A stretch of 64,000 nucleotides of DNA from Akkermansia muciniphila (GTDB lineage: Bacteria > Verrucomicrobiota > Verrucomicrobiia > Limisphaerales > UBA9464): assembly GCA_945861565.1 (NCBI GenBank), contig CAMAUY010000004.1, positions 1 to 64,000 of the forward strand, read 5' to 3'. Made by a program: the position numbers and the translations under genes. Numbering within the stretch: position 1 is the stretch's first letter; every line of letters begins with the position of its first letter. Shown in pieces: positions 1 through 64,000 of the stretch. Under the pieces are notes generated by a model. It saw only the letters and a list, made by a program, of their open reading frames with translations. It was not told where the DNA came from and did not search any database.

Positions 1-147
1 CAGATCGAGAATCCCGAATAAAGAAGGCCGCACCTCGGCGGGGGCGGCGAACCCAGCGTCGCCCTCGCCCATCTCGGAAATACCCCTCAATCACTGTGCG
101 GTTTTCAAATCGGCACTTTCACACGGTTTTCAGACCGTCCTCCGCAG
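1..147. other. Non-coding mosaic sequence at the window edge
   Basis: This stretch does not encode the expected upstream part of the adenylation domain that begins near 148. The frame is open back to a stop at 19-21, but the residues it would encode resemble no synthetase sequence. It holds two similar 14-15 base blocks, at 99-113 and 124-137, each starting cggttttca, with a period of about 25 bases. I see no gene here. It may be an intergenic repeat joined to a truncated gene. Confidence 0.5.
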
Positions 148-159
148 TCGCCTGCCAAG

Positions 160-1965
160 GTGCGCGGCTATCTGGAGCTGCCCGGGCATGGCCGCCTCAT
201 CAACGGATATGGCCCGACGGAGAACACCACGTTCACCTGCTGCGGCGGGTTCGATCGCGCCGAACAGATTGGTGAATCCGTGCCCATGGGGCGACCCATT
301 GCCGGAACGCAGGTTTACATTCTGGATCCGCAAGGACAGCCCGTCCCGATCGGCGTCCGGGGTGAAATCTATACGGGCGGCGACGGTTTGGCGCGCGGAT
401 ATCTCAACGCGCATGAACTGACATCCGAGCGGTTCATTCCAAATCCCTTCAACCCCGACTCGCGAGCGCGACTCTATAAGACCGGAGATATTGCTCGGTG
501 GCTGCCCGACGGACAAATTGAGTTCCTCGGCCGCGGAGACAATCAAATTAAGATCCGCGGTTACCGGATCGAGCCGGGCGAGATCGAGACCGCGTTGCGC
601 GTACAGTCTGAGGTGCGCGAGGTGGCAGTCCTTGTGCGCGAGGACACGCCGGGCGATCGGTTGCTGGTCGCGTATCTCGTCGCTCATGCCCAAGAGAAGC
701 CCGACGAGTCCACTCTCCGCACGCGGCTCGGGGAGATTCTTCCGGATTACATGCTGCCCAACGCGTTTGTGTGGCTTGATAAATTGCCGCTGACGCTCAA
801 CGGCAAGCTGGATCGCAAGGCGTTGCCAGCGCCGCAAGCAGGTGTCAAAGGCAGACCTGCTGAAACGGATCAACCCACGAATATCCTCGAACTGCAATTA
901 CTCCGGCTTTGGCACCGGCTCTTCCATCGGGAGGATATCGGACGGCACGATAATTTTTTCGACCTCGGGGGGCACTCGCTCCTGGCCGCGCGACTGGCGA
1001 CGGAAATCGACCAGCTTCTCGGATGCAAGCTGCCGATCGCCGCATTGTTCCAGTCGCCTACGGTCGAATCGTTGACCCGCCGGCTCACCGCGGAAAATTG
1101 GGTGCCTGCCTGGAAATCTCTGGTGCCGCTGCAACCGCTGGGGGCAAAACCGCCGTTCTTTCTCGTCCATGGCTGGGGCGGTGATGTCTTTGTTTTTCTG
1201 GGATTGGCCCGGCAACTGGCACCCGACCAACCGGCGTACGGCCTGCAGGCCGTTGGCCTCGACGGCAAATCGCCGCGACACACCACCCTCGAAAACATGG
1301 CGGCGCATTACGTTCAGGAAATCCGTTCGTTCCAACCCGAGGGACCGTATTACTTGGGAGGATACTCGATGGGAGGATTGATCGCCTTCGAAATGGCTCA
1401 ACAGCTCCATCGCCTTGGCCAACGAGTCGCCCTGCTCGCACTGTTCGACACCGTCCCGATCTGCACGATTCCGTGGACGGTTTATGGGCGAGTCATTCCC
1501 TCCTACCTCTGGGAGCGCTTGAGGATGCATCTGCGAAGGGGGTGGAGAATGCCGAATCGGGAGCGGCGCGATTACTTCCGAGGACGCTGGACTGCGCTCC
1601 AGCATTGGATGGTCCGAAACCGAGTTCGACTCCCGGTGACTCCGATCGCTACGCCGGGTGGAAGTCAGCCTCTGCAGCTGTCCGGATTTGCCGACTACTA
1701 CCTCGCCCTCGCGTCGGCCTATCGGCTCCATCGCTATCCGGGTTCGGCGGACGTTTTCGTCAGTGAACACACCAATCCCCACTGGGCATCGTCCTGGAAG
1801 CAGTTGGTCCGCGGCGGCGTCTCGTACCACCGGATTCCGGGCACACACCTAGAACTTCTCACACCGATGTCCCTACCCGTGCTGTCGATTGCTTTAAGAA
1901 CCGCCCTACACCGCGCCCAGAATGAGAACATTCACGTCAACCATGGCGCAACCAAAGTTCCGTGA
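160..1965 (+). CDS. NRPS fragment: C-terminal adenylation + carrier + thioesterase (5' truncated)
   Basis: This is the end of a nonribosomal peptide synthetase: the last part of an amino-acid adenylation domain, a peptidyl-carrier domain and a type I thioesterase that releases the peptide. Using the GTG at 160 as residue 1, it opens just before the A5 motif (NGYGPTE) and continues through YKTGD, GRGDNQIKIRGYRIE and NGKLDRK (A10 lysine). The carrier serine is S273 in DLGGHSLLA. The thioesterase has nucleophile S403 in GYSMGG and a late H563 in GTHLELL. The first two thirds of the adenylation domain (A1-A4) are missing, and homology starts abruptly near 148. No ribosome-binding site precedes the GTG, so this start is only a coordinate. 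It is unlikely to be functional as drawn. Cytoplasmic. Family assignment is secure; the substrate cannot be read. Confidence 0.85.
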   Translation: MRGYLELPGHGRLINGYGPTENTTFTCCGGFDRAEQIGESVPMGRPIAGTQVYILDPQGQPVPIGVRGEIYTGGDGLARGYLNAHELTSERFIPNPFNPDSRARLYKTGDIARWLPDGQIEFLGRGDNQIKIRGYRIEPGEIETALRVQSEVREVAVLVREDTPGDRLLVAYLVAHAQEKPDESTLRTRLGEILPDYMLPNAFVWLDKLPLTLNGKLDRKALPAPQAGVKGRPAETDQPTNILELQLLRLWHRLFHREDIGRHDNFFDLGGHSLLAARLATEIDQLLGCKLPIAALFQSPTVESLTRRLTAENWVPAWKSLVPLQPLGAKPPFFLVHGWGGDVFVFLGLARQLAPDQPAYGLQAVGLDGKSPRHTTLENMAAHYVQEIRSFQPEGPYYLGGYSMGGLIAFEMAQQLHRLGQRVALLALFDTVPICTIPWTVYGRVIPSYLWERLRMHLRRGWRMPNRERRDYFRGRWTALQHWMVRNRVRLPVTPIATPGGSQPLQLSGFADYYLALASAYRLHRYPGSADVFVSEHTNPHWASSWKQLVRGGVSYHRIPGTHLELLTPMSLPVLSIALRTALHRAQNENIHVNHGATKVP

Positions 1966-2006
1966 GATCTCGGGTGCGCGGCCAAATAACCTGATTTCTT
2001 GATGCC

Positions 2007-2405
2007 ATGAAGAATCGAGACATCCAGGAAGTTGCTGGCGTTACCGACGTCGAGCCGACACCGCCGTTGACCGACGGACTGTGCCTCCATCGTCGCTTCG
2101 AATCGTACGCCGCCCATCGTCCCGACGCGGTGGCAGTGGTCGAGGGGGACCTAGTCTTTTCGTATGCTCAAATCAACGCCCAGGCCAATCGCCTCGCCCG
2201 CCATTTGCTGAACTGCGGAGTAACAGCCGAAGTAACCGTGGGAAATCTGGGGAGCTTTGTCGCAGGGAGGCACCTTGGTGATCCTCCCCTCCGTCAAACG
2301 CCTCTCCGGCGGTTATTTTATAGACCTGCTGCGAAGGACTGGCGTCACGGTGTTGAGCCTCACGCCATCGGCATTCCGTCACCATTTGCTGGAAGGTGCA
2401 TTTGA
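2007..2405 (+). pseudogene. NRPS adenylation-domain N-terminal fragment
   Basis: The first roughly 77 residues are a clear start of an NRPS adenylation domain: LHRRFESYAAHRPDAVAVV followed by a FSYAQINAQANRLARHLL block (A1 region). The ATG at 2007 looks like a genuine gene start 41 bases after the preceding NRPS stop. Homology ends at about 2236, after AEVTVG, and the rest of the reading frame is out-of-frame sequence from the next fragment. About two hundred residues of the domain (A2-A3, including the P-loop-like SGSTG) are missing at the join. It could not make an active enzyme. Confidence 0.7.
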
Positions 2406-3012
2406 TGAAATGGGTACCCTGCCCTCTTTGCGCACCATTGCCTTAAGCGGCGAAGCCCCGGTGGCGACTGACCTGAAGAAATGGTTCGCCGGAAATCCCG
2501 ATGGCCGCCCGAAATTGATCAGCACCTACGCCATCACCGAGACCGGGGGGCAGGTCACCTGGCGGGTGCTGCTTCCCGGCGACTCCGATGCCGCCTGGAT
2601 GGGGCATGTTCTTGCCGACACGAGAATATACCTGTTGGACGAAAAATTGCGCCCGGTCCCGGTGGGAACGCCCGGGGAGATTTGCGTGGCCGGACCCGGC
2701 TTAGCTCGCGGCTACTTGAACCAACCGGATTTGACCCGGCAGAAGTTTGTCCACGATCCATTTGGCGATGGTAGCGAAGCTAAACTTTACCGCACCGGCG
2801 ATCGGGCACGCGTTCGCAAGGACGGCAAAATAGAAATCATCGGACGCACGGACGATCAAATTAAACTTGGCGGGCATCGCATTGAGTTGGGAGAAATTGA
2901 AGCGGTGCTCCGCGAGCACCCGGCGATCGCTGAGGCCGCGGTGGTCATGCGTCAGGACAATGGGACCAATCCCCGCCTCGTGGCCTATGTCGTCGCGCAG
3001 GGCGGCACTTGA
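2257..3012 (+). pseudogene. NRPS adenylation-domain C-terminal fragment
   Basis: This is the second half of an adenylation domain, in a different frame from the fragment before it. In this frame the conserved sequence actually begins at 2239 (WEIWGALSQGG), upstream of the TTG taken as start. It continues through the A5-like STYAITETGG, A6 GEICVAGPGLARGYLN, A7 LYRTGDRAR and A8 GRTDDQIKLGGHRIELGEIEAV, ending at LVAYVVAQGG before a stop at 3010. The A10 lysine motif and the carrier domain that should follow are absent. The next frame enters directly inside a condensation domain. It was probably once part of one gene with 2007-2236 and 3008-6283. Confidence 0.75.
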
Positions 3013-6000
3013 GGGAAAAAGTGCCGCTTATATTCTGTCCCAGGCCCTGCGTCTGCACGGCATTTTAAACCGGAGCGCCTTGGAGCGCGCGATCTATGAA
3101 ATCGTAACGCGACACGAGAGTCTGCGCACACACTTTATCGAAATCGAGGGTGAACCAACCCAGGTCATCGTTCCAGATTTAGCAGTGTTCCTGCCCTTGG
3201 AGGATTTGAGCGCGATGGACCGCGAAGCCCAGCAGGTTGCCGTTGCCACGACGGTGCGGAGAAACCATCAGGAACCGTTTGTTCTCAGCAAGGGCCCGCT
3301 GCTGCGTGCTCGCTTGATCAAGCTCGGCGATCGGGAGCACATTCTGCTGTTGGCCTTTCATCACATCATTACCGATGGGTGGTCCATGGCCGTGTTTCAT
3401 CGCGAGTTGACCTCGCTGTATGACGCATTCCGCGAGGGTTCGGAAAACCCGCTCCAGCCGCTGGCTGTGCAATATGCCGACTACACGCTCTGGCAGCGGG
3501 AGTGGCTACAGGGCGGCAACTTGAATCGACAGGTGGACTATTGGACCGCCAAACTCGCCGGCGCCCCTCCGGTCCTGACGCTTCCTCGTGACGAGCCACG
3601 CAGCACGCACCCGAGTCCTCCGGGGGGGCGTCGCACCCGGGTGCTGCCCGCGGACCTGACCCGGTCCCTAACCGCTCTTTGCCACCGCGAAGGGGCCACT
3701 CTGTTCATGGGATTGCTGGCCGCATTCAAGGTGTTGCTCGCCCGGTTGTCCAGACAGGATGACATCGTTATAGGGACTCCGATTGCGAATCGGAATCGTG
3801 TCGAACTCGAAGCATTGATTGGCTTTTTTATGGGCACGCTGGCCCTGCGCACAGATCTTTCGGCCCGGCCGACATTTCAGGAACTGCTCAGGCAGGTGCG
3901 CGCCACAGCACTCGAGGCCTTTGACAATCAGGACCTTCCTTTTGAGAGGCTCATTGAGGTGTTGCGGGTGGAGCGGAGCCTGGCGCATTCGCCGGTATTT
4001 CAGATCTTCTTCAATATGCTCAATCAGGAGGGGGCTACGCCAGCGTTGTCCGGGTTGGAAGTGGAACGTATCCCGCAGCCGGATGGGGAGTCAAAGTTCG
4101 ACATCACCCTTTACGCCGCCGAGGCGGGCGGAGAAATCCATCTCCACGCCGTCTACAATGTGGCGCTGTTCCATGGCGAAACCATCGAACGGATGCTGGA
4201 CCAATTGCACCGGCTTCTCGACCAGATCGTGGCCAATCCCGCGCAATCCATTCACACCTACTCGCTGATACGTCCCCGAGACGTGGCGATCCTGCCTGAT
4301 CCCACCCGCCCGCTGGCAAAGCGAGAGGAGATGGGGATGCATGACGGTTTCGTCATTCAGGCAAAGCGAGTGCCGCACCGCGTGGCGCTAACCGATGGGG
4401 TGACGGAATGGACTTATGCTGAAGTGGACGAGATCAGCAATCGCCTCGCCTGTCGTCTTCGACGGGAGGGATTGCAGGCGGGGGAAGTTGTGGCGGTGTA
4501 TGCCACCCGGTCGCCCGCACTTGTCTGGTCCCTCCTCGGAATCTTGAAGGCGGGCGGGGTCTTTATGATTCTGGACTCCGCCTACCCGGCCCGACGGCTG
4601 CGCCGTTATCTGGATCTAGCCGAACCGGTGGCATTGCTGAACCTTCTCCCGGCGGAAGGCCTGCCCGATGCCATTGCGGAATTCACGACCCCACGCGGAT
4701 TGCGTTTTCACACGGACATTCCGGCGGAAAAGTCCGCTGCACTAGCTCGATTTGAACCGTCGAAAGAGGACCACGATTTCCTGCCCTCCGTAGCCGGAGA
4801 TGCTCCGGCCTATATCGTATTTACTTCCGGATCAACCGGCGACCCCCTCGGCATCCTCGGCACTCACGCGCCCGTCAGTCACTTTCTGCGCTGGCATATT
4901 GACCGGTTTGATTTGAGGGATACCGATCGCTTCAGCCTCCTTTCCGGCCTGGGTCACGATCCACTCCTGCGTGATATATTCACGCCGCTCTCGTTGGGTG
5001 CATCCCTGCACCTTCCGCCGGCCGACGTAGGGGAATCGCCGGGCGCGCTCGCCCAATGGCTGGACAGGGAACAAATCAGCGTGTGTCACACAACTCCAGC
5101 CATGGTTGAGTACTTGGGAGATGCCGAACCGGGGCAGGAGCTCGACACGTTGCGCTGGATGTTCATTGGCGGGGATCGATTGAACGTTGCCACCGTCCGA
5201 AAGATTCGCGGTTGGAGTTCGTCGTGCGGATTGGTCAATTTCTACGGGACCACCGAGACGCCTCAAGCCATGGGTTTTCACGTCGTCACCGTGGAGGACA
5301 TTGCCCAACAGTCCCCTGCCGGAACAATACCCATCGGCCGGGAGATCGAGGGTGCCCAACTGCTGCTGCTCAACGCGGCCGACGGCGTCGCCGCAATTGG
5401 CGAGCTGGCGGAAATCTGCATCCGTACACCGCATCTAAGCAGAGAATATTTGACAACGGACGACCGAACCAAGGACCGCTTCCAAAGTAATCCGTTCCAC
5501 GCGGTCGCGGAGGATCGAATCTTTCGGACCGGGGACATGGGACGCTATCGGTCGGACGGCACCGTTCTGCTGGCCGGCCGGAAGGACGCCCAGGTCAAGA
5601 TCCGGGGATTTCGCGTGGAACTTGGCGAGATCGAGGCAGCGCTTCGCACTCTCCCCGAAGTGAAGAGCGCGGGGGTTTTCGGTCGCGAGAATGACTCCGG
5701 CATTGAAGATCTTGTGGCCTGCCTCGTCTCCCGGACGGAAGCGCCGACTCCGGCAAAACTTCGCGCGGAGTTGGCGAAACTCGTGCCGGACTACATGGTC
5801 CCATCCCGTTTCGTGTTGATTCCGGATCTGCCTTTGACCCCGAATGGCAAGCTGGACCGAAAGGCCCTGGAGAAACTGACGGGCGGGGAACTGGCATCCG
5901 ACCAGACCTATGTCGCTCCACAAAATGAGCGGGAGGAGGCGCTCGAGGAAATCTGGCAAACCCTGCTGCGACGGGAGCGAGTGGGCATCCATGACAACTT

Positions 6001-6283
6001 CTTCGATCTCGGTGGACACTCGCTCCTGGCCACGCAGGTGATTTCCCGGATGCGAGGTAAATTCGATGTCGAGATTCCCTTACGCGCTCTCTTTGAAAGT
6101 CCAACCATCGCCGCCCTCGGCACTTTACTTGAGGAAATGGTGACCGCCTCCGAGAGAGCGGAAGACGTCGAACACCTGCTGAGAGAATTGGAATCACTAA
6201 CCGAAGACGACGCGGCAACGCGACTAATTGCCGACGGCGATGGGGCCACGAAGGCTCCCGGCACCCCCGCCAGTTCCAGGTAA
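2867..6283 (+). CDS. NRPS module: condensation (N-truncated) + adenylation + carrier
   Basis: This is a nonribosomal peptide synthetase module that forms a peptide bond and activates one amino acid. The first 46 or so residues from the ATG at 2867 are frame-shifted adenylation sequence. The condensation domain starts near 3008 (LEGKSAAYILSQALRL) and lacks its extreme N-terminus. The condensation catalytic motif is HHIITDG, H165-G171. The adenylation domain has A3 YIVFTSGSTG from residue 649, A4-like GLGHDPLLRD with the Asp expected for alpha-amino acids, A5 NFYGTTE, FRTGDMGRY and the A10 NGKLDRK lysine. The carrier serine is S1052 in GGHSLLATQ. An acidic tail of about 65 residues follows and there is no thioesterase. 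The domains from 3008 on look intact, but no natural start codon or upstream linker is visible. Confidence 0.85.
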   Translation: MAGIALSWEKLKRCSASTRRSLRPRWSCVRTMGPIPASWPMSSRRAALEGKSAAYILSQALRLHGILNRSALERAIYEIVTRHESLRTHFIEIEGEPTQVIVPDLAVFLPLEDLSAMDREAQQVAVATTVRRNHQEPFVLSKGPLLRARLIKLGDREHILLLAFHHIITDGWSMAVFHRELTSLYDAFREGSENPLQPLAVQYADYTLWQREWLQGGNLNRQVDYWTAKLAGAPPVLTLPRDEPRSTHPSPPGGRRTRVLPADLTRSLTALCHREGATLFMGLLAAFKVLLARLSRQDDIVIGTPIANRNRVELEALIGFFMGTLALRTDLSARPTFQELLRQVRATALEAFDNQDLPFERLIEVLRVERSLAHSPVFQIFFNMLNQEGATPALSGLEVERIPQPDGESKFDITLYAAEAGGEIHLHAVYNVALFHGETIERMLDQLHRLLDQIVANPAQSIHTYSLIRPRDVAILPDPTRPLAKREEMGMHDGFVIQAKRVPHRVALTDGVTEWTYAEVDEISNRLACRLRREGLQAGEVVAVYATRSPALVWSLLGILKAGGVFMILDSAYPARRLRRYLDLAEPVALLNLLPAEGLPDAIAEFTTPRGLRFHTDIPAEKSAALARFEPSKEDHDFLPSVAGDAPAYIVFTSGSTGDPLGILGTHAPVSHFLRWHIDRFDLRDTDRFSLLSGLGHDPLLRDIFTPLSLGASLHLPPADVGESPGALAQWLDREQISVCHTTPAMVEYLGDAEPGQELDTLRWMFIGGDRLNVATVRKIRGWSSSCGLVNFYGTTETPQAMGFHVVTVEDIAQQSPAGTIPIGREIEGAQLLLLNAADGVAAIGELAEICIRTPHLSREYLTTDDRTKDRFQSNPFHAVAEDRIFRTGDMGRYRSDGTVLLAGRKDAQVKIRGFRVELGEIEAALRTLPEVKSAGVFGRENDSGIEDLVACLVSRTEAPTPAKLRAELAKLVPDYMVPSRFVLIPDLPLTPNGKLDRKALEKLTGGELASDQTYVAPQNEREEALEEIWQTLLRRERVGIHDNFFDLGGHSLLATQVISRMRGKFDVEIPLRALFESPTIAALGTLLEEMVTASERAEDVEHLLRELESLTEDDAATRLIADGDGATKAPGTPASSR

Positions 6284-6502
6284 GCTTGCGAAAAAACTCT
6301 GCCTACCCTCGGCGGAGCGATTGACACGTGTCCGGGTGGAAGGCTCGTGCGGTTGCGAGTGCGGCGCAACCGAAGCATCCAGCGGACGAATGCAGCCGAT
6401 CGACCAATCCCCCGAATAACCGAATAAATCCGTTGCTCCTTTGGCGAGAAACGGATCCTCTGCCGGTAGGTGAATCTGGAACAAATCGTGAGACCACCGC
6501 CC

Positions 6503-7360
6503 ATGCCCGCTGGGGGGCAAAAACTGGGCCCGCTTCCGCAGACCGAACAGCGGCCCCGGGTGATCGAAAGTGCCTTGTGCTTACCGCTCCCCCCTTACGG
6601 AGAGCGGCGACACGTTGCGGCATTCACGCTCATAGAATTGTTGGTCGTGATCGCGATCATAGCGATCCTAGCCTCCATGCTCCTGCCGACGCTTGCTGGC
6701 GCCAAGGAGCGCGGCCGGCGCACGTATTGTGTGAATAACCAGAAGCAATTGAGCTTGGCTTGTCATCTTTACGCCAATGATACCGGGGACAAGCTGCCCG
6801 TCGGCGTGCGTGACCCGGGGGGTGATTCCCATATTTTTTGGATTCCAACCAATACGTGGGTCGCTTTCACCAAGTTAGCCAATGTGAAATGCGTCGATTG
6901 TCCCAGTTTATGGCCATTCGAATATCCCTACGACCAAGTCCCAACCAAGGACGGGATCCGGTCCGATGGCACGAGCGCTCGGACCCGGTATGGTCTTGGT
7001 TATGTGATTGGCTACCACTACCACGGTGGCCACAAGATGCCCTGGGGAGCAAATAACAAATGGTTTTCACCCCAAAGGCTGACCGATGTGAGCACCAATG
7101 AAATCGTGCTTTTCTCCGACCTGAACCATGCCAGCGCAGAACAAGGCAGCTACACGCTGGTACCCCACGGAGCCCGGGGCCGGGTTGGGAGCGCTAGGAA
7201 TCCCTGGAACAAAGGCAGCGGCGGCGCGTCGCCGCAATCCTATGGCGCGCAAGGCGGCAACGTTGCTTTCCTGGATGGTTCGGTGCGCTGGAAGCCAATC
7301 CTACAGATGCGTACCTATGAAACATGGTCTGGAGGTCCCGGCTACCGGGGCACGTGGTGA
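6503..7360 (+). CDS. Type II secretion/pseudopilin-like protein (H-X9-DG type)
   Basis: This is a prepilin-type exported protein. It has the N-methylation/cleavage signature [23 protein letters not shown], with cleavage expected before the Phe and Glu at position 5, followed by a soluble domain ending in [13 protein letters not shown]. That ending matches the H-X9-DG tail typical of the many pseudopilins of Verrucomicrobia, Lentisphaerae and Planctomycetes. The frame is open from a GTG at 6470, but the ATG at 6503 gives a more natural leader. It stands alone on the plus strand between the NRPS remnants and an unknown membrane protein. No secretion ATPase or platform gene lies nearby. The role is likely surface or periplasmic; the precise function is unknown. 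Confidence 0.85.
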
Positions 7361-7443
7361 CCGCCAGCGTATGAAAGTGTTTCCCGATGAGTTCACGTGC
7401 GTAGGCAACGAGTACCGTCATCCGTGATGACTGCCGGTAGGGT

Positions 7444-8088
7444 ATGGGCAAGAACGGCATCCTCGCAATTATCGCCCTGCTAGCCCTGATCGCGGGCGCG
7501 ATACTGTTTCTTGTCAGGGAGTATCAGGGGGGACCGAAAATCAACTTGAGGCCTTACCAGGCGCTCGGTGCAGTCACCGCCGAGGAGACCGCCAAGTTGC
7601 TGGGTAATCGTGGCTCCATCGCCGTCATCGCCGAAGACTTCGGCCGATATAACATGGCCTGGGTTAAGGTACAGATGAGCGCGTTCCGATCGACTCTCCA
7701 AAAGAATGGCATCGCACTGACGAAAATTGAAAAGGTGATCGATCCCCAATTGAGCGAGGGTCAAGGTCAAACCTTCACCGCGGAGGTCCTCCTGCGGTTG
7801 ATTCAGAATAACCCCCAAGTAAGTGGCGTCGTTATTTTTGCGTCGTTGCCTGATTTCAGCGGACAAGACCTTGCCCAGCTCAAGCAGCACGGCAAGAGAA
7901 TCGTCGTCGTTTCCAAAACCACGGTTGGCTATCGGACCCTGTTCGAATCCGGAGCGATTCATCTGGCTATCGTCGCCCGGGCTGAGGCCCGTGTCCCCAG
8001 CGAGAAAAAACGGAGGACGCCCCGCGAGTTGTTCAACGATGAATATATCGTGGTTACGGGTGCGAACCTTACTGATCTGCCGCCGTAA
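7444..8088 (+). CDS. Membrane-anchored protein of unknown function with a substrate-binding-like fold
   Basis: The product has 214 residues. Residues 5-24 form one hydrophobic helix (ILAIIALLALIAGAILFLV) that should anchor it in the inner membrane. The remainder is soluble and probably periplasmic. The pattern IAVIAEDFG ... FRSTLQKNGI ... VSGVVIFASLPDFSGQDLAQL ... KRIVVVSK alternates strands and helices as in type 1 periplasmic sugar-binding proteins, but only part of such a domain would fit. I do not recognise the family. A ggtaggg sequence before the ATG could serve as ribosome-binding site. It follows the pseudopilin gene by 83 bases on the same strand, so the two may be co-transcribed. 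Confidence 0.7.
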   Translation: MGKNGILAIIALLALIAGAILFLVREYQGGPKINLRPYQALGAVTAEETAKLLGNRGSIAVIAEDFGRYNMAWVKVQMSAFRSTLQKNGIALTKIEKVIDPQLSEGQGQTFTAEVLLRLIQNNPQVSGVVIFASLPDFSGQDLAQLKQHGKRIVVVSKTTVGYRTLFESGAIHLAIVARAEARVPSEKKRRTPRELFNDEYIVVTGANLTDLPP

Positions 8089-8093
8089 CGCCT

Positions 8094-9539
8094 CTACCCC
8101 ACGATGGCTTTGATCACGTTGCCCGCCACGTCGGTCAGACGAAAATCCCGTCCGGAGTAGCGATAAGTCAAACGCTCGTGATCCAGTCCCAGCAGGTGCA
8201 GGATCGTTGCGTGCAGGTCGTGGACGTGGACCGGGTTCTCCACGGCCTGGAAACCGAACTCATCGGTGGTGCCATGTGCGATCCCGCCCTTTACGCCGCC
8301 GCCGGCCAACCACACGCTGAAGCCATAATGATTATGATCTCGACCACTGAGGGCGGGTAACTCGGCGACAGGGGTCCGACCGAACTCGCCGCTCCACAAG
8401 ACAAGCGTCTCGTCGAAGAGCCCCCGCTGCTTCAAATCGGCGAGAAACGCCGCGATGGGTTGGTCCCATTCACCGGCCAGTTTGCGGTGGTCTTTCTCCA
8501 GGTTTTCGTGGTTATCCCAAGGCTGGCCCGCACCGGACCATACCTGTACGAAGCGAACGCCTCGCTCGATCAGGCGGCGAGTGATCAGCAACTGGCGGCC
8601 GTGGGTGCCGCTACCGTAGGCCTCGCGAATCGCCTGGGGTTCCCGAGTGATGTCAAACGCATCCGTGGCCTCGGCCTGCATCCGGTAGGCCAGTTCAAAG
8701 GCGGCGATGCGGGCTTCCAAAGGCCCATCGTGTGCCCGCTGCGCCGTGTGCTCCTCGTTGATAGCCCGCACGAGATCCAGTTGCCTTCGCTGTTCAGCGT
8801 CGGACATCTGGCGGTTGTGGATGTTCGCGATGAGCTTCTCCACCTCCACATGTTGGGTATCAATGTAGGTGCCTTGGAAGGCACCCGGCAGAAACGCCGA
8901 GCGCCAGTTCTGCGTGGAAACAATCGGATACCCACCCGGGCACAGCGCCATGAACCCCGGCAGATTCCGGCTCTCGCTGCCCAGGCCATAGGTGATCCAT
9001 GCGCCCATGCTGGGCCGGGGCAGTCGCGAGTCGCCGCAATTCATGAGCATCAGCGACGGCTCGTGGTTCGGCACTTCGGCCTGCATCGAGCGGATCACCG
9101 CCAGGTCGTCGGCGTGCAACGCGGCGGTCCGCGCAAACAACTCGCTGACCTCCAGTCCGGACTGGCCGTAGCGTTGAAACTTGAACGGCGATCGCATGGC
9201 CGCGCCCGTCTTGCGCTCGGTCCGAAGATTATTCAGTGGCAACGGTTTTCCGTGATAACGATCCAGCGCTGGCTTGGGATCGAACGTGTCCACCTGCGAC
9301 GGTCCGCCATTCATGAACAGGTGCACCACTCGTCGTGCCCGCGGCGCAAAATGAGGCGCGTTTGGATCGAGTGGGGATAACCCAGGAATCCCGCCCGCCT
9401 GAACTCGATCCGCCAGCCAACCGCTGTCGTCGAGCAACGACGAGAGCGCCATCAACCCGAAGCCGGTCCCGCAGCGGGCGAGCAGCCGACGCCGTGAAAG
9501 AATTTCGTTCAACGGTGTTTTCGTCGAAAGGGTTTCCAT
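8094..9539 (-). CDS. DUF1501 family exported protein (sulfatase-like fold)
   Basis: This is a 481-residue DUF1501 protein, a family related to alkaline phosphatase/sulfatase folds and abundant in Planctomycetes and Verrucomicrobia. The N-terminus SRRRLLARCGTGFGLMAL resembles a Tat signal. Conserved blocks are HLFMNGGPSQVDTFDPKP, LAVIRSM, SGEFGRTP and the C-terminal VENPVHVHDLHATILHLLGLDHERLTYRYSGRDFRLTDV. It starts 8 bases after the end of the DUF1549/DUF1553 gene upstream on the minus strand, so the pair is one operon. The two families co-occur throughout these phyla, and a role in degrading complex substrates has been proposed. The substrate is unknown. Full length. Confidence 0.93.
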   Translation of the reverse strand: METLSTKTPLNEILSRRRLLARCGTGFGLMALSSLLDDSGWLADRVQAGGIPGLSPLDPNAPHFAPRARRVVHLFMNGGPSQVDTFDPKPALDRYHGKPLPLNNLRTERKTGAAMRSPFKFQRYGQSGLEVSELFARTAALHADDLAVIRSMQAEVPNHEPSLMLMNCGDSRLPRPSMGAWITYGLGSESRNLPGFMALCPGGYPIVSTQNWRSAFLPGAFQGTYIDTQHVEVEKLIANIHNRQMSDAEQRRQLDLVRAINEEHTAQRAHDGPLEARIAAFELAYRMQAEATDAFDITREPQAIREAYGSGTHGRQLLITRRLIERGVRFVQVWSGAGQPWDNHENLEKDHRKLAGEWDQPIAAFLADLKQRGLFDETLVLWSGEFGRTPVAELPALSGRDHNHYGFSVWLAGGGVKGGIAHGTTDEFGFQAVENPVHVHDLHATILHLLGLDHERLTYRYSGRDFRLTDVAGNVIKAIVG

Positions 9540-9547
9540 AGGATCAA

Positions 9548-12136
9548 CTAATCGACGAATACAAACTCGTTCGTCAGCAAAAGCGCCTGGATATACTGTT
9601 TCCAGGTTCGTTCATCGGGTGCCGCACCGAGAAACTCCGCCGCCCGTGCGTGGTCGGAGGTGGACGCGGGCCGCAGAAAAAGCACTGCGTGGAGCCGCTC
9701 GATTCGTGCGCGCAGCGACGGCAGTTCAGCGACGTCGCCACGACGCCCCAAGGCTGCCGCGCATTGGGCCACGAAATCATTGTTCATCAAATAGAGCGCC
9801 TGCGGCGCGACCGTTGTATCCATCCGCTGCGGGCAACTCGTCGAGGGGCTCGGAAAGTCGAACGTAGTCCGCACCGGAGGCACGTCCATGCGATTGACAA
9901 ACGTGTAGACCGTGCGTCGCGGCACAGCAGCATCCGTGGGCGCACCGCCGGCCTTCGGGTCTAGCAGTCCCGCCACGAAGAGAAAGGCGTCCCGCTGGGT
10001 TTCGAAATCATGCCGGCGGCGATTCATGCGAGAGAGTAATCGATTCTCAGGGTCCTCTGTCACCGCACGGTCCTCGGGGCGGAGGGCGACAGCGTCACCG
10101 TTTATCCGGCTCATAACGTTCGGGGTCCTCTGGCTTGCCCGCTGATAGGTCGCGCTGTTCAAAATCAACCGGTGCAAGCACTTCACCCGCCAACCGCTGC
10201 GAATGAACTCACCGGACAGCCAGTCGAGTAGGGCGGCGTGCGACGGGGGCTCGCTGCGCAATCCGAAATCGCTCGGAGTCGTCACCAGCCCGGCACCGAA
10301 GTGATGGCCCCAAACGCGGTTCACGAACACTCGGGCGGCCAGCGGTTGATTGGTGCTGACGATAGCGCTGGCCATTTCGAGCCGTCCGCTCCCCTGTTGA
10401 AAGGCGTGGCCGGTCGGGTCCAGGAAACCCGGGAATCGGCGCGCCACCGACGCGCCCTGCCGATTGGGATTGCCGCGCAGAAAGATACGCGGCTCATAGG
10501 CCACCGGAGTATCCTGCAAGACCATCGCCCGCGCGGGAGCCTCCGGGGCATTCATCAGCCATTGCTCCAGGCTCGTGAGCAATTTCTGGAATTCGCCCTG
10601 GCTGGCTCGGTCCGGCAGCAACGAAAGAAAGCCCCAGTCCAGCTGTGCCGGCACGTCGGGCGGTGCCTCCGGACCATGGAGAATACGCCACAAATCCTGG
10701 TCCGCGGCCTCCGGCAACCGCGCCGGGGACGCGACGGTGCCCCGCACGAGGTTTGTCCGGTTTTCCTGCCATTGCTGTTCCGCGGCATCGAGCACCACGG
10801 CATAGCGAGCCGCCACGTCTTTCATGGTGTGCGGCGGAGACGTCGCGAATGCGGCCGCCACCCGAGGATTCAGCCGCTGTCTGCTGGCACCCATTAACAT
10901 CGAGTGCATGCCTATGGCCTTCGCGGAGAAATCGGCGTCATCGAGATCGGCAAAGCGAATCCACGGCTCCCAGATGGGATCCGTCGGGCTCGCTCGCTCG
11001 ATCAACGAGCGCCATCGGGAGATGACCACCGGATTGATGTCATCGGGGTCGGCAATGAGCATGAAACTCTCGGTTGCGGGTTGATGGCGTTGGGCATGAA
11101 CGGCCATCAGTGAATCTGCGATCCGGGCCCGGGATTTTTTGACGATTTCGTCATGCTTCCGCTCCACAAAATCGCGCAACCGCCGTTCCCGGGCGATCAA
11201 TTCAATTTCGAATCCCTCGGAGATCTCGGTCAGCGCGCGGACTTCGATCACCGGCGGCACCAAAGGCTCGCTCGCGCTGCGGAACACACCATAGAGCCCA
11301 TAATAATCGGCCGTGGTGATCGGATCGAACTTGTGATCATGACATCGCGCGCACCCGACGGTTAGGCCGAGCAGGCCGCGAAATGTGACATCGATCCGAT
11401 CGTCCAGGATGTCATGGAGGTTGTTGGAAAAATGATCCCCAACCGTCACAAATCCAAGAGCCGCCAATGCCCGGGGATCACCCTGGAGATCCAGTTGATC
11501 GGCGGCGAGTTGTTCCAGTATGAAGCGGTCGAACGGCTTATCCTCGTTGAAGGCGCGGATCACGTAATCGCGATACGTCCAGGCCCACGGATACGTTTTC
11601 TCCTCAAAAAACACATACCCCTTGTTGTCCGCATAGCGGGCCACGTCGAGCCAATGCCGGCCCCATCGCTCCCCGTAATGGGGCGACGCCAGCAGGCGAT
11701 CCACCACGCGTGCGAAGGCGCTCGGCGAATCGTCGGTAAGAAAGGAATCCACTTCCTCCGGAGTCGGTGGCAGGCCGATGAGATCAAACGTGGCGCGCCG
11801 CAGCAGCGTCCGTTTGTCGGCGAGGGGCGAGGGTTGCAGCCGGCTCTGCTCCAGTTTTTCCAGGATGAATGAGTCGACGGGTGTCGCCGCCCGCTCCGGT
11901 TGGCTCACCCTGGGCGGTCGAAGGGCGGGAATCGGTTGGAAAGCCCAGTGAGTGCGAACCCGCTTCAGGTCCGGGCGAACGGCTTCACTTCCCGCCGCGG
12001 AGACGTGGAAAGTCCCGAGCTCAAACCAGGCAATGGCCAGCATAACCAGCCCCGCGGTTAAAGTGAACCCGGACGGGATCGCCTCATGCCACGCCAAACC
12101 CGGTAGGCGGACGAAAGGGCGGGAGTGGGCGATCAT
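9548..12136 (-). CDS. DUF1549/DUF1553 (PSCyt2/PSD1) cytochrome-like exported protein
   Basis: The product has 862 residues and a hydrophobic N-terminal segment near residues 23-40. The DUF1549 (PSCyt2) domain runs from about 85 to 280, with FDLIGLPPTPEEVDSFL, YGERWGRHWLDVARYAD and a CxxCH haem-type motif at 262-266 (CARCHDHKFDP). The DUF1553 (PSD1) domain fills the C-terminal third, with NQPLAARVFVNRVWGHHFGAGLV, DFGLRSEPPSH, ENRLLSRMNRRRH and PQALYLMNNDFV. The usual N-terminal PSCyt1 cytochrome domain is absent. It is the first gene of a two-gene operon with the DUF1501 gene 8 bases downstream. Likely periplasmic or surface. Haem binding is inferred from CxxCH only. Confidence 0.92.
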   Translation of the reverse strand: MIAHSRPFVRLPGLAWHEAIPSGFTLTAGLVMLAIAWFELGTFHVSAAGSEAVRPDLKRVRTHWAFQPIPALRPPRVSQPERAATPVDSFILEKLEQSRLQPSPLADKRTLLRRATFDLIGLPPTPEEVDSFLTDDSPSAFARVVDRLLASPHYGERWGRHWLDVARYADNKGYVFFEEKTYPWAWTYRDYVIRAFNEDKPFDRFILEQLAADQLDLQGDPRALAALGFVTVGDHFSNNLHDILDDRIDVTFRGLLGLTVGCARCHDHKFDPITTADYYGLYGVFRSASEPLVPPVIEVRALTEISEGFEIELIARERRLRDFVERKHDEIVKKSRARIADSLMAVHAQRHQPATESFMLIADPDDINPVVISRWRSLIERASPTDPIWEPWIRFADLDDADFSAKAIGMHSMLMGASRQRLNPRVAAAFATSPPHTMKDVAARYAVVLDAAEQQWQENRTNLVRGTVASPARLPEAADQDLWRILHGPEAPPDVPAQLDWGFLSLLPDRASQGEFQKLLTSLEQWLMNAPEAPARAMVLQDTPVAYEPRIFLRGNPNRQGASVARRFPGFLDPTGHAFQQGSGRLEMASAIVSTNQPLAARVFVNRVWGHHFGAGLVTTPSDFGLRSEPPSHAALLDWLSGEFIRSGWRVKCLHRLILNSATYQRASQRTPNVMSRINGDAVALRPEDRAVTEDPENRLLSRMNRRRHDFETQRDAFLFVAGLLDPKAGGAPTDAAVPRRTVYTFVNRMDVPPVRTTFDFPSPSTSCPQRMDTTVAPQALYLMNNDFVAQCAAALGRRGDVAELPSLRARIERLHAVLFLRPASTSDHARAAEFLGAAPDERTWKQYIQALLLTNEFVFVD

Positions 12137-12213
12137 GATATTTCACCGCGAGTCTGGGCTGGACGCAGACGTCAATGAGGTCTTCAAGGAAGGTGGCGGC
12201 CAAGGAGGGAACA

Positions 12214-12420
12214 TTACGATCCGATAGATTCCATCTGCATCCGGCCCAGTTTTTCAGCGGAGACTCTCTTGGAGAGATACAACATTTCGATTCCGACCAC
12301 TTTTCCCTCGGCGTTGTTATCCAGAATTACACCTGGCGAAATTTCCTCGCTCTCGGCGGCAGGTGTATCGTCAAGATCCAGATATAGGGCATCCGCGTCG
12401 CGATCAATGGTGAGCTTCAT
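12214..12420 (-). CDS. DUF2283 family small protein
   Basis: This 68-residue protein matches DUF2283 across its whole length: MKLTIDRDADALYLDLDD, then EEISPGVILDNNAEGKVVGIEMLYLSKRV. The family is small, cytoplasmic and often found beside mobile or toxin-antitoxin-like genes; its function is not established. Its start codon lies inside the end of the ribbon-helix-helix remnant just upstream (17-base overlap), so the two may be translationally coupled. The stop is about 80 bases beyond the start of the DUF1553 gene. Confidence 0.85.
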   Translation of the reverse strand: MKLTIDRDADALYLDLDDTPAAESEEISPGVILDNNAEGKVVGIEMLYLSKRVSAEKLGRMQMESIGS

Positions 12421-12526
12421 AATTGGCCTTTCTGACTTCCGCTTGGGAAACTTGCCAGAGCGCGGCGAGACTCCGGATGCGTTTGGACGTGGCGTCGTCC
12501 AAGGCGAAGGTACTGCGATGGATCAT
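12404..12526 (-). pseudogene. Truncated ribbon-helix-helix antitoxin-like reading frame
   Basis: This 40-codon frame starts at the ATG at 12526-12524 and stops at 12406-12404. It begins MIHRSTFALDDATSKRIR and continues SLAALWQVSQAEV, the pattern of a short N-terminal strand followed by helix 1 and the start of helix 2 of ribbon-helix-helix repressors. Homology stops at SQAEV, where a normal protein continues with further helix residues. The last 10 codons read into the DUF2283 gene. It is probably the 5' half of an antitoxin gene whose 3' half was lost when it was joined to DUF2283. Too short to be sure. Confidence 0.5.
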
Positions 12527-12913
12527 GGTTGCCACACCATCACGCGTACCATCATCCAGAGGTGTCGTCAAGATGCGCGTCTGCGCTACAGATGCGTGTC
12601 GACGCGTAAGGAGTCCCAGTCGGATTCATCGGGGCCATCAACCATTCCATACGGCGGATTCTATTTGCGACATCTGCTGCAGCTCAATCGTCGTCACCCC
12701 AGCACTCTACTTCCTTCACGAGGCAACGCAACGCTGATGTGGCGAACGACCCAAGCTCCCGTGTACTCCGAACTTGTTGGAGACGGTAGCGGACGCCGCG
12801 CAGCGGCCCTATCCGCCCGCTGGACGCGGGCGGGGTTGTCGCAGCGCGACAACCTCTACCAACAACTTCGGGATGCGCCCTTCAGCGAGTGCCGAATGCC
12901 CGCACGCCCTCCC
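12527..12913. other. Intergenic region with tandem hairpins
   Basis: There is no convincing gene between the end of gnd and the small DUF2283 locus. The region holds an imperfect hairpin around 12578-12597 (gcgtctg with cagatgc across a 5-base loop) and the block of three adjoining hairpins listed separately. Any of these could act as the gnd transcript end, but no T-run follows them. Confidence 0.5.
12795..12854. repeat. Three tandem hairpins (REP/BIME-like)
   Basis: Three palindromes lie side by side: gccgc-gca-gcggc at 12795-12807, ccgcccgc-tggac-gcgggcgg at 12813-12833 and ggttgtcg-cagcg-cgacaacc at 12834-12854. The last two are perfect 8-bp stems with 5-base loops and no base between them. 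The arrangement is that of a REP-like extragenic element, or of a structured RNA 3' end. No protein is encoded. Confidence 0.6.
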
Positions 12914-14368
12914 TCACGCATTGTATGTGGAACTGGACACTCGCCCTCCGTGACCCGTCCAGTTGGTGTGGAAAAACTGGCCGCGTGGCTGGTCGATCCG
13001 CTCGTAAGTATGAGCACCGAAATAGTCCCGCTGCGCCTGGAGCAGATTTGCCGGAAGCCGGGCGGTGCGATACCCATCGAAAAAGCTGAGAGCGGTGCTG
13101 AACGCAGGAACCGGAATCCCTTTTTTCGCGGCCATCGAGACCACATTCCGCCATCCCTTTTGGCATTTCTTGATCTCGCCCCGGAAATAATCGTCGAGCA
13201 ACAGGTTCGCGAGCTTGGGGTTTCCGTCGTAAGCCTCCTTGATCCGAATCAGGAAACGGGACCGGATGATGCATCCACCGCGCCACATCAGCGCGATGCC
13301 GCCGTAATTCAAATTCCATCGATACTCGGCCGCCGCCGCCCGCAGCAGCATATAGCCTTGCGCATAACTGACGATCTTCGACGCATACAGAGCGTATCGG
13401 ATGTCTTCGACAAATTTGGCACGGTCCCCACGAATTGCCGGCCGCGGACCCTTGAGCTTGCGGGCGGCCTTGACCCGCTCCTCCTTCATCGAACTGACGC
13501 AGCGCGCAAAAACCGCCTCGGCGATGAGTGTCACCGGTTGGGCCAACTCGGCTGCATTCACCACCGTCCACTTGCCCGTCCCCTTCTGGCCTGCCGCATC
13601 GAGAATCTTGTCCACCAGGGGTTGGCCGTCGGCGTCCTTAAACTTGAGAATGTCCCGCGTGATCTCGATGAGGAAGCTGTCGAGCTCCCCTTCGTTCCAG
13701 GCGGAAAAGACGGCGTGCATTTCATCGGCTGTCATCCCGAGTCCGTCCCGCATCAAGTGATAGGCCTCGCCGATCAACTGCATGTCGCCGTACTCGATTC
13801 CATTGTGAATCATCTTCACATAGTGGCCTGCGCCTCCCTCTCCAACCCAGTCGCAGCAGGGGGCACCGCCTTCGACCTTGGCGGCGATTCCCTGAAAGAT
13901 CGGCTTCACATGAGGCCACGCCGCGGAACTTCCACCCGGCATGATACTCGGTCCCCGCCGGGCACCTTCCTCGCCTCCCGAAACCCCGGTTCCTATAAAA
14001 TGGATTCCTCGCGCCGCCAACGATGCCACGCGCCGGTTGGTGTCAGTGAACAGGGAATTGCCGCCGTCAATCACGATGTCGCCCGCTTCCAAGTGGGGCA
14101 GCAATTGATCGATAAATTCATCCACCGGGGCCCCCGCCTTGACCATCAACATCACTCGGCGCGGTTTCTTCAAAGCCGCGACGAGCTCCGGAATGGAATG
14201 GGCACCGACAACGCGTGAGCCTTTTGCCTCGTTGGCGAGGAATTCATCCACTTTGGAGACCGTCCGGTTATAGGCCACGACCGTGAAGCCGTGATCGTTC
14301 ATATTGAGGATCAGGTTCTGGCCCATTACGGCCAGACCAATCAGTGCGATATCGCCCTGGGGTTGCAT
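12914..14368 (-). CDS. gnd: 6-phosphogluconate dehydrogenase, decarboxylating
   Basis: This cytoplasmic enzyme of the oxidative pentose phosphate pathway converts 6-phosphogluconate plus NADP+ to ribulose 5-phosphate, CO2 and NADPH. The product has 484 residues, the normal length for the long (E. coli-like) form. Visible features are the Rossmann start ALIGLAVMGQNLILNMNDHGF with YNRT (NADP preference), the DGGNSLFTDTNRR loop, GTGVSGGEEGARRGPSIMPGG, the catalytic-lysine region GHYVKMIHNGIEYGDMQLI, and a complete all-helical C-terminal domain ending HTNWTGHGGRVSSSTYNA. The start is ATG at 14368. It is the last gene after the ABC exporter operon, 117 bases downstream, and probably has its own promoter. 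Confidence 0.97.
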   Translation of the reverse strand: MQPQGDIALIGLAVMGQNLILNMNDHGFTVVAYNRTVSKVDEFLANEAKGSRVVGAHSIPELVAALKKPRRVMLMVKAGAPVDEFIDQLLPHLEAGDIVIDGGNSLFTDTNRRVASLAARGIHFIGTGVSGGEEGARRGPSIMPGGSSAAWPHVKPIFQGIAAKVEGGAPCCDWVGEGGAGHYVKMIHNGIEYGDMQLIGEAYHLMRDGLGMTADEMHAVFSAWNEGELDSFLIEITRDILKFKDADGQPLVDKILDAAGQKGTGKWTVVNAAELAQPVTLIAEAVFARCVSSMKEERVKAARKLKGPRPAIRGDRAKFVEDIRYALYASKIVSYAQGYMLLRAAAAEYRWNLNYGGIALMWRGGCIIRSRFLIRIKEAYDGNPKLANLLLDDYFRGEIKKCQKGWRNVVSMAAKKGIPVPAFSTALSFFDGYRTARLPANLLQAQRDYFGAHTYERIDQPRGQFFHTNWTGHGGRVSSSTYNA

Positions 14369-14485
14369 GCTTGAAGAAAATGTTAATGCGTTGCCTGTAC
14401 CGGAACCTGTAATGCGAACTTCGAATTCCAGGAGCCGCGACGGTACCCGGGGCGGCCAAACAGAAAAGCAGGATTTTGCGACCCG

Positions 14486-15736
14486 CTACTCGTATCGCAG
14501 GGATTCGATCGGATCCAGGTTGGCTGCCTTCCATGCGGGGTAGGTGCCGAAAACGACTCCTACGAGTGAACAGACGGCCAGACCGATCAACGCCCAATCC
14601 CAAGGGATCACCGGCGGAGTTTTCAGCGCCATTGCCCCCAGGTTCCCAGCGGCGACGCCGAGGAGCACTCCCGCGATCCCGCCGATCTCGCAGAGCACGA
14701 TCGCTTCGAGAATAAACTGGGTCATAATGTTCCGCTTCTTCGCCCCCACCGCGCGCCGGATACCGATCTCGCGCGTTCGCTCCGTCACGCTGACCAGCAT
14801 AATGTTCATGATTCCAATGCCCGCGGCCAGCAGGGCGATGCTTGCAATCACACCCGCAACCGTTCGAATCACGAGTGTGAGAGAGCGAAACTGACTGATG
14901 ATCGAATCGTTCGAGACAATTTCGAAGTCGTCCTTCTGACCCGGCGGCACTTTGCGCAATGTCCGCAGGACGGCCCGCGCCTCCTCCACCGTGTCGTCGA
15001 AGTGTGCCTGATCCCGCGCTTGAATCTGGATCTGAATCGATCGCTCCCTCCCATACCGGTCCAGGGCGGTGGAGATCGGAATCGCCATGAACGAATCCAT
15101 GCTGCGGCCAAACATCGAACCTTTGGCCTCGAGGACTCCCACGACGTTATATCCGATGCCCCGATACCGGACCGATTCGCCCAGGGGACTGCCGAAGGGG
15201 AACAACTTCTTCGCCAAATCCGCCCCCAGCACGCAGAACAAACGGGAACTGTCCACGTCACTCTCCGAAAACGCCCGGCCTTCGGTGACCGCAAGGTTGC
15301 GGGTTTCAAACGCCTCCGACGACAATCCCTGAAGGGGGATATCCGGATTCGTCTTGGCGAATCGGGAGGATGCCTCGCCCACGTCGAGATCGGCGCTGAC
15401 GCCGACCGCCTGGGCGAGTTTGAGCCGTTCCGACAACTGCCGTGCCACGGGGAGATAGAACCGGCGACGCCGCCAGTATTCCTGCTCGGTCTCGGAGTCG
15501 CCATCCACCTGAATCGCCGGGAACCGCTGCACCTGGAATGTATGGGATCCGAGTTGAGCCAACTGCTTCTCCAGATTCGACTGCAATGCGCGCAGGGCGG
15601 TCATCACCAGAATGATGGAAAACACTCCAATCAGAACTCCCAGCAGCGTGAGGGCCGAGCGCAGTTTGTGCGCGCCGACCGCTTGCAATGCCATCCCAAC
15701 GCTTTCTCGAAATTCGGTTGTGAGAGGCAGATTCAT
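14486..15736 (-). CDS. ABC transporter permease, MacB-like (FtsX domain)
   Basis: This is a 416-residue inner-membrane permease with the MacB fold: a cytoplasmic N-terminus, TM1 (residues about 22-44, TLLGVLIGVFSIILVMTA), a large periplasmic MacB_PCD domain, and three C-terminal helices. The conserved cytoplasmic loop [32 protein letters not shown] sits between TM2 and TM3. The C-terminus YPAWKAANLDPIESLRYE is typical. The longer frame to 15925 overlaps the preceding gene out of homology, so the ATG at 15736 (MNLPLTTEF) is chosen. It is the fourth gene of the adaptor-ATPase-permease-permease operon. Confidence 0.93.
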   Translation of the reverse strand: MNLPLTTEFRESVGMALQAVGAHKLRSALTLLGVLIGVFSIILVMTALRALQSNLEKQLAQLGSHTFQVQRFPAIQVDGDSETEQEYWRRRRFYLPVARQLSERLKLAQAVGVSADLDVGEASSRFAKTNPDIPLQGLSSEAFETRNLAVTEGRAFSESDVDSSRLFCVLGADLAKKLFPFGSPLGESVRYRGIGYNVVGVLEAKGSMFGRSMDSFMAIPISTALDRYGRERSIQIQIQARDQAHFDDTVEEARAVLRTLRKVPPGQKDDFEIVSNDSIISQFRSLTLVIRTVAGVIASIALLAAGIGIMNIMLVSVTERTREIGIRRAVGAKKRNIMTQFILEAIVLCEIGGIAGVLLGVAAGNLGAMALKTPPVIPWDWALIGLAVCSLVGVVFGTYPAWKAANLDPIESLRYE

Positions 15737-15759
15737 GGGACGATTGCGGGACGCGCGGG

Positions 15760-16983
15760 CTATTCCGCGCGCAGAGCCTCCACCGGATCCAGGTTCGATG
15801 CCCGCCAAGCGGGAATGAATCCGGCAATGACGCCGGTCATCACGGAGACCAATAGGGCGATCGCCACCAACCACCACGACATCTGGGCCGCCATGAACCG
15901 ATTGATGACCAGTGTCAGCGGCCACGCCACGAGGATGCCGAGGATTCCGGCGAAAAGCGTTATGAGGGCCGCTTCCACCAAGAATTGAAGGAGAATGGAG
16001 CGGCGCTTGGCACCGATCGCCTTGCGAATGCCGATCTCCTTGGTTCGCTCCGCGACGCTGACGAACATGATGTTCATAATCCCAATGCCTCCCACGAAGA
16101 GCGATAAGCTCGTGATGAAAAGGCCGACGGCTGCAATCGTGCCGCCAACCGCGCGGAAGAAGTTCAAAAACGCCTCCTGTCGGTTGATCGCAAAATCGTC
16201 CGGCAAGCCGGGCTCGATCCGACGCAGCTTCCGCATAATGCCGCGGAGTTCCTCCTCGGCATCGTCAAGCCGGGTCACGTCTTTCACCTTAACAATGATC
16301 TGGTAATCGGGCCGTTCCTGAAAGTCGCCTTCAAATCGTGTGACCGGGATCACAATCTGGTTGTCCATGTTGAACCCGGTGAAAAATGTGCCCATTTTAT
16401 CGATGACGCCCACCACCTCGTACTGGATCTCGTTCACTTTCACCCGATGTCCCAGGGGCGATTGATTGGGAAAAAACCGTTCCGCCAGATAATTGCCAAG
16501 CACACAGACATTGCGCGCCGAACTGATCTCCGCCGGACTGAACCACCGCCCCTTGGCGATGGAAAGCCCTCGGACATCAATGCTGCGATCCGTGTTGCCC
16601 ATAATCCACACGCCGCGCGCCTTCTTTTTGTCGTAAGTAACCGTTCCTCCGAAGTTCGACTCGACACTCACGGCTGCCGCCAGCGTGGCCATCCGCTCCA
16701 CGTCACGGGCATTCTGCATGGTCATCGGCCGGCGGTTTCGGACCACACGCCAGTCGTCGTTACTAAACCAGGCAAACCTCTGGATGAAAAGCGTGTCGGA
16801 TCCCAGCGTGGCAATACTCTTCTGAAACGCGTTGTTGAGTCCGTTGATCGCCGTGCCCATCAACGTCACGGTGACGATTCCGATCACGACTCCGAGCGTG
16901 GTCAGTCCCGAGCGCAACACATTGGCACGAAGAGCCGCCACCGCGATCAGAAACGTTTCCCGAAGCTCCGACGTCGTAATCAT
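15760..16983 (-). CDS. ABC transporter permease, MacB-like (FtsX domain)
   Basis: This 407-residue inner-membrane permease is homologous to its downstream neighbour. It has TM1 near residues 27-45 ([17 protein letters not shown]), a periplasmic domain with the [20 protein letters not shown] block, then the [31 protein letters not shown] loop and a C-terminus ending [18 protein letters not shown]. Its start ATG overlaps the end of the ATPase gene by 4 bases, a sign of translational coupling. Two separate permease genes suggest a heterodimeric membrane pair rather than the MacB homodimer. This is an inference from gene order. Confidence 0.93.
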
Positions 16984-17717
16984 GCGATCGGTGGCGGCGA
17001 GATTCCGTCCCCCACGGTCGGGGGCGTTCGGTACCGAATATTGAGTTCATCCACCGCGATTAATCCGTCCCGGAGCCGGATGACCCGGCGGGCGTGCAGA
17101 GCGACCTCTTCCTCGTGCGTCACCACGATGATGGTGTTGCCCTTACGCGAAAGCTGATCGAATAGCGCCAAAATCTCCTCGCCCGTCCGTGAGTCGAGAT
17201 TCCCTGTCGGTTCATCCGCCAGGACGATGCTGGGGTTGTTGACCAACGCGCGGGCGATCGCCACGCGCTGGCGTTGTCCGCCCGAGAGTTCATTGGGCCG
17301 ATGGTGCATGCGATTCTCGAGACCGACATGCGCCAGAGCCGATCGCGCCATCTCCCGACGCTCGCCCTTCGCCACCCCGGAATAGATCAGCGGCAATTCG
17401 ACATTATGCAAGGCATCGGATCGTGGCAGCAGATTAAAGCTCTGGAATACGAATCCGATCTCTCGATTCCGAATCTCCGCCAACTGATTGTCATTCAGCG
17501 TCGCCACGTTCTTGTCGTTCAACAGGAACTCTCCCTCCGACGGCGTGTCGAGACAGCCCAGGAGATTCATCAGCGTCGATTTGCCCGAGCCGCTCGGCCC
17601 CATGATTGCGACATACTCGCCCTTGCCAATATCCAGCGATACACCCCGCAACGCATGGACCACCTCCGAGCCCATCACGTAACGTCGGCAGAGATTGCGG
17701 ATGCGGATCAGGGACAT
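16980..17717 (-). CDS. ABC transporter ATP-binding protein, MacB/LolD type
   Basis: This 245-residue cytoplasmic ATPase energises the two permeases beside it. Walker A is GPSGSGKST (40-48), the Q-loop FQSFNLLPR starts near 91, the signature LSGGQRQR begins at 144, Walker B plus catalytic Glu is SIVLADEP (163-170), the D-loop is GNLDS, and the switch His is H201 in VVTHEE. The length and the [22 protein letters not shown] region match the MacB/LolD class that drives transport from the periplasm or inner membrane outward. It lies 42 bases after the adaptor gene and overlaps the next permease by 4 bases. Confidence 0.95.
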
Positions 17718-17759
17718 GTCAGGTTCTGGGGTTGCTGTGCGACGGACCCGGCCGGCCGC

Positions 17760-19121
17760 TCACTTCACAGCCACTGAGGTGCGGTCCTTCTCGTTGTCAA
17801 CCTTGGCCGGCTTGTCCTCGTCAAGGTCCCGGGCAATGGCTTTGAATCCGCCGCTGACCACCTCCTGCCCTTCGGTGACCCCTTCGGTGATCTCGTAGTA
17901 GTTGTCGTCACTAATGCCCCGCTTGACCGGCAACATCGTTGCCTTCCCATCGACCACTGTAAATACGACATCAATCGGTTTCGCCCCCTCTTTCTGCCGC
18001 TTCTTTTCGGAAATCCCCAGTTGATCCGCGGCATCTTTCTCCTCCTTGGCCTTCTGCGCGCTTTTCGCATCCTTCTTCGCGTCGGGGCGGACCGTCCCCT
18101 TCGGAAGCCGGGTGGTCACACTCTGGATGGGAACCGTCAGGACATTCGTTCGATAACTCGTCTCGATATCCGCGGTGACGCTCATTCCCGGGCGGAAGAA
18201 TTCTTTCCCGGTGATCCGGATCCGGACTTCAAACTTGGTTGCCTCCTGCTGCGTGCCCATGCCTTGGGTTTTCGCCGAATTCGCAATCTGTGTCACCAGC
18301 CCGGCGAACTTCCGATTCCGGAACGAATCCACCTCGAGTCGTGCCTGCTGTCCAACGACCACCTTCACCACATCGACCTCGCCCACCTCCACCCGTGCCT
18401 CCATCTCGTCGAGATCCGCAATGGTCATGATCTCAGTCCCTGCCATCATCCCGGTTCCCACCACCCGTTCCCCAACCTCCGAGGTCAACTTCGACACCGT
18501 GCCGTCAATCGGGGATAGAATCGTCGTCTTGAGCAAATCCTCCTCGGCCTTTTTCAAGGCCGCGGAGGCCACCTGCACCAGGTGGCCCGCCGCCGTCGAA
18601 TTCGCCTGCACCACCTCGATCTGCGCCCGCGCGGTTTCCAGGGCCGTTCGGTACTCGTCATAGACCGATTCACTCAACAATTTGCGCTTGAATAGTTCCT
18701 CATTCCGACGGAACTCCGCCTCCGCCTTGCGGACATTCGCTTCGGCGGTCAGCAGGTTGGCCCGGATGGATTGATGATTGGCCTGCGAGGAATTCCGGCT
18801 TGCCTCGGCCGAATTCCGGCTGGCTTCGTAAAAATCCCGTCGGATGCGGACTAATAGGGCCCCCTTGTGCACACGCTGCCCTTCCTTGACCGGCAGATCA
18901 ATAATCTCGCCCGCAACCTCCGGACTGATCTTCACCTGCAGGAACGGCTGCACTTTGCCGGTCGCGGTGACTTTTTCCGTAACATTGCGGCGGGCGACTT
19001 TCTCGGTCTGGACAACCGTCGGCTTCTGCCTCCAGCATCCAGGACCAAAAAGAAGGATCGCCGCGACACCGAATAAGGGAAACAGCGGGCGCTGCCTCGA
19101 AAGATAAGCACGGGAAGGCAT
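17760..19121 (-). CDS. HlyD/MacA-type periplasmic adaptor protein
   Basis: This is the membrane-fusion component of a tripartite efflux or export system. The frame is open to a TTG at 19163, but the ATG at 19121 gives a proper signal peptide (MPSRAYLSRQRPLFPLFGVAAILLFGPGC), with a cysteine that may be lipidated although the lipobox is imperfect. The order is as expected: lipoyl/barrel strand VTATGKVQPFLQVKISPEVAGEI, a long coiled-coil hairpin (about residues 110-205, rich in EANVRKAEAEFRRNEEL-type heptads), the second lipoyl half ILSPIDGTVSKL, and beta-barrel and membrane-proximal domains. It is the first gene of the four-gene exporter operon. No TolC-like outer-membrane gene is in the window. 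Confidence 0.92.
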   Translation of the reverse strand: MPSRAYLSRQRPLFPLFGVAAILLFGPGCWRQKPTVVQTEKVARRNVTEKVTATGKVQPFLQVKISPEVAGEIIDLPVKEGQRVHKGALLVRIRRDFYEASRNSAEASRNSSQANHQSIRANLLTAEANVRKAEAEFRRNEELFKRKLLSESVYDEYRTALETARAQIEVVQANSTAAGHLVQVASAALKKAEEDLLKTTILSPIDGTVSKLTSEVGERVVGTGMMAGTEIMTIADLDEMEARVEVGEVDVVKVVVGQQARLEVDSFRNRKFAGLVTQIANSAKTQGMGTQQEATKFEVRIRITGKEFFRPGMSVTADIETSYRTNVLTVPIQSVTTRLPKGTVRPDAKKDAKSAQKAKEEKDAADQLGISEKKRQKEGAKPIDVVFTVVDGKATMLPVKRGISDDNYYEITEGVTEGQEVVSGGFKAIARDLDEDKPAKVDNEKDRTSVAVK

Positions 19122-19215
19122 GATGCTGAAGTGCAAGACACTCAAGGGATACGATTGTTTCAAAGAAAGCGTATCATCGCCAGCTCACAATCGAGCGTCA
19201 GGCCAGTTCCGTTGT

Positions 19216-20463
19216 TCAGTTGGGCCAGAACCCCAGTAAGGCTGCGCCAGCACCCGCGGCGATTCCGAAGCTGACGGCCACGCGCCAGAACAATCGCCGT
19301 TCGCCGAGCACGGCGACGGTGCCAGCCTTGAACGCCAGGTTCGCCATCGCTGCGACCAGAATCAATCGCCAGCCGGTGCCCGTGGAAATCTGCGCCGCGT
19401 TCACCAGTTGCGTGACGGAGAGCGTGATAGCGTCCATGTCCGTGAGTCCCGACAGAACGGCGACCACGTAGAGTCCGCTTTGGCCGAAGTATTCCCTGGC
19501 GGCCGCAACCGCCAGCAGCACGCCGGCGTAAAGCAGGCCAAAAATGATAGCCGGTTTCACTTCGGTCGGATTGACCTGCTCCGCCATAGAGGAAGAGCCG
19601 ACGGCGGCTCCGCGCCAATTCCACCAGCCGAGCAGCGCCAGCAGCGCGAACATCACGAACATCGGGGCCAGCGCGGACGGAAGGAATCGCGGAGCCGTGG
19701 CACCAATCAAAACGCCCAGACGCACAAAAACGATGGCCGACGCGACGAGAATCACAAACGCGGCCAAGCCCGGAGGCTGCGGTGACTGCTTGCTGCGGCG
19801 GGCGAGACTCACCGTCGTAGCCGTGCTGGAGATGAGGCCGCCGAGCAGGCCGCTGGCCCAAGCACCGGCGCGAGCACCGAGGAACTTGTATGCGATGTAA
19901 CCGCCCAGGCTGATGCCAACAATGAGTACGACCATCAGCCAAATCTTGAATGGGTTGAGCACCAGGAATGGGCCGTAGTAGTGGTTTGGCAATACCGGCA
20001 GAATAACCAGCGAGATCAGCGCGAACTGCATAATGGCGGTGAAATCACGGTCGCCGATTTTCGCCGCAAGCGAGTGCATCTGGGGCTTGAGGTGCAGCAG
20101 CACAGCCACGGCGCCGCCGACAGCGGTGGCAATCGCAGGCGATCCGGCCATCAAGTAGGCCCCCACGGCAAACATGACGAGCATCGCGACTTCCGTCGTG
20201 ATGCCGGGCCGTTCCTCCTCCGCCCGCAGGAGCGGCAGGTTGCCGCCCACGATAACGAGGGCAAGCCCTCCGAAGGCCACGGCCACGATCCATCCGCCAA
20301 AGCTCTGCGCGAGCAACCCGCAGAGTGCGCCGAGCACCGTGACGAGCGGGAAAGTGCGGAACCCCGCGAGACGCGCATCCGTGCGCTGGCGCTGCAAGCC
20401 GACGAGCAAGCCCAACCCAAGGGCAATGCCCAATCGGCTGAAAGTTTCCGGCAGCTCGAACAC
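19216..20463 (-). CDS. MgtC/SapB + DUF4010 family membrane protein
   Basis: This is a polytopic inner-membrane protein of 415 residues. The N-terminal part (about 1-150) has the MgtC/SapB pattern LGLGLLVGLQRQRTDARLAGFRTFPLVTVLGALCGLL. The C-terminal half is DUF4010, with AWASGLLGGLISSTATTVSLARRS and YVVAVLSGLTDMDAITLSV. About a dozen hydrophobic helices are visible. The start is a GTG at 20463 (MFELPETFSRLG). The family's transport substrate is not established. It is convergent with nothing and divergent from the lipoprotein locus. The stop lies 95 bases upstream of the adaptor start, so it may be read into the exporter operon. Confidence 0.9.
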   Translation of the reverse strand: MFELPETFSRLGIALGLGLLVGLQRQRTDARLAGFRTFPLVTVLGALCGLLAQSFGGWIVAVAFGGLALVIVGGNLPLLRAEEERPGITTEVAMLVMFAVGAYLMAGSPAIATAVGGAVAVLLHLKPQMHSLAAKIGDRDFTAIMQFALISLVILPVLPNHYYGPFLVLNPFKIWLMVVLIVGISLGGYIAYKFLGARAGAWASGLLGGLISSTATTVSLARRSKQSPQPPGLAAFVILVASAIVFVRLGVLIGATAPRFLPSALAPMFVMFALLALLGWWNWRGAAVGSSSMAEQVNPTEVKPAIIFGLLYAGVLLAVAAAREYFGQSGLYVVAVLSGLTDMDAITLSVTQLVNAAQISTGTGWRLILVAAMANLAFKAGTVAVLGERRLFWRVAVSFGIAAGAGAALLGFWPN

Positions 20464-20692
20464 GATAAAGAACTATTCCACCCCGACCTTTGAAGCGAGC
20501 AAAAGACGCGCCCCGCTGAATTTGTCCGAACGCCGCAAGCCCCAGTCCCAACAACCGTTGCGCGTCCTCTTGCCCTCGCCGCTGTAGGTCGTGGGCCGTC
20601 CTATTCCCAACGTCTACAGCCATCTCTTGCGGTCCCTGTCGTCGGCGCAAATGGCCTAGCCTTGATTACCACGCCCCATGACATGGCAAACC

Positions 20693-20800
20693 GCGCCCGC
20701 GTATCCAATTCGAACTTGTCGAGCCATCCCCAATTCTCAGAGACACAATTGGCGATACCTGCAACCAATTTTCAAAATTCCGGGCTTGACCCCTTTATGG
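20693..20800 (-). repeat. Dispersed repeat class 1, copy A
   Basis: Read on the minus strand this begins aaaggggtcaagcccggaat and ends with ...ggatacgcgggcgc. It shares the cgccaattgtgtctc core and both ends with the copy at 24247-24363, and partly with 22200-22275. The outer end reads RPRIQF on the plus strand, like the first residues of REP-associated Y1 transposases, so these may be internally deleted relics of such an element (inference). Confidence 0.65.
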
Positions 20801-20884
20801 CTCGCCGCCGGAGAGCATGTCGAAATCACGCAGCAGGATCTGGAGTTTGGGCATTTTCCGGCGTGCGTGTCCCGGAAGAACAAT

Positions 20885-21132
20885 GGGCATTTAGCAAAGC
20901 CGCGGAGTGGCGACAGACCGTAGCCCACGGCGCGAGCCGTGGGACAACGTTCGAACACAACGTAAGCCCCGTCAGGGGCGACAGAACCACAGGATAGCGG
21001 GCCAAGTGCCGATTTCTCTGTCGCCTTTCCAGGGCTTGCGCGCGGTCCGCCAGAGAACCCACGACTGACGCCGTGGAGCTACGTTCCGACGCCGCTCCGC
21101 GGCTCCGGAGTGTGCCACCGCTAATGAGCGGC
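20885..21132. repeat. Multi-hairpin intergenic element
   Basis: Several short perfect palindromes are strung together: cccacgg-cgcgag-ccgtggg near 20918, gcccc-gtca-ggggc near 20968, gccgc-tcc-gcggc near 21090 and ccgct-aatg-agcgg near 21118. This layout, with the phrase ccccgtcaggggcgacagaa, resembles intergenic repeat families that I recall from Verrucomicrobia and Planctomycetes. No protein is encoded. Confidence 0.55.
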
Positions 21133-21201
21133 AAGGCGGAAATCAGTCTGGGGACCGATGACCTCTCCCCTTCTTGTCATAATGTATTTTCTGGGATGAG
21201 G

Positions 21202-21621
21202 TCAAAAGCGCGGTTTGCCGGGATCGACCGTAAAACCACCTTGATTCTTCTGGTCGAGGTCGAAGAACAAGCGGCTCGGAATTCGATCCTCCTGTCCAAA
21301 CCAGCCCCCGGTGCGGAAGACCTTGGTTTGGGGACTTTGGCCCTCCCGTGCGGGTATGACTCGAATCACGAAATCACTCGATCCGAAATTGTGGAATGTG
21401 CCGTCCATATCGCCCCAGACACGAAGATCGACGGGTGTTTTTCCGATGACGTCGTCGTTCACCTCGACCCGGGCGCCCGGTTCACTGGATTCAATCTTCA
21501 CCATGTAAGCGATGGTGCCGCCTGGACCGCGCTCCTGCATGGGAGAACTGGTACTAGCGCAACCAGCCATGGCGACAAGTGTTGCGGTGAGGAGAACTGC
21601 TTCGATTTGATTTCGTTTCAT
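21202..21621 (-). CDS. Small lipoprotein with PEGA-like domain
   Basis: The product has 139 residues. MKRNQIEAVLLTATLVAMAGC is a lipoprotein signal peptide, with the lipobox cysteine at residue 21. The mature part contains VKIESSEPGARVEVNDDVIGKTPVDLRVWGD, the PEGA pattern found in surface-layer and cell-envelope proteins. A second part rich in aromatic residues ends FFDLDQKNQGGFTVDPGKPRF. It should be anchored in the outer or inner membrane. It stands alone between two repeat-rich regions. The AT-rich gattataac just before the ATG could be a -10 element of a promoter giving a very short leader, but I would not rely on it. Function unknown. Confidence 0.82.
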   Translation of the reverse strand: MKRNQIEAVLLTATLVAMAGCASTSSPMQERGPGGTIAYMVKIESSEPGARVEVNDDVIGKTPVDLRVWGDMDGTFHNFGSSDFVIRVIPAREGQSPQTKVFRTGGWFGQEDRIPSRLFFDLDQKNQGGFTVDPGKPRF

Positions 21622-22660
21622 TGTTATAATCTCTTATTGGAACGATGTACCAGGATATCAAAATGAAGCTAGGGATAAATGGACAAGTAGACGGCAGCGA
21701 TTCCCCGGTTTCTAAGCCAACATGTCAGGAGCAGTGCTTGAAAGCAATCAACACCGATCGGTATTTGATGGCGGACACCGAGCGGCTGGATCCTGGCGGC
21801 CGAGCCGAGGCGGAGATAGAGCGTCAAGTGCCTGCTTATGTCCGGAGGTGCAAGCCTTCATAAAACTCGACCAAATCGTGGAAGCGGAAATCGACATCGT
21901 ATGGGTTCTGCGATGTAGAAAAGCATTTTAGCGGTAGCCTGTTGTTCCTACGGTAGTGGCAAGGAGATCATTAAGAATGGTGAATATCGGGAGTGGCAAC
22001 TGGAAATGGCCGGAGAGGTTTGTGTCAATGCGGCTGGGAGGTGCAGTCAGAGTGTTTGATGGAGATCCTTTTCATCTGGTAGAGGAGACGCCCCGAGGTT
22101 AATCGGCCGGCCAAGCATTCGGGATTTGTTTTTGTGAGAACATTGGCGGGAATGGTTGTGACTAAACAATACCAAGAACCGACCCTTTCATGAATGTGGG
22201 TGCTCACCACCTAAATATATTTTTGAGACACCATCGGCGATGCCTGCACAATTCCAGGCTTGACCCCGTTAAGAGTCTTTTCCCGATTCCTTTCCTTGGT
22301 TATACTACTAATTATATAAACATCTTACACCACATCATGCCGATGCCGTGGGCACCCCCGTCCGACACACTGCCGGCGAATCACTCGGTTTGGCAGAACA
22401 AAATGGGGAGAGCCTTGGTCAAGAACGGTGTAGCACGAAATGAGATAGCAGCCGACGCTTGAACCGCGGGGACTAAAGTAGCGTGCAAGCGGATTAGTCG
22501 CGGAGCGTTAAAAAACAAATGCCTATCGATTTGGTCGGAAACAAGTTCCTTTCGCGTGGAAGGAAGGCGGATTTTGGTGGTGAACTCCGTGTCTGTCTGA
22601 CAAGACCCGCTCGGTCGTCAGCCGTGCCCGATTGAAGACAAATGCTCGTCAGCAAAACGG
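21622..22660. other. Long intergenic region, no gene recognised
   Basis: About one kilobase of lower-GC sequence has no reading frame resembling a known family, and its short frames have no ribosome-binding sites. It contains a partial class 1 repeat (22200-22275). An AT-rich stretch at 22296-22330 (ggttatactactaattatata) is promoter-like but lies too far from the esterase gene to assign. Nothing else was seen. Confidence 0.5.
22200..22275 (-). repeat. Dispersed repeat class 1, copy B (partial)
   Basis: On the minus strand it starts aacggggtcaagcctggaat and continues through a gcaggcatcgccgatggtgtctcaaaaat core. It lacks the outer cgcgggcgc end present in the copies at 20693-20800 and 24247-24363. 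Divergence and shortening suggest an old copy. Confidence 0.55.
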
Positions 22661-24220
22661 ATGGCAACAGAAATGACTCCCATGAAGACAAAACTCATCA
22701 TCATCGTCAGTATGATTCAAATGGCTGGCGCAAGTGCCACAGCCATCGCAGCCGCACCGCAGATCAAAGCCACCACCTCACTCCAGCACACCGCAGTTGA
22801 CCTTGGTAAGAACACGTCGTTTGCGGTCACAGCGGTCGGGGATGCGCCCCTGTCGTACCAGTGGCGGCGGGACCGGAGCGATCTCCTGAACCAGACCAAC
22901 AAGACCCTGACGCTCACAAAAGCCCAACCCGAGGATGAAGGTGATTACAGCGTGGTGGTCACCAATGCCTTTGGCTCGGCCACGAACGCCCCAGCCCGGC
23001 TCTGGGTGGTGCCGTCCGAGAGCAAGTTCATCAAGCGCAACTTCACGAACAATGCCGGCCTGCGCCTGCCGTACTTCTATCTGCTGCCGGAGAACTATGA
23101 TACGGCCCGCGACTATCCATTGGTCTGCGTGCTTCATGGAATGCCCGGGGACGAGATCGTAATCACCACGCCCAACTATGGGTACCTTGGATATTTGAAC
23201 TACCCTGCCACGAAAACGTTTGTGTCATACAGGCAGCAGGCGACCGACCCTGTAATCCTGTTGTGGCCGACGCGCCGTGCGGGGGACAGTTCCTGGACCA
23301 CCGGGCCCCGTGGATATTTGCAGCAAGTCTCGGATTTGTTGGATCAGCTTCTCCTGGAGTTCAAGGTCGACACCAACCGAGTGTACGTTACCGGCGGTTC
23401 CGAAGGCCTGCACGCTGCCTGGGATCTCATAGGGATGCGGCCCGGTTTCTTTGCTGCTGCATATTTTCAGGCAGGCTGGAGCGGAAGCACGCCTGTCCGC
23501 GTCATCAAGGATGTGCCCGCTTGGGTCTGGGCCGCAGCGGACGATGAATTAGTGGTGAATACACGAGGCCTAGTTGATTCGCTTCGCCGAGCCGGAGGGA
23601 AGCCGATCTACACGGAATACAACTCCGGAGGGCATTTCGACGCGATCCTGATGGGCAACATGACCCCCGCCATCGTTGACTGGTTGCTGGCGCAACGGCG
23701 AGGCGTGCCCGGCACCGCTGAACCGCTCGTTTCAATCACCAGTCCAATACGCGAAGACTCGTTCACGACGGCGGCTCCGATTCTGGATCTCGCCGGTTCC
23801 GCCGACGCACTGGGTCAGAACGTGACTCAGGTGGGATGGCGAAGCGCGACGTACTCCCCCTCCAGGACGGGACTCGCCGTGGGCACCAACCTCTGGAGCG
23901 CGAGCGGCATTCCACTCCAGGCGGATAAAACCAACGTCATCATCGTGACAGCCACGACGATCAGTTGGGCTCCGGCCTTCGGCGGAAACACGACGTTCAA
24001 TCACACCCTGACTGTCCTTTATTCGCCGATCCGGGTGACCCTGGCACTGCAAGGGCCGGACGCCGTTCTGAATTGGACGAGAGGTGTGGGGCCTTACTCA
24101 GTGCAGCGGGCGAGTGACCTGGGCTTGGGCCATTGGATTGACTTTGCGACGAGCGCCGCGCCGCCGCTGATGCTGCCGCTGGAGGGGAAGGCTGGCTTCT
24201 ATTGCGTGCTTGGTCAGTGA
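22661..24220 (+). CDS. Secreted Ig-like domain + esterase/alpha-beta hydrolase
   Basis: The product has 519 residues. A signal peptide is best read from the ATG at 22682 (MKTKLIIIVSMIQMAGASATAIAA). An immunoglobulin-like domain spans about 34-117, with the conserved W68 and the DEGDYSVVVTN motif. Next is an esterase or PHB-depolymerase/feruloyl-esterase-like hydrolase domain (about 130-345): LVCVLHGMPGD for the oxyanion region, nucleophile S247 in GGSEGLHAAW, acid D294 or D295, and H325 in SGGHFD. A C-terminal Ig/fibronectin-like and FYRV-style module ends the protein. It probably hydrolyses polymer-linked esters outside the cell. The substrate is not known. Monocistronic between repeats. Confidence 0.85.
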   Translation: MATEMTPMKTKLIIIVSMIQMAGASATAIAAAPQIKATTSLQHTAVDLGKNTSFAVTAVGDAPLSYQWRRDRSDLLNQTNKTLTLTKAQPEDEGDYSVVVTNAFGSATNAPARLWVVPSESKFIKRNFTNNAGLRLPYFYLLPENYDTARDYPLVCVLHGMPGDEIVITTPNYGYLGYLNYPATKTFVSYRQQATDPVILLWPTRRAGDSSWTTGPRGYLQQVSDLLDQLLLEFKVDTNRVYVTGGSEGLHAAWDLIGMRPGFFAAAYFQAGWSGSTPVRVIKDVPAWVWAAADDELVVNTRGLVDSLRRAGGKPIYTEYNSGGHFDAILMGNMTPAIVDWLLAQRRGVPGTAEPLVSITSPIREDSFTTAAPILDLAGSADALGQNVTQVGWRSATYSPSRTGLAVGTNLWSASGIPLQADKTNVIIVTATTISWAPAFGGNTTFNHTLTVLYSPIRVTLALQGPDAVLNWTRGVGPYSVQRASDLGLGHWIDFATSAAPPLMLPLEGKAGFYCVLGQ

Positions 24221-24246
24221 TCCGGCAGAAGAATCGAACACGTGAT

Positions 24247-24363
24247 AAGCGCGCCCGCGTATTCAATTCGCGCGTGTCGATCCATCCCCTAATTTTTGAG
24301 ACACAATTGGCGACGCCTGAAACCTATTTTTATCTTTCATGATTCCGGGCTTGACCCCGTTAC
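24247..24363 (-). repeat. Dispersed repeat class 1, copy C
   Basis: On the minus strand it runs from acggggtcaagcccggaatc through cgccaattgtgtctcaaaaa to ...gaatacgcgggcgcgc. It is the best match to copy A. It lies immediately downstream of the esterase gene and of the broken formylglycine-generating-enzyme gene, at one edge of the toxin-antitoxin segment. Confidence 0.65.
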
Positions 24364-24371
24364 CGTAGTCT

Positions 24372-25175
24372 TCAGCGGTCCACAGCCAGCACGACTCGGA
24401 ACCCGATGACGCTGGGCATGCGGCCGTTGGGAGTTTCGCGCATCGCGGACCTGCAAATCCAAGTGTTGGCGTTCCAGCTGCCGTCGCGGAGGACGCGTTC
24501 GGTGCCGGTTGCGGGCCCCAGTGGATCGACGGTGATTCCAGTGGCATAGGAACCGTACCAGTCCAGGCACCACTCCCACACGTTCCCATGCATGTCATGC
24601 AATCCCCAGTCATTGGGAAGCTTCTGTCCCACCGGGTGGGTTTTCACCGAGCTGTTGGCGTTGAACCACGCGTAATCGACGAGATTCGTATAGCCCGGGT
24701 CATCCCCGTGGCTGAACCGGGTGGAGCTCCAGCCGCGACAGGCGTACTCCCATTCGGCCTCGGTGGGCAGGCGATACCGGCTATTGCCCGCAATCCGGCC
24801 CGCATCCTTCTCGAGAGCGGTCAACTGGGCGCAATAGCTGACCGCGTCGTTCCAACTGACTTGCTCCACCGGGCGTGTGGGGTCGCCGGGGAAAGCGCTC
24901 GGGTTCCTTCCGACGACCGCGGCGTATTCGCCTTGGGTGACCTCATACCTGCCCATCCAAAACCCGCTGCTGATCGTCGTCGCGACTTGGGGCCCCTCAG
25001 CGGTGCCCGCCGGTCCCCCAATCCGGTAGACTTCGTTGGAGGGACTGCCGAGCCTGAAGGAGCCCGGGGGGATGAATACCAGGTTCGTTGGTAGCGTGAA
25101 CCGGTATGCCCGGTAGAACCGTTGGCCAGGGCTGGATGGGGTGGGATCAAACCAAGTCAGGGAGGCAGCGGGAAG
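24372..25175 (-). pseudogene. Formylglycine-generating-enzyme (SUMF1-like) domain, 5' truncated
   Basis: The reading frame is open from an in-frame TAA near 25176 to the stop at 24372. It starts with LTWFDPTPSSPGQRFYRAYRF, the end of a secreted FYRA-type module, then NLVFIPPGSFRLGSPSNEV, FWMGRYEVTQGEYAAVVG, VEQVSWNDAVSYC, YRLPTEAEWEYACRG, HDMHGNVWEWCLDWYG and RDGSWNANTWICRSAMRE...GFRVV. This is a full FGE-sulfatase domain, but there is no signal peptide or natural start: the first ATG (24956) is inside the domain. The family includes sulfatase-activating enzymes, but most bacterial paralogues with this layout have unknown roles. The 5' end was lost at about 25176. Confidence 0.8.
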
Positions 25176-25434
25176 TTAGAGAAAGGCGAGGCAGCGCCAA
25201 TCGGTGGGATTCATTCCCTAGCTTCTAACCCCACTCGCTCGCCGGCCCCGGCGACCAGAACAACCCCACGGAGTTGGGCCTCCATCTCGGACGCTGGCCG
25301 ACAACGGCGGCCGACCGACACCCGCCCGCTGCTGCCCGACAGCCCCGCCCTCGACGCCGGCGACCCGGCGACCCGGCGTTTGACGACAGCGCCCTCCCGT
25401 GTACGGAGGCTCGACGCCCCGTCCACGCGGCCGC
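25176..25434. other. Degenerate coding relics
   Basis: There is no intact gene. At about 25330-25375 the plus strand reads LLPDSPALDAGDPA, the hallmark near the C-terminus of secreted parallel-beta-helix proteins with a choice-of-anchor Q domain. A small duplication (cgacccgg twice) breaks the frame after it. It is probably the tail of a lost secreted protein. Confidence 0.4.
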
Positions 25435-25761
25435 CTACAATCCGGCGATGGACAAACCCTGAATGATCCGCCGGGCGATTTCCCTGCGGCGGGCGGGCGT
25501 CACCACCCCACGGCGACGCCCCAGTTTGGCCTTCTCCACCGTGAACAGGAGATCGCAGCGGCAGAGAGTTTTCAGGTCCAGACCGTCTGCGTCGTCGAGC
25601 AGAACCTCATTGGCCTGCGGTTCACGTTCGTTCGTCGGACGCATGGTGCGGCACCCCAGCACAACGACTTCGAGTTTGGCGTCAATGCGCGCCTGGCAGG
25701 ACACCAGAACGCAAGGATGCTCGCCAAAAATGTCAGCCGTATAGATCTCCCAGGCCTTCAA
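25435..25761 (-). CDS. MazF/PemK-like type II toxin
   Basis: The product has 108 residues. MKAWEIYTADIFGEHPCVLVS is the first strand region of the MazF/PemK fold. NEVLLDDADGLDLKTLCRCDLLFTVEKAKL followed by GRRRGVVTPARRREIARRI matches the second half, where MazF proteins have a C/D-containing strand and a terminal helix. The family cleaves single-stranded RNA when freed from its antitoxin. Some catalytic positions are not the textbook ones, so activity is uncertain. Its start overlaps the antitoxin stop by 4 bases (25758-25761), so the two are translationally coupled. The pair lies between class 1 repeat copy C and class 2 repeat copy D. Confidence 0.75.
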   Translation of the reverse strand: MKAWEIYTADIFGEHPCVLVSCQARIDAKLEVVVLGCRTMRPTNEREPQANEVLLDDADGLDLKTLCRCDLLFTVEKAKLGRRRGVVTPARRREIARRIIQGLSIAGL

Positions 25762-26039
25762 TCAGCCACCTCAAACCATTGGGCCGACATCAGCCGGCCG
25801 ATCTGCGGCCGGTCATCGTCTTCGAGACGGTAGAGGGCACGGGCCTGCCTCGCCGGAAGCGGCCCCACCGCGGTGACCCGGCCGGAAGATTTGCGAAGCG
25901 CCTCGACCACCGTGGGCAGGCCGAAAGCGAGGGCCTGCCTCATGAGCTCGGCTCTCGTGAGGCCGGTCGCCTTTGCGGCTCTCGCCACTTCACGGGCTAG
26001 ATTTGCGTCCATGGGCAAAGGGTAAACTGCGGTCGCCAT
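25758..26039 (-). CDS. Ribbon-helix-helix-like antitoxin
   Basis: The product has 93 residues. VYPLPMDANLAREVARAAKATGLTRAELMRQALAFGLPTVVEAL has the strand-helix-helix pattern of CopG/Arc-type repressors and should bind operator DNA as a dimer. The C-terminal half (RQARALYRLEDDDRPQIGRLMSAQWFEVAD) would bind and neutralise the toxin encoded immediately downstream. Alternative start: the Met ten codons in (MDANLAREV). These operons usually repress themselves. An AT-rich tatagggatcctatac just upstream of the start contains the palindrome tagggatccta (imperfect), a candidate operator. Confidence 0.75.
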   Translation of the reverse strand: MATAVYPLPMDANLAREVARAAKATGLTRAELMRQALAFGLPTVVEALRKSSGRVTAVGPLPARQARALYRLEDDDRPQIGRLMSAQWFEVAD

Positions 26040-26079
26040 ATAGGGATCCTATACGGCTGGCTCGGGCAGTCAACCCCGC

Positions 26080-26178
26080 AAAAGGGGTCAATCCCGGAAT
26101 TGTGAATTGCACTTAATTGCGAAACTGTTTGCCTCTTATTCCATCTTCTCAAGGCGCTCTCTTACTTTTGCCAACCCT
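26080..26178 (+). repeat. Dispersed repeat class 2, copy D
   Basis: It starts aaaggggtcaatcccggaat and continues with gcgaaactgtttgcctctta and ccatcttctcaaggcgc. It is nearly identical over about 95 bases to 55657-55753 and shares its first 30 bases with 30758-30790. It lies immediately upstream of the DUF1549/DUF1553 gene, and its translation produces a false N-terminal extension of that gene. Confidence 0.75.
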
Positions 26179-26257
26179 GCGGTCATTGCTTATCCGCGGC
26201 TTGGGGGTCCCCCAAAGCCCTTGCGCCATCCGCTCAACCGACGCAATCTGTCCCAAC

Positions 26258-29200
26258 ATGAACGCCTCCGAGAAAGCAAATCTCCCTTTTCACGGAACGT
26301 CGAGAAACCAAATTCCTACCTGTAAAGCAATCAGGACACTGTTTCATTCGATTCTGTGGTGGGGGATCATCGCATCGATGGCTGCGGCGGACGATGTCGC
26401 GTCCGCGGTTGCCAAGGCATCCGACCTCCCCTGGAGCCTCCGGCGACTGCCCGAAACTGAGCCACGGCTGTCCTCATTGGATTTCCGCTCCTCGGATTCC
26501 ACGGCGCAACCGATCGACCGATCGATCAGACTGCGGCTGAAAAAGTTGGCTCTCACCCCCGCTCAGCGCGCTGCGTTGTATCTCCAGGTGCGCCGGTTGA
26601 GTCTGATGCTTACCGGACTCCCGCCCGATCCCGCCACAGTCCGCGAGTTCGTGGCCAATCCGACCGATGAGAAGTATGCGGTGCTGGTAGACCGCTACCT
26701 TGCGTCAGCCCAGTATGGCGAACGCTGGGCGAGGCACTGGATGGATGTTGTCCGCTACGCAGAGACCTGGGGATACGAATGGAACCACCTCGTTCGGGAA
26801 GCTTGGCGATATCGGGATTATCTGATTCGTGCCTTCAATCAGGACCTGCCGTACGACCAGTTCATCCGCGAGCATATTGCCGGTGATTTGCTCGACCCTC
26901 CCCGCGCGAACGAAACGCTGGGCATCAACGAATCATTGATTGGCGGTGCGTTTTATCGCTTCGGTGAAACCGGACACGACGACTGCGTGCTCTATCCCGA
27001 GATCAGTCTGGACGTGATGGACAATCAGATTGATACACTTTCCAAGGCATTTCAGGCACAGACCGTTGCCTGTTCACGATGCCACAACCACAAGATCGAC
27101 GACATACCTCAGACGGACTACTACGGGCTGTTGGGGGTGATGGCCAGTTCTCGTCAGGTGATTCGAACGCTTGATTTGCCGCATCGGCAGGATGAACTCA
27201 AACGGAAACTCGTGGCCTCGAAGCAAAAGATACGACGAGACCTCGCGAACGTGTGGGCGCGCAAGATCGAAGAGATCTCGGCGGCATCATTGGTGCAATT
27301 GATACGTTCGCCGGAGCCGTCAGTCGGAAAAGAGAAGGGGACTCTCGACGACCCTGGCAACATGGAACACCCGCTGTTTGTATGGCGAAAAATGACAAAT
27401 CTGCCGGAGGGAAAATCCTGGCAGCAGCACTGGAACGAAACCCGACAGTCGATGCAGGAGGAACACGAACGACGCGGAAAGTTCAATCGCGAAAACTTTG
27501 TTCCGTTCGGTGATTTTACGAACCGCTCGAAAGGCCGGGCCAGCGATCATCCGAATTGGTCATTCGAAGGTCTTGCGGTGGAGAACGGGGAGTGTTTTAC
27601 GTTCCCGGGCGACTTCTCCGTTCGTCCCGACGGATCGAATGTCATCAGCAGCGTTCTCCCGGCCGGTTTGTTCTCGCATGGATTGTCGCAAAAACTGAAC
27701 GCTGCGGTGCGGTCGCCGCTTCTGCCAGAGGATAAGAAGTTTATCAGCTATCAGGCGATGGGAGAACGCAGCAGCGTCTGTCGCACGGTCATCGCCAACT
27801 GCACCCTGCCGTATTTTCACACGCATCGATTCAATTCGTCCAATCTGACGTGGATCACCGTGGACCTTGCACACATTCGTACTTCGCCGCTCGTCCGCCT
27901 GAAGTCGTACCTCGAATGGGCCACGGCACTCGACGATCAGGGCTTTCCCGTTCTCAATATGCCCCAGGCCGAGTATCAAAAATCACTCGACAATCCCCGT
28001 TCCTGGTTCGGGGTTACCAGGGCGGTGATGCACGATGTCAAAGAGCCTCCCCTTCAGGAGCTGCAGGCACCGCTGCAGGTATTTGATTCTCCGGTCGCGG
28101 ATCCTGACGCTCTGGCTCAACGCTATCGGGCGATTCTGCAAACTGCGATTGCCCGCTGGTCTGACGGATTGGCCAGCGAATCCGACGTCTTCTGGATCAA
28201 CTCCTTCATGAATTTCGAACTGCTCACCCGCAGACAGGATGCTTCCGCTCCGTTAACTCAGTCGGTAGCCGAATATCGAGCTCTGGAGGAACAAATTGAA
28301 ACGCCGCAGCGCATCGTCGGCATCGCCGACCAGGACGAGGGCTTTGATGTTCCGCTGTTTGGCGGCGGTGACCCAAAGAACCCGCGGGACCTGGCGCATC
28401 GAGGTTATCTCTCGGCGATCGAGCCTCTGATTTCCGACAAGCCCATGCTGACCGGCAGCGGCCGACGCCGGACGGCTGAATTAATCGCCCACCCACAGAA
28501 CCCGCTGACAGCGCGAGTCATGGCCAATCGGATCTGGCACTACCTGTTCGGTAGCGGCATCGTGCGAACGGTCGACGATTTTGGGAATCTCGGAGACCGG
28601 CCGAGCCACCCTGAGTTGCTGGACTATCTCGCACGCCGGCTCATCGATTCCGGCTGGTCGGTCAAGGCTGTGGTTCGAGAGATTGTTCTCAGTGACACAT
28701 TTCGGCAGTCGTCCGCCAGTTCCGTGGCTGGGGAACAGAAGGATCCGGAGAATCGATTGTTTCACCGCTACGCCTCCCGCCGCCTGGAAGCGGAAGTGAT
28801 TCGCGATTCGATGCTGCTGGTTTCGGGCCGTCTGGACTCTGCGATGTTTGGTCCCAGCATCAATCCGTATCGGCAGGAAGAAGTCGATCGTCGCAAGCTC
28901 TACGTCGGCCCGCTGGACGGCGCTGGCCGCCGCAGCATTTACCTTAGCATCACGCGGATGGGACCTCCAAAACTGCTCCAGCTTTTCAACCTACCGGATC
29001 CTTCTGTGACACGGGGACGCCGCGATTCAACCAATGTTCCGGCGCAGGCACTGGGCCTGCTCAATGACCCCTTTGTGAATCAGCAGGCCCGAGTGAATGC
29101 CAGGCGTATACTGAACGAGACTGGAGCGGACATTGCTTTCGGAACACGGCTCGAGCGGTTGTTTCTCAGCCTGTTCAGTCGACCGCCAGGTGAAATGGAA

Positions 29201-29344
29201 CGGCGGGAGTATGTCGACTTCTTCGAACAACTGGCGACGGCACATGGATTTGCCTCCGGCGCAGAGGCACTCGAGAGTGAAGAGGTGTGGAAAGACCTGA
29301 TTCACACGCTCTACAACCTGAAGGAATTTACTTATGTCCTTTGA
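26258..29344 (+). CDS. DUF1549/DUF1553 (PSCyt2/PSD1) cytochrome-like exported protein
   Basis: The product has 1028 residues. The frame extends to an ATG at 26117, but that extension reads through repeat D. The ATG at 26258 (MNASEKANL) is preferred and gives a signal segment, ILWWGIIASMAAADD. The DUF1549 domain has RLSLMLTGLPPDPATVREFV, YGERWARHWMDVVRYAETWG and a CxxCH motif (CSRCHNHKIDD). A long middle region of about 350 residues follows. The DUF1553 domain has NPLTARVMANRIWHYLFGSGIV, DDFGNLGDRPSHPELLDYLA and VPAQALGLLNDPFV. There is no PSCyt1 domain. It overlaps the DUF1501 start by 11 bases. It is longer than, and not closely similar to, the minus-strand paralogue at 9548-12136. Confidence 0.92.
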   Translation: MNASEKANLPFHGTSRNQIPTCKAIRTLFHSILWWGIIASMAAADDVASAVAKASDLPWSLRRLPETEPRLSSLDFRSSDSTAQPIDRSIRLRLKKLALTPAQRAALYLQVRRLSLMLTGLPPDPATVREFVANPTDEKYAVLVDRYLASAQYGERWARHWMDVVRYAETWGYEWNHLVREAWRYRDYLIRAFNQDLPYDQFIREHIAGDLLDPPRANETLGINESLIGGAFYRFGETGHDDCVLYPEISLDVMDNQIDTLSKAFQAQTVACSRCHNHKIDDIPQTDYYGLLGVMASSRQVIRTLDLPHRQDELKRKLVASKQKIRRDLANVWARKIEEISAASLVQLIRSPEPSVGKEKGTLDDPGNMEHPLFVWRKMTNLPEGKSWQQHWNETRQSMQEEHERRGKFNRENFVPFGDFTNRSKGRASDHPNWSFEGLAVENGECFTFPGDFSVRPDGSNVISSVLPAGLFSHGLSQKLNAAVRSPLLPEDKKFISYQAMGERSSVCRTVIANCTLPYFHTHRFNSSNLTWITVDLAHIRTSPLVRLKSYLEWATALDDQGFPVLNMPQAEYQKSLDNPRSWFGVTRAVMHDVKEPPLQELQAPLQVFDSPVADPDALAQRYRAILQTAIARWSDGLASESDVFWINSFMNFELLTRRQDASAPLTQSVAEYRALEEQIETPQRIVGIADQDEGFDVPLFGGGDPKNPRDLAHRGYLSAIEPLISDKPMLTGSGRRRTAELIAHPQNPLTARVMANRIWHYLFGSGIVRTVDDFGNLGDRPSHPELLDYLARRLIDSGWSVKAVVREIVLSDTFRQSSASSVAGEQKDPENRLFHRYASRRLEAEVIRDSMLLVSGRLDSAMFGPSINPYRQEEVDRRKLYVGPLDGAGRRSIYLSITRMGPPKLLQLFNLPDPSVTRGRRDSTNVPAQALGLLNDPFVNQQARVNARRILNETGADIAFGTRLERLFLSLFSRPPGEMERREYVDFFEQLATAHGFASGAEALESEEVWKDLIHTLYNLKEFTYVL

Positions 29345-30758
29345 ACTGGATCTCAAGTCTCCAGCGATCAGTCGCAGAGCGATGCTGGGAGTGTCTTTGG
29401 GAGCTATGGCGCGTGCCGGCCTTCTGCCAGGCAGCCTGATGGCAGCGAAAACTGGCTCGCCGCCACCTGTCCGAATTCCACATTTTGTCCCTCAGGCGAA
29501 ACATGTAATTTTCTGTTTCATGCAGGGCGGAATGTCACACGTCGACATTTTCGATCCCAAGCCGATGCTGGACAAGCACGACGGGGAATCGACCTTTAAC
29601 AGCAACCTGCAATCGCAGGGACCGGGAAGCCGCAAGTGGCTGAAGAGCCCGTGGAAGTTTCAGCAGCACGGGGAATCCGGCATTGCGATCAGCAGCCTGC
29701 TGCCTCAACTGGCAAACTGCGTGGATGATCTCACCATCATCCGGTCAATGCGTGGCGGGCTGCCGTTACATTCCGTCGGCAACCTGTTTCTTCATTCCGG
29801 GCGCAATCGCGCCGGATTCCCGAGTTTGGGCGCGTGGATCAACTATGGGCTTGGCACCGAAAATCCGAACCTGCCGGGTCATATCCTCATGCACTACGAT
29901 GAGGTCCTCCCAGGTGGGATGGAAAATTTTTCGAATGGTTTTCTGCCTGCGCAGCACCAGGCGACACCTCTCCGAGCGGATGGAGTTCCGCTCGACAACC
30001 TTACATCGATGGACAAGTCCGCCGGCACGCAGCGCGTCAAACTGGACTTTCTCCAGCGGCGGGACCGGGCATTATCTGAAGCGCTTGGAGGGCAGGCAGG
30101 CATCGACGCAGCGATCCTGAACTACCACCTCGCGGAACGAATGCAGGATCATCTGCCTCGGGTGCTGAATATCGAAGTGGAAAGTCCGGTAGTTCGGCAA
30201 CTCTACGGTCTTGGTTCCGGAGATCCTCAGAAAGAACGCTACGCAACCCATTGTTTGCGAGCTCGGCGCCTGATTGAAGCGGGCGTGCGATTCGTCGAAA
30301 TCGTCACTCCACCCGGATTCAGTGAAAACGGTTCGTGGGATCAGCACAGCGACCTGAAGAAAGGGCACGAGGCGAACTGCTTCATCGTTGACCAACCCAT
30401 CGCCGCGCTGATTCACGACTTGAAGGCGCGCGGGCTTTTCAATCAGACCCTCATTGTGGTCGCCGGTGAAATGGGACGAACTCCCCACTCCAGCGGCAGG
30501 AACGGGCGTGATCATCACACTTCCTGTTACTCCGTGATGGTCGCCGGAGGCGGTTTCAGGGCTGGATTGGTTTACGGGACAACGGATGACTTCGGGATGG
30601 CGGTCGTCGAAAATCCGGTCTCAGTTCACGACCTGCATGCGACCCTCCTTCACCAGCTGGGACTCAACCACGAAGCGCTGACCTATCGCTTTGGCGGCCG
30701 CGATTTCACTCTTCCCGATGTCGAGGGGCACGTGAACCGCGACTTGATCCGGTCATAG
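29334..30758 (+). CDS. DUF1501 family exported protein
   Basis: The product has 474 residues. SRRAMLGVSLGAMARAGLLPGSLMAA is a Tat-like signal. Then come VIFCFMQGGMSHVDIFDPKPMLDKHDG, DDLTIIRSM, AGEMGRTPHSSGRNGRDHH and VENPVSVHDLHATLLHQLGLNHEALTYRFGGRDFTLPDV, the full set of DUF1501 blocks. The first codons overlap the end of the DUF1553 gene, so translation is coupled. Class 2 repeat E begins at its stop codon. As in other loci of these phyla, the DUF1553-DUF1501 pair probably works together in the periplasm; the substrate is unknown. Confidence 0.93.
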   Translation: MSFELDLKSPAISRRAMLGVSLGAMARAGLLPGSLMAAKTGSPPPVRIPHFVPQAKHVIFCFMQGGMSHVDIFDPKPMLDKHDGESTFNSNLQSQGPGSRKWLKSPWKFQQHGESGIAISSLLPQLANCVDDLTIIRSMRGGLPLHSVGNLFLHSGRNRAGFPSLGAWINYGLGTENPNLPGHILMHYDEVLPGGMENFSNGFLPAQHQATPLRADGVPLDNLTSMDKSAGTQRVKLDFLQRRDRALSEALGGQAGIDAAILNYHLAERMQDHLPRVLNIEVESPVVRQLYGLGSGDPQKERYATHCLRARRLIEAGVRFVEIVTPPGFSENGSWDQHSDLKKGHEANCFIVDQPIAALIHDLKARGLFNQTLIVVAGEMGRTPHSSGRNGRDHHTSCYSVMVAGGGFRAGLVYGTTDDFGMAVVENPVSVHDLHATLLHQLGLNHEALTYRFGGRDFTLPDVEGHVNRDLIRS

Positions 30759-30796
30759 AAAAGGGGACAAGCCCGGAATTGTGAATCGGATTGGTT
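30758..30796 (+). repeat. Dispersed repeat class 2, copy E (partial)
   Basis: aaaaggggacaagcccggaattgtgaatcgg follows the DUF1501 stop directly. It matches the start of copies D and F and then diverges. With copy D it brackets the 4.6-kb DUF1549/DUF1553-DUF1501 pair as a direct repeat. The remaining sequence up to 30995 contains no supportable gene. Confidence 0.65.
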
Positions 30797-30995
30797 TTGG
30801 CATAGCCACCAAGCCAAGGCTTGCTTCTTCGGCATCGCATTGGCTCCGTCCTGCAATTGCCGATCCTCAACCTGAACGCCGCAAATCCCAGGCCCAACTT
30901 TACCATCATGCGGTCGGTCACCAGCCAATCTGGACGTTGCAACTCTCCTGTTACGTCAAAGGAATAACCGTTCTGCCAGTGGATCCCCGAGGCAC

Positions 30996-32204
30996 TTATC
31001 TCGTCCAACAGTGTACCGTGACCAGCGTGTTCACCGGCACCGTGACCGGGAGCACGACAAAGGCGGGGTTGTCCTTCGTATTATCGATCTGGCCGTCGAC
31101 TATCACCGGTAATCCGGAATCGGGAGTCAACGTGACCCGGACAGGCACCATTCGGCCGAAATCGCGTGCCTGGATTTTGACCGTGCGATTGGTGGTCGAA
31201 TCAATTGGCAAGTTGAAGGTCACCGGTCCGCTACCAAGGGGGATGACGTTGCCGGCGGCCTCGACCGTCGCGAGTTGGGGAATCAGCGGCGGGAAACTCA
31301 GCATGTTCCCACCGACGGTCGTGACGCTGTTATTTAGAAACTGAAAACGCAGGTTCGTCCGGTCGATGGTGTCGACGCGGATTCGTCCTAAACCCCCATT
31401 GCTACCGGGCCTAACATCCACGCGTCCCGCACCCTCAACCTTTGTCGCGACCAAGCGAATCGCGCCACCGCTGCCGCCGTTTAAACAGGTACTATTCCCG
31501 CCTCCGAACGATTCCACCGCACCGTTGATGACAATCCGGTTGTTCGCCGCGATGAGGATTGCTCCGCCACCCCCGCCGCCACCCCCGCCGGGCTGGCCTT
31601 CACCGCCCCCCCCGCCGGATCCGCCGACGATCGGGATCAACAGAATACTGCCATACACGGCACCGCCCCTGCCCGCTCCCACCGAGCCATAAGAACCGCC
31701 GCCAGCACTCGATGGACTACAATTTCCGTCTCCGCCGCCGGAGCCGCCCGGCCCGTAGCCGGATCCTGGGGGTGCCTCAGGCCCAAAGCCTGGCTTTCCG
31801 CCGTCAAAGCCCCCGGGACCACCGATCCCTGCGGAATTCGGGCCCGGTGCGGCCCCATTCACATCGATGATTCCGTCCACGATCACATCCCCCTGCGAGA
31901 GGATGAAGACGGGCGTATTGCGGACGTTTCGCCGGAAGTTCAGGCGCACATTCGCGCTTACCTTCAGACTCTTATAGTGGAGTCTACCGTCGGGAGGCAG
32001 GTCAACGGTCGTATTCTCGGCGATGACGACATCCCCGAGCGCATTGGTACTTCCAGCGTTGAATCCCTGTGCCAGCGCCCGTCCTGTCGCCAAGGCGAGC
32101 AAGGCAATAAACACGGTGGCGCGTCCCCAAGATCGCTCGCGAGGTGGTTGTATCACAGCCAAACGCGCGTCCAATGTTTCGGGTATAGTTCGTGATGTTT
32201 TCAT
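30996..32204 (-). CDS. Glycine-rich exported surface protein
   Basis: The product has 402 residues. A signal peptide with an unusually long n-region ends LLALATGRALAQG (about residue 46). The body alternates short strand motifs (DVVIAENTTVDLPPDGRLHYKSLKV, VFILSQGDVIVDGIIDVNG, GGAILIAANNRIVINGAVESFGG, GGAIRLVATKVEG) with glycine runs, including a stretch of nine glycines. This is typical of secreted beta-helix or adhesin-like proteins in which each rung is built on GGxIxLxA. It is the last gene of the giant minus-strand operon, 37 bases after the 3287-residue protein. No sorting tail is visible. Function unknown. Confidence 0.8.
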   Translation of the reverse strand: MKTSRTIPETLDARLAVIQPPRERSWGRATVFIALLALATGRALAQGFNAGSTNALGDVVIAENTTVDLPPDGRLHYKSLKVSANVRLNFRRNVRNTPVFILSQGDVIVDGIIDVNGAAPGPNSAGIGGPGGFDGGKPGFGPEAPPGSGYGPGGSGGGDGNCSPSSAGGGSYGSVGAGRGGAVYGSILLIPIVGGSGGGGGEGQPGGGGGGGGGAILIAANNRIVINGAVESFGGGNSTCLNGGSGGAIRLVATKVEGAGRVDVRPGSNGGLGRIRVDTIDRTNLRFQFLNNSVTTVGGNMLSFPPLIPQLATVEAAGNVIPLGSGPVTFNLPIDSTTNRTVKIQARDFGRMVPVRVTLTPDSGLPVIVDGQIDNTKDNPAFVVLPVTVPVNTLVTVHCWTR

Positions 32205-32241
32205 AGAATCTGTGTGATGTTCGGCTAACGGATTTTAAAGT

Positions 32242-35200
32242 TCAGGGCACCTCGCGCACGCGATAAAATTGGGACCCGGGTTGGCGAGTGACAGTCCTGG
32301 CAAGGAAACGGCCCGGTTCGGGCTGGGCGATGCCGGCACGTTCATCGATCCACAGGAGAAGGTCGTTGCTGGATTCAATGACAAACCGGCTGCGGGCAGA
32401 GCCATTCCATTCAAAGGCCACCTGCCAGACACCGCTGGCCTCGCTTGCCTGACGCGCACCGGATTGAAGCGAGATCAATTCAACAATCCTAAGGACGACA
32501 CCGCGCTCAATCAGGGTCGCAGTTGTCCCGGAGCCTGACGAGCCTGACGGGGTGCCCGACCCGACCGGTGGACTTGCCCCGCTGGTTAGATCCAAGCGGA
32601 GGAACACAATAGGTTCCGAAACGGTGATTCCAACCCCCTCGAGGCCGATTGCTGGAGTCGCCGGCAGGACGATACCCACGACGGGTTCGCTCACTGTCAA
32701 TCCGTCGCTGACCGTGCCGACTCCAACAGAACCGGGCAGGACAAGGCCCACAACCGGTTCCGCCACGGTCAGCCCGTCGTCGCCTGACTCCAAGGTCGGG
32801 CTCCGCGGTAGAACGAGACCGACTTGAGGCTCGCCCAGGGTAATTCCACCAACCGCAACTTCTGCGGTTGGAACCGCCGGAAGAACCAATCCAACTGTTG
32901 GCTCGGAGACAACAACTCCCCCCGCAGCTGACTCTACGTTCGGGGTTGCCGGTAGCACCAATGAAACCGAATTCTCACCCACAATGAACAGTACAGGCGT
33001 GGAATTCGGATCGAGCGGATTCGAGCCTATCTCGACCTCAGCGCCGTCGGGCCAAGCATCCCCGTCGGTATCGCGTTTCGTCGGGCTTGTCCCTCGCGCC
33101 AGTTCATCGCTATTCGACAAACCATCCCCGTCAATGTCCGGATCGTCCGCATCGGGAATGCCATCCCTGTCTAGGTCCGCGTTTGCTCCCAGCGGGTTCG
33201 GGTCCAAGCCGTCGGGTATTCCATCTCCGTCGGTATCCGGATTCTTCGGATTGGTTCCCGCGACCATTTCGGCACCGTCATTCAATCCGTCGCTGTCGGT
33301 GTCGGCACGCAATGGATCCGTGCCTCGCGCGATTTCGTCAGCATCCGCAAGACCGTCGTTGTCGTCGTCGGAATCGTCGCGATCTGGAATTCCGTCGTGG
33401 TCGGTGTCCCGAAGCACCGTTACTTGGAATCGGTTCGTCACCGATTTTTCGTCGGAATCAATCGCGATCACGGCAACAAACGACGTCACGACCGTCAACG
33501 GTACGAGCGTCAGTTCGGTGCGGAGCTGATTGGTCGGCGGGACCGAAAGATTGGTGAGTCCGCTGAGCTTCCACGTTGCACTGACATCGGGGCCGATAAC
33601 GCGTAGCGAGACGAGATTCGAATCTCCATCGGTGGCGTTGACTTCGATCCGACTCGTTGCGCCCTGGACCAACTCAAGGCTTGCGAGGGCGTCGAGGGTT
33701 GGGGGACGCGCAGCCACCAGCGGCGCCGAGTCAAGATTATCGGGAACGCCATCGCCATCGGAGTCTCGGTTCAGCGGGTTAGTCCCACGCGCGACTTCGA
33801 GGCCATCCGAAAGTGTATCCCCATCGGAGTCGGGATTCCGGGGATCGGTTCCGCGAACCAACTCCTGGGCGTTACTCAATTCATCGCCGTCGATATCGGG
33901 GTCAACGGCATCGGGGATTCCGTCGCGATCCAGATCCGCAAGAACGATGATCTTCAATTCGGCCTCGGCCACCAGCGAGTTCGTGTCGGTGATACGAATG
34001 ACGATTCGGTTCGTTCCCGCCGCGGCAGCGGTAACATGGACGATGGGGTTGGTACGCATCACCGGTGGAACAAAATTCAGGAGGCGGCTGCCCGACCCAT
34101 TCCAATCGAACGAATCGATAATTCCGGGAGTGGCCAGGGACAGTTCCGCGATGGAAACAGGCGCCGTTGTTCCGTCGATGCGGATTTCGACATTGGTGCT
34201 CACGCCTTCGGTCAGCTCAATCCCAACGGGCAGGGTCAGCGTTGGCGGGGTGCGCACAGCGATGGGAATCGAGAGGTTCACCGGCTGGGAATCCTGGCCG
34301 GAGTTATCCCGCGCAACAGCGGTAACCTGAACCGAAGATCCCGGGGCATTCGCCGGAACCACAAAGCTCAGGAGCGTTGGCTGGCCGTTTGGCAGGTTGG
34401 TCACGCCATTGATTGCGCCGGTAACTGTGATGCGAACGTTCGCAACGCGGACATCGTCCTCAGCACTCGCGCGGATGCTAAAAGTGCTGCCCGAGCCGAC
34501 CGGGCCGGACGCGGGAACGACGCGCTCGAGCGAGATGACGGGCGGTTCATCTGCCTGTACGGCGACCGTGAGCTCAGCCACCGGACCCTCGTTGTGAAAG
34601 CGGTCGGTGGCGATTGCACGGAAGGTTATGGAACCGGGAGCCGGCAGCAGTGCTGGGACGGCGAAGGGCGCGGTTGAGTCCGCATCGAGTGGCTTAAAAT
34701 CCTGGGTAAACCGGATCGTCACACTCGCCTCAACCGCGGCGAGATCGGCTTCGATCGTCACCGTGGTTCCGGCAACGCGTGGCTCACTGCCGACAAGTCG
34801 GAGGGAGGCAATGGCGGGTCCAATCGTATCCAAGGTCGCGAAACGAGCGGTGATCGGTTGGTTCGCCGCCGGGTTGCCGGCGAGATCCACGATTCCGCTG
34901 ACACTGAGGGTATAGGTTGTGTTGGGTTGGAGCGCAGCGGTCGGCGTAAAGTTCAAGCCGAGGCGGTTCAAGCCAACGGTGGCGACACCGGCGACCGGGC
35001 CCGTCGGGCCGATGACGGTCAGGGTGACGTTGGTGGAGCGCACGGGCTCGTTGAACGACAGTCTCGGGACGGCGCGCGGATCAATTTGGTTCGCGCCGTC
35101 CGCCGGGAAAATGGAAACGACAACGGGTGGATCGCCATCCGCCGTGGTGAATCTCGAAAGAAACGGCGCCGAAAGCGGACGACCGACGAGATCCGTCGGG

Positions 35201-38200
35201 CCGGCAGCGGTTACACTACCCAACGGGTCACGGCGTTCGCCATCGATCACGACGAGCTCGTAGGTTTTGAGACTTTCCAATGGGCGCTTGGGCAACAGGC
35301 GGACCATCCGCATCAACTGATTGCTGTCGCCCGCGAGTTCGAGGGTGGCGGCGACATTGTTGGCAGCACCCGCGAGCCGGAGGAAAATGCCGTTCGTCGA
35401 AAGGCTGTTGGAAGCGATCGCCTCCGAGAACGTCAACACGATGGGCAATGTAATGGGCACGCTCCCCGCGCTGTTGGCGGGTTGCACGGCAACGACGACC
35501 GGATCGTTTTCGTCGAGGCGGATGTTGCCGAGATCCACAACCGCCCCATTCGGCGACAGCGTGCCGGAAACTCGCGCCAAGCCGTTGACGGAAGCCACAA
35601 TCGTTTCGAGAGCAAAAGGCTGGAGAGGAATGCCATCAAAACGGAAGCGCCCATTGAAATCGGACCGCTCCACCGCTCGACCTGGAAGCGTGCTTCCGGA
35701 CGCGAATGTCAGCAGAATCTCAGCACCGGAGACTGCCTGAAGACCGTCGGCACGCATCAATCGTCCTGCCACACTTCCGCTCGAGGCCAGTTGGAGCTCG
35801 ACGACATCCACCTCGGCATTCGTCGTGATGGAGCCATTGGAACTGGCCGCGAGTGCCTGCTCCTCGGCGAGCACGCGGTAGGAACCGACGGGGATATTTC
35901 CAAATCGGTATCTGCCGGATTTGTCCGTGAGCGTGAATTCCGATGTGGACGCGAAGGGATCCGACTGCAGTTGCATCGTGACCGCGATGGACGGCAGCGG
36001 TGTCTGGCCGTCGCTGGCCAGCACCCGCCCTTCGACCTGTCCGACGCCGCGGAGCGGCAAAACGAGCAGGGAATTCGTCCCGACGCCGCTGATCGTCACC
36101 TCGGCTTGGCCCACACTTCGACTGGCGGTCAGATCGCGTGAGACCGCCCGAAGGCTGTAGTGGCCCAACGGAACATCGGGGAATAGGATACGACCGTTGG
36201 TAGAGGTGTCCGCAATGAACCCAAAACCACCCTTCAACAAGGCCACTTCCGCGTTGGTGGCAGGCCTGGAACCATCCGGCAACAACACGACGATCTGCAC
36301 GATTGCCAGTGGGGTCAGCGGCACGTTCACATCGAGTGAAAGAACCCCTTCCGTCAGTCGTCCGGCGGCGGTGCCATAATATTTTTTTCCGGCATCCCTC
36401 GCCGAGATCGAGAATTCGCCCACGGGAGTGTTTGGAAAGGCAAATCGACCGTCTGGCCCGGTGGTTACGGTTCGGTCCGGACTCAATCCGTCGGAAACAT
36501 GCAACATCACATCCGCGCCCGGCTCCGGACCGGTGCCGTAGCCATTAACGACGGTACCGGAGATTTCGCCTAACGCCTGTTCAATCAATTGCACGAAGTG
36601 AATCTCACCGGCCACGGAGAGTGTGGCGTCGGCGAGAGCACCCCGGCCATTGACCGGATCGATACTGGTAATTCGGTAGAGTGCGAGGGGCAAGCCCGGC
36701 ACCTCGAACGCCCCCTTCGCATCCGTCGTGGCGAATCCAACGTTGCCGATGGCGACTTGCGCAAAGCCGATGGGGGTGACCAAGTCCCGCCGTGTAAACG
36801 TCCCGCGCAACGTCGCGGTCGCACCTAGCCCTACGATGGCTTGCGATGTCTGATCTCGGGCCACAACCGCCGGCACGCGCCCCATCAGCGTCGTGGGGCC
36901 GCTCGCAAATGAAGCGGCAACCGCGTACGCCCCTTCGAACAGATTCCCAAATCGGATGACACCATCCGCGCCGGCGATTCCCTCAAAACGGTCGCCGGGG
37001 AAAGTGCCCTGCTGAATTTCCACCCGCGCGCCTCCCGCTGGATTTCCAGTCGACGCCAGCACGGTGACTTCCAATAAACCTTTGCCCAACAATCGGACCG
37101 TCGTGGAATTTTGCACGGCGTTCGATCCGGTCGGCAGCACGATCGCCGCGGCGATTCCCCTCAACCCGCTCAAGGGATCAAATGCCTCGACTCGGTAACC
37201 CACCCCGGGACGCCCTTCCGCGTCAATGGCCGGCAATCCGAAGCGCGTGTCAAAGCTACCATTTGTTTCGGTCGTTATCTCGAGGTCACCGAAATTGATC
37301 TTCACTCGCACTCCACCTCCAACCGGAGTGACGCCGTCCGGTTGGAACACTCGACCGCCGAGCCGACCATTGATCTCGCGAGCGGCCGGGAACTGGAGGA
37401 CAACGTTGGTGACGTTGCGATCGGTCGATGTCGTTTGTCCGTTTGCGGTCATGACGAGCGGGAAAAACGGTGACGCTGCCTGGAGGCCCCAGAAGCCGGC
37501 GGGTAATCCCTCGAACGCAAAGGTTCCCAATGCAGGGTCGCTGTTGATATCGCCGCGCAGCACAGTTCCAGGCTCCCCATTGGCCAACAATCCCTCGCTG
37601 GTGAGTCGAACCTTCGCGCCCACCGGCACTCCCTGACCGTTGAGCACTCGGCCAGAAATATGCCCGCTCGGCCGGAAACGAATATCGGTGACAATCGTCT
37701 GCCCATCGAACCGGAGCGTCTCGCGAATGAACCCAAAAGTAGTCGGATTGAACGCGGCACCCTCCCCATTGAGAAACGGATCGCTAGCGCCCGTGAAAAT
37801 GTTGATCGCGTCGCCAATCGCCGCCTTGAGCTCGTCTTCGCTGGAATCCGTGCTCCGAATCGTGTGGAGAATATCGCTGACATCCGTTTTCGCAGTCGGG
37901 GGTCCCGTGGAGGACGAACTCAACGTCACACGCCGGTTGAGGGGCAGATTTTCCCAACGATAATTCCCGCTGCCATCCGCATCGATCCATTCGAAGCCTC
38001 CCTCGACGGGACGAAGAATCTTGGCGTTGGGGACCGGATCGCCACGCGCATCGAGGACGCGCCCGACCAACGCTCCAGCCGGGATCAATCGGATAACGGC
38101 CACATTGTTGCCGCTGGGCAGGACGTCCAGTTCGAGGCTGCCAAACCGGGGAAAATCGAAGGCAGGATCCGATTTGGGCCTTTCCAGTTCGGAAGAACGT

Positions 38201-41200
38201 TCGACACCCGCATGGATCGTACGCCGCCCCGTGGGGACTCCCTCCAGCACAAACGCGCCTTGGTTGTCGGTGCGTGCCACACCCACGCCGCCGGCGACGC
38301 GCGCGCCGGAAACCGGTTCACCCGTACTCGTCTCCACCCGGCCAATCACGGTCGCCCGCCCCTGCAGCGCGACATTTACGAATGGCGTGGTTCCCGCCGC
38401 CAGCGCGATTTCAAGCCGCTCGCCACGACGCTTGCCATCTTGCGAAATCGCCACGACATCATACGTGCCCGCAACGACGTTCGGCATTTGCCAGAAGCCG
38501 TCCGAGTCCGTGGTGGCCTGTCCCGCGATACAACACAGCGTGTTGGCCGATTGTGCGTTTTGGCCGATGTAGACCTGCGCTCCAGGGTGCGGCGTCACAT
38601 TGTCATTTTCGGTCACTCGACCGCTGGGGGTCGTGCGAGCAACCGGTGCGGAACTCAAAACGACCGGAAGATCTCGTGTTTCACCCGGCGCGTTTAACGC
38701 TCCGCTCACTATCCGGCTCAATCCGTTACTCGTCGATGCCTCGACTGTGAACACACCCAACGGCACTCCCTGGAAGGCAAACCGGCCGTTGTTGTCGCTG
38801 AAGATTCCGCGCCCCAACTCGCGCGATCCGGGATCTGGGAACAAATTCACAGCGGCTCCCGCCCGCGGTGAAACGCCATCCGGCCCGAAGACTGTTCCAT
38901 GAACCGTCCCGCGCCCACGAAACCGCAGGGCAACCGGGACGGTCGATCCTGTCCGGCCAGAACCTAACGGAATAAAATCCCGCTGCAGCGCCCGGTCCAA
39001 ACCCTCGGCTTTCGCAATCGCCTCGGAAAGCACGGTCACCTTGAATCCGTCCAGCAGCGACTTCAGCGCACTCGATTCCGACGCTTGCTCGACCAATTGA
39101 CTCCGCGAGAACTGATCCCCAGAATTGGATTGAAGCAAAATCTGCACAATCTCCGCCGGCAGCCCCGCGGTGTCGGTCGCCGAGATTGAGTACGGTATCC
39201 CCGTTAAGACAAAATCAAACGTGAAGGCTCCATCCGCGTCGCTTATCACTTGGCTGACCCGGACGATAAATTCAGGGCAGGAAGATGCGGCGCTGACCGA
39301 GTCATACATGGTCAGCGTTACCGGCAATCCGACCGCCGGGCTGTCGTCGCCACGAATCACGCGCCCCCGCACCGCAATCCCTTCCCGCAACGTCGTGCGG
39401 ACCGGCAGAGAATTGACCACGACCGGATTCCCCCGGGCGTCCGCTACGCCGGTCACAGTGAGCCGGCGCGGAATGATCTGGCCGATCCCTTGTCGAAGAT
39501 TGAGGAGCGCCACGCGTCCGCCCGGCTGGATTTGTACGGACCCTGCACCATTCCCGTTTTCCAGTGTGTACCCGGACGGCGCATTGACGCGTTCGGCCGG
39601 CATGGGTTTGGAAAATAACACACCCACGATCGTTCCGTAATTCATGGGCGTTCCCGGTACTTTGGGAACGCAAGGCGCCGATGGCCGGCCGACGTTTACG
39701 GTTCCATCCTGAACGACCGCGAGCAGTTCCGGCGGCTTCTCCTCAACGCGAACCGGAGCCACGGCCTGAGTCGTCTCCGCCGACCCATCGCAGTCATCGT
39801 CGAACTCAAACATGCCGCCCGTCTCGATCTCGGTGAACGATACGCAGCCACCCCGGGGTTGATTAAAGGCGACGACACTGAAAACCTGCGCGACCCCGTT
39901 GGTCCCTGTCCGTACGACACGGAGGGTTGCTGCCGATGTGAAATTCGTAAAGATCCAGCGGAACGCTGCGTTGGTTACGGTCGCTCCGCCCACCAGCCAT
40001 CCCCCCCGGCTCCCCGGGTAGTCCCCCACCCGAACTTCATGGCCCTGATGCGAAACCGCCTTCAACAGGACTCCGGGAGAATCAACCCCGGTCAGCGTCC
40101 ACACCTCGCTTCGCCCCGCAATATCCGCCCCCCAACCGGCAACCCGCTCAACGCCGTCCGCGCCGTCCTCCCGTTCCATCGCGGCGACCAGCGCAACTCG
40201 CCACTCCCGTCCAGCGTCAGTCGCCGCGACAATCTGGTCAAAGCCCTCGCTGGAAGAACGCCCTCCCTGCCAGTCCAGAAGCAGGTCCGCAAGAACTCGT
40301 CGAAGAGGATCCCCATAACGGACCCGCTGCCCAGCCTCCGCCAACTCCAGCACCCGGCGCGTCACCGTGTTGCGGGTCACTGATTTGACGCCCGGCGGCA
40401 ACTGCGGCGCCGTTGCCACGCTCAAGGCCTGCCCGAGCATACGCTCCGCGGCAATGCGGATCCCCTCCGGCAGGTCCTTCACGAAATCGGGCAGAGTGAG
40501 TGTATCGGGTGAGAGAATCACGCCCCGTTCGTCCACGCCCATCGTGAGGGTAAACCGCCCAGCGGTGGCGTCGTCGCCCGTCGTCAAATTCGAGAAGCTA
40601 ATCGCACCGGTTCGTTGCGCGCGCAGCCGATAGCGAACGGTGGCCGATTGACCCGGCAAAACACTTCCGATCTCAACCGTTGCAGCGCTTTCAAGGATGG
40701 CACCGCTCAAGCTTGTGGGCGGGAGGGTCACTTTAACCAGATTCGCGATCGTCTGGCTGGTATTCAATATAGTCACCGCCGCCTCATACGGCTCACCCGA
40801 GCGAATTGTCCGCGGATGGGTAAACGAAATTGAGAACTTCGGATTGCGCACCAGGACGGCCCCCGCCGCCCTGCCTTTGATTCTTACTATTCCCGCCGCC
40901 AATCCCTCCAAGTCCGCGGTCAGGTCAAGATCCATGACGTGGAAGCCTTCTTGTAAACCCTCGATCAAAAACTCGCCCTGGCCCGACTCACCCGGCTGCA
41001 GCCGCGTGACATCGTCAGGGGTCCCCACCTGGCCGTCGGCGCCCGGCTGGGTCACGGGTTGCACCGGTTGAATAATCTTTCCCGTCCCGACACGTGCGAA
41101 GCGGAGCGGATCATCACCCGGCGTGCTATAGTCCACACTGCCGATTCGGTCCGGCCCGGGCGGCAAGATTAGTTGCGCCCGCACATGATTCACAGTCAGC

Positions 41201-42105
41201 CCGGAGCCAACGGGAGCGGCATTTTCCGTAAAGATTTGCACCGAAAAAAACTGATTGAGGAAGCCGACGTTGCCCGGGATGACGATCAGCGCCGGGATCG
41301 GTGGAATGCGCAAGCCGAGGTCCGACTCGACAAGATCGACGAGTTGAAAGTTTACGGGCTGTACCGACAAGTTGAGCCGACTCCCCTGCAGTTCGTCGGG
41401 CAAAACAACCTGAGAGGTCAATTCCCGGTTCATTTGGTCGGCCTCCTTCAATCGCTTCTCGATTTCGGCCGCTGGGATAATTTCGGTGGATTGACGGAAG
41501 GTCGGTGCGATGACCGGAAATCGTACGGGGACGGTCTTACCGTCGAGCACAAAGCCGACCTCGAATTCCACCGCTCGGAAATTTGCTTCATCGATCGCTA
41601 TTCCCTTCCCGCGAATTTCATCCAGCGTGAGCGGCCTCGATGTGACCTTGGAAACGAGAACCTCGTCGAACACATGCACTGGCACCGACGCGGGAATTCC
41701 TTCGAGCTGGGTTGCGCCCGTCGCGCCGTCCACCAATCGGATGTTGTCCAACTGATAGTCCCCGACCAATGGCAAGGGCGGCAGCAGGAGCGGAGCGCCC
41801 GGTTGTGCGATCAATCGCCGCGATGGAAAGGACGGGCCGCGCAAGAAACCCTCGACATAGGCACTTGCCGGAATGTCCGGTCCGCCCAAAATCTTCACGG
41901 CAACCGAACCTGCAATCCCTTTGGGAACGGAGAGCGCCGCCGGGGATACATCCAATCGACTGCCGACGATTCGATAGTCGAACGATGCCAGCGGAGGGGC
42001 CGCGACGGCCAGGACACCGCCGGTGCCTGCCCATAGGACGGCCAGTGAGAACATCCGGAGGAGGAGTTCCCATCTGCAACCCAAAATGGAGTCCGACGTC
42101 TTCAC
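32242..42105 (-). CDS. Giant multi-domain surface protein (3287 aa)
   Basis: The start is GTG at 42105, overlapping the RHS stop by 4 bases (GTGA). A signal segment (FSLAVLWAGTGGVLAVAAPP) opens it. About residues 1-1050 form Ig-like and unassigned modules. About 1050-2120 is a long series of carboxypeptidase-regulatory-like domains (GxVxxxxGxPxxGAxV...DxxGxFxFxxxPxGxY). Two Big_5-like domains follow near 2200 and 2330 (VVVSIFPADGANQIDPRAVPRLSFNEPV), then Ig-like modules. Two blocks of thrombospondin type 3/calcium-binding repeats (DxDxDGIPDxxDxDxDGDGLSN) lie at about 2716-2792 and 2899-3032, and five 24-residue repeats at about 3045-3166. The protein ends with an FYRVREVP module. It is exported and probably cell-surface, with many Ca2+ sites. 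No enzyme domain was recognised. Confidence 0.9.
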   Translation of the reverse strand: MKTSDSILGCRWELLLRMFSLAVLWAGTGGVLAVAAPPLASFDYRIVGSRLDVSPAALSVPKGIAGSVAVKILGGPDIPASAYVEGFLRGPSFPSRRLIAQPGAPLLLPPLPLVGDYQLDNIRLVDGATGATQLEGIPASVPVHVFDEVLVSKVTSRPLTLDEIRGKGIAIDEANFRAVEFEVGFVLDGKTVPVRFPVIAPTFRQSTEIIPAAEIEKRLKEADQMNRELTSQVVLPDELQGSRLNLSVQPVNFQLVDLVESDLGLRIPPIPALIVIPGNVGFLNQFFSVQIFTENAAPVGSGLTVNHVRAQLILPPGPDRIGSVDYSTPGDDPLRFARVGTGKIIQPVQPVTQPGADGQVGTPDDVTRLQPGESGQGEFLIEGLQEGFHVMDLDLTADLEGLAAGIVRIKGRAAGAVLVRNPKFSISFTHPRTIRSGEPYEAAVTILNTSQTIANLVKVTLPPTSLSGAILESAATVEIGSVLPGQSATVRYRLRAQRTGAISFSNLTTGDDATAGRFTLTMGVDERGVILSPDTLTLPDFVKDLPEGIRIAAERMLGQALSVATAPQLPPGVKSVTRNTVTRRVLELAEAGQRVRYGDPLRRVLADLLLDWQGGRSSSEGFDQIVAATDAGREWRVALVAAMEREDGADGVERVAGWGADIAGRSEVWTLTGVDSPGVLLKAVSHQGHEVRVGDYPGSRGGWLVGGATVTNAAFRWIFTNFTSAATLRVVRTGTNGVAQVFSVVAFNQPRGGCVSFTEIETGGMFEFDDDCDGSAETTQAVAPVRVEEKPPELLAVVQDGTVNVGRPSAPCVPKVPGTPMNYGTIVGVLFSKPMPAERVNAPSGYTLENGNGAGSVQIQPGGRVALLNLRQGIGQIIPRRLTVTGVADARGNPVVVNSLPVRTTLREGIAVRGRVIRGDDSPAVGLPVTLTMYDSVSAASSCPEFIVRVSQVISDADGAFTFDFVLTGIPYSISATDTAGLPAEIVQILLQSNSGDQFSRSQLVEQASESSALKSLLDGFKVTVLSEAIAKAEGLDRALQRDFIPLGSGRTGSTVPVALRFRGRGTVHGTVFGPDGVSPRAGAAVNLFPDPGSRELGRGIFSDNNGRFAFQGVPLGVFTVEASTSNGLSRIVSGALNAPGETRDLPVVLSSAPVARTTPSGRVTENDNVTPHPGAQVYIGQNAQSANTLCCIAGQATTDSDGFWQMPNVVAGTYDVVAISQDGKRRGERLEIALAAGTTPFVNVALQGRATVIGRVETSTGEPVSGARVAGGVGVARTDNQGAFVLEGVPTGRRTIHAGVERSSELERPKSDPAFDFPRFGSLELDVLPSGNNVAVIRLIPAGALVGRVLDARGDPVPNAKILRPVEGGFEWIDADGSGNYRWENLPLNRRVTLSSSSTGPPTAKTDVSDILHTIRSTDSSEDELKAAIGDAINIFTGASDPFLNGEGAAFNPTTFGFIRETLRFDGQTIVTDIRFRPSGHISGRVLNGQGVPVGAKVRLTSEGLLANGEPGTVLRGDINSDPALGTFAFEGLPAGFWGLQAASPFFPLVMTANGQTTSTDRNVTNVVLQFPAAREINGRLGGRVFQPDGVTPVGGGVRVKINFGDLEITTETNGSFDTRFGLPAIDAEGRPGVGYRVEAFDPLSGLRGIAAAIVLPTGSNAVQNSTTVRLLGKGLLEVTVLASTGNPAGGARVEIQQGTFPGDRFEGIAGADGVIRFGNLFEGAYAVAASFASGPTTLMGRVPAVVARDQTSQAIVGLGATATLRGTFTRRDLVTPIGFAQVAIGNVGFATTDAKGAFEVPGLPLALYRITSIDPVNGRGALADATLSVAGEIHFVQLIEQALGEISGTVVNGYGTGPEPGADVMLHVSDGLSPDRTVTTGPDGRFAFPNTPVGEFSISARDAGKKYYGTAAGRLTEGVLSLDVNVPLTPLAIVQIVVLLPDGSRPATNAEVALLKGGFGFIADTSTNGRILFPDVPLGHYSLRAVSRDLTASRSVGQAEVTISGVGTNSLLVLPLRGVGQVEGRVLASDGQTPLPSIAVTMQLQSDPFASTSEFTLTDKSGRYRFGNIPVGSYRVLAEEQALAASSNGSITTNAEVDVVELQLASSGSVAGRLMRADGLQAVSGAEILLTFASGSTLPGRAVERSDFNGRFRFDGIPLQPFALETIVASVNGLARVSGTLSPNGAVVDLGNIRLDENDPVVVAVQPANSAGSVPITLPIVLTFSEAIASNSLSTNGIFLRLAGAANNVAATLELAGDSNQLMRMVRLLPKRPLESLKTYELVVIDGERRDPLGSVTAAGPTDLVGRPLSAPFLSRFTTADGDPPVVVSIFPADGANQIDPRAVPRLSFNEPVRSTNVTLTVIGPTGPVAGVATVGLNRLGLNFTPTAALQPNTTYTLSVSGIVDLAGNPAANQPITARFATLDTIGPAIASLRLVGSEPRVAGTTVTIEADLAAVEASVTIRFTQDFKPLDADSTAPFAVPALLPAPGSITFRAIATDRFHNEGPVAELTVAVQADEPPVISLERVVPASGPVGSGSTFSIRASAEDDVRVANVRITVTGAINGVTNLPNGQPTLLSFVVPANAPGSSVQVTAVARDNSGQDSQPVNLSIPIAVRTPPTLTLPVGIELTEGVSTNVEIRIDGTTAPVSIAELSLATPGIIDSFDWNGSGSRLLNFVPPVMRTNPIVHVTAAAAGTNRIVIRITDTNSLVAEAELKIIVLADLDRDGIPDAVDPDIDGDELSNAQELVRGTDPRNPDSDGDTLSDGLEVARGTNPLNRDSDGDGVPDNLDSAPLVAARPPTLDALASLELVQGATSRIEVNATDGDSNLVSLRVIGPDVSATWKLSGLTNLSVPPTNQLRTELTLVPLTVVTSFVAVIAIDSDEKSVTNRFQVTVLRDTDHDGIPDRDDSDDDNDGLADADEIARGTDPLRADTDSDGLNDGAEMVAGTNPKNPDTDGDGIPDGLDPNPLGANADLDRDGIPDADDPDIDGDGLSNSDELARGTSPTKRDTDGDAWPDGAEVEIGSNPLDPNSTPVLFIVGENSVSLVLPATPNVESAAGGVVVSEPTVGLVLPAVPTAEVAVGGITLGEPQVGLVLPRSPTLESGDDGLTVAEPVVGLVLPGSVGVGTVSDGLTVSEPVVGIVLPATPAIGLEGVGITVSEPIVFLRLDLTSGASPPVGSGTPSGSSGSGTTATLIERGVVLRIVELISLQSGARQASEASGVWQVAFEWNGSARSRFVIESSNDLLLWIDERAGIAQPEPGRFLARTVTRQPGSQFYRVREVP
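32609..32974 (-). repeat. Five 24-residue (72-bp) repeats in the giant protein
   Basis: Near its C-terminus the 3287-residue protein carries five consecutive 24-residue units with the core VGLVLPxxP followed, after about seven variable residues, by G(I/L)TVSEP. The unit length is constant, and the Gly, Val, Leu, Pro and Glu positions are nearly invariant while the others drift. I do not recognise the repeat family. Confidence 0.85.
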
Positions 42106-45100
42106 TCCTTCTTGTACTCAATTTCCCTAGCACCCTGCTGTTCGTTGGCTGTCGCACTCTGCTTCTTCGCCTCCTTCGCAGAGACATTGTCAAACGCACC
42201 CTTTTCATCGGTTGCGGCTCGGGGCCTTTCATTCGCGGCGGCTCGAGCCCGGATTGCAGCCGAGGCCTGTTTTTGATCCTCCAAGCGCTTCAGGATACTA
42301 TTTTCCTTTACGGTCTTCGGTGCCGCCGGTTGCGGGGCTGCCGGCGGGCGTGGTTCCGGTGGTTTGGGTGCCTGCGGCTTCATTGCGGGCCGAATGGTGA
42401 CCGCCGTCGGAGTCACCGCCACCTCCGCTGCTTTGGGCTGCGCGATGTGCGTCTCAGCCGCCGGAGGGGACGCCGCGCGCGCGCTGGAAGGCGCCGCCTC
42501 ATCCACCGTTCCCGCCGCTGAGCCAGCTTCACCTTTGGCGGGAAGTTTGTTGGGCGGCTTCGCATCCGGAACCGGCGCGTGCGGCGACGAGCGCCCCGGC
42601 AAGGATCCCCCCCTTCCCTGCGGAAGATGCGTCTCGCCACGAGGGGCACGTCCCGGCGGCCGGCCGGCCAATCGCACCTCGCGCGCGGCTCCTAGCGAAC
42701 TCGCTATCTCGTCGCGTAGCCACGCCCGCTGAATCGCTTCCTCCTCGATTCGCCTCGCTGCCGTGGTCTCCCCCCGTGCAATCGCACTCTCCGCTCGGAT
42801 CGCCGCTCTCTGCGCTACGCGTACCTCGAGATCAAAAAATAACGCCAGCAAACTCGCCCGACCACTCGGATCCCTCATGGAAACCGGATTCTGCCCAAAT
42901 GCAGCGTACAAATTCACACTATCCTCATAACCATTCGGATCCTGCTGCAGGAAGAGACCACTCGCCGGATCATAAAACCGAGCCCGCATATAAATGAGCC
43001 CCGCATCGTAGTCGAAATACTGCCCGTGAAAGAGGAACGGTGATTCCACGGCACTTCGAGCAAGCAACGGCGAATCCGTCGGGGTCGCAGCGTCGTCAAA
43101 GAAAAGGACCGCACCCGGAACCGGATTGAAGCTTAACACTTTCGTTTCACCCGAAACCGCATTGTTCCATTCGTCCCGGATTCGACCCGGCCGGAGCGTC
43201 AGTGAAAACCCTCCGGCCAGCGTTGCCTCCGGCTCAACCCGCAAAGCCGTCCCAAATGCCGTGCCGGCCAACGCCTCTTCGTAAACCACCGTTGGGGCCT
43301 GCTGCACTCCCCCGTTCTCTAATTGGAAAGCATCCGTCAGCGGACGATAACTCGTCAGGAGTCCGGCGGGCGAACCCGGCGCTAACTCCGGCAGAATCCG
43401 CTCCGTAAATTCGACCAGCAGGGAATTGCCATCGGGCGCGGTGGATATCCGCCGAATTCGCGGAGCCCGCGTGTCCGGCGTCTGAATTTCCGGCTGGCCC
43501 CAGGCATCGTAAAAGTATCGCTCGACAATGGCACCGTTCGTATCAACCAGGCCCATGACCGAGCCCAGCAGATCAGTCATATAATAGAAACGTCGCAGAT
43601 TTCCCCCAGTGTCACGAATGTCAGCCGCAATCGGAACATCCGAATCTGCATAATAATAACGGGCCTTCAGTACGGCCGTGGTACCGCCTTCGTCGTACTC
43701 CGCCAACAGCAACCCGCCGTCATGCACATAACCCGTCACATTCGTTCCGCCGATTCCCGGTGAACGATACTCACGATGAAATCGCAAACCACCGGGTTGA
43801 TATTCATAGTCGATCGCCACGCCGTCACTCCGGCTAATTCCTGTCAATTGCTTGAGCCCATCGTAGGCAAGGCTGGAGTTCAGCGGCAGTAGATCAACAC
43901 CTTGAGAGGGTCGCGTGAATAATCGGACATCCGTTGGATTCCCCATCGCGTCGCTCGGACGCGACACGCCATCGATCAGTCCGATTTGAAGAAATCCGTC
44001 CGGAGCCCCGTACGTTTGGGCGAAATTCGCCGGAGCCAGCGAATTGGGATCCACCGTCGTTACGCCCGTAAACACATCGAGTCCGGTCGTATCATCGTAG
44101 CCGTAAGTCCTCCCGAAGAATCCCGGCGCCCAGGAACCACCGACACCCGCCGGCACCGAGAAACCAGAATAGCCCGCTCGTGCTCCCGAAGGTGAAATTG
44201 CGGGCCGAGCGCCATAGTCCGATCGCGTCAGGCGATGGCCACGGTCGAAAGTGAAGAAGTCCGTCCGCCCTCCCCGATGAATAGACTGCCGGCCGACGAC
44301 GTTGTCGGTGGGGTCATACGCATAGAGTACCTCCGCCAGGAGTTTGCCGGTACCCACAGCCGTATATCGGGTACGGGTTAACCGCCGGCGCCCATCGTAC
44401 TCACTGTTGCAGTCGATCACGCCGCCGATCCGCTGCGATCCGACAAGATTCGCTGCGGCAAACGTGCGATCCGAGACCAGCGTATCGCCTCCGCTAATCG
44501 ACAACTTATTCAGGCGGCCCGCCAGGTCCCGCTGCTCCTCGACCGTCACGGAACCGGGTGAAGGATAGGTTAGGGTTTCCCGGCGGCCATCTTTTCGGAT
44601 CGTCGTCTGCACCGTATACGTATGTCCATGCTCGACAAATGTCGCTGCGCGCATCGGGCCGAGCACGTCAAACTTCCTGGTTGTGGAGCCGCCCGGGTAG
44701 GTGGAGATAACTGCCCGGTTAAATGGATCAACCGTGAAGGACTCGGTGCGCGTCGAACTGCCAAACCGAGTGGTGCGATCCGTCAAACGTCCCTGCGCGT
44801 CATAGGCCAATGTTTCGTCGCCGCCAGGAATTGTCCGAACGGTCGGTTGACGATGCCTTTTGTCGAACGCGGTCACCAACTCCGGCGGGCCTGATCGGAA
44901 AGTGCGGCGCATCGAACGCAGAGTTTCATCAAACTCAAATCCTTGACCCAAATTCGCCTTATCGGTGACCTTTGAAAGCCGACGATGCTCGTCATAGGTA
45001 TAGTGAAACTCGACACCGTTCGGAAGAATCCGGGCCCCAACTTCACCCAGCTTCGTTGGCTCGAAAGTTGTCGTACCGTTGCGCGCATCGGTCATCGACA

Positions 45101-48100
45101 GCATCGTATCGTCGAGTCGATACAAAGGCCTCATCAAGACCCCAACGTCGTCGCGCAACAGCCCCACCTGATCGAGGTTGTTGTAGTTGTCAAAGAAAGT
45201 ATTGAAAGTTGCCGAACCCTCGGTGGACGAAATGTTGAGGAGATTCCCGGTGAGGTCGTAGAAATACTCTTGAGTCTGGACGCTATCCGTAATCATGCGG
45301 ACGCGCCCCGCCCGATCGTAGGATGTGATTGTGACCTCGTTCACAGGGTCTATGACGGTTGTGTTGAGGCCATTATAGACAGTCTTGCTGGTTGATGTTC
45401 CGGAGTCGGAGGTGAGTGTCTCCTCGGTTATGCGGCCGGTAACATCGATCTTGTAGGCAGCTTCCAAAACTGTCTTTTGCGAAGTGTCTGCAACCTTCCT
45501 CGATGCCAGATGATCCGATGGATAATAAGTGAAGTCGACGGTTTCGATTCCTGAGGTTGCCTCCTTCCGGATAGTCCGCAACCGGTCGTAACCGTCATAC
45601 TCATAAAAATCCGTCGTGCTTCCACGATCAACCGAGAGAAGGTTGCCGTTCAGATCATACCCGTACTTCTCCGTGTACTCGCCCTCGGTGATCTTGTGAT
45701 GCCTTCCGAGGTGATCAAACTCCTCAAACTTGGTGATGACCTGGGTGCCGCTGGCCGTGGATATCGGATGGCGGATCTCCTTGACGCGAAATGCCACATC
45801 GGGAACAAATTCATAGGTCAAATCGCGTCTCCCTCCGTCCGTTTCAACGTCCAGCATTGAAACCTTGTCCCGAAATCCGTTTTGCAAATAGTGCATCGTT
45901 TCAATCTTAGCCTTTCCGGTCGAGTCGAGCCGAGTGTTGCGGCGAACAAGATGCCCATTCAGGTCGTACGAATTCTCCTGACGTTGCAAGGGACCTCGTG
46001 TCACAAGAATCAGTTCCTCCCGTTCGTTAAAGGTCAATTCGGTTGCGTCGCCGGTCGGTTGGATGATTCCAGTCACCAGCCCGAGATCGCCGTCTTTCGA
46101 CGCATGGGAATCATACGTGAACTGAGTTGGTCCCGCATCCCGCCGTGTCTCGGAGATCTTAAAGCCGCTGTTCCGATCGTACTCGTAGTCGGTCTCGAAG
46201 CCCTCAAGAGTTTTCTGCTTCTTGATCTGGCCAAACGTGTCGTGGACAAATTCCTGCGAGCCGATCACCGCCGAGATTCCGCTGCCCGGGCTGTACTCAA
46301 TCCTCCCAATATCCCGCCCCCCTGCATCGATGAAATAAGTCATCTGACTACCATTAAAGTCCTGATGTTGGCCGGAGGGGAGATTGTACTTCGGCTCATA
46401 TTGAAAGGTTGCCTCGATGCTGGGTTGTCCGGACCGCGGCCCATTGTCCCGCTGCATTCCCACCAAGTTACCCCGCGAACGAAGAACCCGATTCGCAAAA
46501 TCGTAGCGATAGGTGATGCTGTTACCCTCGGGCTGCGTAATTTTGGCCAACAGCCCGTTTGTATAGGTATACTTTACCGTGGCCGGGAGAGAGCTGTAGC
46601 CGCTGTATTTGATTTCACTGGGCAGACCGTCTGCGTCAAACGACAACTCCGTCGATGCCGTATCCGCCCCTCTGACCAAGGTTTTCGCCCCGCCACCGGC
46701 GATTGCCTGGGCCGTATTGGGTTGCTGCAGGGTCAGGCCGACGGGTCCCGTAGCGCCGTCACCCGAAGACACAACCGGAACCTTTGGATCAGCCGCGAAG
46801 GCCTGAGCGGCGAAGAGCCTGGCGCCACTCGAAGAACCCGCCACCACTCCGCGAATTCCATTGGCTTGCTCGTTTGGATTCGGACTCGAGGGCGCGATAT
46901 ACTCCGTTCGCGCTCGGCGAGTCGCCCCATCCGTGAAAGCCTGCGATACATTAATTCCCTCGCGCGACGCCAGCTCGCCACACGGTGTATAATCAAAAAG
47001 AATATCCCGCCCGGTATAGTCCTTAATACGACATATTTTACCGATCTTGAAGCCATCACCCGCCAAGGTTATATTGTCCAGGGTCGTGTCAATCACCTCG
47101 CCCGCCGGACGCCAATATCCCAACTCCAGGTAGCGCGGTTTGGTTACCGACTGGTCCGTGATGCGAACCAGTTCGCCCTTGGCGTTGTAAGAAAGCTCGT
47201 GAACGTTGGCGGCATAACGATGGTAAATGCGGTCGAGCCGGCCCGCGGCACCATACCAGTACTGGGTGCCGTCCGACGTAAGACGGGCAAACCGGCCATC
47301 GCTAAATCGAACGAAGAAATCGAAGATGCCCGTTGGTGGCAGGTAGTAGCTTCGGGCAGTCGAAATCCAATTCAACTCTCCCGCGGCAACCAAGGGGTCC
47401 TGGGCGATTTCGGGAGGCGGGTTTGTTTCCGTCCCCGCAAACCGGTAGAGCAAGGCCCGACCGTCGCCCGGGTGAAAGACGAGATCACTCTTTTTTGCAA
47501 TTTCGTCGCCTGGCCCCCCACGAAGGATCAATGGCATGCCGGAATTTGTGTCAAACAAGGTGCCCTTGAGCTCGATGAGGCGTTGATTGTAATTGAAATC
47601 CCAACCCCTCCCAAACGGTCCCTCAAAGAGATCCTGCGCGCCTGCACTCCGACTGAACGCGATCGGCATGCGTCGCGAAGGCAGCGCAATATCAGTCGTG
47701 TCAACGCGCAGTTCGCCGTTATGCCCACTCACCATGCCAAAGGTTCCGGGAACAATCGAAGGGCCGGTCGCGGGAGATGGATTGGGCCCCATGATGTAGT
47801 CGGCCGGAAGACTCTCAGCCCAGGCAAATGGCCCCGGATTAACCACCAGCCGGGAGTCGTCAACCGCAGCGGCAAAGGGGCCGATCGCATTGAGCCCGAT
47901 GACCGTCGTATCGAGAGTGGCCCTGGTGAATCGACCGCTCCACAAGATCTCTCGGTCGAGAGTGTTCTGCAAGGTACTGAGCTCGGCCTTCGTGATGCTT
48001 TCGTAGCTCAGTGCAAACGGTTTAGAAAGATACCAATTGTAGAAGAGGCTCCTCTTGTCATTCGACAACCGAAATGCGGTGAGCGGGCGGACGGGTGCGT

Positions 48101-51100
48101 CACAAGTCCCGCGAACATCCTGGTCGAGCCCGGTCAGGGTTGCCAGGGCGGCGGCCCGCACCGGCGGGAAACCCGCACCCTTATTCCGGATGGGATTTCC
48201 GTGGTCGTTCAGGCTTTCAAGCAAGATATCGATCTTCTCATTCTTGACCACATCCCCGCCTGGAGCCCGGACGAGGACATAGTAATGCACGGTTGGCGAC
48301 GGTGGCGTTAAGGAGGAATCGACCACGCCCGGTATGCCGGCGAATCGGGCGGGACCCAGCGTGTGCAATTTGACCCGGTCAATCATGAGATCGCGCAGGC
48401 GGGCATCCTGGCCAACGAGCGTTTCGGGATTGAAAGGCGTTACTTGGGGAAACGCGACGAATTCGATCAAGGGCGGTGTTTGCTGCAAGCGGCTTTTGCC
48501 ACCGAGCGATGCGGCAAGGATTCCGTAATCTTCGCTGCCAAACGTAAACGCACCGGTGCCCAGCGTTTCGAAACGGGTCGCTAACGCGGGGTGAATGCCC
48601 TCGGGTGCAACGGCGTCACCCAAGCGATTCGGGTCAACCAGCAAGAGATTCTCCGTGGTTGCCACCAACAACATTCCATCCGCGCGCTTTTGCACCGATT
48701 GCAACAAGCCGTCCGTTGTCGCCAGTGAAATACTCGTTATTCGATGCGGTGCCGTCGGATCGGTAATGTCGACGACGTCGATCAGCGATCCACTCGCGCC
48801 ATTGACAGAGATGAATGCCAGATCGGCATTTCGTGGGGGGGCGTTCGAAATCGACAGAACGACTCCAAACACGTTGAACAGTCGTTTCGGTTCCGCATTG
48901 GTATAGGGAAACGACGCTCGGTCGCGTGGCAAGGTCAGATTCCCAGAATTAAACGTGCGGTAGCACGCGGGTGCCACGGTCGTCGTTGGCTGTCCAATAA
49001 TGTCCTTAACCTTGCCATCGCCAAGCACCGCCCCGAAGTAGCCATTCGCAAAGCTATAGTTAAAATCTCGCACCCGCTGCGTCGTATCGACCAGTGCAAA
49101 CGAAAACACCTTTCCGGCGAAATCCGGACTCCGCGGGTCGGGTGACGGCAATTGCTCGTTGTCATCAACGAAATCCCCATCGCCGTTGTTATCGACGCCA
49201 GCGGAGCCAGTGCCCGCGGCGAATTCCTCATCTGTCATATACTGGCCGAGAATCATTGTCTGTAGGTTGATCAGGCCGAACGCCTGCAAATCAGCACCGT
49301 TCTCAAAGTAAGCCAACATGGGAGGAGACCAGCGCAAACGCGCTACGACCGTTGTGAATGCGAGTGTCACCTGGCGGGTTACCAGATTCTTGGGAGACGT
49401 CGGGTCGCTGATGTCGAAAATTCGGATATATTGCCCACCGCCCAAGAAGTTCTTACCGTCGAAGGACGCGCCAACATCCCCAAAGCTCACCGCCAGCAGG
49501 TCCCGGGTTTCCGCCGGCCCACCGGGATGACGCCTAAATGAGTAGGCCGGGATGAGCACCAAGTCGCGCGGAGTCCCCGCCAGGACATGCGCAGCAACCG
49601 GCAGGGGGCTGGGCGGATCTGTGATATCAAAAACGCGAAGATGCCCGTCCCCACTCCCCTTCTCCCGATCGAGCACATAAGCGAAGGAACCACGCACCAC
49701 GACACCTCCTCCGCTCGTTACCCCGGGAAACGGAGCGATAATCTTGGGAGCGGTTCGGAAATTTAGGACATAGGCATCCGAAGTCTGATTGGTTGAGATC
49801 TGGTCGAATGCATTCGACGCTGGCGGTAAATCCGTCACGTTGGGTCCAAAGTTCAGGACATAATCCTGGCCAAACACCATCCCCGGATACGAAACCAACA
49901 ATTCGCGCTGGTCAGCCGACAATTTGAACACCGGTTTTCCCGCGACCGGGTTGATTGAAACGCTGCTCTCGGTCACCGTGTTTCGGTCCACGGGCTCGCT
50001 AAATACCAACCGGATCGGGCTTCCCGGATCCACCCCGGTTGTTGCGGGAGATGGCTCGGATTGGACGACGCGCGGGCCAGCCTTGTCGTTCTTGTCAACC
50101 GGCACGGGATTCGAGCTCAGAGCCGGCGTTTGACCAAATGGAATAACGTAAAATAGAACCGTCGGCGCTACATTTGGAACATGCGCCTTAAGTTTCAACG
50201 TGACATCCGCGTTGCGGCGACAGGTGACCGTGAAATGGACCCGACGGATCTGTGCCGATACCTCTTCGATCACCGAGCTTCCCAACAGAACATCGGACGG
50301 GAAGGCGGCCGTTTCGGGAGGGAACGGCACCACATTTTCGATCACGGGATTATCGAGATTGGGGGCTCCGGTGGCGTGGGTCATCGTGACGGTCACTTCC
50401 ACGTTGGTTCCAACCGGCGGATAGGCCGGGGCGTGGGACACCTGAACTCCCGGAGCCTCGTTGGCAAACGAGGATTTAGCCCGTGCGCGAAAAATGAGAT
50501 CTGTAATGCTAAATCCGACCGTGGGCGGATTCGCCGCCTTGTAAACGGTTTGGCCGAACAAACGTGGATGGGTTGCGGTGAGCACGAAATCGAAGCGTGG
50601 TTCCGCATCGAACCCCGTCACAAAGGGCCGCGGTTGTATCAGCGCATACACACCGCGCTTCTGGGCGACAGTGTATAACTGGCCCGGATCGAGTGAGCCA
50701 CGGCGTCCTGAGGTTATCGCGCCTCCGGAATTTGCACTGAGCGTCACAATAGTCCCTGGCAACGGTGTTGCGATCAGTTGGTTGGTAACCGAAGACAATT
50801 CCACTGCGGCGCCGGTGACTACTATTGGTTGGGACTGAAAGGCCATCACTAACGGGACCAGGAGAAAATCAAACGGGACAAAAAAGGCCCCGATCGATTT
50901 TGAAACAATTGCCACACCTTCCCTCGCGGCCAGAAGACCTTCGTTCTTTGGCTCCATCAAAAACTCTGATCCCGGAAACGGCGGTGAATGCGTCACAAGC
51001 TGGCCGTCTTCGTATTCCAGTCTATTCAGCACCAGATAGGCGATCTGGCCCTGTACTTTGGTAATTGCGAGCATCGCATAGGTTGCATTCGTCGGATTCG

Positions 51101-54059
51101 CGCCGGGAGGCAATCCGAGCCGTTCCAGTTCACCTGGATTCACGCTGAACGAAACATTGACAGCGCCACCCACTGGGCTCCCCCGACCCCTCACGCTCAT
51201 CGCGCGTCCAAGCATTTTACCCTCCGCGGGCGCTATGCCACCGGTAATGATTGCCAGTTCGTTGCTGTCGACCATTTCGAGCTTAATGCGGGAGCGCCCC
51301 TCGATGGCCCCGGCCTCGATGTTGAGGCTCCCGTCGCCGATAGCGCTTCGCAATTCTATCCGTCCGCCACCTTCAAAAAGTCCGACGCTCCCATCCCGAA
51401 AAATCTGACGACTGGCCGAGAGGGTATTTCGCGTGCCGTTCCGATTGACCAAGACTACTTTCACCACGTCATCAATGTCCGCCGGAATGCTGTTTGAAAA
51501 GCTTCCGTCGGGCTTCGATAAGATCGTCGCCGTTTCACCGCGGGTTTCGTTGACAAGAATAACAGGTGCGTCTGGCTCCGCTGTTCCGGCCGATCCGGAC
51601 ACGAGTGCGACACCGTTCGTTGGCTCAAATAAAACGAACTGACCCCCGATTCGATCAAGCGTGTCGGTTTCAGTCGTAAAGCCAAAGCGACTTTGGCCTT
51701 CCAGTTTACGACCATTGACTGCCGTCACGTTGGTCGAGACAACCAGAGTGTGGAGGACCGCTGGCGCGAGCGGGTCGGCGGGCAGAAGGGTCGCCAGGGT
51801 ATTGGCGAGATTCATCGAGAGACTTGCTTCGACGGGCCGACCGTCACCGGCAAGTAATTGGAGCCCCCCAGCGAGTAAGGTCGCTGGATTCACCGGGCGG
51901 CTAAATCCAACCTGAATCGAGGCCACTCGGGATACATTCGCCGTGCGGTCCGCCGGCTTGATCGATGTCACCCGCGGGCCGTCTGCGGCAGTGGCCAATT
52001 CCACGGCGACCGGCGTTAACGCGGGTGGAATCACCAGCCCCACCGCATCGCTGTCGCCTTTCGACGGATCCGATATCGCGAGGCTGTTTGTCCCGGCAGG
52101 AGCGAGGGTTCGAAATTCGCCTTTGGAATCGGTCACCGACAGCCACGGACCGGCTCGGACCAGAAGCCCACTGGTGGGTGTTCCGGAGCTATTCCTGGCA
52201 ATGCCGTGGACCAAAGCCTGTGGACCCGACACCTCGGCGAGAAGGAACAAGCCACCGCCATCGATTCCGGCCAAACGTTCGCCGGTGCCAGGTTCGGTCG
52301 TTCGTACGTTTCCGGATGAATCACTCGCGAATCGGCCTACCGGTTGAAACCCATAGGCCTGCCGTCCAAAAACCGCTCTCCCTAGGACCCACGTCTTGTC
52401 GGGCGCTTGCGATGGCAGCAACACTTCCAAGGATCGGCCGGCGACGAGCCCGGCGACACTAAGCTCGAACGCGGACAGAATGGAGCTCGAGTTTGAGAAC
52501 ACTCCCGCCAAGTCGGCGACTGGAAAACTGTTCAGTTCAACCCACTGATCCTCGGCCATGGCCCCCTCGGGACTCCTTAATCGGATTCCTGAAGCAGCGA
52601 CTTCACCTCGCCCGGGTCCAAGACGACTGCCGGTTAGGGTGCCTGAACGCACCACGTCGACGTGCACTTGCGCCTCCCCAAGTTCATCCCGATCGAGAAG
52701 CTGGGTGGGACGCAAGGGAAACACGGCGGTTAATACCCCATTGCTGCCCCCCTGGGAGTATCCAGTCACGTGCGCACAGTATCGCGGCAAAACCCGACGC
52801 GATCCGTCGCGCAGAAGGTAGGTTTCACGAATGTCGCAGAGCACGGAGAGCCCGCTCGCAATCATGCCGTTTGTCGACCGAAATTCGACCGTGGCCTCGC
52901 CCAGAACTTCGCTCACGATGCGACTCGGCAAGCGGCTCGCCGGATTTACCCGGGCGCTCAATACGACAATCACCGGATCCGCGACGATCGCCTGGCCTGG
53001 AAGCGCGTTGCCCAGCGTCAAGTCCGGCGTGAAACCAGGATCCGCAATCGCTACAGCGATGATCCGAATAGCATCGCTCGGTAGTGTAACCTCTCCTGCC
53101 GAGTTGGCGTCGGCCAAACCAATTAATTTCCATTCCCAGGAGCCTTCATCCCAGCCGACCACGGCGACCCGTTCGGCGGAGCGCGCGAGTCCAACGAGTG
53201 AAACCGATTTTTCGCCGGCCTTGACGATCCGCACGGAGCGCGGACTCCAACCTCGCGGTAACAGGCCGGGCATCGTCTGCCCCGTCAGTGCGGCGCCGTC
53301 ACCAGCGATTACCGGCATTCGAACGGTAACCATTTCAGTCACCGCTTCTCCCCCGCTGGGTGCGGCCCGAAATACCGACAATTGATTCGTATTTGTTGAT
53401 CGAAAAACCCATCCGCGAACGTTGCCCCCGTTCGGCAGGGTTATCCACCCACCACGGCCCACCGGACGGGTTCGCGGCGCGGCCGGTCCGATTTCGACAA
53501 TCTCGACACCGCTCTCCGGTAGACCAAACCCGTCGAGCACACGGGTGAACACGAGGTTTGTCGCTCCGGCCGGAGGGGACTTCCCCAGTTCGGTGAACAC
53601 CGCCGCGCGCCAATTGGGTTTCCCCGTTCCGATGCCGAACGAAACGGATCCCAGCGTCGCCGTCCCACCCGGCGCCAATCCCGCAGCGGGCCGGCGTCCG
53701 CTGACGTCCAATACGCCAACATCCCCGGACTCTACAGCTCCGAGAATCGAACCGACGCCGGCCGAACGATCTGAGAAACCGATCCAAATCTTTTCCGGTA
53801 GCTGCGCCGGCGAAGCATTAGAGATCACCACGTCGACGACCCAGCCGGGCACCTGCAGATTTGGCCGCAGCGCCTTAAAGAACACCGGAAAATCGGCGCC
53901 ACGGTTTGTTAGCGAAGTCGCGGCACCGTTAAGCTCAAGCTCCAGGCGTGCAGGCGGTTCGGCCAACAGTCGGCTGCAATTCCCAGGGAAGACACCCAGC
54001 AGGAGGAACACTCGCGCCAAAAAGATTGCCCCCACCGCAGACCCGCGGGTGTCCTTCAT
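42102..54059 (-). CDS. Giant RHS-repeat protein (about 3985 aa)
   Basis: The ATG at 54059 is chosen over the upstream frame because AGGAGG (54069-54074) lies 9 bases ahead and the start overlaps the preceding stop (TGATG). A signal segment, IFLARVFLLLGVFPGNC, follows. Domains: Big_5-like near residues 697 and 1328; an LVIVD-like region (FAYVLDREKG...LRVFDITDP) at about 1450-1760; the RHS entry block (FSRSAGAQDLFEGPFGRGWDFNYNQRL) near 2130; YD repeats to about 3390; and the RHS-associated core (TDLLGSVMGLVDTNGAIVERYFYDAWG near 3490 and FLFHGQYFDYDAGLIYMRARFYDP near 3675), ending in two DPxG motifs. About 148 residues are inserted inside the core. The last 255 residues are Ala/Pro/Lys/Glu-rich with no toxin fold that I recognise. 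Exported; likely a surface shell protein. Confidence 0.92.
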   Translation of the reverse strand: MKDTRGSAVGAIFLARVFLLLGVFPGNCSRLLAEPPARLELELNGAATSLTNRGADFPVFFKALRPNLQVPGWVVDVVISNASPAQLPEKIWIGFSDRSAGVGSILGAVESGDVGVLDVSGRRPAAGLAPGGTATLGSVSFGIGTGKPNWRAAVFTELGKSPPAGATNLVFTRVLDGFGLPESGVEIVEIGPAAPRTRPVGRGGWITLPNGGNVRGWVFRSTNTNQLSVFRAAPSGGEAVTEMVTVRMPVIAGDGAALTGQTMPGLLPRGWSPRSVRIVKAGEKSVSLVGLARSAERVAVVGWDEGSWEWKLIGLADANSAGEVTLPSDAIRIIAVAIADPGFTPDLTLGNALPGQAIVADPVIVVLSARVNPASRLPSRIVSEVLGEATVEFRSTNGMIASGLSVLCDIRETYLLRDGSRRVLPRYCAHVTGYSQGGSNGVLTAVFPLRPTQLLDRDELGEAQVHVDVVRSGTLTGSRLGPGRGEVAASGIRLRSPEGAMAEDQWVELNSFPVADLAGVFSNSSSILSAFELSVAGLVAGRSLEVLLPSQAPDKTWVLGRAVFGRQAYGFQPVGRFASDSSGNVRTTEPGTGERLAGIDGGGLFLLAEVSGPQALVHGIARNSSGTPTSGLLVRAGPWLSVTDSKGEFRTLAPAGTNSLAISDPSKGDSDAVGLVIPPALTPVAVELATAADGPRVTSIKPADRTANVSRVASIQVGFSRPVNPATLLAGGLQLLAGDGRPVEASLSMNLANTLATLLPADPLAPAVLHTLVVSTNVTAVNGRKLEGQSRFGFTTETDTLDRIGGQFVLFEPTNGVALVSGSAGTAEPDAPVILVNETRGETATILSKPDGSFSNSIPADIDDVVKVVLVNRNGTRNTLSASRQIFRDGSVGLFEGGGRIELRSAIGDGSLNIEAGAIEGRSRIKLEMVDSNELAIITGGIAPAEGKMLGRAMSVRGRGSPVGGAVNVSFSVNPGELERLGLPPGANPTNATYAMLAITKVQGQIAYLVLNRLEYEDGQLVTHSPPFPGSEFLMEPKNEGLLAAREGVAIVSKSIGAFFVPFDFLLVPLVMAFQSQPIVVTGAAVELSSVTNQLIATPLPGTIVTLSANSGGAITSGRRGSLDPGQLYTVAQKRGVYALIQPRPFVTGFDAEPRFDFVLTATHPRLFGQTVYKAANPPTVGFSITDLIFRARAKSSFANEAPGVQVSHAPAYPPVGTNVEVTVTMTHATGAPNLDNPVIENVVPFPPETAAFPSDVLLGSSVIEEVSAQIRRVHFTVTCRRNADVTLKLKAHVPNVAPTVLFYVIPFGQTPALSSNPVPVDKNDKAGPRVVQSEPSPATTGVDPGSPIRLVFSEPVDRNTVTESSVSINPVAGKPVFKLSADQRELLVSYPGMVFGQDYVLNFGPNVTDLPPASNAFDQISTNQTSDAYVLNFRTAPKIIAPFPGVTSGGGVVVRGSFAYVLDREKGSGDGHLRVFDITDPPSPLPVAAHVLAGTPRDLVLIPAYSFRRHPGGPAETRDLLAVSFGDVGASFDGKNFLGGGQYIRIFDISDPTSPKNLVTRQVTLAFTTVVARLRWSPPMLAYFENGADLQAFGLINLQTMILGQYMTDEEFAAGTGSAGVDNNGDGDFVDDNEQLPSPDPRSPDFAGKVFSFALVDTTQRVRDFNYSFANGYFGAVLGDGKVKDIIGQPTTTVAPACYRTFNSGNLTLPRDRASFPYTNAEPKRLFNVFGVVLSISNAPPRNADLAFISVNGASGSLIDVVDITDPTAPHRITSISLATTDGLLQSVQKRADGMLLVATTENLLLVDPNRLGDAVAPEGIHPALATRFETLGTGAFTFGSEDYGILAASLGGKSRLQQTPPLIEFVAFPQVTPFNPETLVGQDARLRDLMIDRVKLHTLGPARFAGIPGVVDSSLTPPSPTVHYYVLVRAPGGDVVKNEKIDILLESLNDHGNPIRNKGAGFPPVRAAALATLTGLDQDVRGTCDAPVRPLTAFRLSNDKRSLFYNWYLSKPFALSYESITKAELSTLQNTLDREILWSGRFTRATLDTTVIGLNAIGPFAAAVDDSRLVVNPGPFAWAESLPADYIMGPNPSPATGPSIVPGTFGMVSGHNGELRVDTTDIALPSRRMPIAFSRSAGAQDLFEGPFGRGWDFNYNQRLIELKGTLFDTNSGMPLILRGGPGDEIAKKSDLVFHPGDGRALLYRFAGTETNPPPEIAQDPLVAAGELNWISTARSYYLPPTGIFDFFVRFSDGRFARLTSDGTQYWYGAAGRLDRIYHRYAANVHELSYNAKGELVRITDQSVTKPRYLELGYWRPAGEVIDTTLDNITLAGDGFKIGKICRIKDYTGRDILFDYTPCGELASREGINVSQAFTDGATRRARTEYIAPSSPNPNEQANGIRGVVAGSSSGARLFAAQAFAADPKVPVVSSGDGATGPVGLTLQQPNTAQAIAGGGAKTLVRGADTASTELSFDADGLPSEIKYSGYSSLPATVKYTYTNGLLAKITQPEGNSITYRYDFANRVLRSRGNLVGMQRDNGPRSGQPSIEATFQYEPKYNLPSGQHQDFNGSQMTYFIDAGGRDIGRIEYSPGSGISAVIGSQEFVHDTFGQIKKQKTLEGFETDYEYDRNSGFKISETRRDAGPTQFTYDSHASKDGDLGLVTGIIQPTGDATELTFNEREELILVTRGPLQRQENSYDLNGHLVRRNTRLDSTGKAKIETMHYLQNGFRDKVSMLDVETDGGRRDLTYEFVPDVAFRVKEIRHPISTASGTQVITKFEEFDHLGRHHKITEGEYTEKYGYDLNGNLLSVDRGSTTDFYEYDGYDRLRTIRKEATSGIETVDFTYYPSDHLASRKVADTSQKTVLEAAYKIDVTGRITEETLTSDSGTSTSKTVYNGLNTTVIDPVNEVTITSYDRAGRVRMITDSVQTQEYFYDLTGNLLNISSTEGSATFNTFFDNYNNLDQVGLLRDDVGVLMRPLYRLDDTMLSMTDARNGTTTFEPTKLGEVGARILPNGVEFHYTYDEHRRLSKVTDKANLGQGFEFDETLRSMRRTFRSGPPELVTAFDKRHRQPTVRTIPGGDETLAYDAQGRLTDRTTRFGSSTRTESFTVDPFNRAVISTYPGGSTTRKFDVLGPMRAATFVEHGHTYTVQTTIRKDGRRETLTYPSPGSVTVEEQRDLAGRLNKLSISGGDTLVSDRTFAAANLVGSQRIGGVIDCNSEYDGRRRLTRTRYTAVGTGKLLAEVLYAYDPTDNVVGRQSIHRGGRTDFFTFDRGHRLTRSDYGARPAISPSGARAGYSGFSVPAGVGGSWAPGFFGRTYGYDDTTGLDVFTGVTTVDPNSLAPANFAQTYGAPDGFLQIGLIDGVSRPSDAMGNPTDVRLFTRPSQGVDLLPLNSSLAYDGLKQLTGISRSDGVAIDYEYQPGGLRFHREYRSPGIGGTNVTGYVHDGGLLLAEYDEGGTTAVLKARYYYADSDVPIAADIRDTGGNLRRFYYMTDLLGSVMGLVDTNGAIVERYFYDAWGQPEIQTPDTRAPRIRRISTAPDGNSLLVEFTERILPELAPGSPAGLLTSYRPLTDAFQLENGGVQQAPTVVYEEALAGTAFGTALRVEPEATLAGGFSLTLRPGRIRDEWNNAVSGETKVLSFNPVPGAVLFFDDAATPTDSPLLARSAVESPFLFHGQYFDYDAGLIYMRARFYDPASGLFLQQDPNGYEDSVNLYAAFGQNPVSMRDPSGRASLLALFFDLEVRVAQRAAIRAESAIARGETTAARRIEEEAIQRAWLRDEIASSLGAAREVRLAGRPPGRAPRGETHLPQGRGGSLPGRSSPHAPVPDAKPPNKLPAKGEAGSAAGTVDEAAPSSARAASPPAAETHIAQPKAAEVAVTPTAVTIRPAMKPQAPKPPEPRPPAAPQPAAPKTVKENSILKRLEDQKQASAAIRARAAANERPRAATDEKGAFDNVSAKEAKKQSATANEQQGAREIEYKKE

Positions 54060-54754
54060 CACGTCAACCCTCCTTTTCGGCGTCGGTAGAGCCAAATCAC
54101 CCATCCGCCGGTGATCGAAAGCAAGACCACGGCCGGCTCGGGAACGAAGACCGGCTGGCGAATGTAAGCCGCAGACAATGCGTTATCGCCATTGCTGGCG
54201 AGAAATGCGGCCAAGTCGCCGCTGCCGGACCAACCGCTCGGAATTTGAAAGCTCAACTCAACAGCCTCGCGGTGCCCTCCCAAGGCGGGCAATCGCGAGT
54301 CCGGAATGCTAGGCACCGCCGCAATCGCCCCGTCCGCGAGATCCCCACCGTTGCCAAAGCGGGGATTTAACGTGAGGCCAAAGACATCGAGTGTAGCCAA
54401 CACTCTGTCATTGCCGTCGAGAAATCCTCCGAGACTCAATGTCACACTGTCATGCAACTGACCCGCCGTGGGTCCTTCCTGACTCGCAAACCCAAATTCG
54501 ACCCTGAAAATTGGAACCTCACTTCCGGCCGCCGCCGCGATCGGAATACGGACGAGTGGGAAAGGTTGAGTCTCATCGGTGAGCAGGAAGAAACCTTGAG
54601 CACGCGCCAGACCAACCCCGGCAGTCAGGATCGCAACGATCGCCCTAAATAGGTTGGCACCTTTGACAGCCCACTTCCGGTCGCCCGAATTCCCACGACT
54701 CCCCTGCCTTCCCTGCCTTCCCAATCCCGGGAGGATCAATCCTCGGCCGCACAA
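54059..54754 (-). CDS. PEP-CTERM sorted exported protein
   Basis: The frame is 231 residues long. Its C-terminus is a PEP-CTERM signal: FVPEP, a hydrophobic helix AVVLLSITGGWVIWLY and a basic tail RRRKGG, which an exosortase should recognise and cleave. The secretion signal is in LFRAIVAILTAGVGLARAQG. The start is uncertain: the frame opens with a TTG at 54754 and a later start would trim the poor N-terminal stretch. The middle (RVEFGFASQEG, DSVTLSLGGFLDGNDRVLATLDVFGLTLNP) is strand-rich, cohesin-like in feel but not assigned. It is the first gene of the operon with the RHS and 3287-residue genes, and its stop overlaps the RHS start. No exosortase gene is in the window. Confidence 0.8.
   Translation of the reverse strand: MCGRGLILPGLGRQGRQGSRGNSGDRKWAVKGANLFRAIVAILTAGVGLARAQGFFLLTDETQPFPLVRIPIAAAAGSEVPIFRVEFGFASQEGPTAGQLHDSVTLSLGGFLDGNDRVLATLDVFGLTLNPRFGNGGDLADGAIAAVPSIPDSRLPALGGHREAVELSFQIPSGWSGSGDLAAFLASNGDNALSAAYIRQPVFVPEPAVVLLSITGGWVIWLYRRRKGGLT
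54069..54074 (-). promoter_or_regulatory. Shine-Dalgarno site of the RHS gene
   Basis: A perfect AGGAGG lies 9 bases before the ATG at 54059, inside the last codons of the PEP-CTERM gene. It fixes the RHS start and shows that the two genes are translationally coupled. Confidence 0.8.
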
Positions 54755-54920
54755 TTTGCGATCCGATCGTAGCGGGACTGGATAATAGAGGTCTGAACGA
54801 ATGAGTAACGTTTACTTAGATTCGCCGGACGCGTCAACCCGTGCCCCTCGTATTTATCCAATTGAACCAACTTCGAACGGTCTTTGAAGCCATTCTCGCC
54901 GCTGTGGTAGCATCTCCGCC

Positions 54921-55137
54921 ATGAGCGCTATCGAACTCGCCATTGAAAAAGTGAAACGCTTGGATGAAGGGCACGCGCGGCGATTGCTCGCCTGACTGCA
55001 AGCGCAGGAGCCGCTCGCACCCGCGCCCGCCGCGGCGGTCGGCGCGCGTGCGCTGTTGGTTTTGCCCGCCGTTTCCGCCCCGAGACCCGTCCCACCGCCG
55101 GCTGGATGGCTGAACTGCGCAAGGGGGACGGGACTGA
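54921..55137 (+). pseudogene. Antitoxin of a PIN-domain toxin-antitoxin pair, inactivated
   Basis: ATG at 54921 reads MSAIELAIEKVKRLDEGHARRLLA and meets a TGA at 54993, where related small antitoxins have Trp. Later, in another frame, the sequence reads GFARRFRPETRPTAGWMAELRKGDG (from about 55058), which is the C-terminal part of the same antitoxin family as I know it. So there is at least one nonsense change and one frameshift. It lies directly before the PIN toxin remnant. Confidence 0.6.
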
Positions 55138-55378
55138 ATGGCGTAGGTCATCGACACCTGCCTGCCGATTGACGTGGCGGAAAACGATCCGTCGTTCGGC
55201 GTCGCTTCCGCCACGCTCATCGACTCGAAGCGGTCCGAGGGCCTGACCATCTGCCCCGTCACTTACGTGGAACTGGCTCCGGTGTTCGACGGGAACGCCA
55301 GGGCGCTGGACGAGTTTCTGCTCAAGCTCGGAGCCATCTGGCCAGAAACGTGGACGCTCACCGACACGATTGCCGCGC
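55138..55378 (+). pseudogene. VapC-like PIN-domain toxin, nonsense-mutated and truncated
   Basis: ATG GCG TAG at 55138-55146 is followed in the same frame by VIDTCLPIDVAENDPSFGVASATLIDSKRSEGLTICPVTYVELAPVFDG...DEFLLKLGAIWPETWTLTDTIAAHD. The first catalytic Asp (IDT) and the conserved Glu (VTYVELAP) of PIN nucleases are visible. The TAG at codon 3 would stop translation, and homology ends at about 55378, where a transposase fragment begins. The last acidic residues of the active site are therefore lost. Confidence 0.65.
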
Positions 55379-55520
55379 ATGATCGCCGAGGACGAAGTGC
55401 CATTGCGCCCCGGCCGAAGAGAGCCGCGGGCCGTCAAGCGGCGTCCCAAACCTTATGGACTGCTGACTTGCCACCGCACAAAGTATCGGGAAACCGACCA
55501 TCGCAGCAAGTGGCCTCGCG
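55379..55520 (+). mobile_element. C-terminal fragment of an IS transposase (IS4-like)
   Basis: The frame from 55379 reads MIAEDEVPLRPGRREPRAVKRRPKPYGLLTCHRTKYRETDHRSKW. The RPGRxEPRAVKRRPKPY...LLT pattern is what I know from the extreme C-terminus of IS4-type transposases. Only this tail is present, with no catalytic domain and no terminal repeats identified. It joins the PIN toxin remnant exactly where the toxin homology ends. Confidence 0.5.
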
Positions 55521-55656
55521 AGATCAATCCTCGAATTCTCGAGCCCTTAACCCAGTGCCATTCCGTTCTGACCCTTTTTAATTGCGGACGCGCCCTTATG
55601 GGGTGCGGTGGCAAGCGAAGCGCGACATTCGAATGGTGCACCTCACTCATCTTTGT

Positions 55657-55753
55657 AAAGGGGTCAAGCCCGGAATTGTGAATTGGATTCAATTTCGAAA
55701 CTGTTTGCCTCTTATTCCATCTTCTCAAGGCGCCCTTTTAATTTTGCCAACCC
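55657..55753 (+). repeat. Dispersed repeat class 2, copy F
   Basis: It starts aaaggggtcaagcccggaat and is nearly identical to copy D (26080-26178) through cgaaactgtttgcctcttat and ccatcttctcaaggcgc. The distance between D and F is nearly 30 kb. The stretch before it (55582-55650, with gcccttatggggtgcggtgg) looks like yet another intergenic repeat. Confidence 0.75.
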
Positions 55754-55769
55754 GCACTCAGGTCCTTCC

Positions 55770-56140
55770 TTATGGCCACCGTAACCGGTAGAATTGATTG
55801 ACGGAATTGCTGATCGTGACGCTCATCGGGCTGTTGCCGGCGCCGATGACGTCGGTCCAGCCAGCGGCGTTTCCAAGGTCGGGGTTGCGCTGGAGCCGGA
55901 AGCCGGGGCCAATCCAGGAGAAATTCAGCTTGGTCGTCGTTTGCGCGGCCAGCAGCACGGGATTGCCGATGGCCGTCTGGTAATGCGCCTGGATACGGCT
56001 CGCTGGCAGCGCGGTGCCGTAAATCGCAAATTCATCGAGCCTGCCGTCGAACCAATTCTCCCTTCCAATCCAGGCCCCGATGTGTGCCGCGGTCAAATTC
56101 ACCGGGATCGCAGTGCTGTAGTATTGGTGCCGGTAACGAA
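55770..56140 (-). pseudogene. LamG-domain protein, 3' fragment
   Basis: The frame to the stop at 55770 reads VNLTAAHIGAWIGRENWFDGRLDEFAIYGTALPASRIQAHYQTA, the end of a concanavalin-like LamG jelly-roll domain (GxxDEFAIYxxALxxxxIxAHY), followed by a short secreted FYRLRWP module. The ATG at 56102 is inside the domain. Upstream the frame runs into the truncated TPR gene, so the first part of the gene is missing. Confidence 0.65.
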
Positions 56141-56920
56141 GGTCGCAAGTCCGGTGACGGCCTCGCAGGGTAATACCAATACGGCGGCTCCATATACGAC
56201 AACTCGTGCTCAGTCTTCACCGCCGCCCGTAACTCCGTGACCATTTCGCCCGGTCTGTTTGCCGCGCCGGCGACCTTTCCCGCCAGCACATGAGCCCCGA
56301 CTGCCAGAATCTTCGTGCCGGGAAAGTAGGGATTGTCCATCGCCACCACGGCGGAATTGGTTTGGAGCTTTCGGAACGCGTCGAGTTCATGTTGCGCCTC
56401 GTTGACTTGTGCGCCCGCCGCAAAGGCCAGCCCTCGCGCATAGTGCGCCATCGCTCGGTCAAACGGATATTCCTCCCCCGGCAGTTTCTCGTTCAGGATT
56501 TCCTTCCAGCGCCCGAAACGCGCGTAAGCCAGTAGCGGCAGGTAACGCTGACGCGGCCCCTCAATCGCGCCGCAGCGCAAGTCCAGGGTGTAATGCGACA
56601 CCTTCTTCGCCGCCGCGATGCTGTCCCTGCTCCGTCCTTCAAGGTCCGTCGCGAACCAGAGGAAGTGAATGTTGTGCGGATAATAGCCGCCTGGATACGT
56701 GCCCGTCGGGTTGGCCTTCTTCATGTAGCCCTCGTCCACGCCCGTGGCGCGCTCGTTCACGGTCGAGGCGTCGTGATAACGCCCGACACGCACGTAAATT
56801 GGTGATGGGATGATGATGCCGGCCCAGCCCGTCAAACCGGGGCACCGCCGGCAACGATTGCGCTGCAAGCACACCCGAGGCGGCACTCACAATAAACGTG
56901 ATGATGAACAGCTTTCTCAT
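56032..56920 (-). pseudogene. TPR protein with internal out-of-frame deletion
   Basis: The natural start is the ATG at 56920: MRKLFIITFIVSAASGVLAAQSLPAVPRFDGLGRHHHPIT, a signal peptide plus the usual mature N-terminus of a secreted TPR family. At about 56806 the sequence switches frame into PSPIYVRVGRYHDASTVNERATGVDEGYMKK...YPHNIHFLWFATDLEGRS, the late TPR region of the same kind of protein, skipping about 200 residues. The second part continues to YMEPPYWYYPARPS and then loses homology near 56150, where the LamG fragment begins. It starts 56 bases after the FG-GAP gene. Not functional as drawn. Confidence 0.65.
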
Positions 56921-56976
56921 AAGAGAATCCCTTTGAATCGGGCCATTCATTTCGCACTGAGAGTCCGCATTCGCGG

Positions 56977-58449
56977 CTACGGCATTGAAACGCGATAAAA
57001 GCGCTGCGCGAAATTCGCGGCGGTTGGATCGTTGAACGGCACCGTGCTGGCGGCGTTGGTCTTGCTGGCCAGTGCGGTCCAGTCCGTCAAGTTCGTTGAA
57101 GTCTCGACAGTGAAGCGCATGCCCGTCCAGCTCTTGAACTGGAATGCTCCGCTCCCCGTGGCCTGCAAACGCACCGGCTCGGTTACGGTCAGGGACTGCT
57201 TCGCCGCCACATCGTGCAGTTCCTGGACGACGCCGGAGGGCCATTCGATGCGCAGCGTCTCGATGATCGTGGCGTCGCCCAGACCGAAGTGCGCGGTCAA
57301 AGTGCCGTTGCCAACACCGTCGCCATTGGAAATTTCACGTAGTTGCCAGATGGTTTTGCCGCCGATCGTCGCTTTGGCCCGGACCCTGGCGCCGATGGCG
57401 GAGCGATTGGACGCGGTCCCGGCACACTTCACCGTGAGCCAGGCATTGGAATTACCTTTGTTCCGGAACAACCAGTTGTTCTGGTTGGAATTCGCCACGA
57501 ACAGATCGAGGAAGCCGTCCCGGTCATAGTCCGTGAACACGGCACCGTTGCCTGCCCCACCGGAATTGACCAGGTTGCCCTGGGTGATTTTGGTGAACGT
57601 GCCGTCGCCGTTGTTCAGGTAGAAGAATTCATTTTGCCCCCATAAATTCGTGACGAGCAAGTCGAGGTCGCCATCGTTGTCCACGTCTGCCCAGGCGGCG
57701 CCTCCTGAATCCCCGCTACCGGTGGCAATCGTGCCGGTCGTGATCTTTGTGAACGTGCCATCGCCGTTGTTGTGATAAAAAAAGTTTCGGTACTGGCCGC
57801 CGTCATAATTCCCGTTCGCCACGAAGAGGTCGGGAAATCCGTCATTGTCGTAATCGCCCCAGGCTGCGGAGAGTGACAGGCCGCCGTCGCTCGCGAGCGG
57901 GCTGTTGGTGATGAGGGTGAAGGTGCCGTTGCCATCGTTGTGGTACAAAGCATTCTTGCCGACTCTTCGCCAGGCCGGGACGAACAGGTCTGGAAAACCG
58001 TCATTGTCGTAGTCCACCCACGAGGGGTAGGAGGCCGCTCCGACGGTGGGCAAATCAAGGGTCTGTGAAAAAGTGCCATCGCGATTGTTGCGGTAGAGAC
58101 GATGGTCGCCAGAGTCCATCGCTACAAAAAGGTCAATCCATCCATCCCGGTCGTAATCGCCCCAAACACATCCGTCGATCGATCCCGCATCCGAGACGAT
58201 GGGGCCTTCGGTGATTTTCGTGAATGTGCCGTCGCGATTGTTTTGATATTGAAAGTTGTTCTGATCGGGCCAATGGGCAACGACCAGGTCCGGGAATCCG
58301 TCGTTGTCGTAATCGCCCCAGGCCGCCGAGACGGTTTTCCCAAGATCAGTCCCGACGCCAACCACGTTAGTCCGGGCAAAAGTGCCGTCGCCGATATTGC
58401 GATAAAGTAATGTTATTATCGCTTCCGGCTGACAGCATTGTTTCGCCAT
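56977..58449 (-). CDS. FG-GAP/VCBS repeat + ASPIC/UnbV protein, 5' truncated
   Basis: The frame has 490 residues. It contains at least six FG-GAP/VCBS blades of the form WGDYDNDGFPDLFVA...LYHNNGDGTFTKIT, with Ca2+-binding DxDxDG loops, that would close into a beta-propeller. An ASPIC/UnbV domain follows (NSNAWLTVKCAGTASNRSAIGARVRAKA...LRIEWPSGVVQELHDVAAKQSLTVTEP), then a C-terminal FYRVSMP module. Such proteins are secreted in these phyla. The N-terminus is not natural: residues 1-11 (MAKQCCQPEAI) are frame-shifted WD40 sequence, and FG-GAP homology begins at about 58410. Signal peptide and first blade are missing. The 3' end is intact. Confidence 0.8.
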   Translation of the reverse strand: MAKQCCQPEAIITLLYRNIGDGTFARTNVVGVGTDLGKTVSAAWGDYDNDGFPDLVVAHWPDQNNFQYQNNRDGTFTKITEGPIVSDAGSIDGCVWGDYDRDGWIDLFVAMDSGDHRLYRNNRDGTFSQTLDLPTVGAASYPSWVDYDNDGFPDLFVPAWRRVGKNALYHNDGNGTFTLITNSPLASDGGLSLSAAWGDYDNDGFPDLFVANGNYDGGQYRNFFYHNNGDGTFTKITTGTIATGSGDSGGAAWADVDNDGDLDLLVTNLWGQNEFFYLNNGDGTFTKITQGNLVNSGGAGNGAVFTDYDRDGFLDLFVANSNQNNWLFRNKGNSNAWLTVKCAGTASNRSAIGARVRAKATIGGKTIWQLREISNGDGVGNGTLTAHFGLGDATIIETLRIEWPSGVVQELHDVAAKQSLTVTEPVRLQATGSGAFQFKSWTGMRFTVETSTNLTDWTALASKTNAASTVPFNDPTAANFAQRFYRVSMP

Positions 58450-59221
58450 CAGGAGTGAACGCCAACGCGCTCACAATTCCGATCGAGCTATGCGGAAGGG
58501 CCAGCTTGCGGGGCGAAAACTTTTTCGGATCGCTCGCCAAGTCCCAGGCAATCACCTCGCCGCCGGTACCGGCTGAGATGAGCAGGTTCGCCCTCGGAGA
58601 AAACGCCATGGCATACACCCAGCCGGTATGTCCGTCCTTGGCTTCGAGAGGAAGCAGCTCGACGGGTGCTTCAGGGTGCGATAGTTCCCAGCGCTTGATC
58701 GGCACGCCGTCACCGGAAGCCGCTAAGGTTTTTCCATCCAGCGAGAACGCCAGGCCATTGACCCGGAAACCCGCGGACAACGCCGTCATTTCACGAGGTT
58801 CTGCCGAGGTGACGTCCCACAGCTTGACCCGACCATCGTCCGCGCCGCTCGCCAAGGTTTTGCCGTCGGGCGCGAAGATGAGAAAATTTACCAGATCCGA
58901 GTGACCTTTCGGCACGGCGATACGCTGATGGGAGGCGACCTCCCAGAGGATGATGTCCCGGCCAGCTCCCACCGCGAGTCGGCCGCCGTCCGGTGAGAAT
59001 GCGAGCGGCTTCAGCCGTTCCCAGTCATTCCCGTCGATCGATCGAACGGTCGTGTCGCGCAAAGTGGTGATCCGCTTGCGTGTCCGGCTATCCCAGAGCT
59101 TGGCTTGCTCGGTCGAAGACCCGTCAACCACCCAATACGCGATCACACACCTGAAAAAAGGTCTCGATGTCCGAAGGTCGGGTGTGAACATGAAACGAGA
59201 GGCGGAGGCGTTGACCCCCAA
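58367..59221 (-). CDS. WD40-repeat protein fragment
   Basis: WD40 blades run from about residue 38: EQAKLWDSRTRKRITTL, PLAFSPDGGRLAVGAGRDIILWEV, FLIFAPDGKTLASGADDGRVKLWDV, GLAFSLDGKTLAASGDGVPIKRWEL, MAFSPRANLLISAGTGGEVIAWDL and ALAFTPDGETMLSAGSDNN. This beta-propeller is usually part of a larger secreted or kinase-linked protein. Both ends are unnatural. The first roughly 37 residues read the end of the aminotransferase gene in another frame, so no start codon belongs to it. The last blade breaks off at about 58410, where FG-GAP sequence continues in a different frame. Confidence 0.7.
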   Translation of the reverse strand: MGVNASASRFMFTPDLRTSRPFFRCVIAYWVVDGSSTEQAKLWDSRTRKRITTLRDTTVRSIDGNDWERLKPLAFSPDGGRLAVGAGRDIILWEVASHQRIAVPKGHSDLVNFLIFAPDGKTLASGADDGRVKLWDVTSAEPREMTALSAGFRVNGLAFSLDGKTLAASGDGVPIKRWELSHPEAPVELLPLEAKDGHTGWVYAMAFSPRANLLISAGTGGEVIAWDLASDPKKFSPRKLALPHSSIGIVSALAFTPDGETMLSAGSDNNITLSQYRRRHFCPD

Positions 59222-60416
59222 GAACGGAGATTTTCTTTTCCTTCAACGCTGCCCACAAAGCATCCAATTTTTCCGTCTTGAAGCGAATCGCCAGAATCGC
59301 TTGAAAGAAGCGTGAATCATCCGGAGTAATCACCTCGATATAACTTCGGCTCTGCGCCGTCTTGAGCGCCACGCGCGCCAAGTGATGCATACGGTCGTAC
59401 ACAACCTGCTCACCGAGGCTCTTGAGAAATCCCACGCCCGCAATCATACCGTCGATGGTCGAGCGGTTATTTGTACCCACCATCATGAACCGCGCCGCGT
59501 GCAAGTCGGTTTTGTTGTCCCAGCCCGAGGAGGCGACACACGGCCAAAGACGATCGAGCAAGTCGTCCCGCCCATAGAGCAAACCACAGCCAGCCGGCGC
59601 GAAGAGCCACTTATGCGGGCTGCCTGCAAAATAATCACAGCCGAGTTGGTGCAAGGACAAAGGGACCTGACCATCCATGTGTGCCCCATCGACCACCGAG
59701 AGGACCCCCTTGTCGCGAGCCGCGCGGCAAATCTGCTGAACCGGCAAGATTAGGCCTGTCAGGCTGGTAATACCGCTGAAACTGAGCACCCGCGTCCGGG
59801 GGCCGATGGCGGAAATGAGGCGGTCCGTGAGTTCTTCAGGTTGTCGGGGAGAAACCGGGATTTCAACCTCGCGAACCGTGATCCCGACTCGAGCCGCTTT
59901 CAACCGCCAGCATCCGGTGCCGCCGCCGTGTTCCTGGTTCGTGATCAGGACTTCATCGCCGGCACTCAGGTCGAGCCCATTGGCGATGATGCTCATGGCT
60001 TCGGTGCAATTGTGAGTAAAGGCCAACTCGTCCCGCTTGCACCCCAAAAACTCGGCCATCTCCAACCGTTCCCCATCGAGCCGCTCGTAACCCCATCGCA
60101 GCACATCATCCGTCGCATACTCGGCACCGCGCGTCAGCGTGGCAACCATGGTTTGGAGCACCGATTTGGGCACCACCCCCAAGCTCCCCGGATTGAGGAA
60201 GATTCGCCATTCAGGCAGCAAAAAATGCTCGGTGCGAATCCGCGACCAAAAGCGCTCCGGGTTGGCCCGCAGGAGGTCATTGTCCGGGAGAGAAACAGAA
60301 CCCGCAATTGCCGCATCCCTTGAAATGCCCGCCAAGGAACCGGCCAGAGCCAATCGTTGAATCAGGCCACGACGACTGAGCCTCGACGGGAGATCCCGCC
60401 CTTCAGTCGACGTCAC
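59124..60416 (-). CDS. Exported aminotransferase class V-fold PLP enzyme
   Basis: The product has 430 residues. The N-terminus SRRGLIQRLALAGSLAGISRDAAIAG has a twin-arginine look, so the folded enzyme is probably exported. The fold is class V (cysteine desulfurase/isopenicillin N epimerase-like): NPGSLGVVPKSV, NCTEAMSIIANG, NQEHGGGTGCW, the cofactor aspartate D243 in VVDGAHMDGQ, and the PLP lysine K269 in SPHKWLFAPAG. No persulfide cysteine motif is evident, so epimerase or lyase activity fits better than desulfurase activity. It lies 40 bases downstream of the exported RidA gene. The C-terminus appears intact although the sequence behind it belongs to a WD40 fragment. Confidence 0.88.
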   Translation of the reverse strand: MTSTEGRDLPSRLSRRGLIQRLALAGSLAGISRDAAIAGSVSLPDNDLLRANPERFWSRIRTEHFLLPEWRIFLNPGSLGVVPKSVLQTMVATLTRGAEYATDDVLRWGYERLDGERLEMAEFLGCKRDELAFTHNCTEAMSIIANGLDLSAGDEVLITNQEHGGGTGCWRLKAARVGITVREVEIPVSPRQPEELTDRLISAIGPRTRVLSFSGITSLTGLILPVQQICRAARDKGVLSVVDGAHMDGQVPLSLHQLGCDYFAGSPHKWLFAPAGCGLLYGRDDLLDRLWPCVASSGWDNKTDLHAARFMMVGTNNRSTIDGMIAGVGFLKSLGEQVVYDRMHHLARVALKTAQSRSYIEVITPDDSRFFQAILAIRFKTEKLDALWAALKEKKISVLGGQRLRLSFHVHTRPSDIETFFQVCDRVLGG

Positions 60417-60456
60417 AAGGAAGTGTCTCCCGTGACTGGAGCGTCAGGCTGGAACT

Positions 60457-60891
60457 TCATTTGCCGTTCCGGTAGGCTACACAACTGATCTCAACCCGAA
60501 ACCCAAACACGATTTCCACACCTCCCACCGTGGCTCGCGCCGGGAACCCATTCTTGAAATAGGACGCGTACACTTTGTTCATCTCCGCGTAATCACTAAT
60601 GTCTTTGAGATAAACCGTCACATTAACGACGTCGTCGATGCCATAGCCATTCTGCTTGAGCACACGGTTCAGATTGTCCATGACCTGACGCGTCTCCGCT
60701 TCGACGGAATCTCTGACATCCTTGCCGTCGGCGGTGCGCGGCACCTGTCCACTGACATAGAGCGTCGGACCGGCCAGGCGCCCCGGGCTGAACGGCAAGG
60801 TGGCCAATGGGACGGACTTTTGAGCCCAGATTATCCCAGCCATGGCACACAATGCCGCCAGGCACAACAATGGTAAAAGTCGGAGTTTCAT
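60457..60891 (-). CDS. Exported RidA (YjgF) family enamine/imine deaminase
   Basis: The product has 144 residues. LRLLPLLCLAALCAMAGIIWAQ is a signal peptide, unusual for RidA. The domain has LYVSGQVPRTADG, ETRQVMDNLNRVLKQNGYGIDDVVNVTVYLKDISDYAEMNKVYASYF and FPARATVGG. The key arginine is R119 and the conserved glutamate is E134. RidA proteins hydrolyse reactive enamines and imines such as 2-aminoacrylate made by PLP enzymes. The gene sits between a pseudopilin (13 bases upstream) and an exported PLP enzyme (40 bases downstream), so all three are probably one operon, with RidA cleaning up after the PLP enzyme in the periplasm (inference). Confidence 0.88.
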   Translation of the reverse strand: MKLRLLPLLCLAALCAMAGIIWAQKSVPLATLPFSPGRLAGPTLYVSGQVPRTADGKDVRDSVEAETRQVMDNLNRVLKQNGYGIDDVVNVTVYLKDISDYAEMNKVYASYFKNGFPARATVGGVEIVFGFRVEISCVAYRNGK

Positions 60892-60904
60892 AAATAAGAT
60901 AAAA

Positions 60905-61693
<789 letters not shown>

Positions 61694-62232
61694 AAAGTCG
61701 TAGAATGGGACGCGGAGGCATTGATGGGTACTTGCCCTCTTACGCTCCGCAATCCGGGAAATGGGACGGCCTCAAAGTGATCATCGCGTCCCAGTCTTGG
61801 CTTGGATATTCCCCTGTCAAGGTCGTAATCCCGGCCCTGATCCGCGGATAGGAATCTGAAAATGAGAGAAAAAGCTCTCTCCTGTACTTTTTTCGCTTGC
61901 ATATGTTATATATGCTGTATCGAATACGAATGCGCCGCGCGCAGACCACTCCAGTCCAAGACCGCCTTCGGGGCACTTCCCAACTCGGGCACGCAGCGCT
62001 ATTTCCGCGCAGACTGTGCTTGCCATGAGAATTGAATTTGTCGCCACCGACTATTGGGGAATGAGAACCACGGATAAACGCCGATAAACGCAGATTCCAT
62101 GCCCTTTCTATCCGCGTCAATCCGTGTTCATCCGCGGTTCTCCTCTCCTTTATCCGCGGTTTTGGGCGTTCGACTTGGGGATTGCGCCTCATTAATTTTT
62201 TCTCTACTTAATTTCCCGCAATTCGTTCCGCC
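61694..62232. other. Intergenic region with a direct/inverted repeat block
   Basis: No gene is supported; the open frames here have no recognisable sequence. At 62068-62162 the words ggataaacgc, atccgcg and tccgcggtt recur in both orientations, an arrangement that I recall from intergenic repeats in environmental bacteria. The divergent genes on either side (pseudopilin minus, MscS plus) imply that two promoters lie in this stretch, but no clear -35/-10 pair was identified. Confidence 0.5.
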
Positions 62233-63126
62233 ATGCACCCATTCTTCGCACAAATCATTGTCTCAACGGCCACAAACGCCGCGCCTGCCTCCATCCTTGC
62301 GCCCTCGAGTGATCTCGTGAATCGAATCTCTGCGTCGACGCGAATCCCGATTCAAGTCGTCCACTGGGGGGCCAATATCCTAGCAGCCCTGGCCGTTCTC
62401 GTCATTGGCTTTTGGATCGCCAACATTTTTCGCAATGTGATTAAGGGTGTCTGTGCGAAGCGAAATCTCGATCTGATGATCTCGGGATTCGTCGGCAACT
62501 TGGTTCATGCCCTCCTCATGACGTTTGTGGTGATTACGGCACTGGGAACGCTCGGGCTCCCCACTCAGACTTTCTCAGCCGTGGTAGCCGCCGCCGGACT
62601 CGCGATCGGCCTCGCCCTCCAGGGATCACTCTCGAATTTCGCCAGCGGTTTCCTGCTCGTCGCGTTCCGGCCTTTCAAAAAGGGCGACCATGTCGTGGGT
62701 GGAGGGATTGAGGGGATCGCCGATGAGGTGTCCATTTTCTCGACGACCATTACGACTCCGGACAACAAGCGAATCACCGTGCCCAACTCAGCGATCATGG
62801 GCGGAACGATCTCGAACTTTACCGCCAATCCAACGCGCCGGATCGACCTGCACTTTGGCATCGGTGCCGGCCAAAGTTTGGAGAAGGCCCATCAGACGCT
62901 CCTCGCCAGCGCGGCAACCGAACCCCGCGTTCTGAAGACCCCTGCCACGGAGGTCTCCAATGCCAAGCTGGTGGAGGGCGGAACTTTGGTGGAACTCCGG
63001 GCGTGGTGCAAAACGACCGAGCTTGGGCCTGTCACCAGCAGCCTCATCGCTCGAACCCAGGAGGCCCTCGCAGCAGCCGGCATCAAAGGCCCGGACAAGA
63101 CCATTGCCTATCGGGAATTGAAGTAG
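62233..63126 (+). CDS. Small-conductance mechanosensitive channel (MscS family)
   Basis: This 297-residue inner-membrane channel releases solutes under osmotic downshock. A signal-like N-terminus is followed by TM helices (ILAALAVLVIGFWIANIF; ALLMTFVVITALGTLG). The pore helix LPTQTFSAVVAAAGLAIGLALQGSLSNFASGF has the Ala/Gly pattern of MscS TM3. The beta domain has LLVAFRPFKKGDHVVGGGIEGIADEVSIFSTTITTPDNKRITVPNSAIMGGTISNFT. The C-terminal alpha/beta domain ends TIAYRELK. The length is that of E. coli MscS. Convergent with the recombinase gene 27 bases downstream. Confidence 0.95.
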   Translation: MHPFFAQIIVSTATNAAPASILAPSSDLVNRISASTRIPIQVVHWGANILAALAVLVIGFWIANIFRNVIKGVCAKRNLDLMISGFVGNLVHALLMTFVVITALGTLGLPTQTFSAVVAAAGLAIGLALQGSLSNFASGFLLVAFRPFKKGDHVVGGGIEGIADEVSIFSTTITTPDNKRITVPNSAIMGGTISNFTANPTRRIDLHFGIGAGQSLEKAHQTLLASAATEPRVLKTPATEVSNAKLVEGGTLVELRAWCKTTELGPVTSSLIARTQEALAAAGIKGPDKTIAYRELK

Positions 63127-63153
63127 CCGAGCGACCCGGCTACTCCGACTGCC

Positions 63154-64000
63154 TCACGCTCGCGGGTGGAATTTGTCGTGAACCTCCCGCAGGCGTTGCC
63201 CCGCGACGTGGGTGTAGACCTCCGTCGTGGCGATGCTCGCATGACCCAAGAGTTCCTGGATCGATCGGAGGTCTGCTCCATGTTCCATGAGATGTGTCGC
63301 AAAGCTGTGCCGAAGCATATGGGGAGTAAGAGGCTTTTCCAGACCCCGCCGCTTCGCCCAGTTGCGAATGCGGAGCCAGAGTGTCACGGCGGCGAAGGGC
63401 GTGCCCCGCGCGCTCAAGAAGACCGTCGCTGGCGATCGCGCGGTCACGAGGGCGGGGCGCGCGGTCTCGAGATAGCGCTCCAGGGCGTTTCGCGCTTTGC
63501 GCCCCACCGGGACGATTCGTTCCTTGTTGCCTTTGCCAATCACAGTGACGAAGCCGCCCTCGAGATGGAGGTGTTCCATCCGAATAGAGCGAAGTTCTGC
63601 GAGGCGCAATCCACCCGCATAGGCAAGTTCGAGAATTGCGTGGTCGCGAAGCTCCGCCGCATCCGCCGATGTCTCCGGCGGCACCAGCAGCTTTGTCATC
63701 TCCGCCTCGGTCAGCGCCTTTGGCAGTCGCTTCCAGCGCCGAGGCAATGACAGGTTCTCCGCCGGGTTCCGCGTCACCCATTTCTCCGTTTCGCAAAATC
63801 GGAAAAAAGATCGAAGGGCGGAGATTTGCAGATACACGCTCTCCCCGCTCAGCGTGCGACCGGATACCGGATCGGTCGCGAGCGGGCGGCTGCGCTCCGT
63901 CTCGAGAAAGTCCAGAAGGTGAGCCGGCCGAACGTCGCCAGGCTTGCTCAACGCTCGCTTCGTGGACCACTCTGTAAAGCGATCCAATAGGAACTTATAC
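63154..64000 (-). CDS. xerD: Tyrosine recombinase XerD (5' end beyond the window)
   Basis: This site-specific recombinase resolves chromosome dimers at dif with XerC. Visible catalytic elements are the first Arg in AYAGGLRLAELRS, the beta-hairpin Lys in GKGNKERIVPVG, HMLRHSFATHLMEHGADLRSIQELLGHASIATTEVYTH with H, R, second H and Tyr, and the C-terminal THVAGQRLREVHDKFHPRA, which is closer to XerD than XerC. A TTG at 63987 could be read as start, but the frame stays open to the window edge with typical N-terminal core-binding sequence (KFLLDRFTEWSTKR), so the true start lies outside. Confidence 0.9.
   Translation of the reverse strand, partial: YKFLLDRFTEWSTKRALSKPGDVRPAHLLDFLETERSRPLATDPVSGRTLSGESVYLQISALRSFFRFCETEKWVTRNPAENLSLPRRWKRLPKALTEAEMTKLLVPPETSADAAELRDHAILELAYAGGLRLAELRSIRMEHLHLEGGFVTVIGKGNKERIVPVGRKARNALERYLETARPALVTARSPATVFLSARGTPFAAVTLWLRIRNWAKRRGLEKPLTPHMLRHSFATHLMEHGADLRSIQELLGHASIATTEVYTHVAGQRLREVHDKFHPRA

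Follow-up and report, generated by a model that had tools for sequence, protein, structure and literature searches.

Two out-of-frame joins in an NRPS gene near a dispersed repeat, the first of them probably a short-homology deletion

Genes and features at the contig start

The window, that is, the whole stretch of DNA analysed, comprises bases 1 to 64,000 of contig C4, which belongs to an assembly of 5.9 Mb in 262 contigs, and does not contain any N. It begins at the contig end, with the end of a dispersed repeat (positions 1 to 146) that directly abuts the coding sequence of an NRPS gene, here termed gene 1. Another 15 contigs of the same genome bear bases 1-146 at most 2 bases from one of their ends, and all 16 repeat-bearing sequences differ in the flank that follows base 146. 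Since the repeat end abuts the gene at this boundary (146/147), which was absent from an earlier note made from the letters of the window, gene 1 is cut at position 147. Contig C162 carries 54 of the 146 repeat bases away from the contig end, and the same repeat end is also found at the end of contig C132 of a congener, G002, beside another cut A domain. The repeat is probably an insertion element, of which only the outer 146 bases lie on this contig; an RNA element at the contig start was considered and rejected, since positions 1-8100 gave no match in Rfam. Far downstream, ca. 66 bases at 61835-61901 recur at 91-97% on many G002 contigs and are probably another repeat end.

What is left of gene 1 (147-1965, + strand) is its 3' part, consisting of the end of an A domain (Pfam AMP-binding positions 312-384, followed by AMP-binding_C), a PCP (PP-binding) and a thioesterase (Thioesterase). 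This remnant is 83% identical to a region of G002 contig C32 that makes up the last part of an open frame of 2180 aa. The start of gene 1 is carried by contig C77. Gene 2 follows on the same strand. Its start and the first part of its A domain (2007-2238, frame 3, MKNRDIQEV...LLNCGVTAEVT) match positions 1-50 of PF00501, and from base 2239 the reading continues in frame 1 as WEIWGALSQGG..., matching PF00501 positions 222-384 and the first 36 of the 76 positions of AMP-binding_C, so that neither frame covers the 384 positions of the profile. The remainder of this A domain and the start of its C-terminal subdomain thus occupy 2245-3008 (+ strand), in the other frame. An out-of-frame join within an NRPS A domain, with this downstream reading one frame over, had been proposed in the earlier note, and both the join and the loss of frame are direct observations. 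At the join (join 1, 2239-2244, + strand, 2.2 kb from the contig end) the bases TGGGAA are common to both sides, as had also been claimed. The codons directly before it in the right-hand frame are TAA (2233-2235) and CCG; because of this stop, the right-hand reading cannot extend further to the left.

The amount of missing sequence can be estimated from homologues. The point of join 1 is read through in one open frame by 69 homologous loci, out of 78 tried (nine were dropped because they lacked a long open frame upstream or because their match began elsewhere than at the join), and in these the V of VG(I/L)C and the W of WEIW are spaced 130-162 residues apart, with a median of 150, the right anchor being poorly placed in a few of them. 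About 150 residues are therefore absent, the previous figure of some 200 having been too large; they correspond to the A2-A4 part of the A domain, in which the ATP-binding motif A3 lies. Taking the two frames into account, a deletion at this point would be of ca. 450 bases, with a length of 3n+2. In 54 of the 69 homologues WEIW is preceded by V or I, and the congener diverges from the window after GTGGGAA, so that the shared stretch amounts to 6-7 bases, a microhomology that rests on the congener and the homologues rather than on an intact sequence from this species. When 200,000 random deletions of 300-499 bases were simulated within gene 2, at least 6 shared bases were obtained in 0.2% of the trials, indicating that the matching bases at join 1, with parental sequences inferred from the congener and the homologues, go beyond chance.

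A second out-of-frame join, also absent from the earlier note, is located at about 3008. Here (join 2, 3008-3012, + strand) the C-terminal part of the A domain is followed, out of frame, by a condensation domain, with an in-frame TGA at 3010-3012. The condensation domain runs in frame 2, starting at Pfam position 20, and is part of a C-A-PCP module (3009-6283, + strand) that is open until its stop. G002 parts from the window at this join just after GGCGGCAC, so the shared stretch is small, shorter than the 6-7 bases of join 1. Within the three pieces of gene 2 in the window there are neither point stops nor small frameshifts; it is the two out-of-frame joins that, in comparison with intact relatives, break the frame of gene 2 in the way expected of a pseudogene.

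The locus in a congener and other NRPS genes

Among 96 genomes searched with the window DNA, for each of which three first-look candidates were scored, only G002, from the same genus, matched above 73% over more than 200 bases. Its counterpart of the locus, in unchanged order, is spread over contigs C32 and C38 (the latter CAMDJH010000038.1, MAG isolate ZH-13nov19-140), which overlap in that both end in the same exact 149 bases. Window positions 147-2249 match C32 at 83%, and positions 2112-2249, 2514-3008 and 6069-12043 match C38 at 81, 93 and 96.5%, respectively, all in order. In both genomes a thioesterase-ended NRPS, a broken NRPS and a downstream DUF1559-type gene follow each other in the same order, but the breakpoints are different, and G002 lacks the C-A module of the window (3009-6068, for which no match of at least 78% identity was found on C38) and retains A2-A3 sequence that is missing from the window. 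In G002, the A domain continues across the position equivalent to base 2244 as ordinary A-domain sequence up to A3, from which there is an out-of-frame jump to A5. The G002 gene also has an extra G (+1) near the gene start and a shift by one in the frame of the PCP, and it contains the start of what we take to be a methyltransferase insert, followed in frame by the C-terminal part of an A domain. No lesion of gene 2 is common to both genomes. Like the join itself, the common order of the pieces and the different lesions of the congener are directly observed.

A search of the genome of the window with positions 2000-3012 returned only the query region, the next best match having an E value of 0.06, and a search with the congener sequence of the lost stretches gave a best E value of 0.013 beyond the aligned parts. 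These negative results indicate that the lost pieces are not assembled elsewhere in this genome, bearing in mind that a bin can miss contigs. Besides the G002 contig, a search of genome contigs rendered only homologues with 38-47% identity, and a plasmid search with positions 1950-6300 rendered only distant NRPS matches, the best of them with 68% identity over 16% of the query.

Both assemblies contain several further NRPS genes with large breaks. In the assembly of the window (G000), a C domain on C81 lacks ca. 70 residues, in frame, at a place where G002 contig C68 is whole, and on C14 (L043:4523-7093) an 856-aa open frame leads, in frame, from a C domain and the first A-domain residues into the last part of a PCP and a thioesterase, without the A domain and most of the PCP. 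In G002, C32 carries half a C domain, in frame, and C149 has one frame-broken A domain as well as another one ending in a stop near the contig end. Excluding repeat insertions, four lesions can be read as in frame (C81, C14, C32 and the methyltransferase) and six as out of frame (C4 has two, C38 three, and C149 one or two), a split that is near chance and does not separate biology from artefact. By way of control, orthologous NRPS stretches on C104 and C324 can be aligned without gaps for 5499 bases at 90.5% identity, and the window includes two intact open frames of 3287 and 4000 aa. These two giant frames (32242-54104, - strand) adjoin each other with an overlap of 4 bases and encode Ig-like, carboxypeptidase-regulatory, TSP3 and RHS-type domains; most of the region 42000-59100 has no DNA match in G002 or G001. 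Contigs C101 (end of L146) and C92 (start of L143) of G000 share an exact end overlap of 139 bases within an NRPS gene and are probably neighbours.

The divergence between the window and G002 is uneven along the locus. Values of dS are 0.50 for gene 1, 0.72 and 0.41 for two pieces on the left of gene 2 that span only 32 and 38 codons, respectively, 0.18 for 2518-3007, 0.08 for 6071-6283, and 0.07-0.17 for seven downstream genes. Positions 6069-20797, where synteny on C38 stops, are 96.5% identical to G002 in two blocks, the other stretches compared being 83-91% identical, and may represent a recently exchanged tract; on this basis, the dS step near join 1 could reflect a boundary of sequence exchanged between the two species. 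In four of the five NRPS pieces dN/dS is 0.17-0.25, and it is 0.45 in the remaining one, of 38 codons. These ratios are well away from the value near 1 of relaxed selection, which implies that selection acted during most of the divergence and that the breaks, if real, must be recent; as regards a pseudogene, they fit only a recent loss.

Origin of the first join

We consider that join 1 is a real short-homology deletion, affecting an NRPS gene that broke recently, with a probability of roughly 0.7. According to this interpretation, ca. 450 bases (3n+2) of an NRPS gene with two modules would have been lost, within its first A domain, by a deletion formed between two short matching stretches, TGGGAA, through replication slippage or end joining. 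The frame would thereby have been destroyed, with the protein stopping soon after join 1, and joins 1 and 2 would together make gene 2 a recent pseudogene, within a locus that may be breaking down separately in two related species and whose preceding gene may have received a repeat-element insertion. That the join is carried in the DNA of living cells, and that it arose by slippage or end joining, is what we infer from the fact that both halves lie in order in one G002 gene, the presence of other lesions in that gene, the lack of a second copy in the own genome, and an overlap of 6-7 bases that is far below the word length of an assembler (29-149 in PMC9166423). Several points count against a deletion, namely that there is one assembly per species, that dN/dS is low, that the pieces of gene 2 bear no minor lesions besides the joins, and that NRPS breaks recur in both assemblies; these breaks could have a shared technical cause.

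The main rival, which we regard as unlikely, is an assembly or library artefact inside this one gene, in which case the A domain would be whole in the cells and ca. 450 bases would be skipped by the contig. The metagenome-type assembly in 262 contigs and the start of the window at a contig end are consistent with it, as are the recurrent NRPS breaks, the low dN/dS and the fact that the G002 contig break falls exactly here, which shows branching in the G002 assembly. However, a word-based join would need more than the 6-7 bases of overlap found here: MEGAHIT with words from 29 to 149 is given in one paper that includes Lake Zurich samples (PMC9166423), and metaSPAdes with words of 21-127 for Lake Zurich sets in another (PMC6461901), even if the words behind this genome may be different. 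The artefact would also have to be reconciled with a missing part that is not found elsewhere in the assembly, with a window free of N, and with other NRPS and giant genes that assemble without gaps.

A chimera or recombination between different NRPS modules or genomes, in which the left part would come from another copy than the right one, is very unlikely. The stepwise decrease of dS against G002, from 0.41-0.72 to the left of the join to 0.18 and then 0.08, points to different histories, but it can equally be the edge of an exchanged tract, and G002 has both halves side by side in a single gene. The earlier note had left open a deletion or a chimera between similar modules; the former is favoured, and the latter is rejected, since the own-genome searches rendered no other source and the overlap is of 6-7 bases. 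A working arrangement, either by programmed frameshifting or with a split A domain made as two proteins, can be practically discarded: both frames are open for some distance and the pieces are under purifying selection, but the congener breaks at other positions and the ca. 150 residues from A2 to A4 are not encoded elsewhere in the assembly, so that rejoining the pieces would not give a whole domain.

Precedents and significance of NRPS gene decay

If join 1 is a deletion, it would be a case of ordinary NRPS gene decay, for which there is a precedent in the mcy genes of Planktothrix. Partial deletions, such as those of 1665 bp in mcyD and 1924 bp in mcyHA, and IS insertions are described in the mcy NRPS/PKS cluster of Planktothrix from Alpine lakes, where the inactivated forms occur in natural lake populations beside intact copies (PMC4766695). 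The likeness is that large genes for peptide synthesis are inactivated by internal deletions and by hits of insertion elements. The mcy lesions, however, were shown by PCR from single filaments of cyanobacteria (PMC4766695), whereas our locus is from a non-cyanobacterial lineage, with one assembly per species. NRPS and related clusters of Planktothrix have also been found to be rearranged by IS elements (PMC9366434), a system that resembles ours in the mobile elements and in the partial loss of clusters within a genus, but that is based on complete genomes and for which no raised IS frequency near clusters in general is reported.

It could further be, though this is decidedly doubtful, that, in this genus, the NRPS genes act as a hot spot where internal deletions keep arising in a lineage-specific way. 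If so, parts of A, C, MT and PCP domains would have been lost in two species, some of them in frame and readable, so that shortened assembly lines would be continually made and tested, and intact and deleted forms would be found together in one lake population.

As regards annotation, the gene calls at 2007-6283 should be taken as fragments of one broken NRPS and not as an assembly line from which a product can be predicted. The loss of the same gene by different breaks in two related species would offer a modest case, open to checking, of the decay of secondary-metabolite genes in natural populations.
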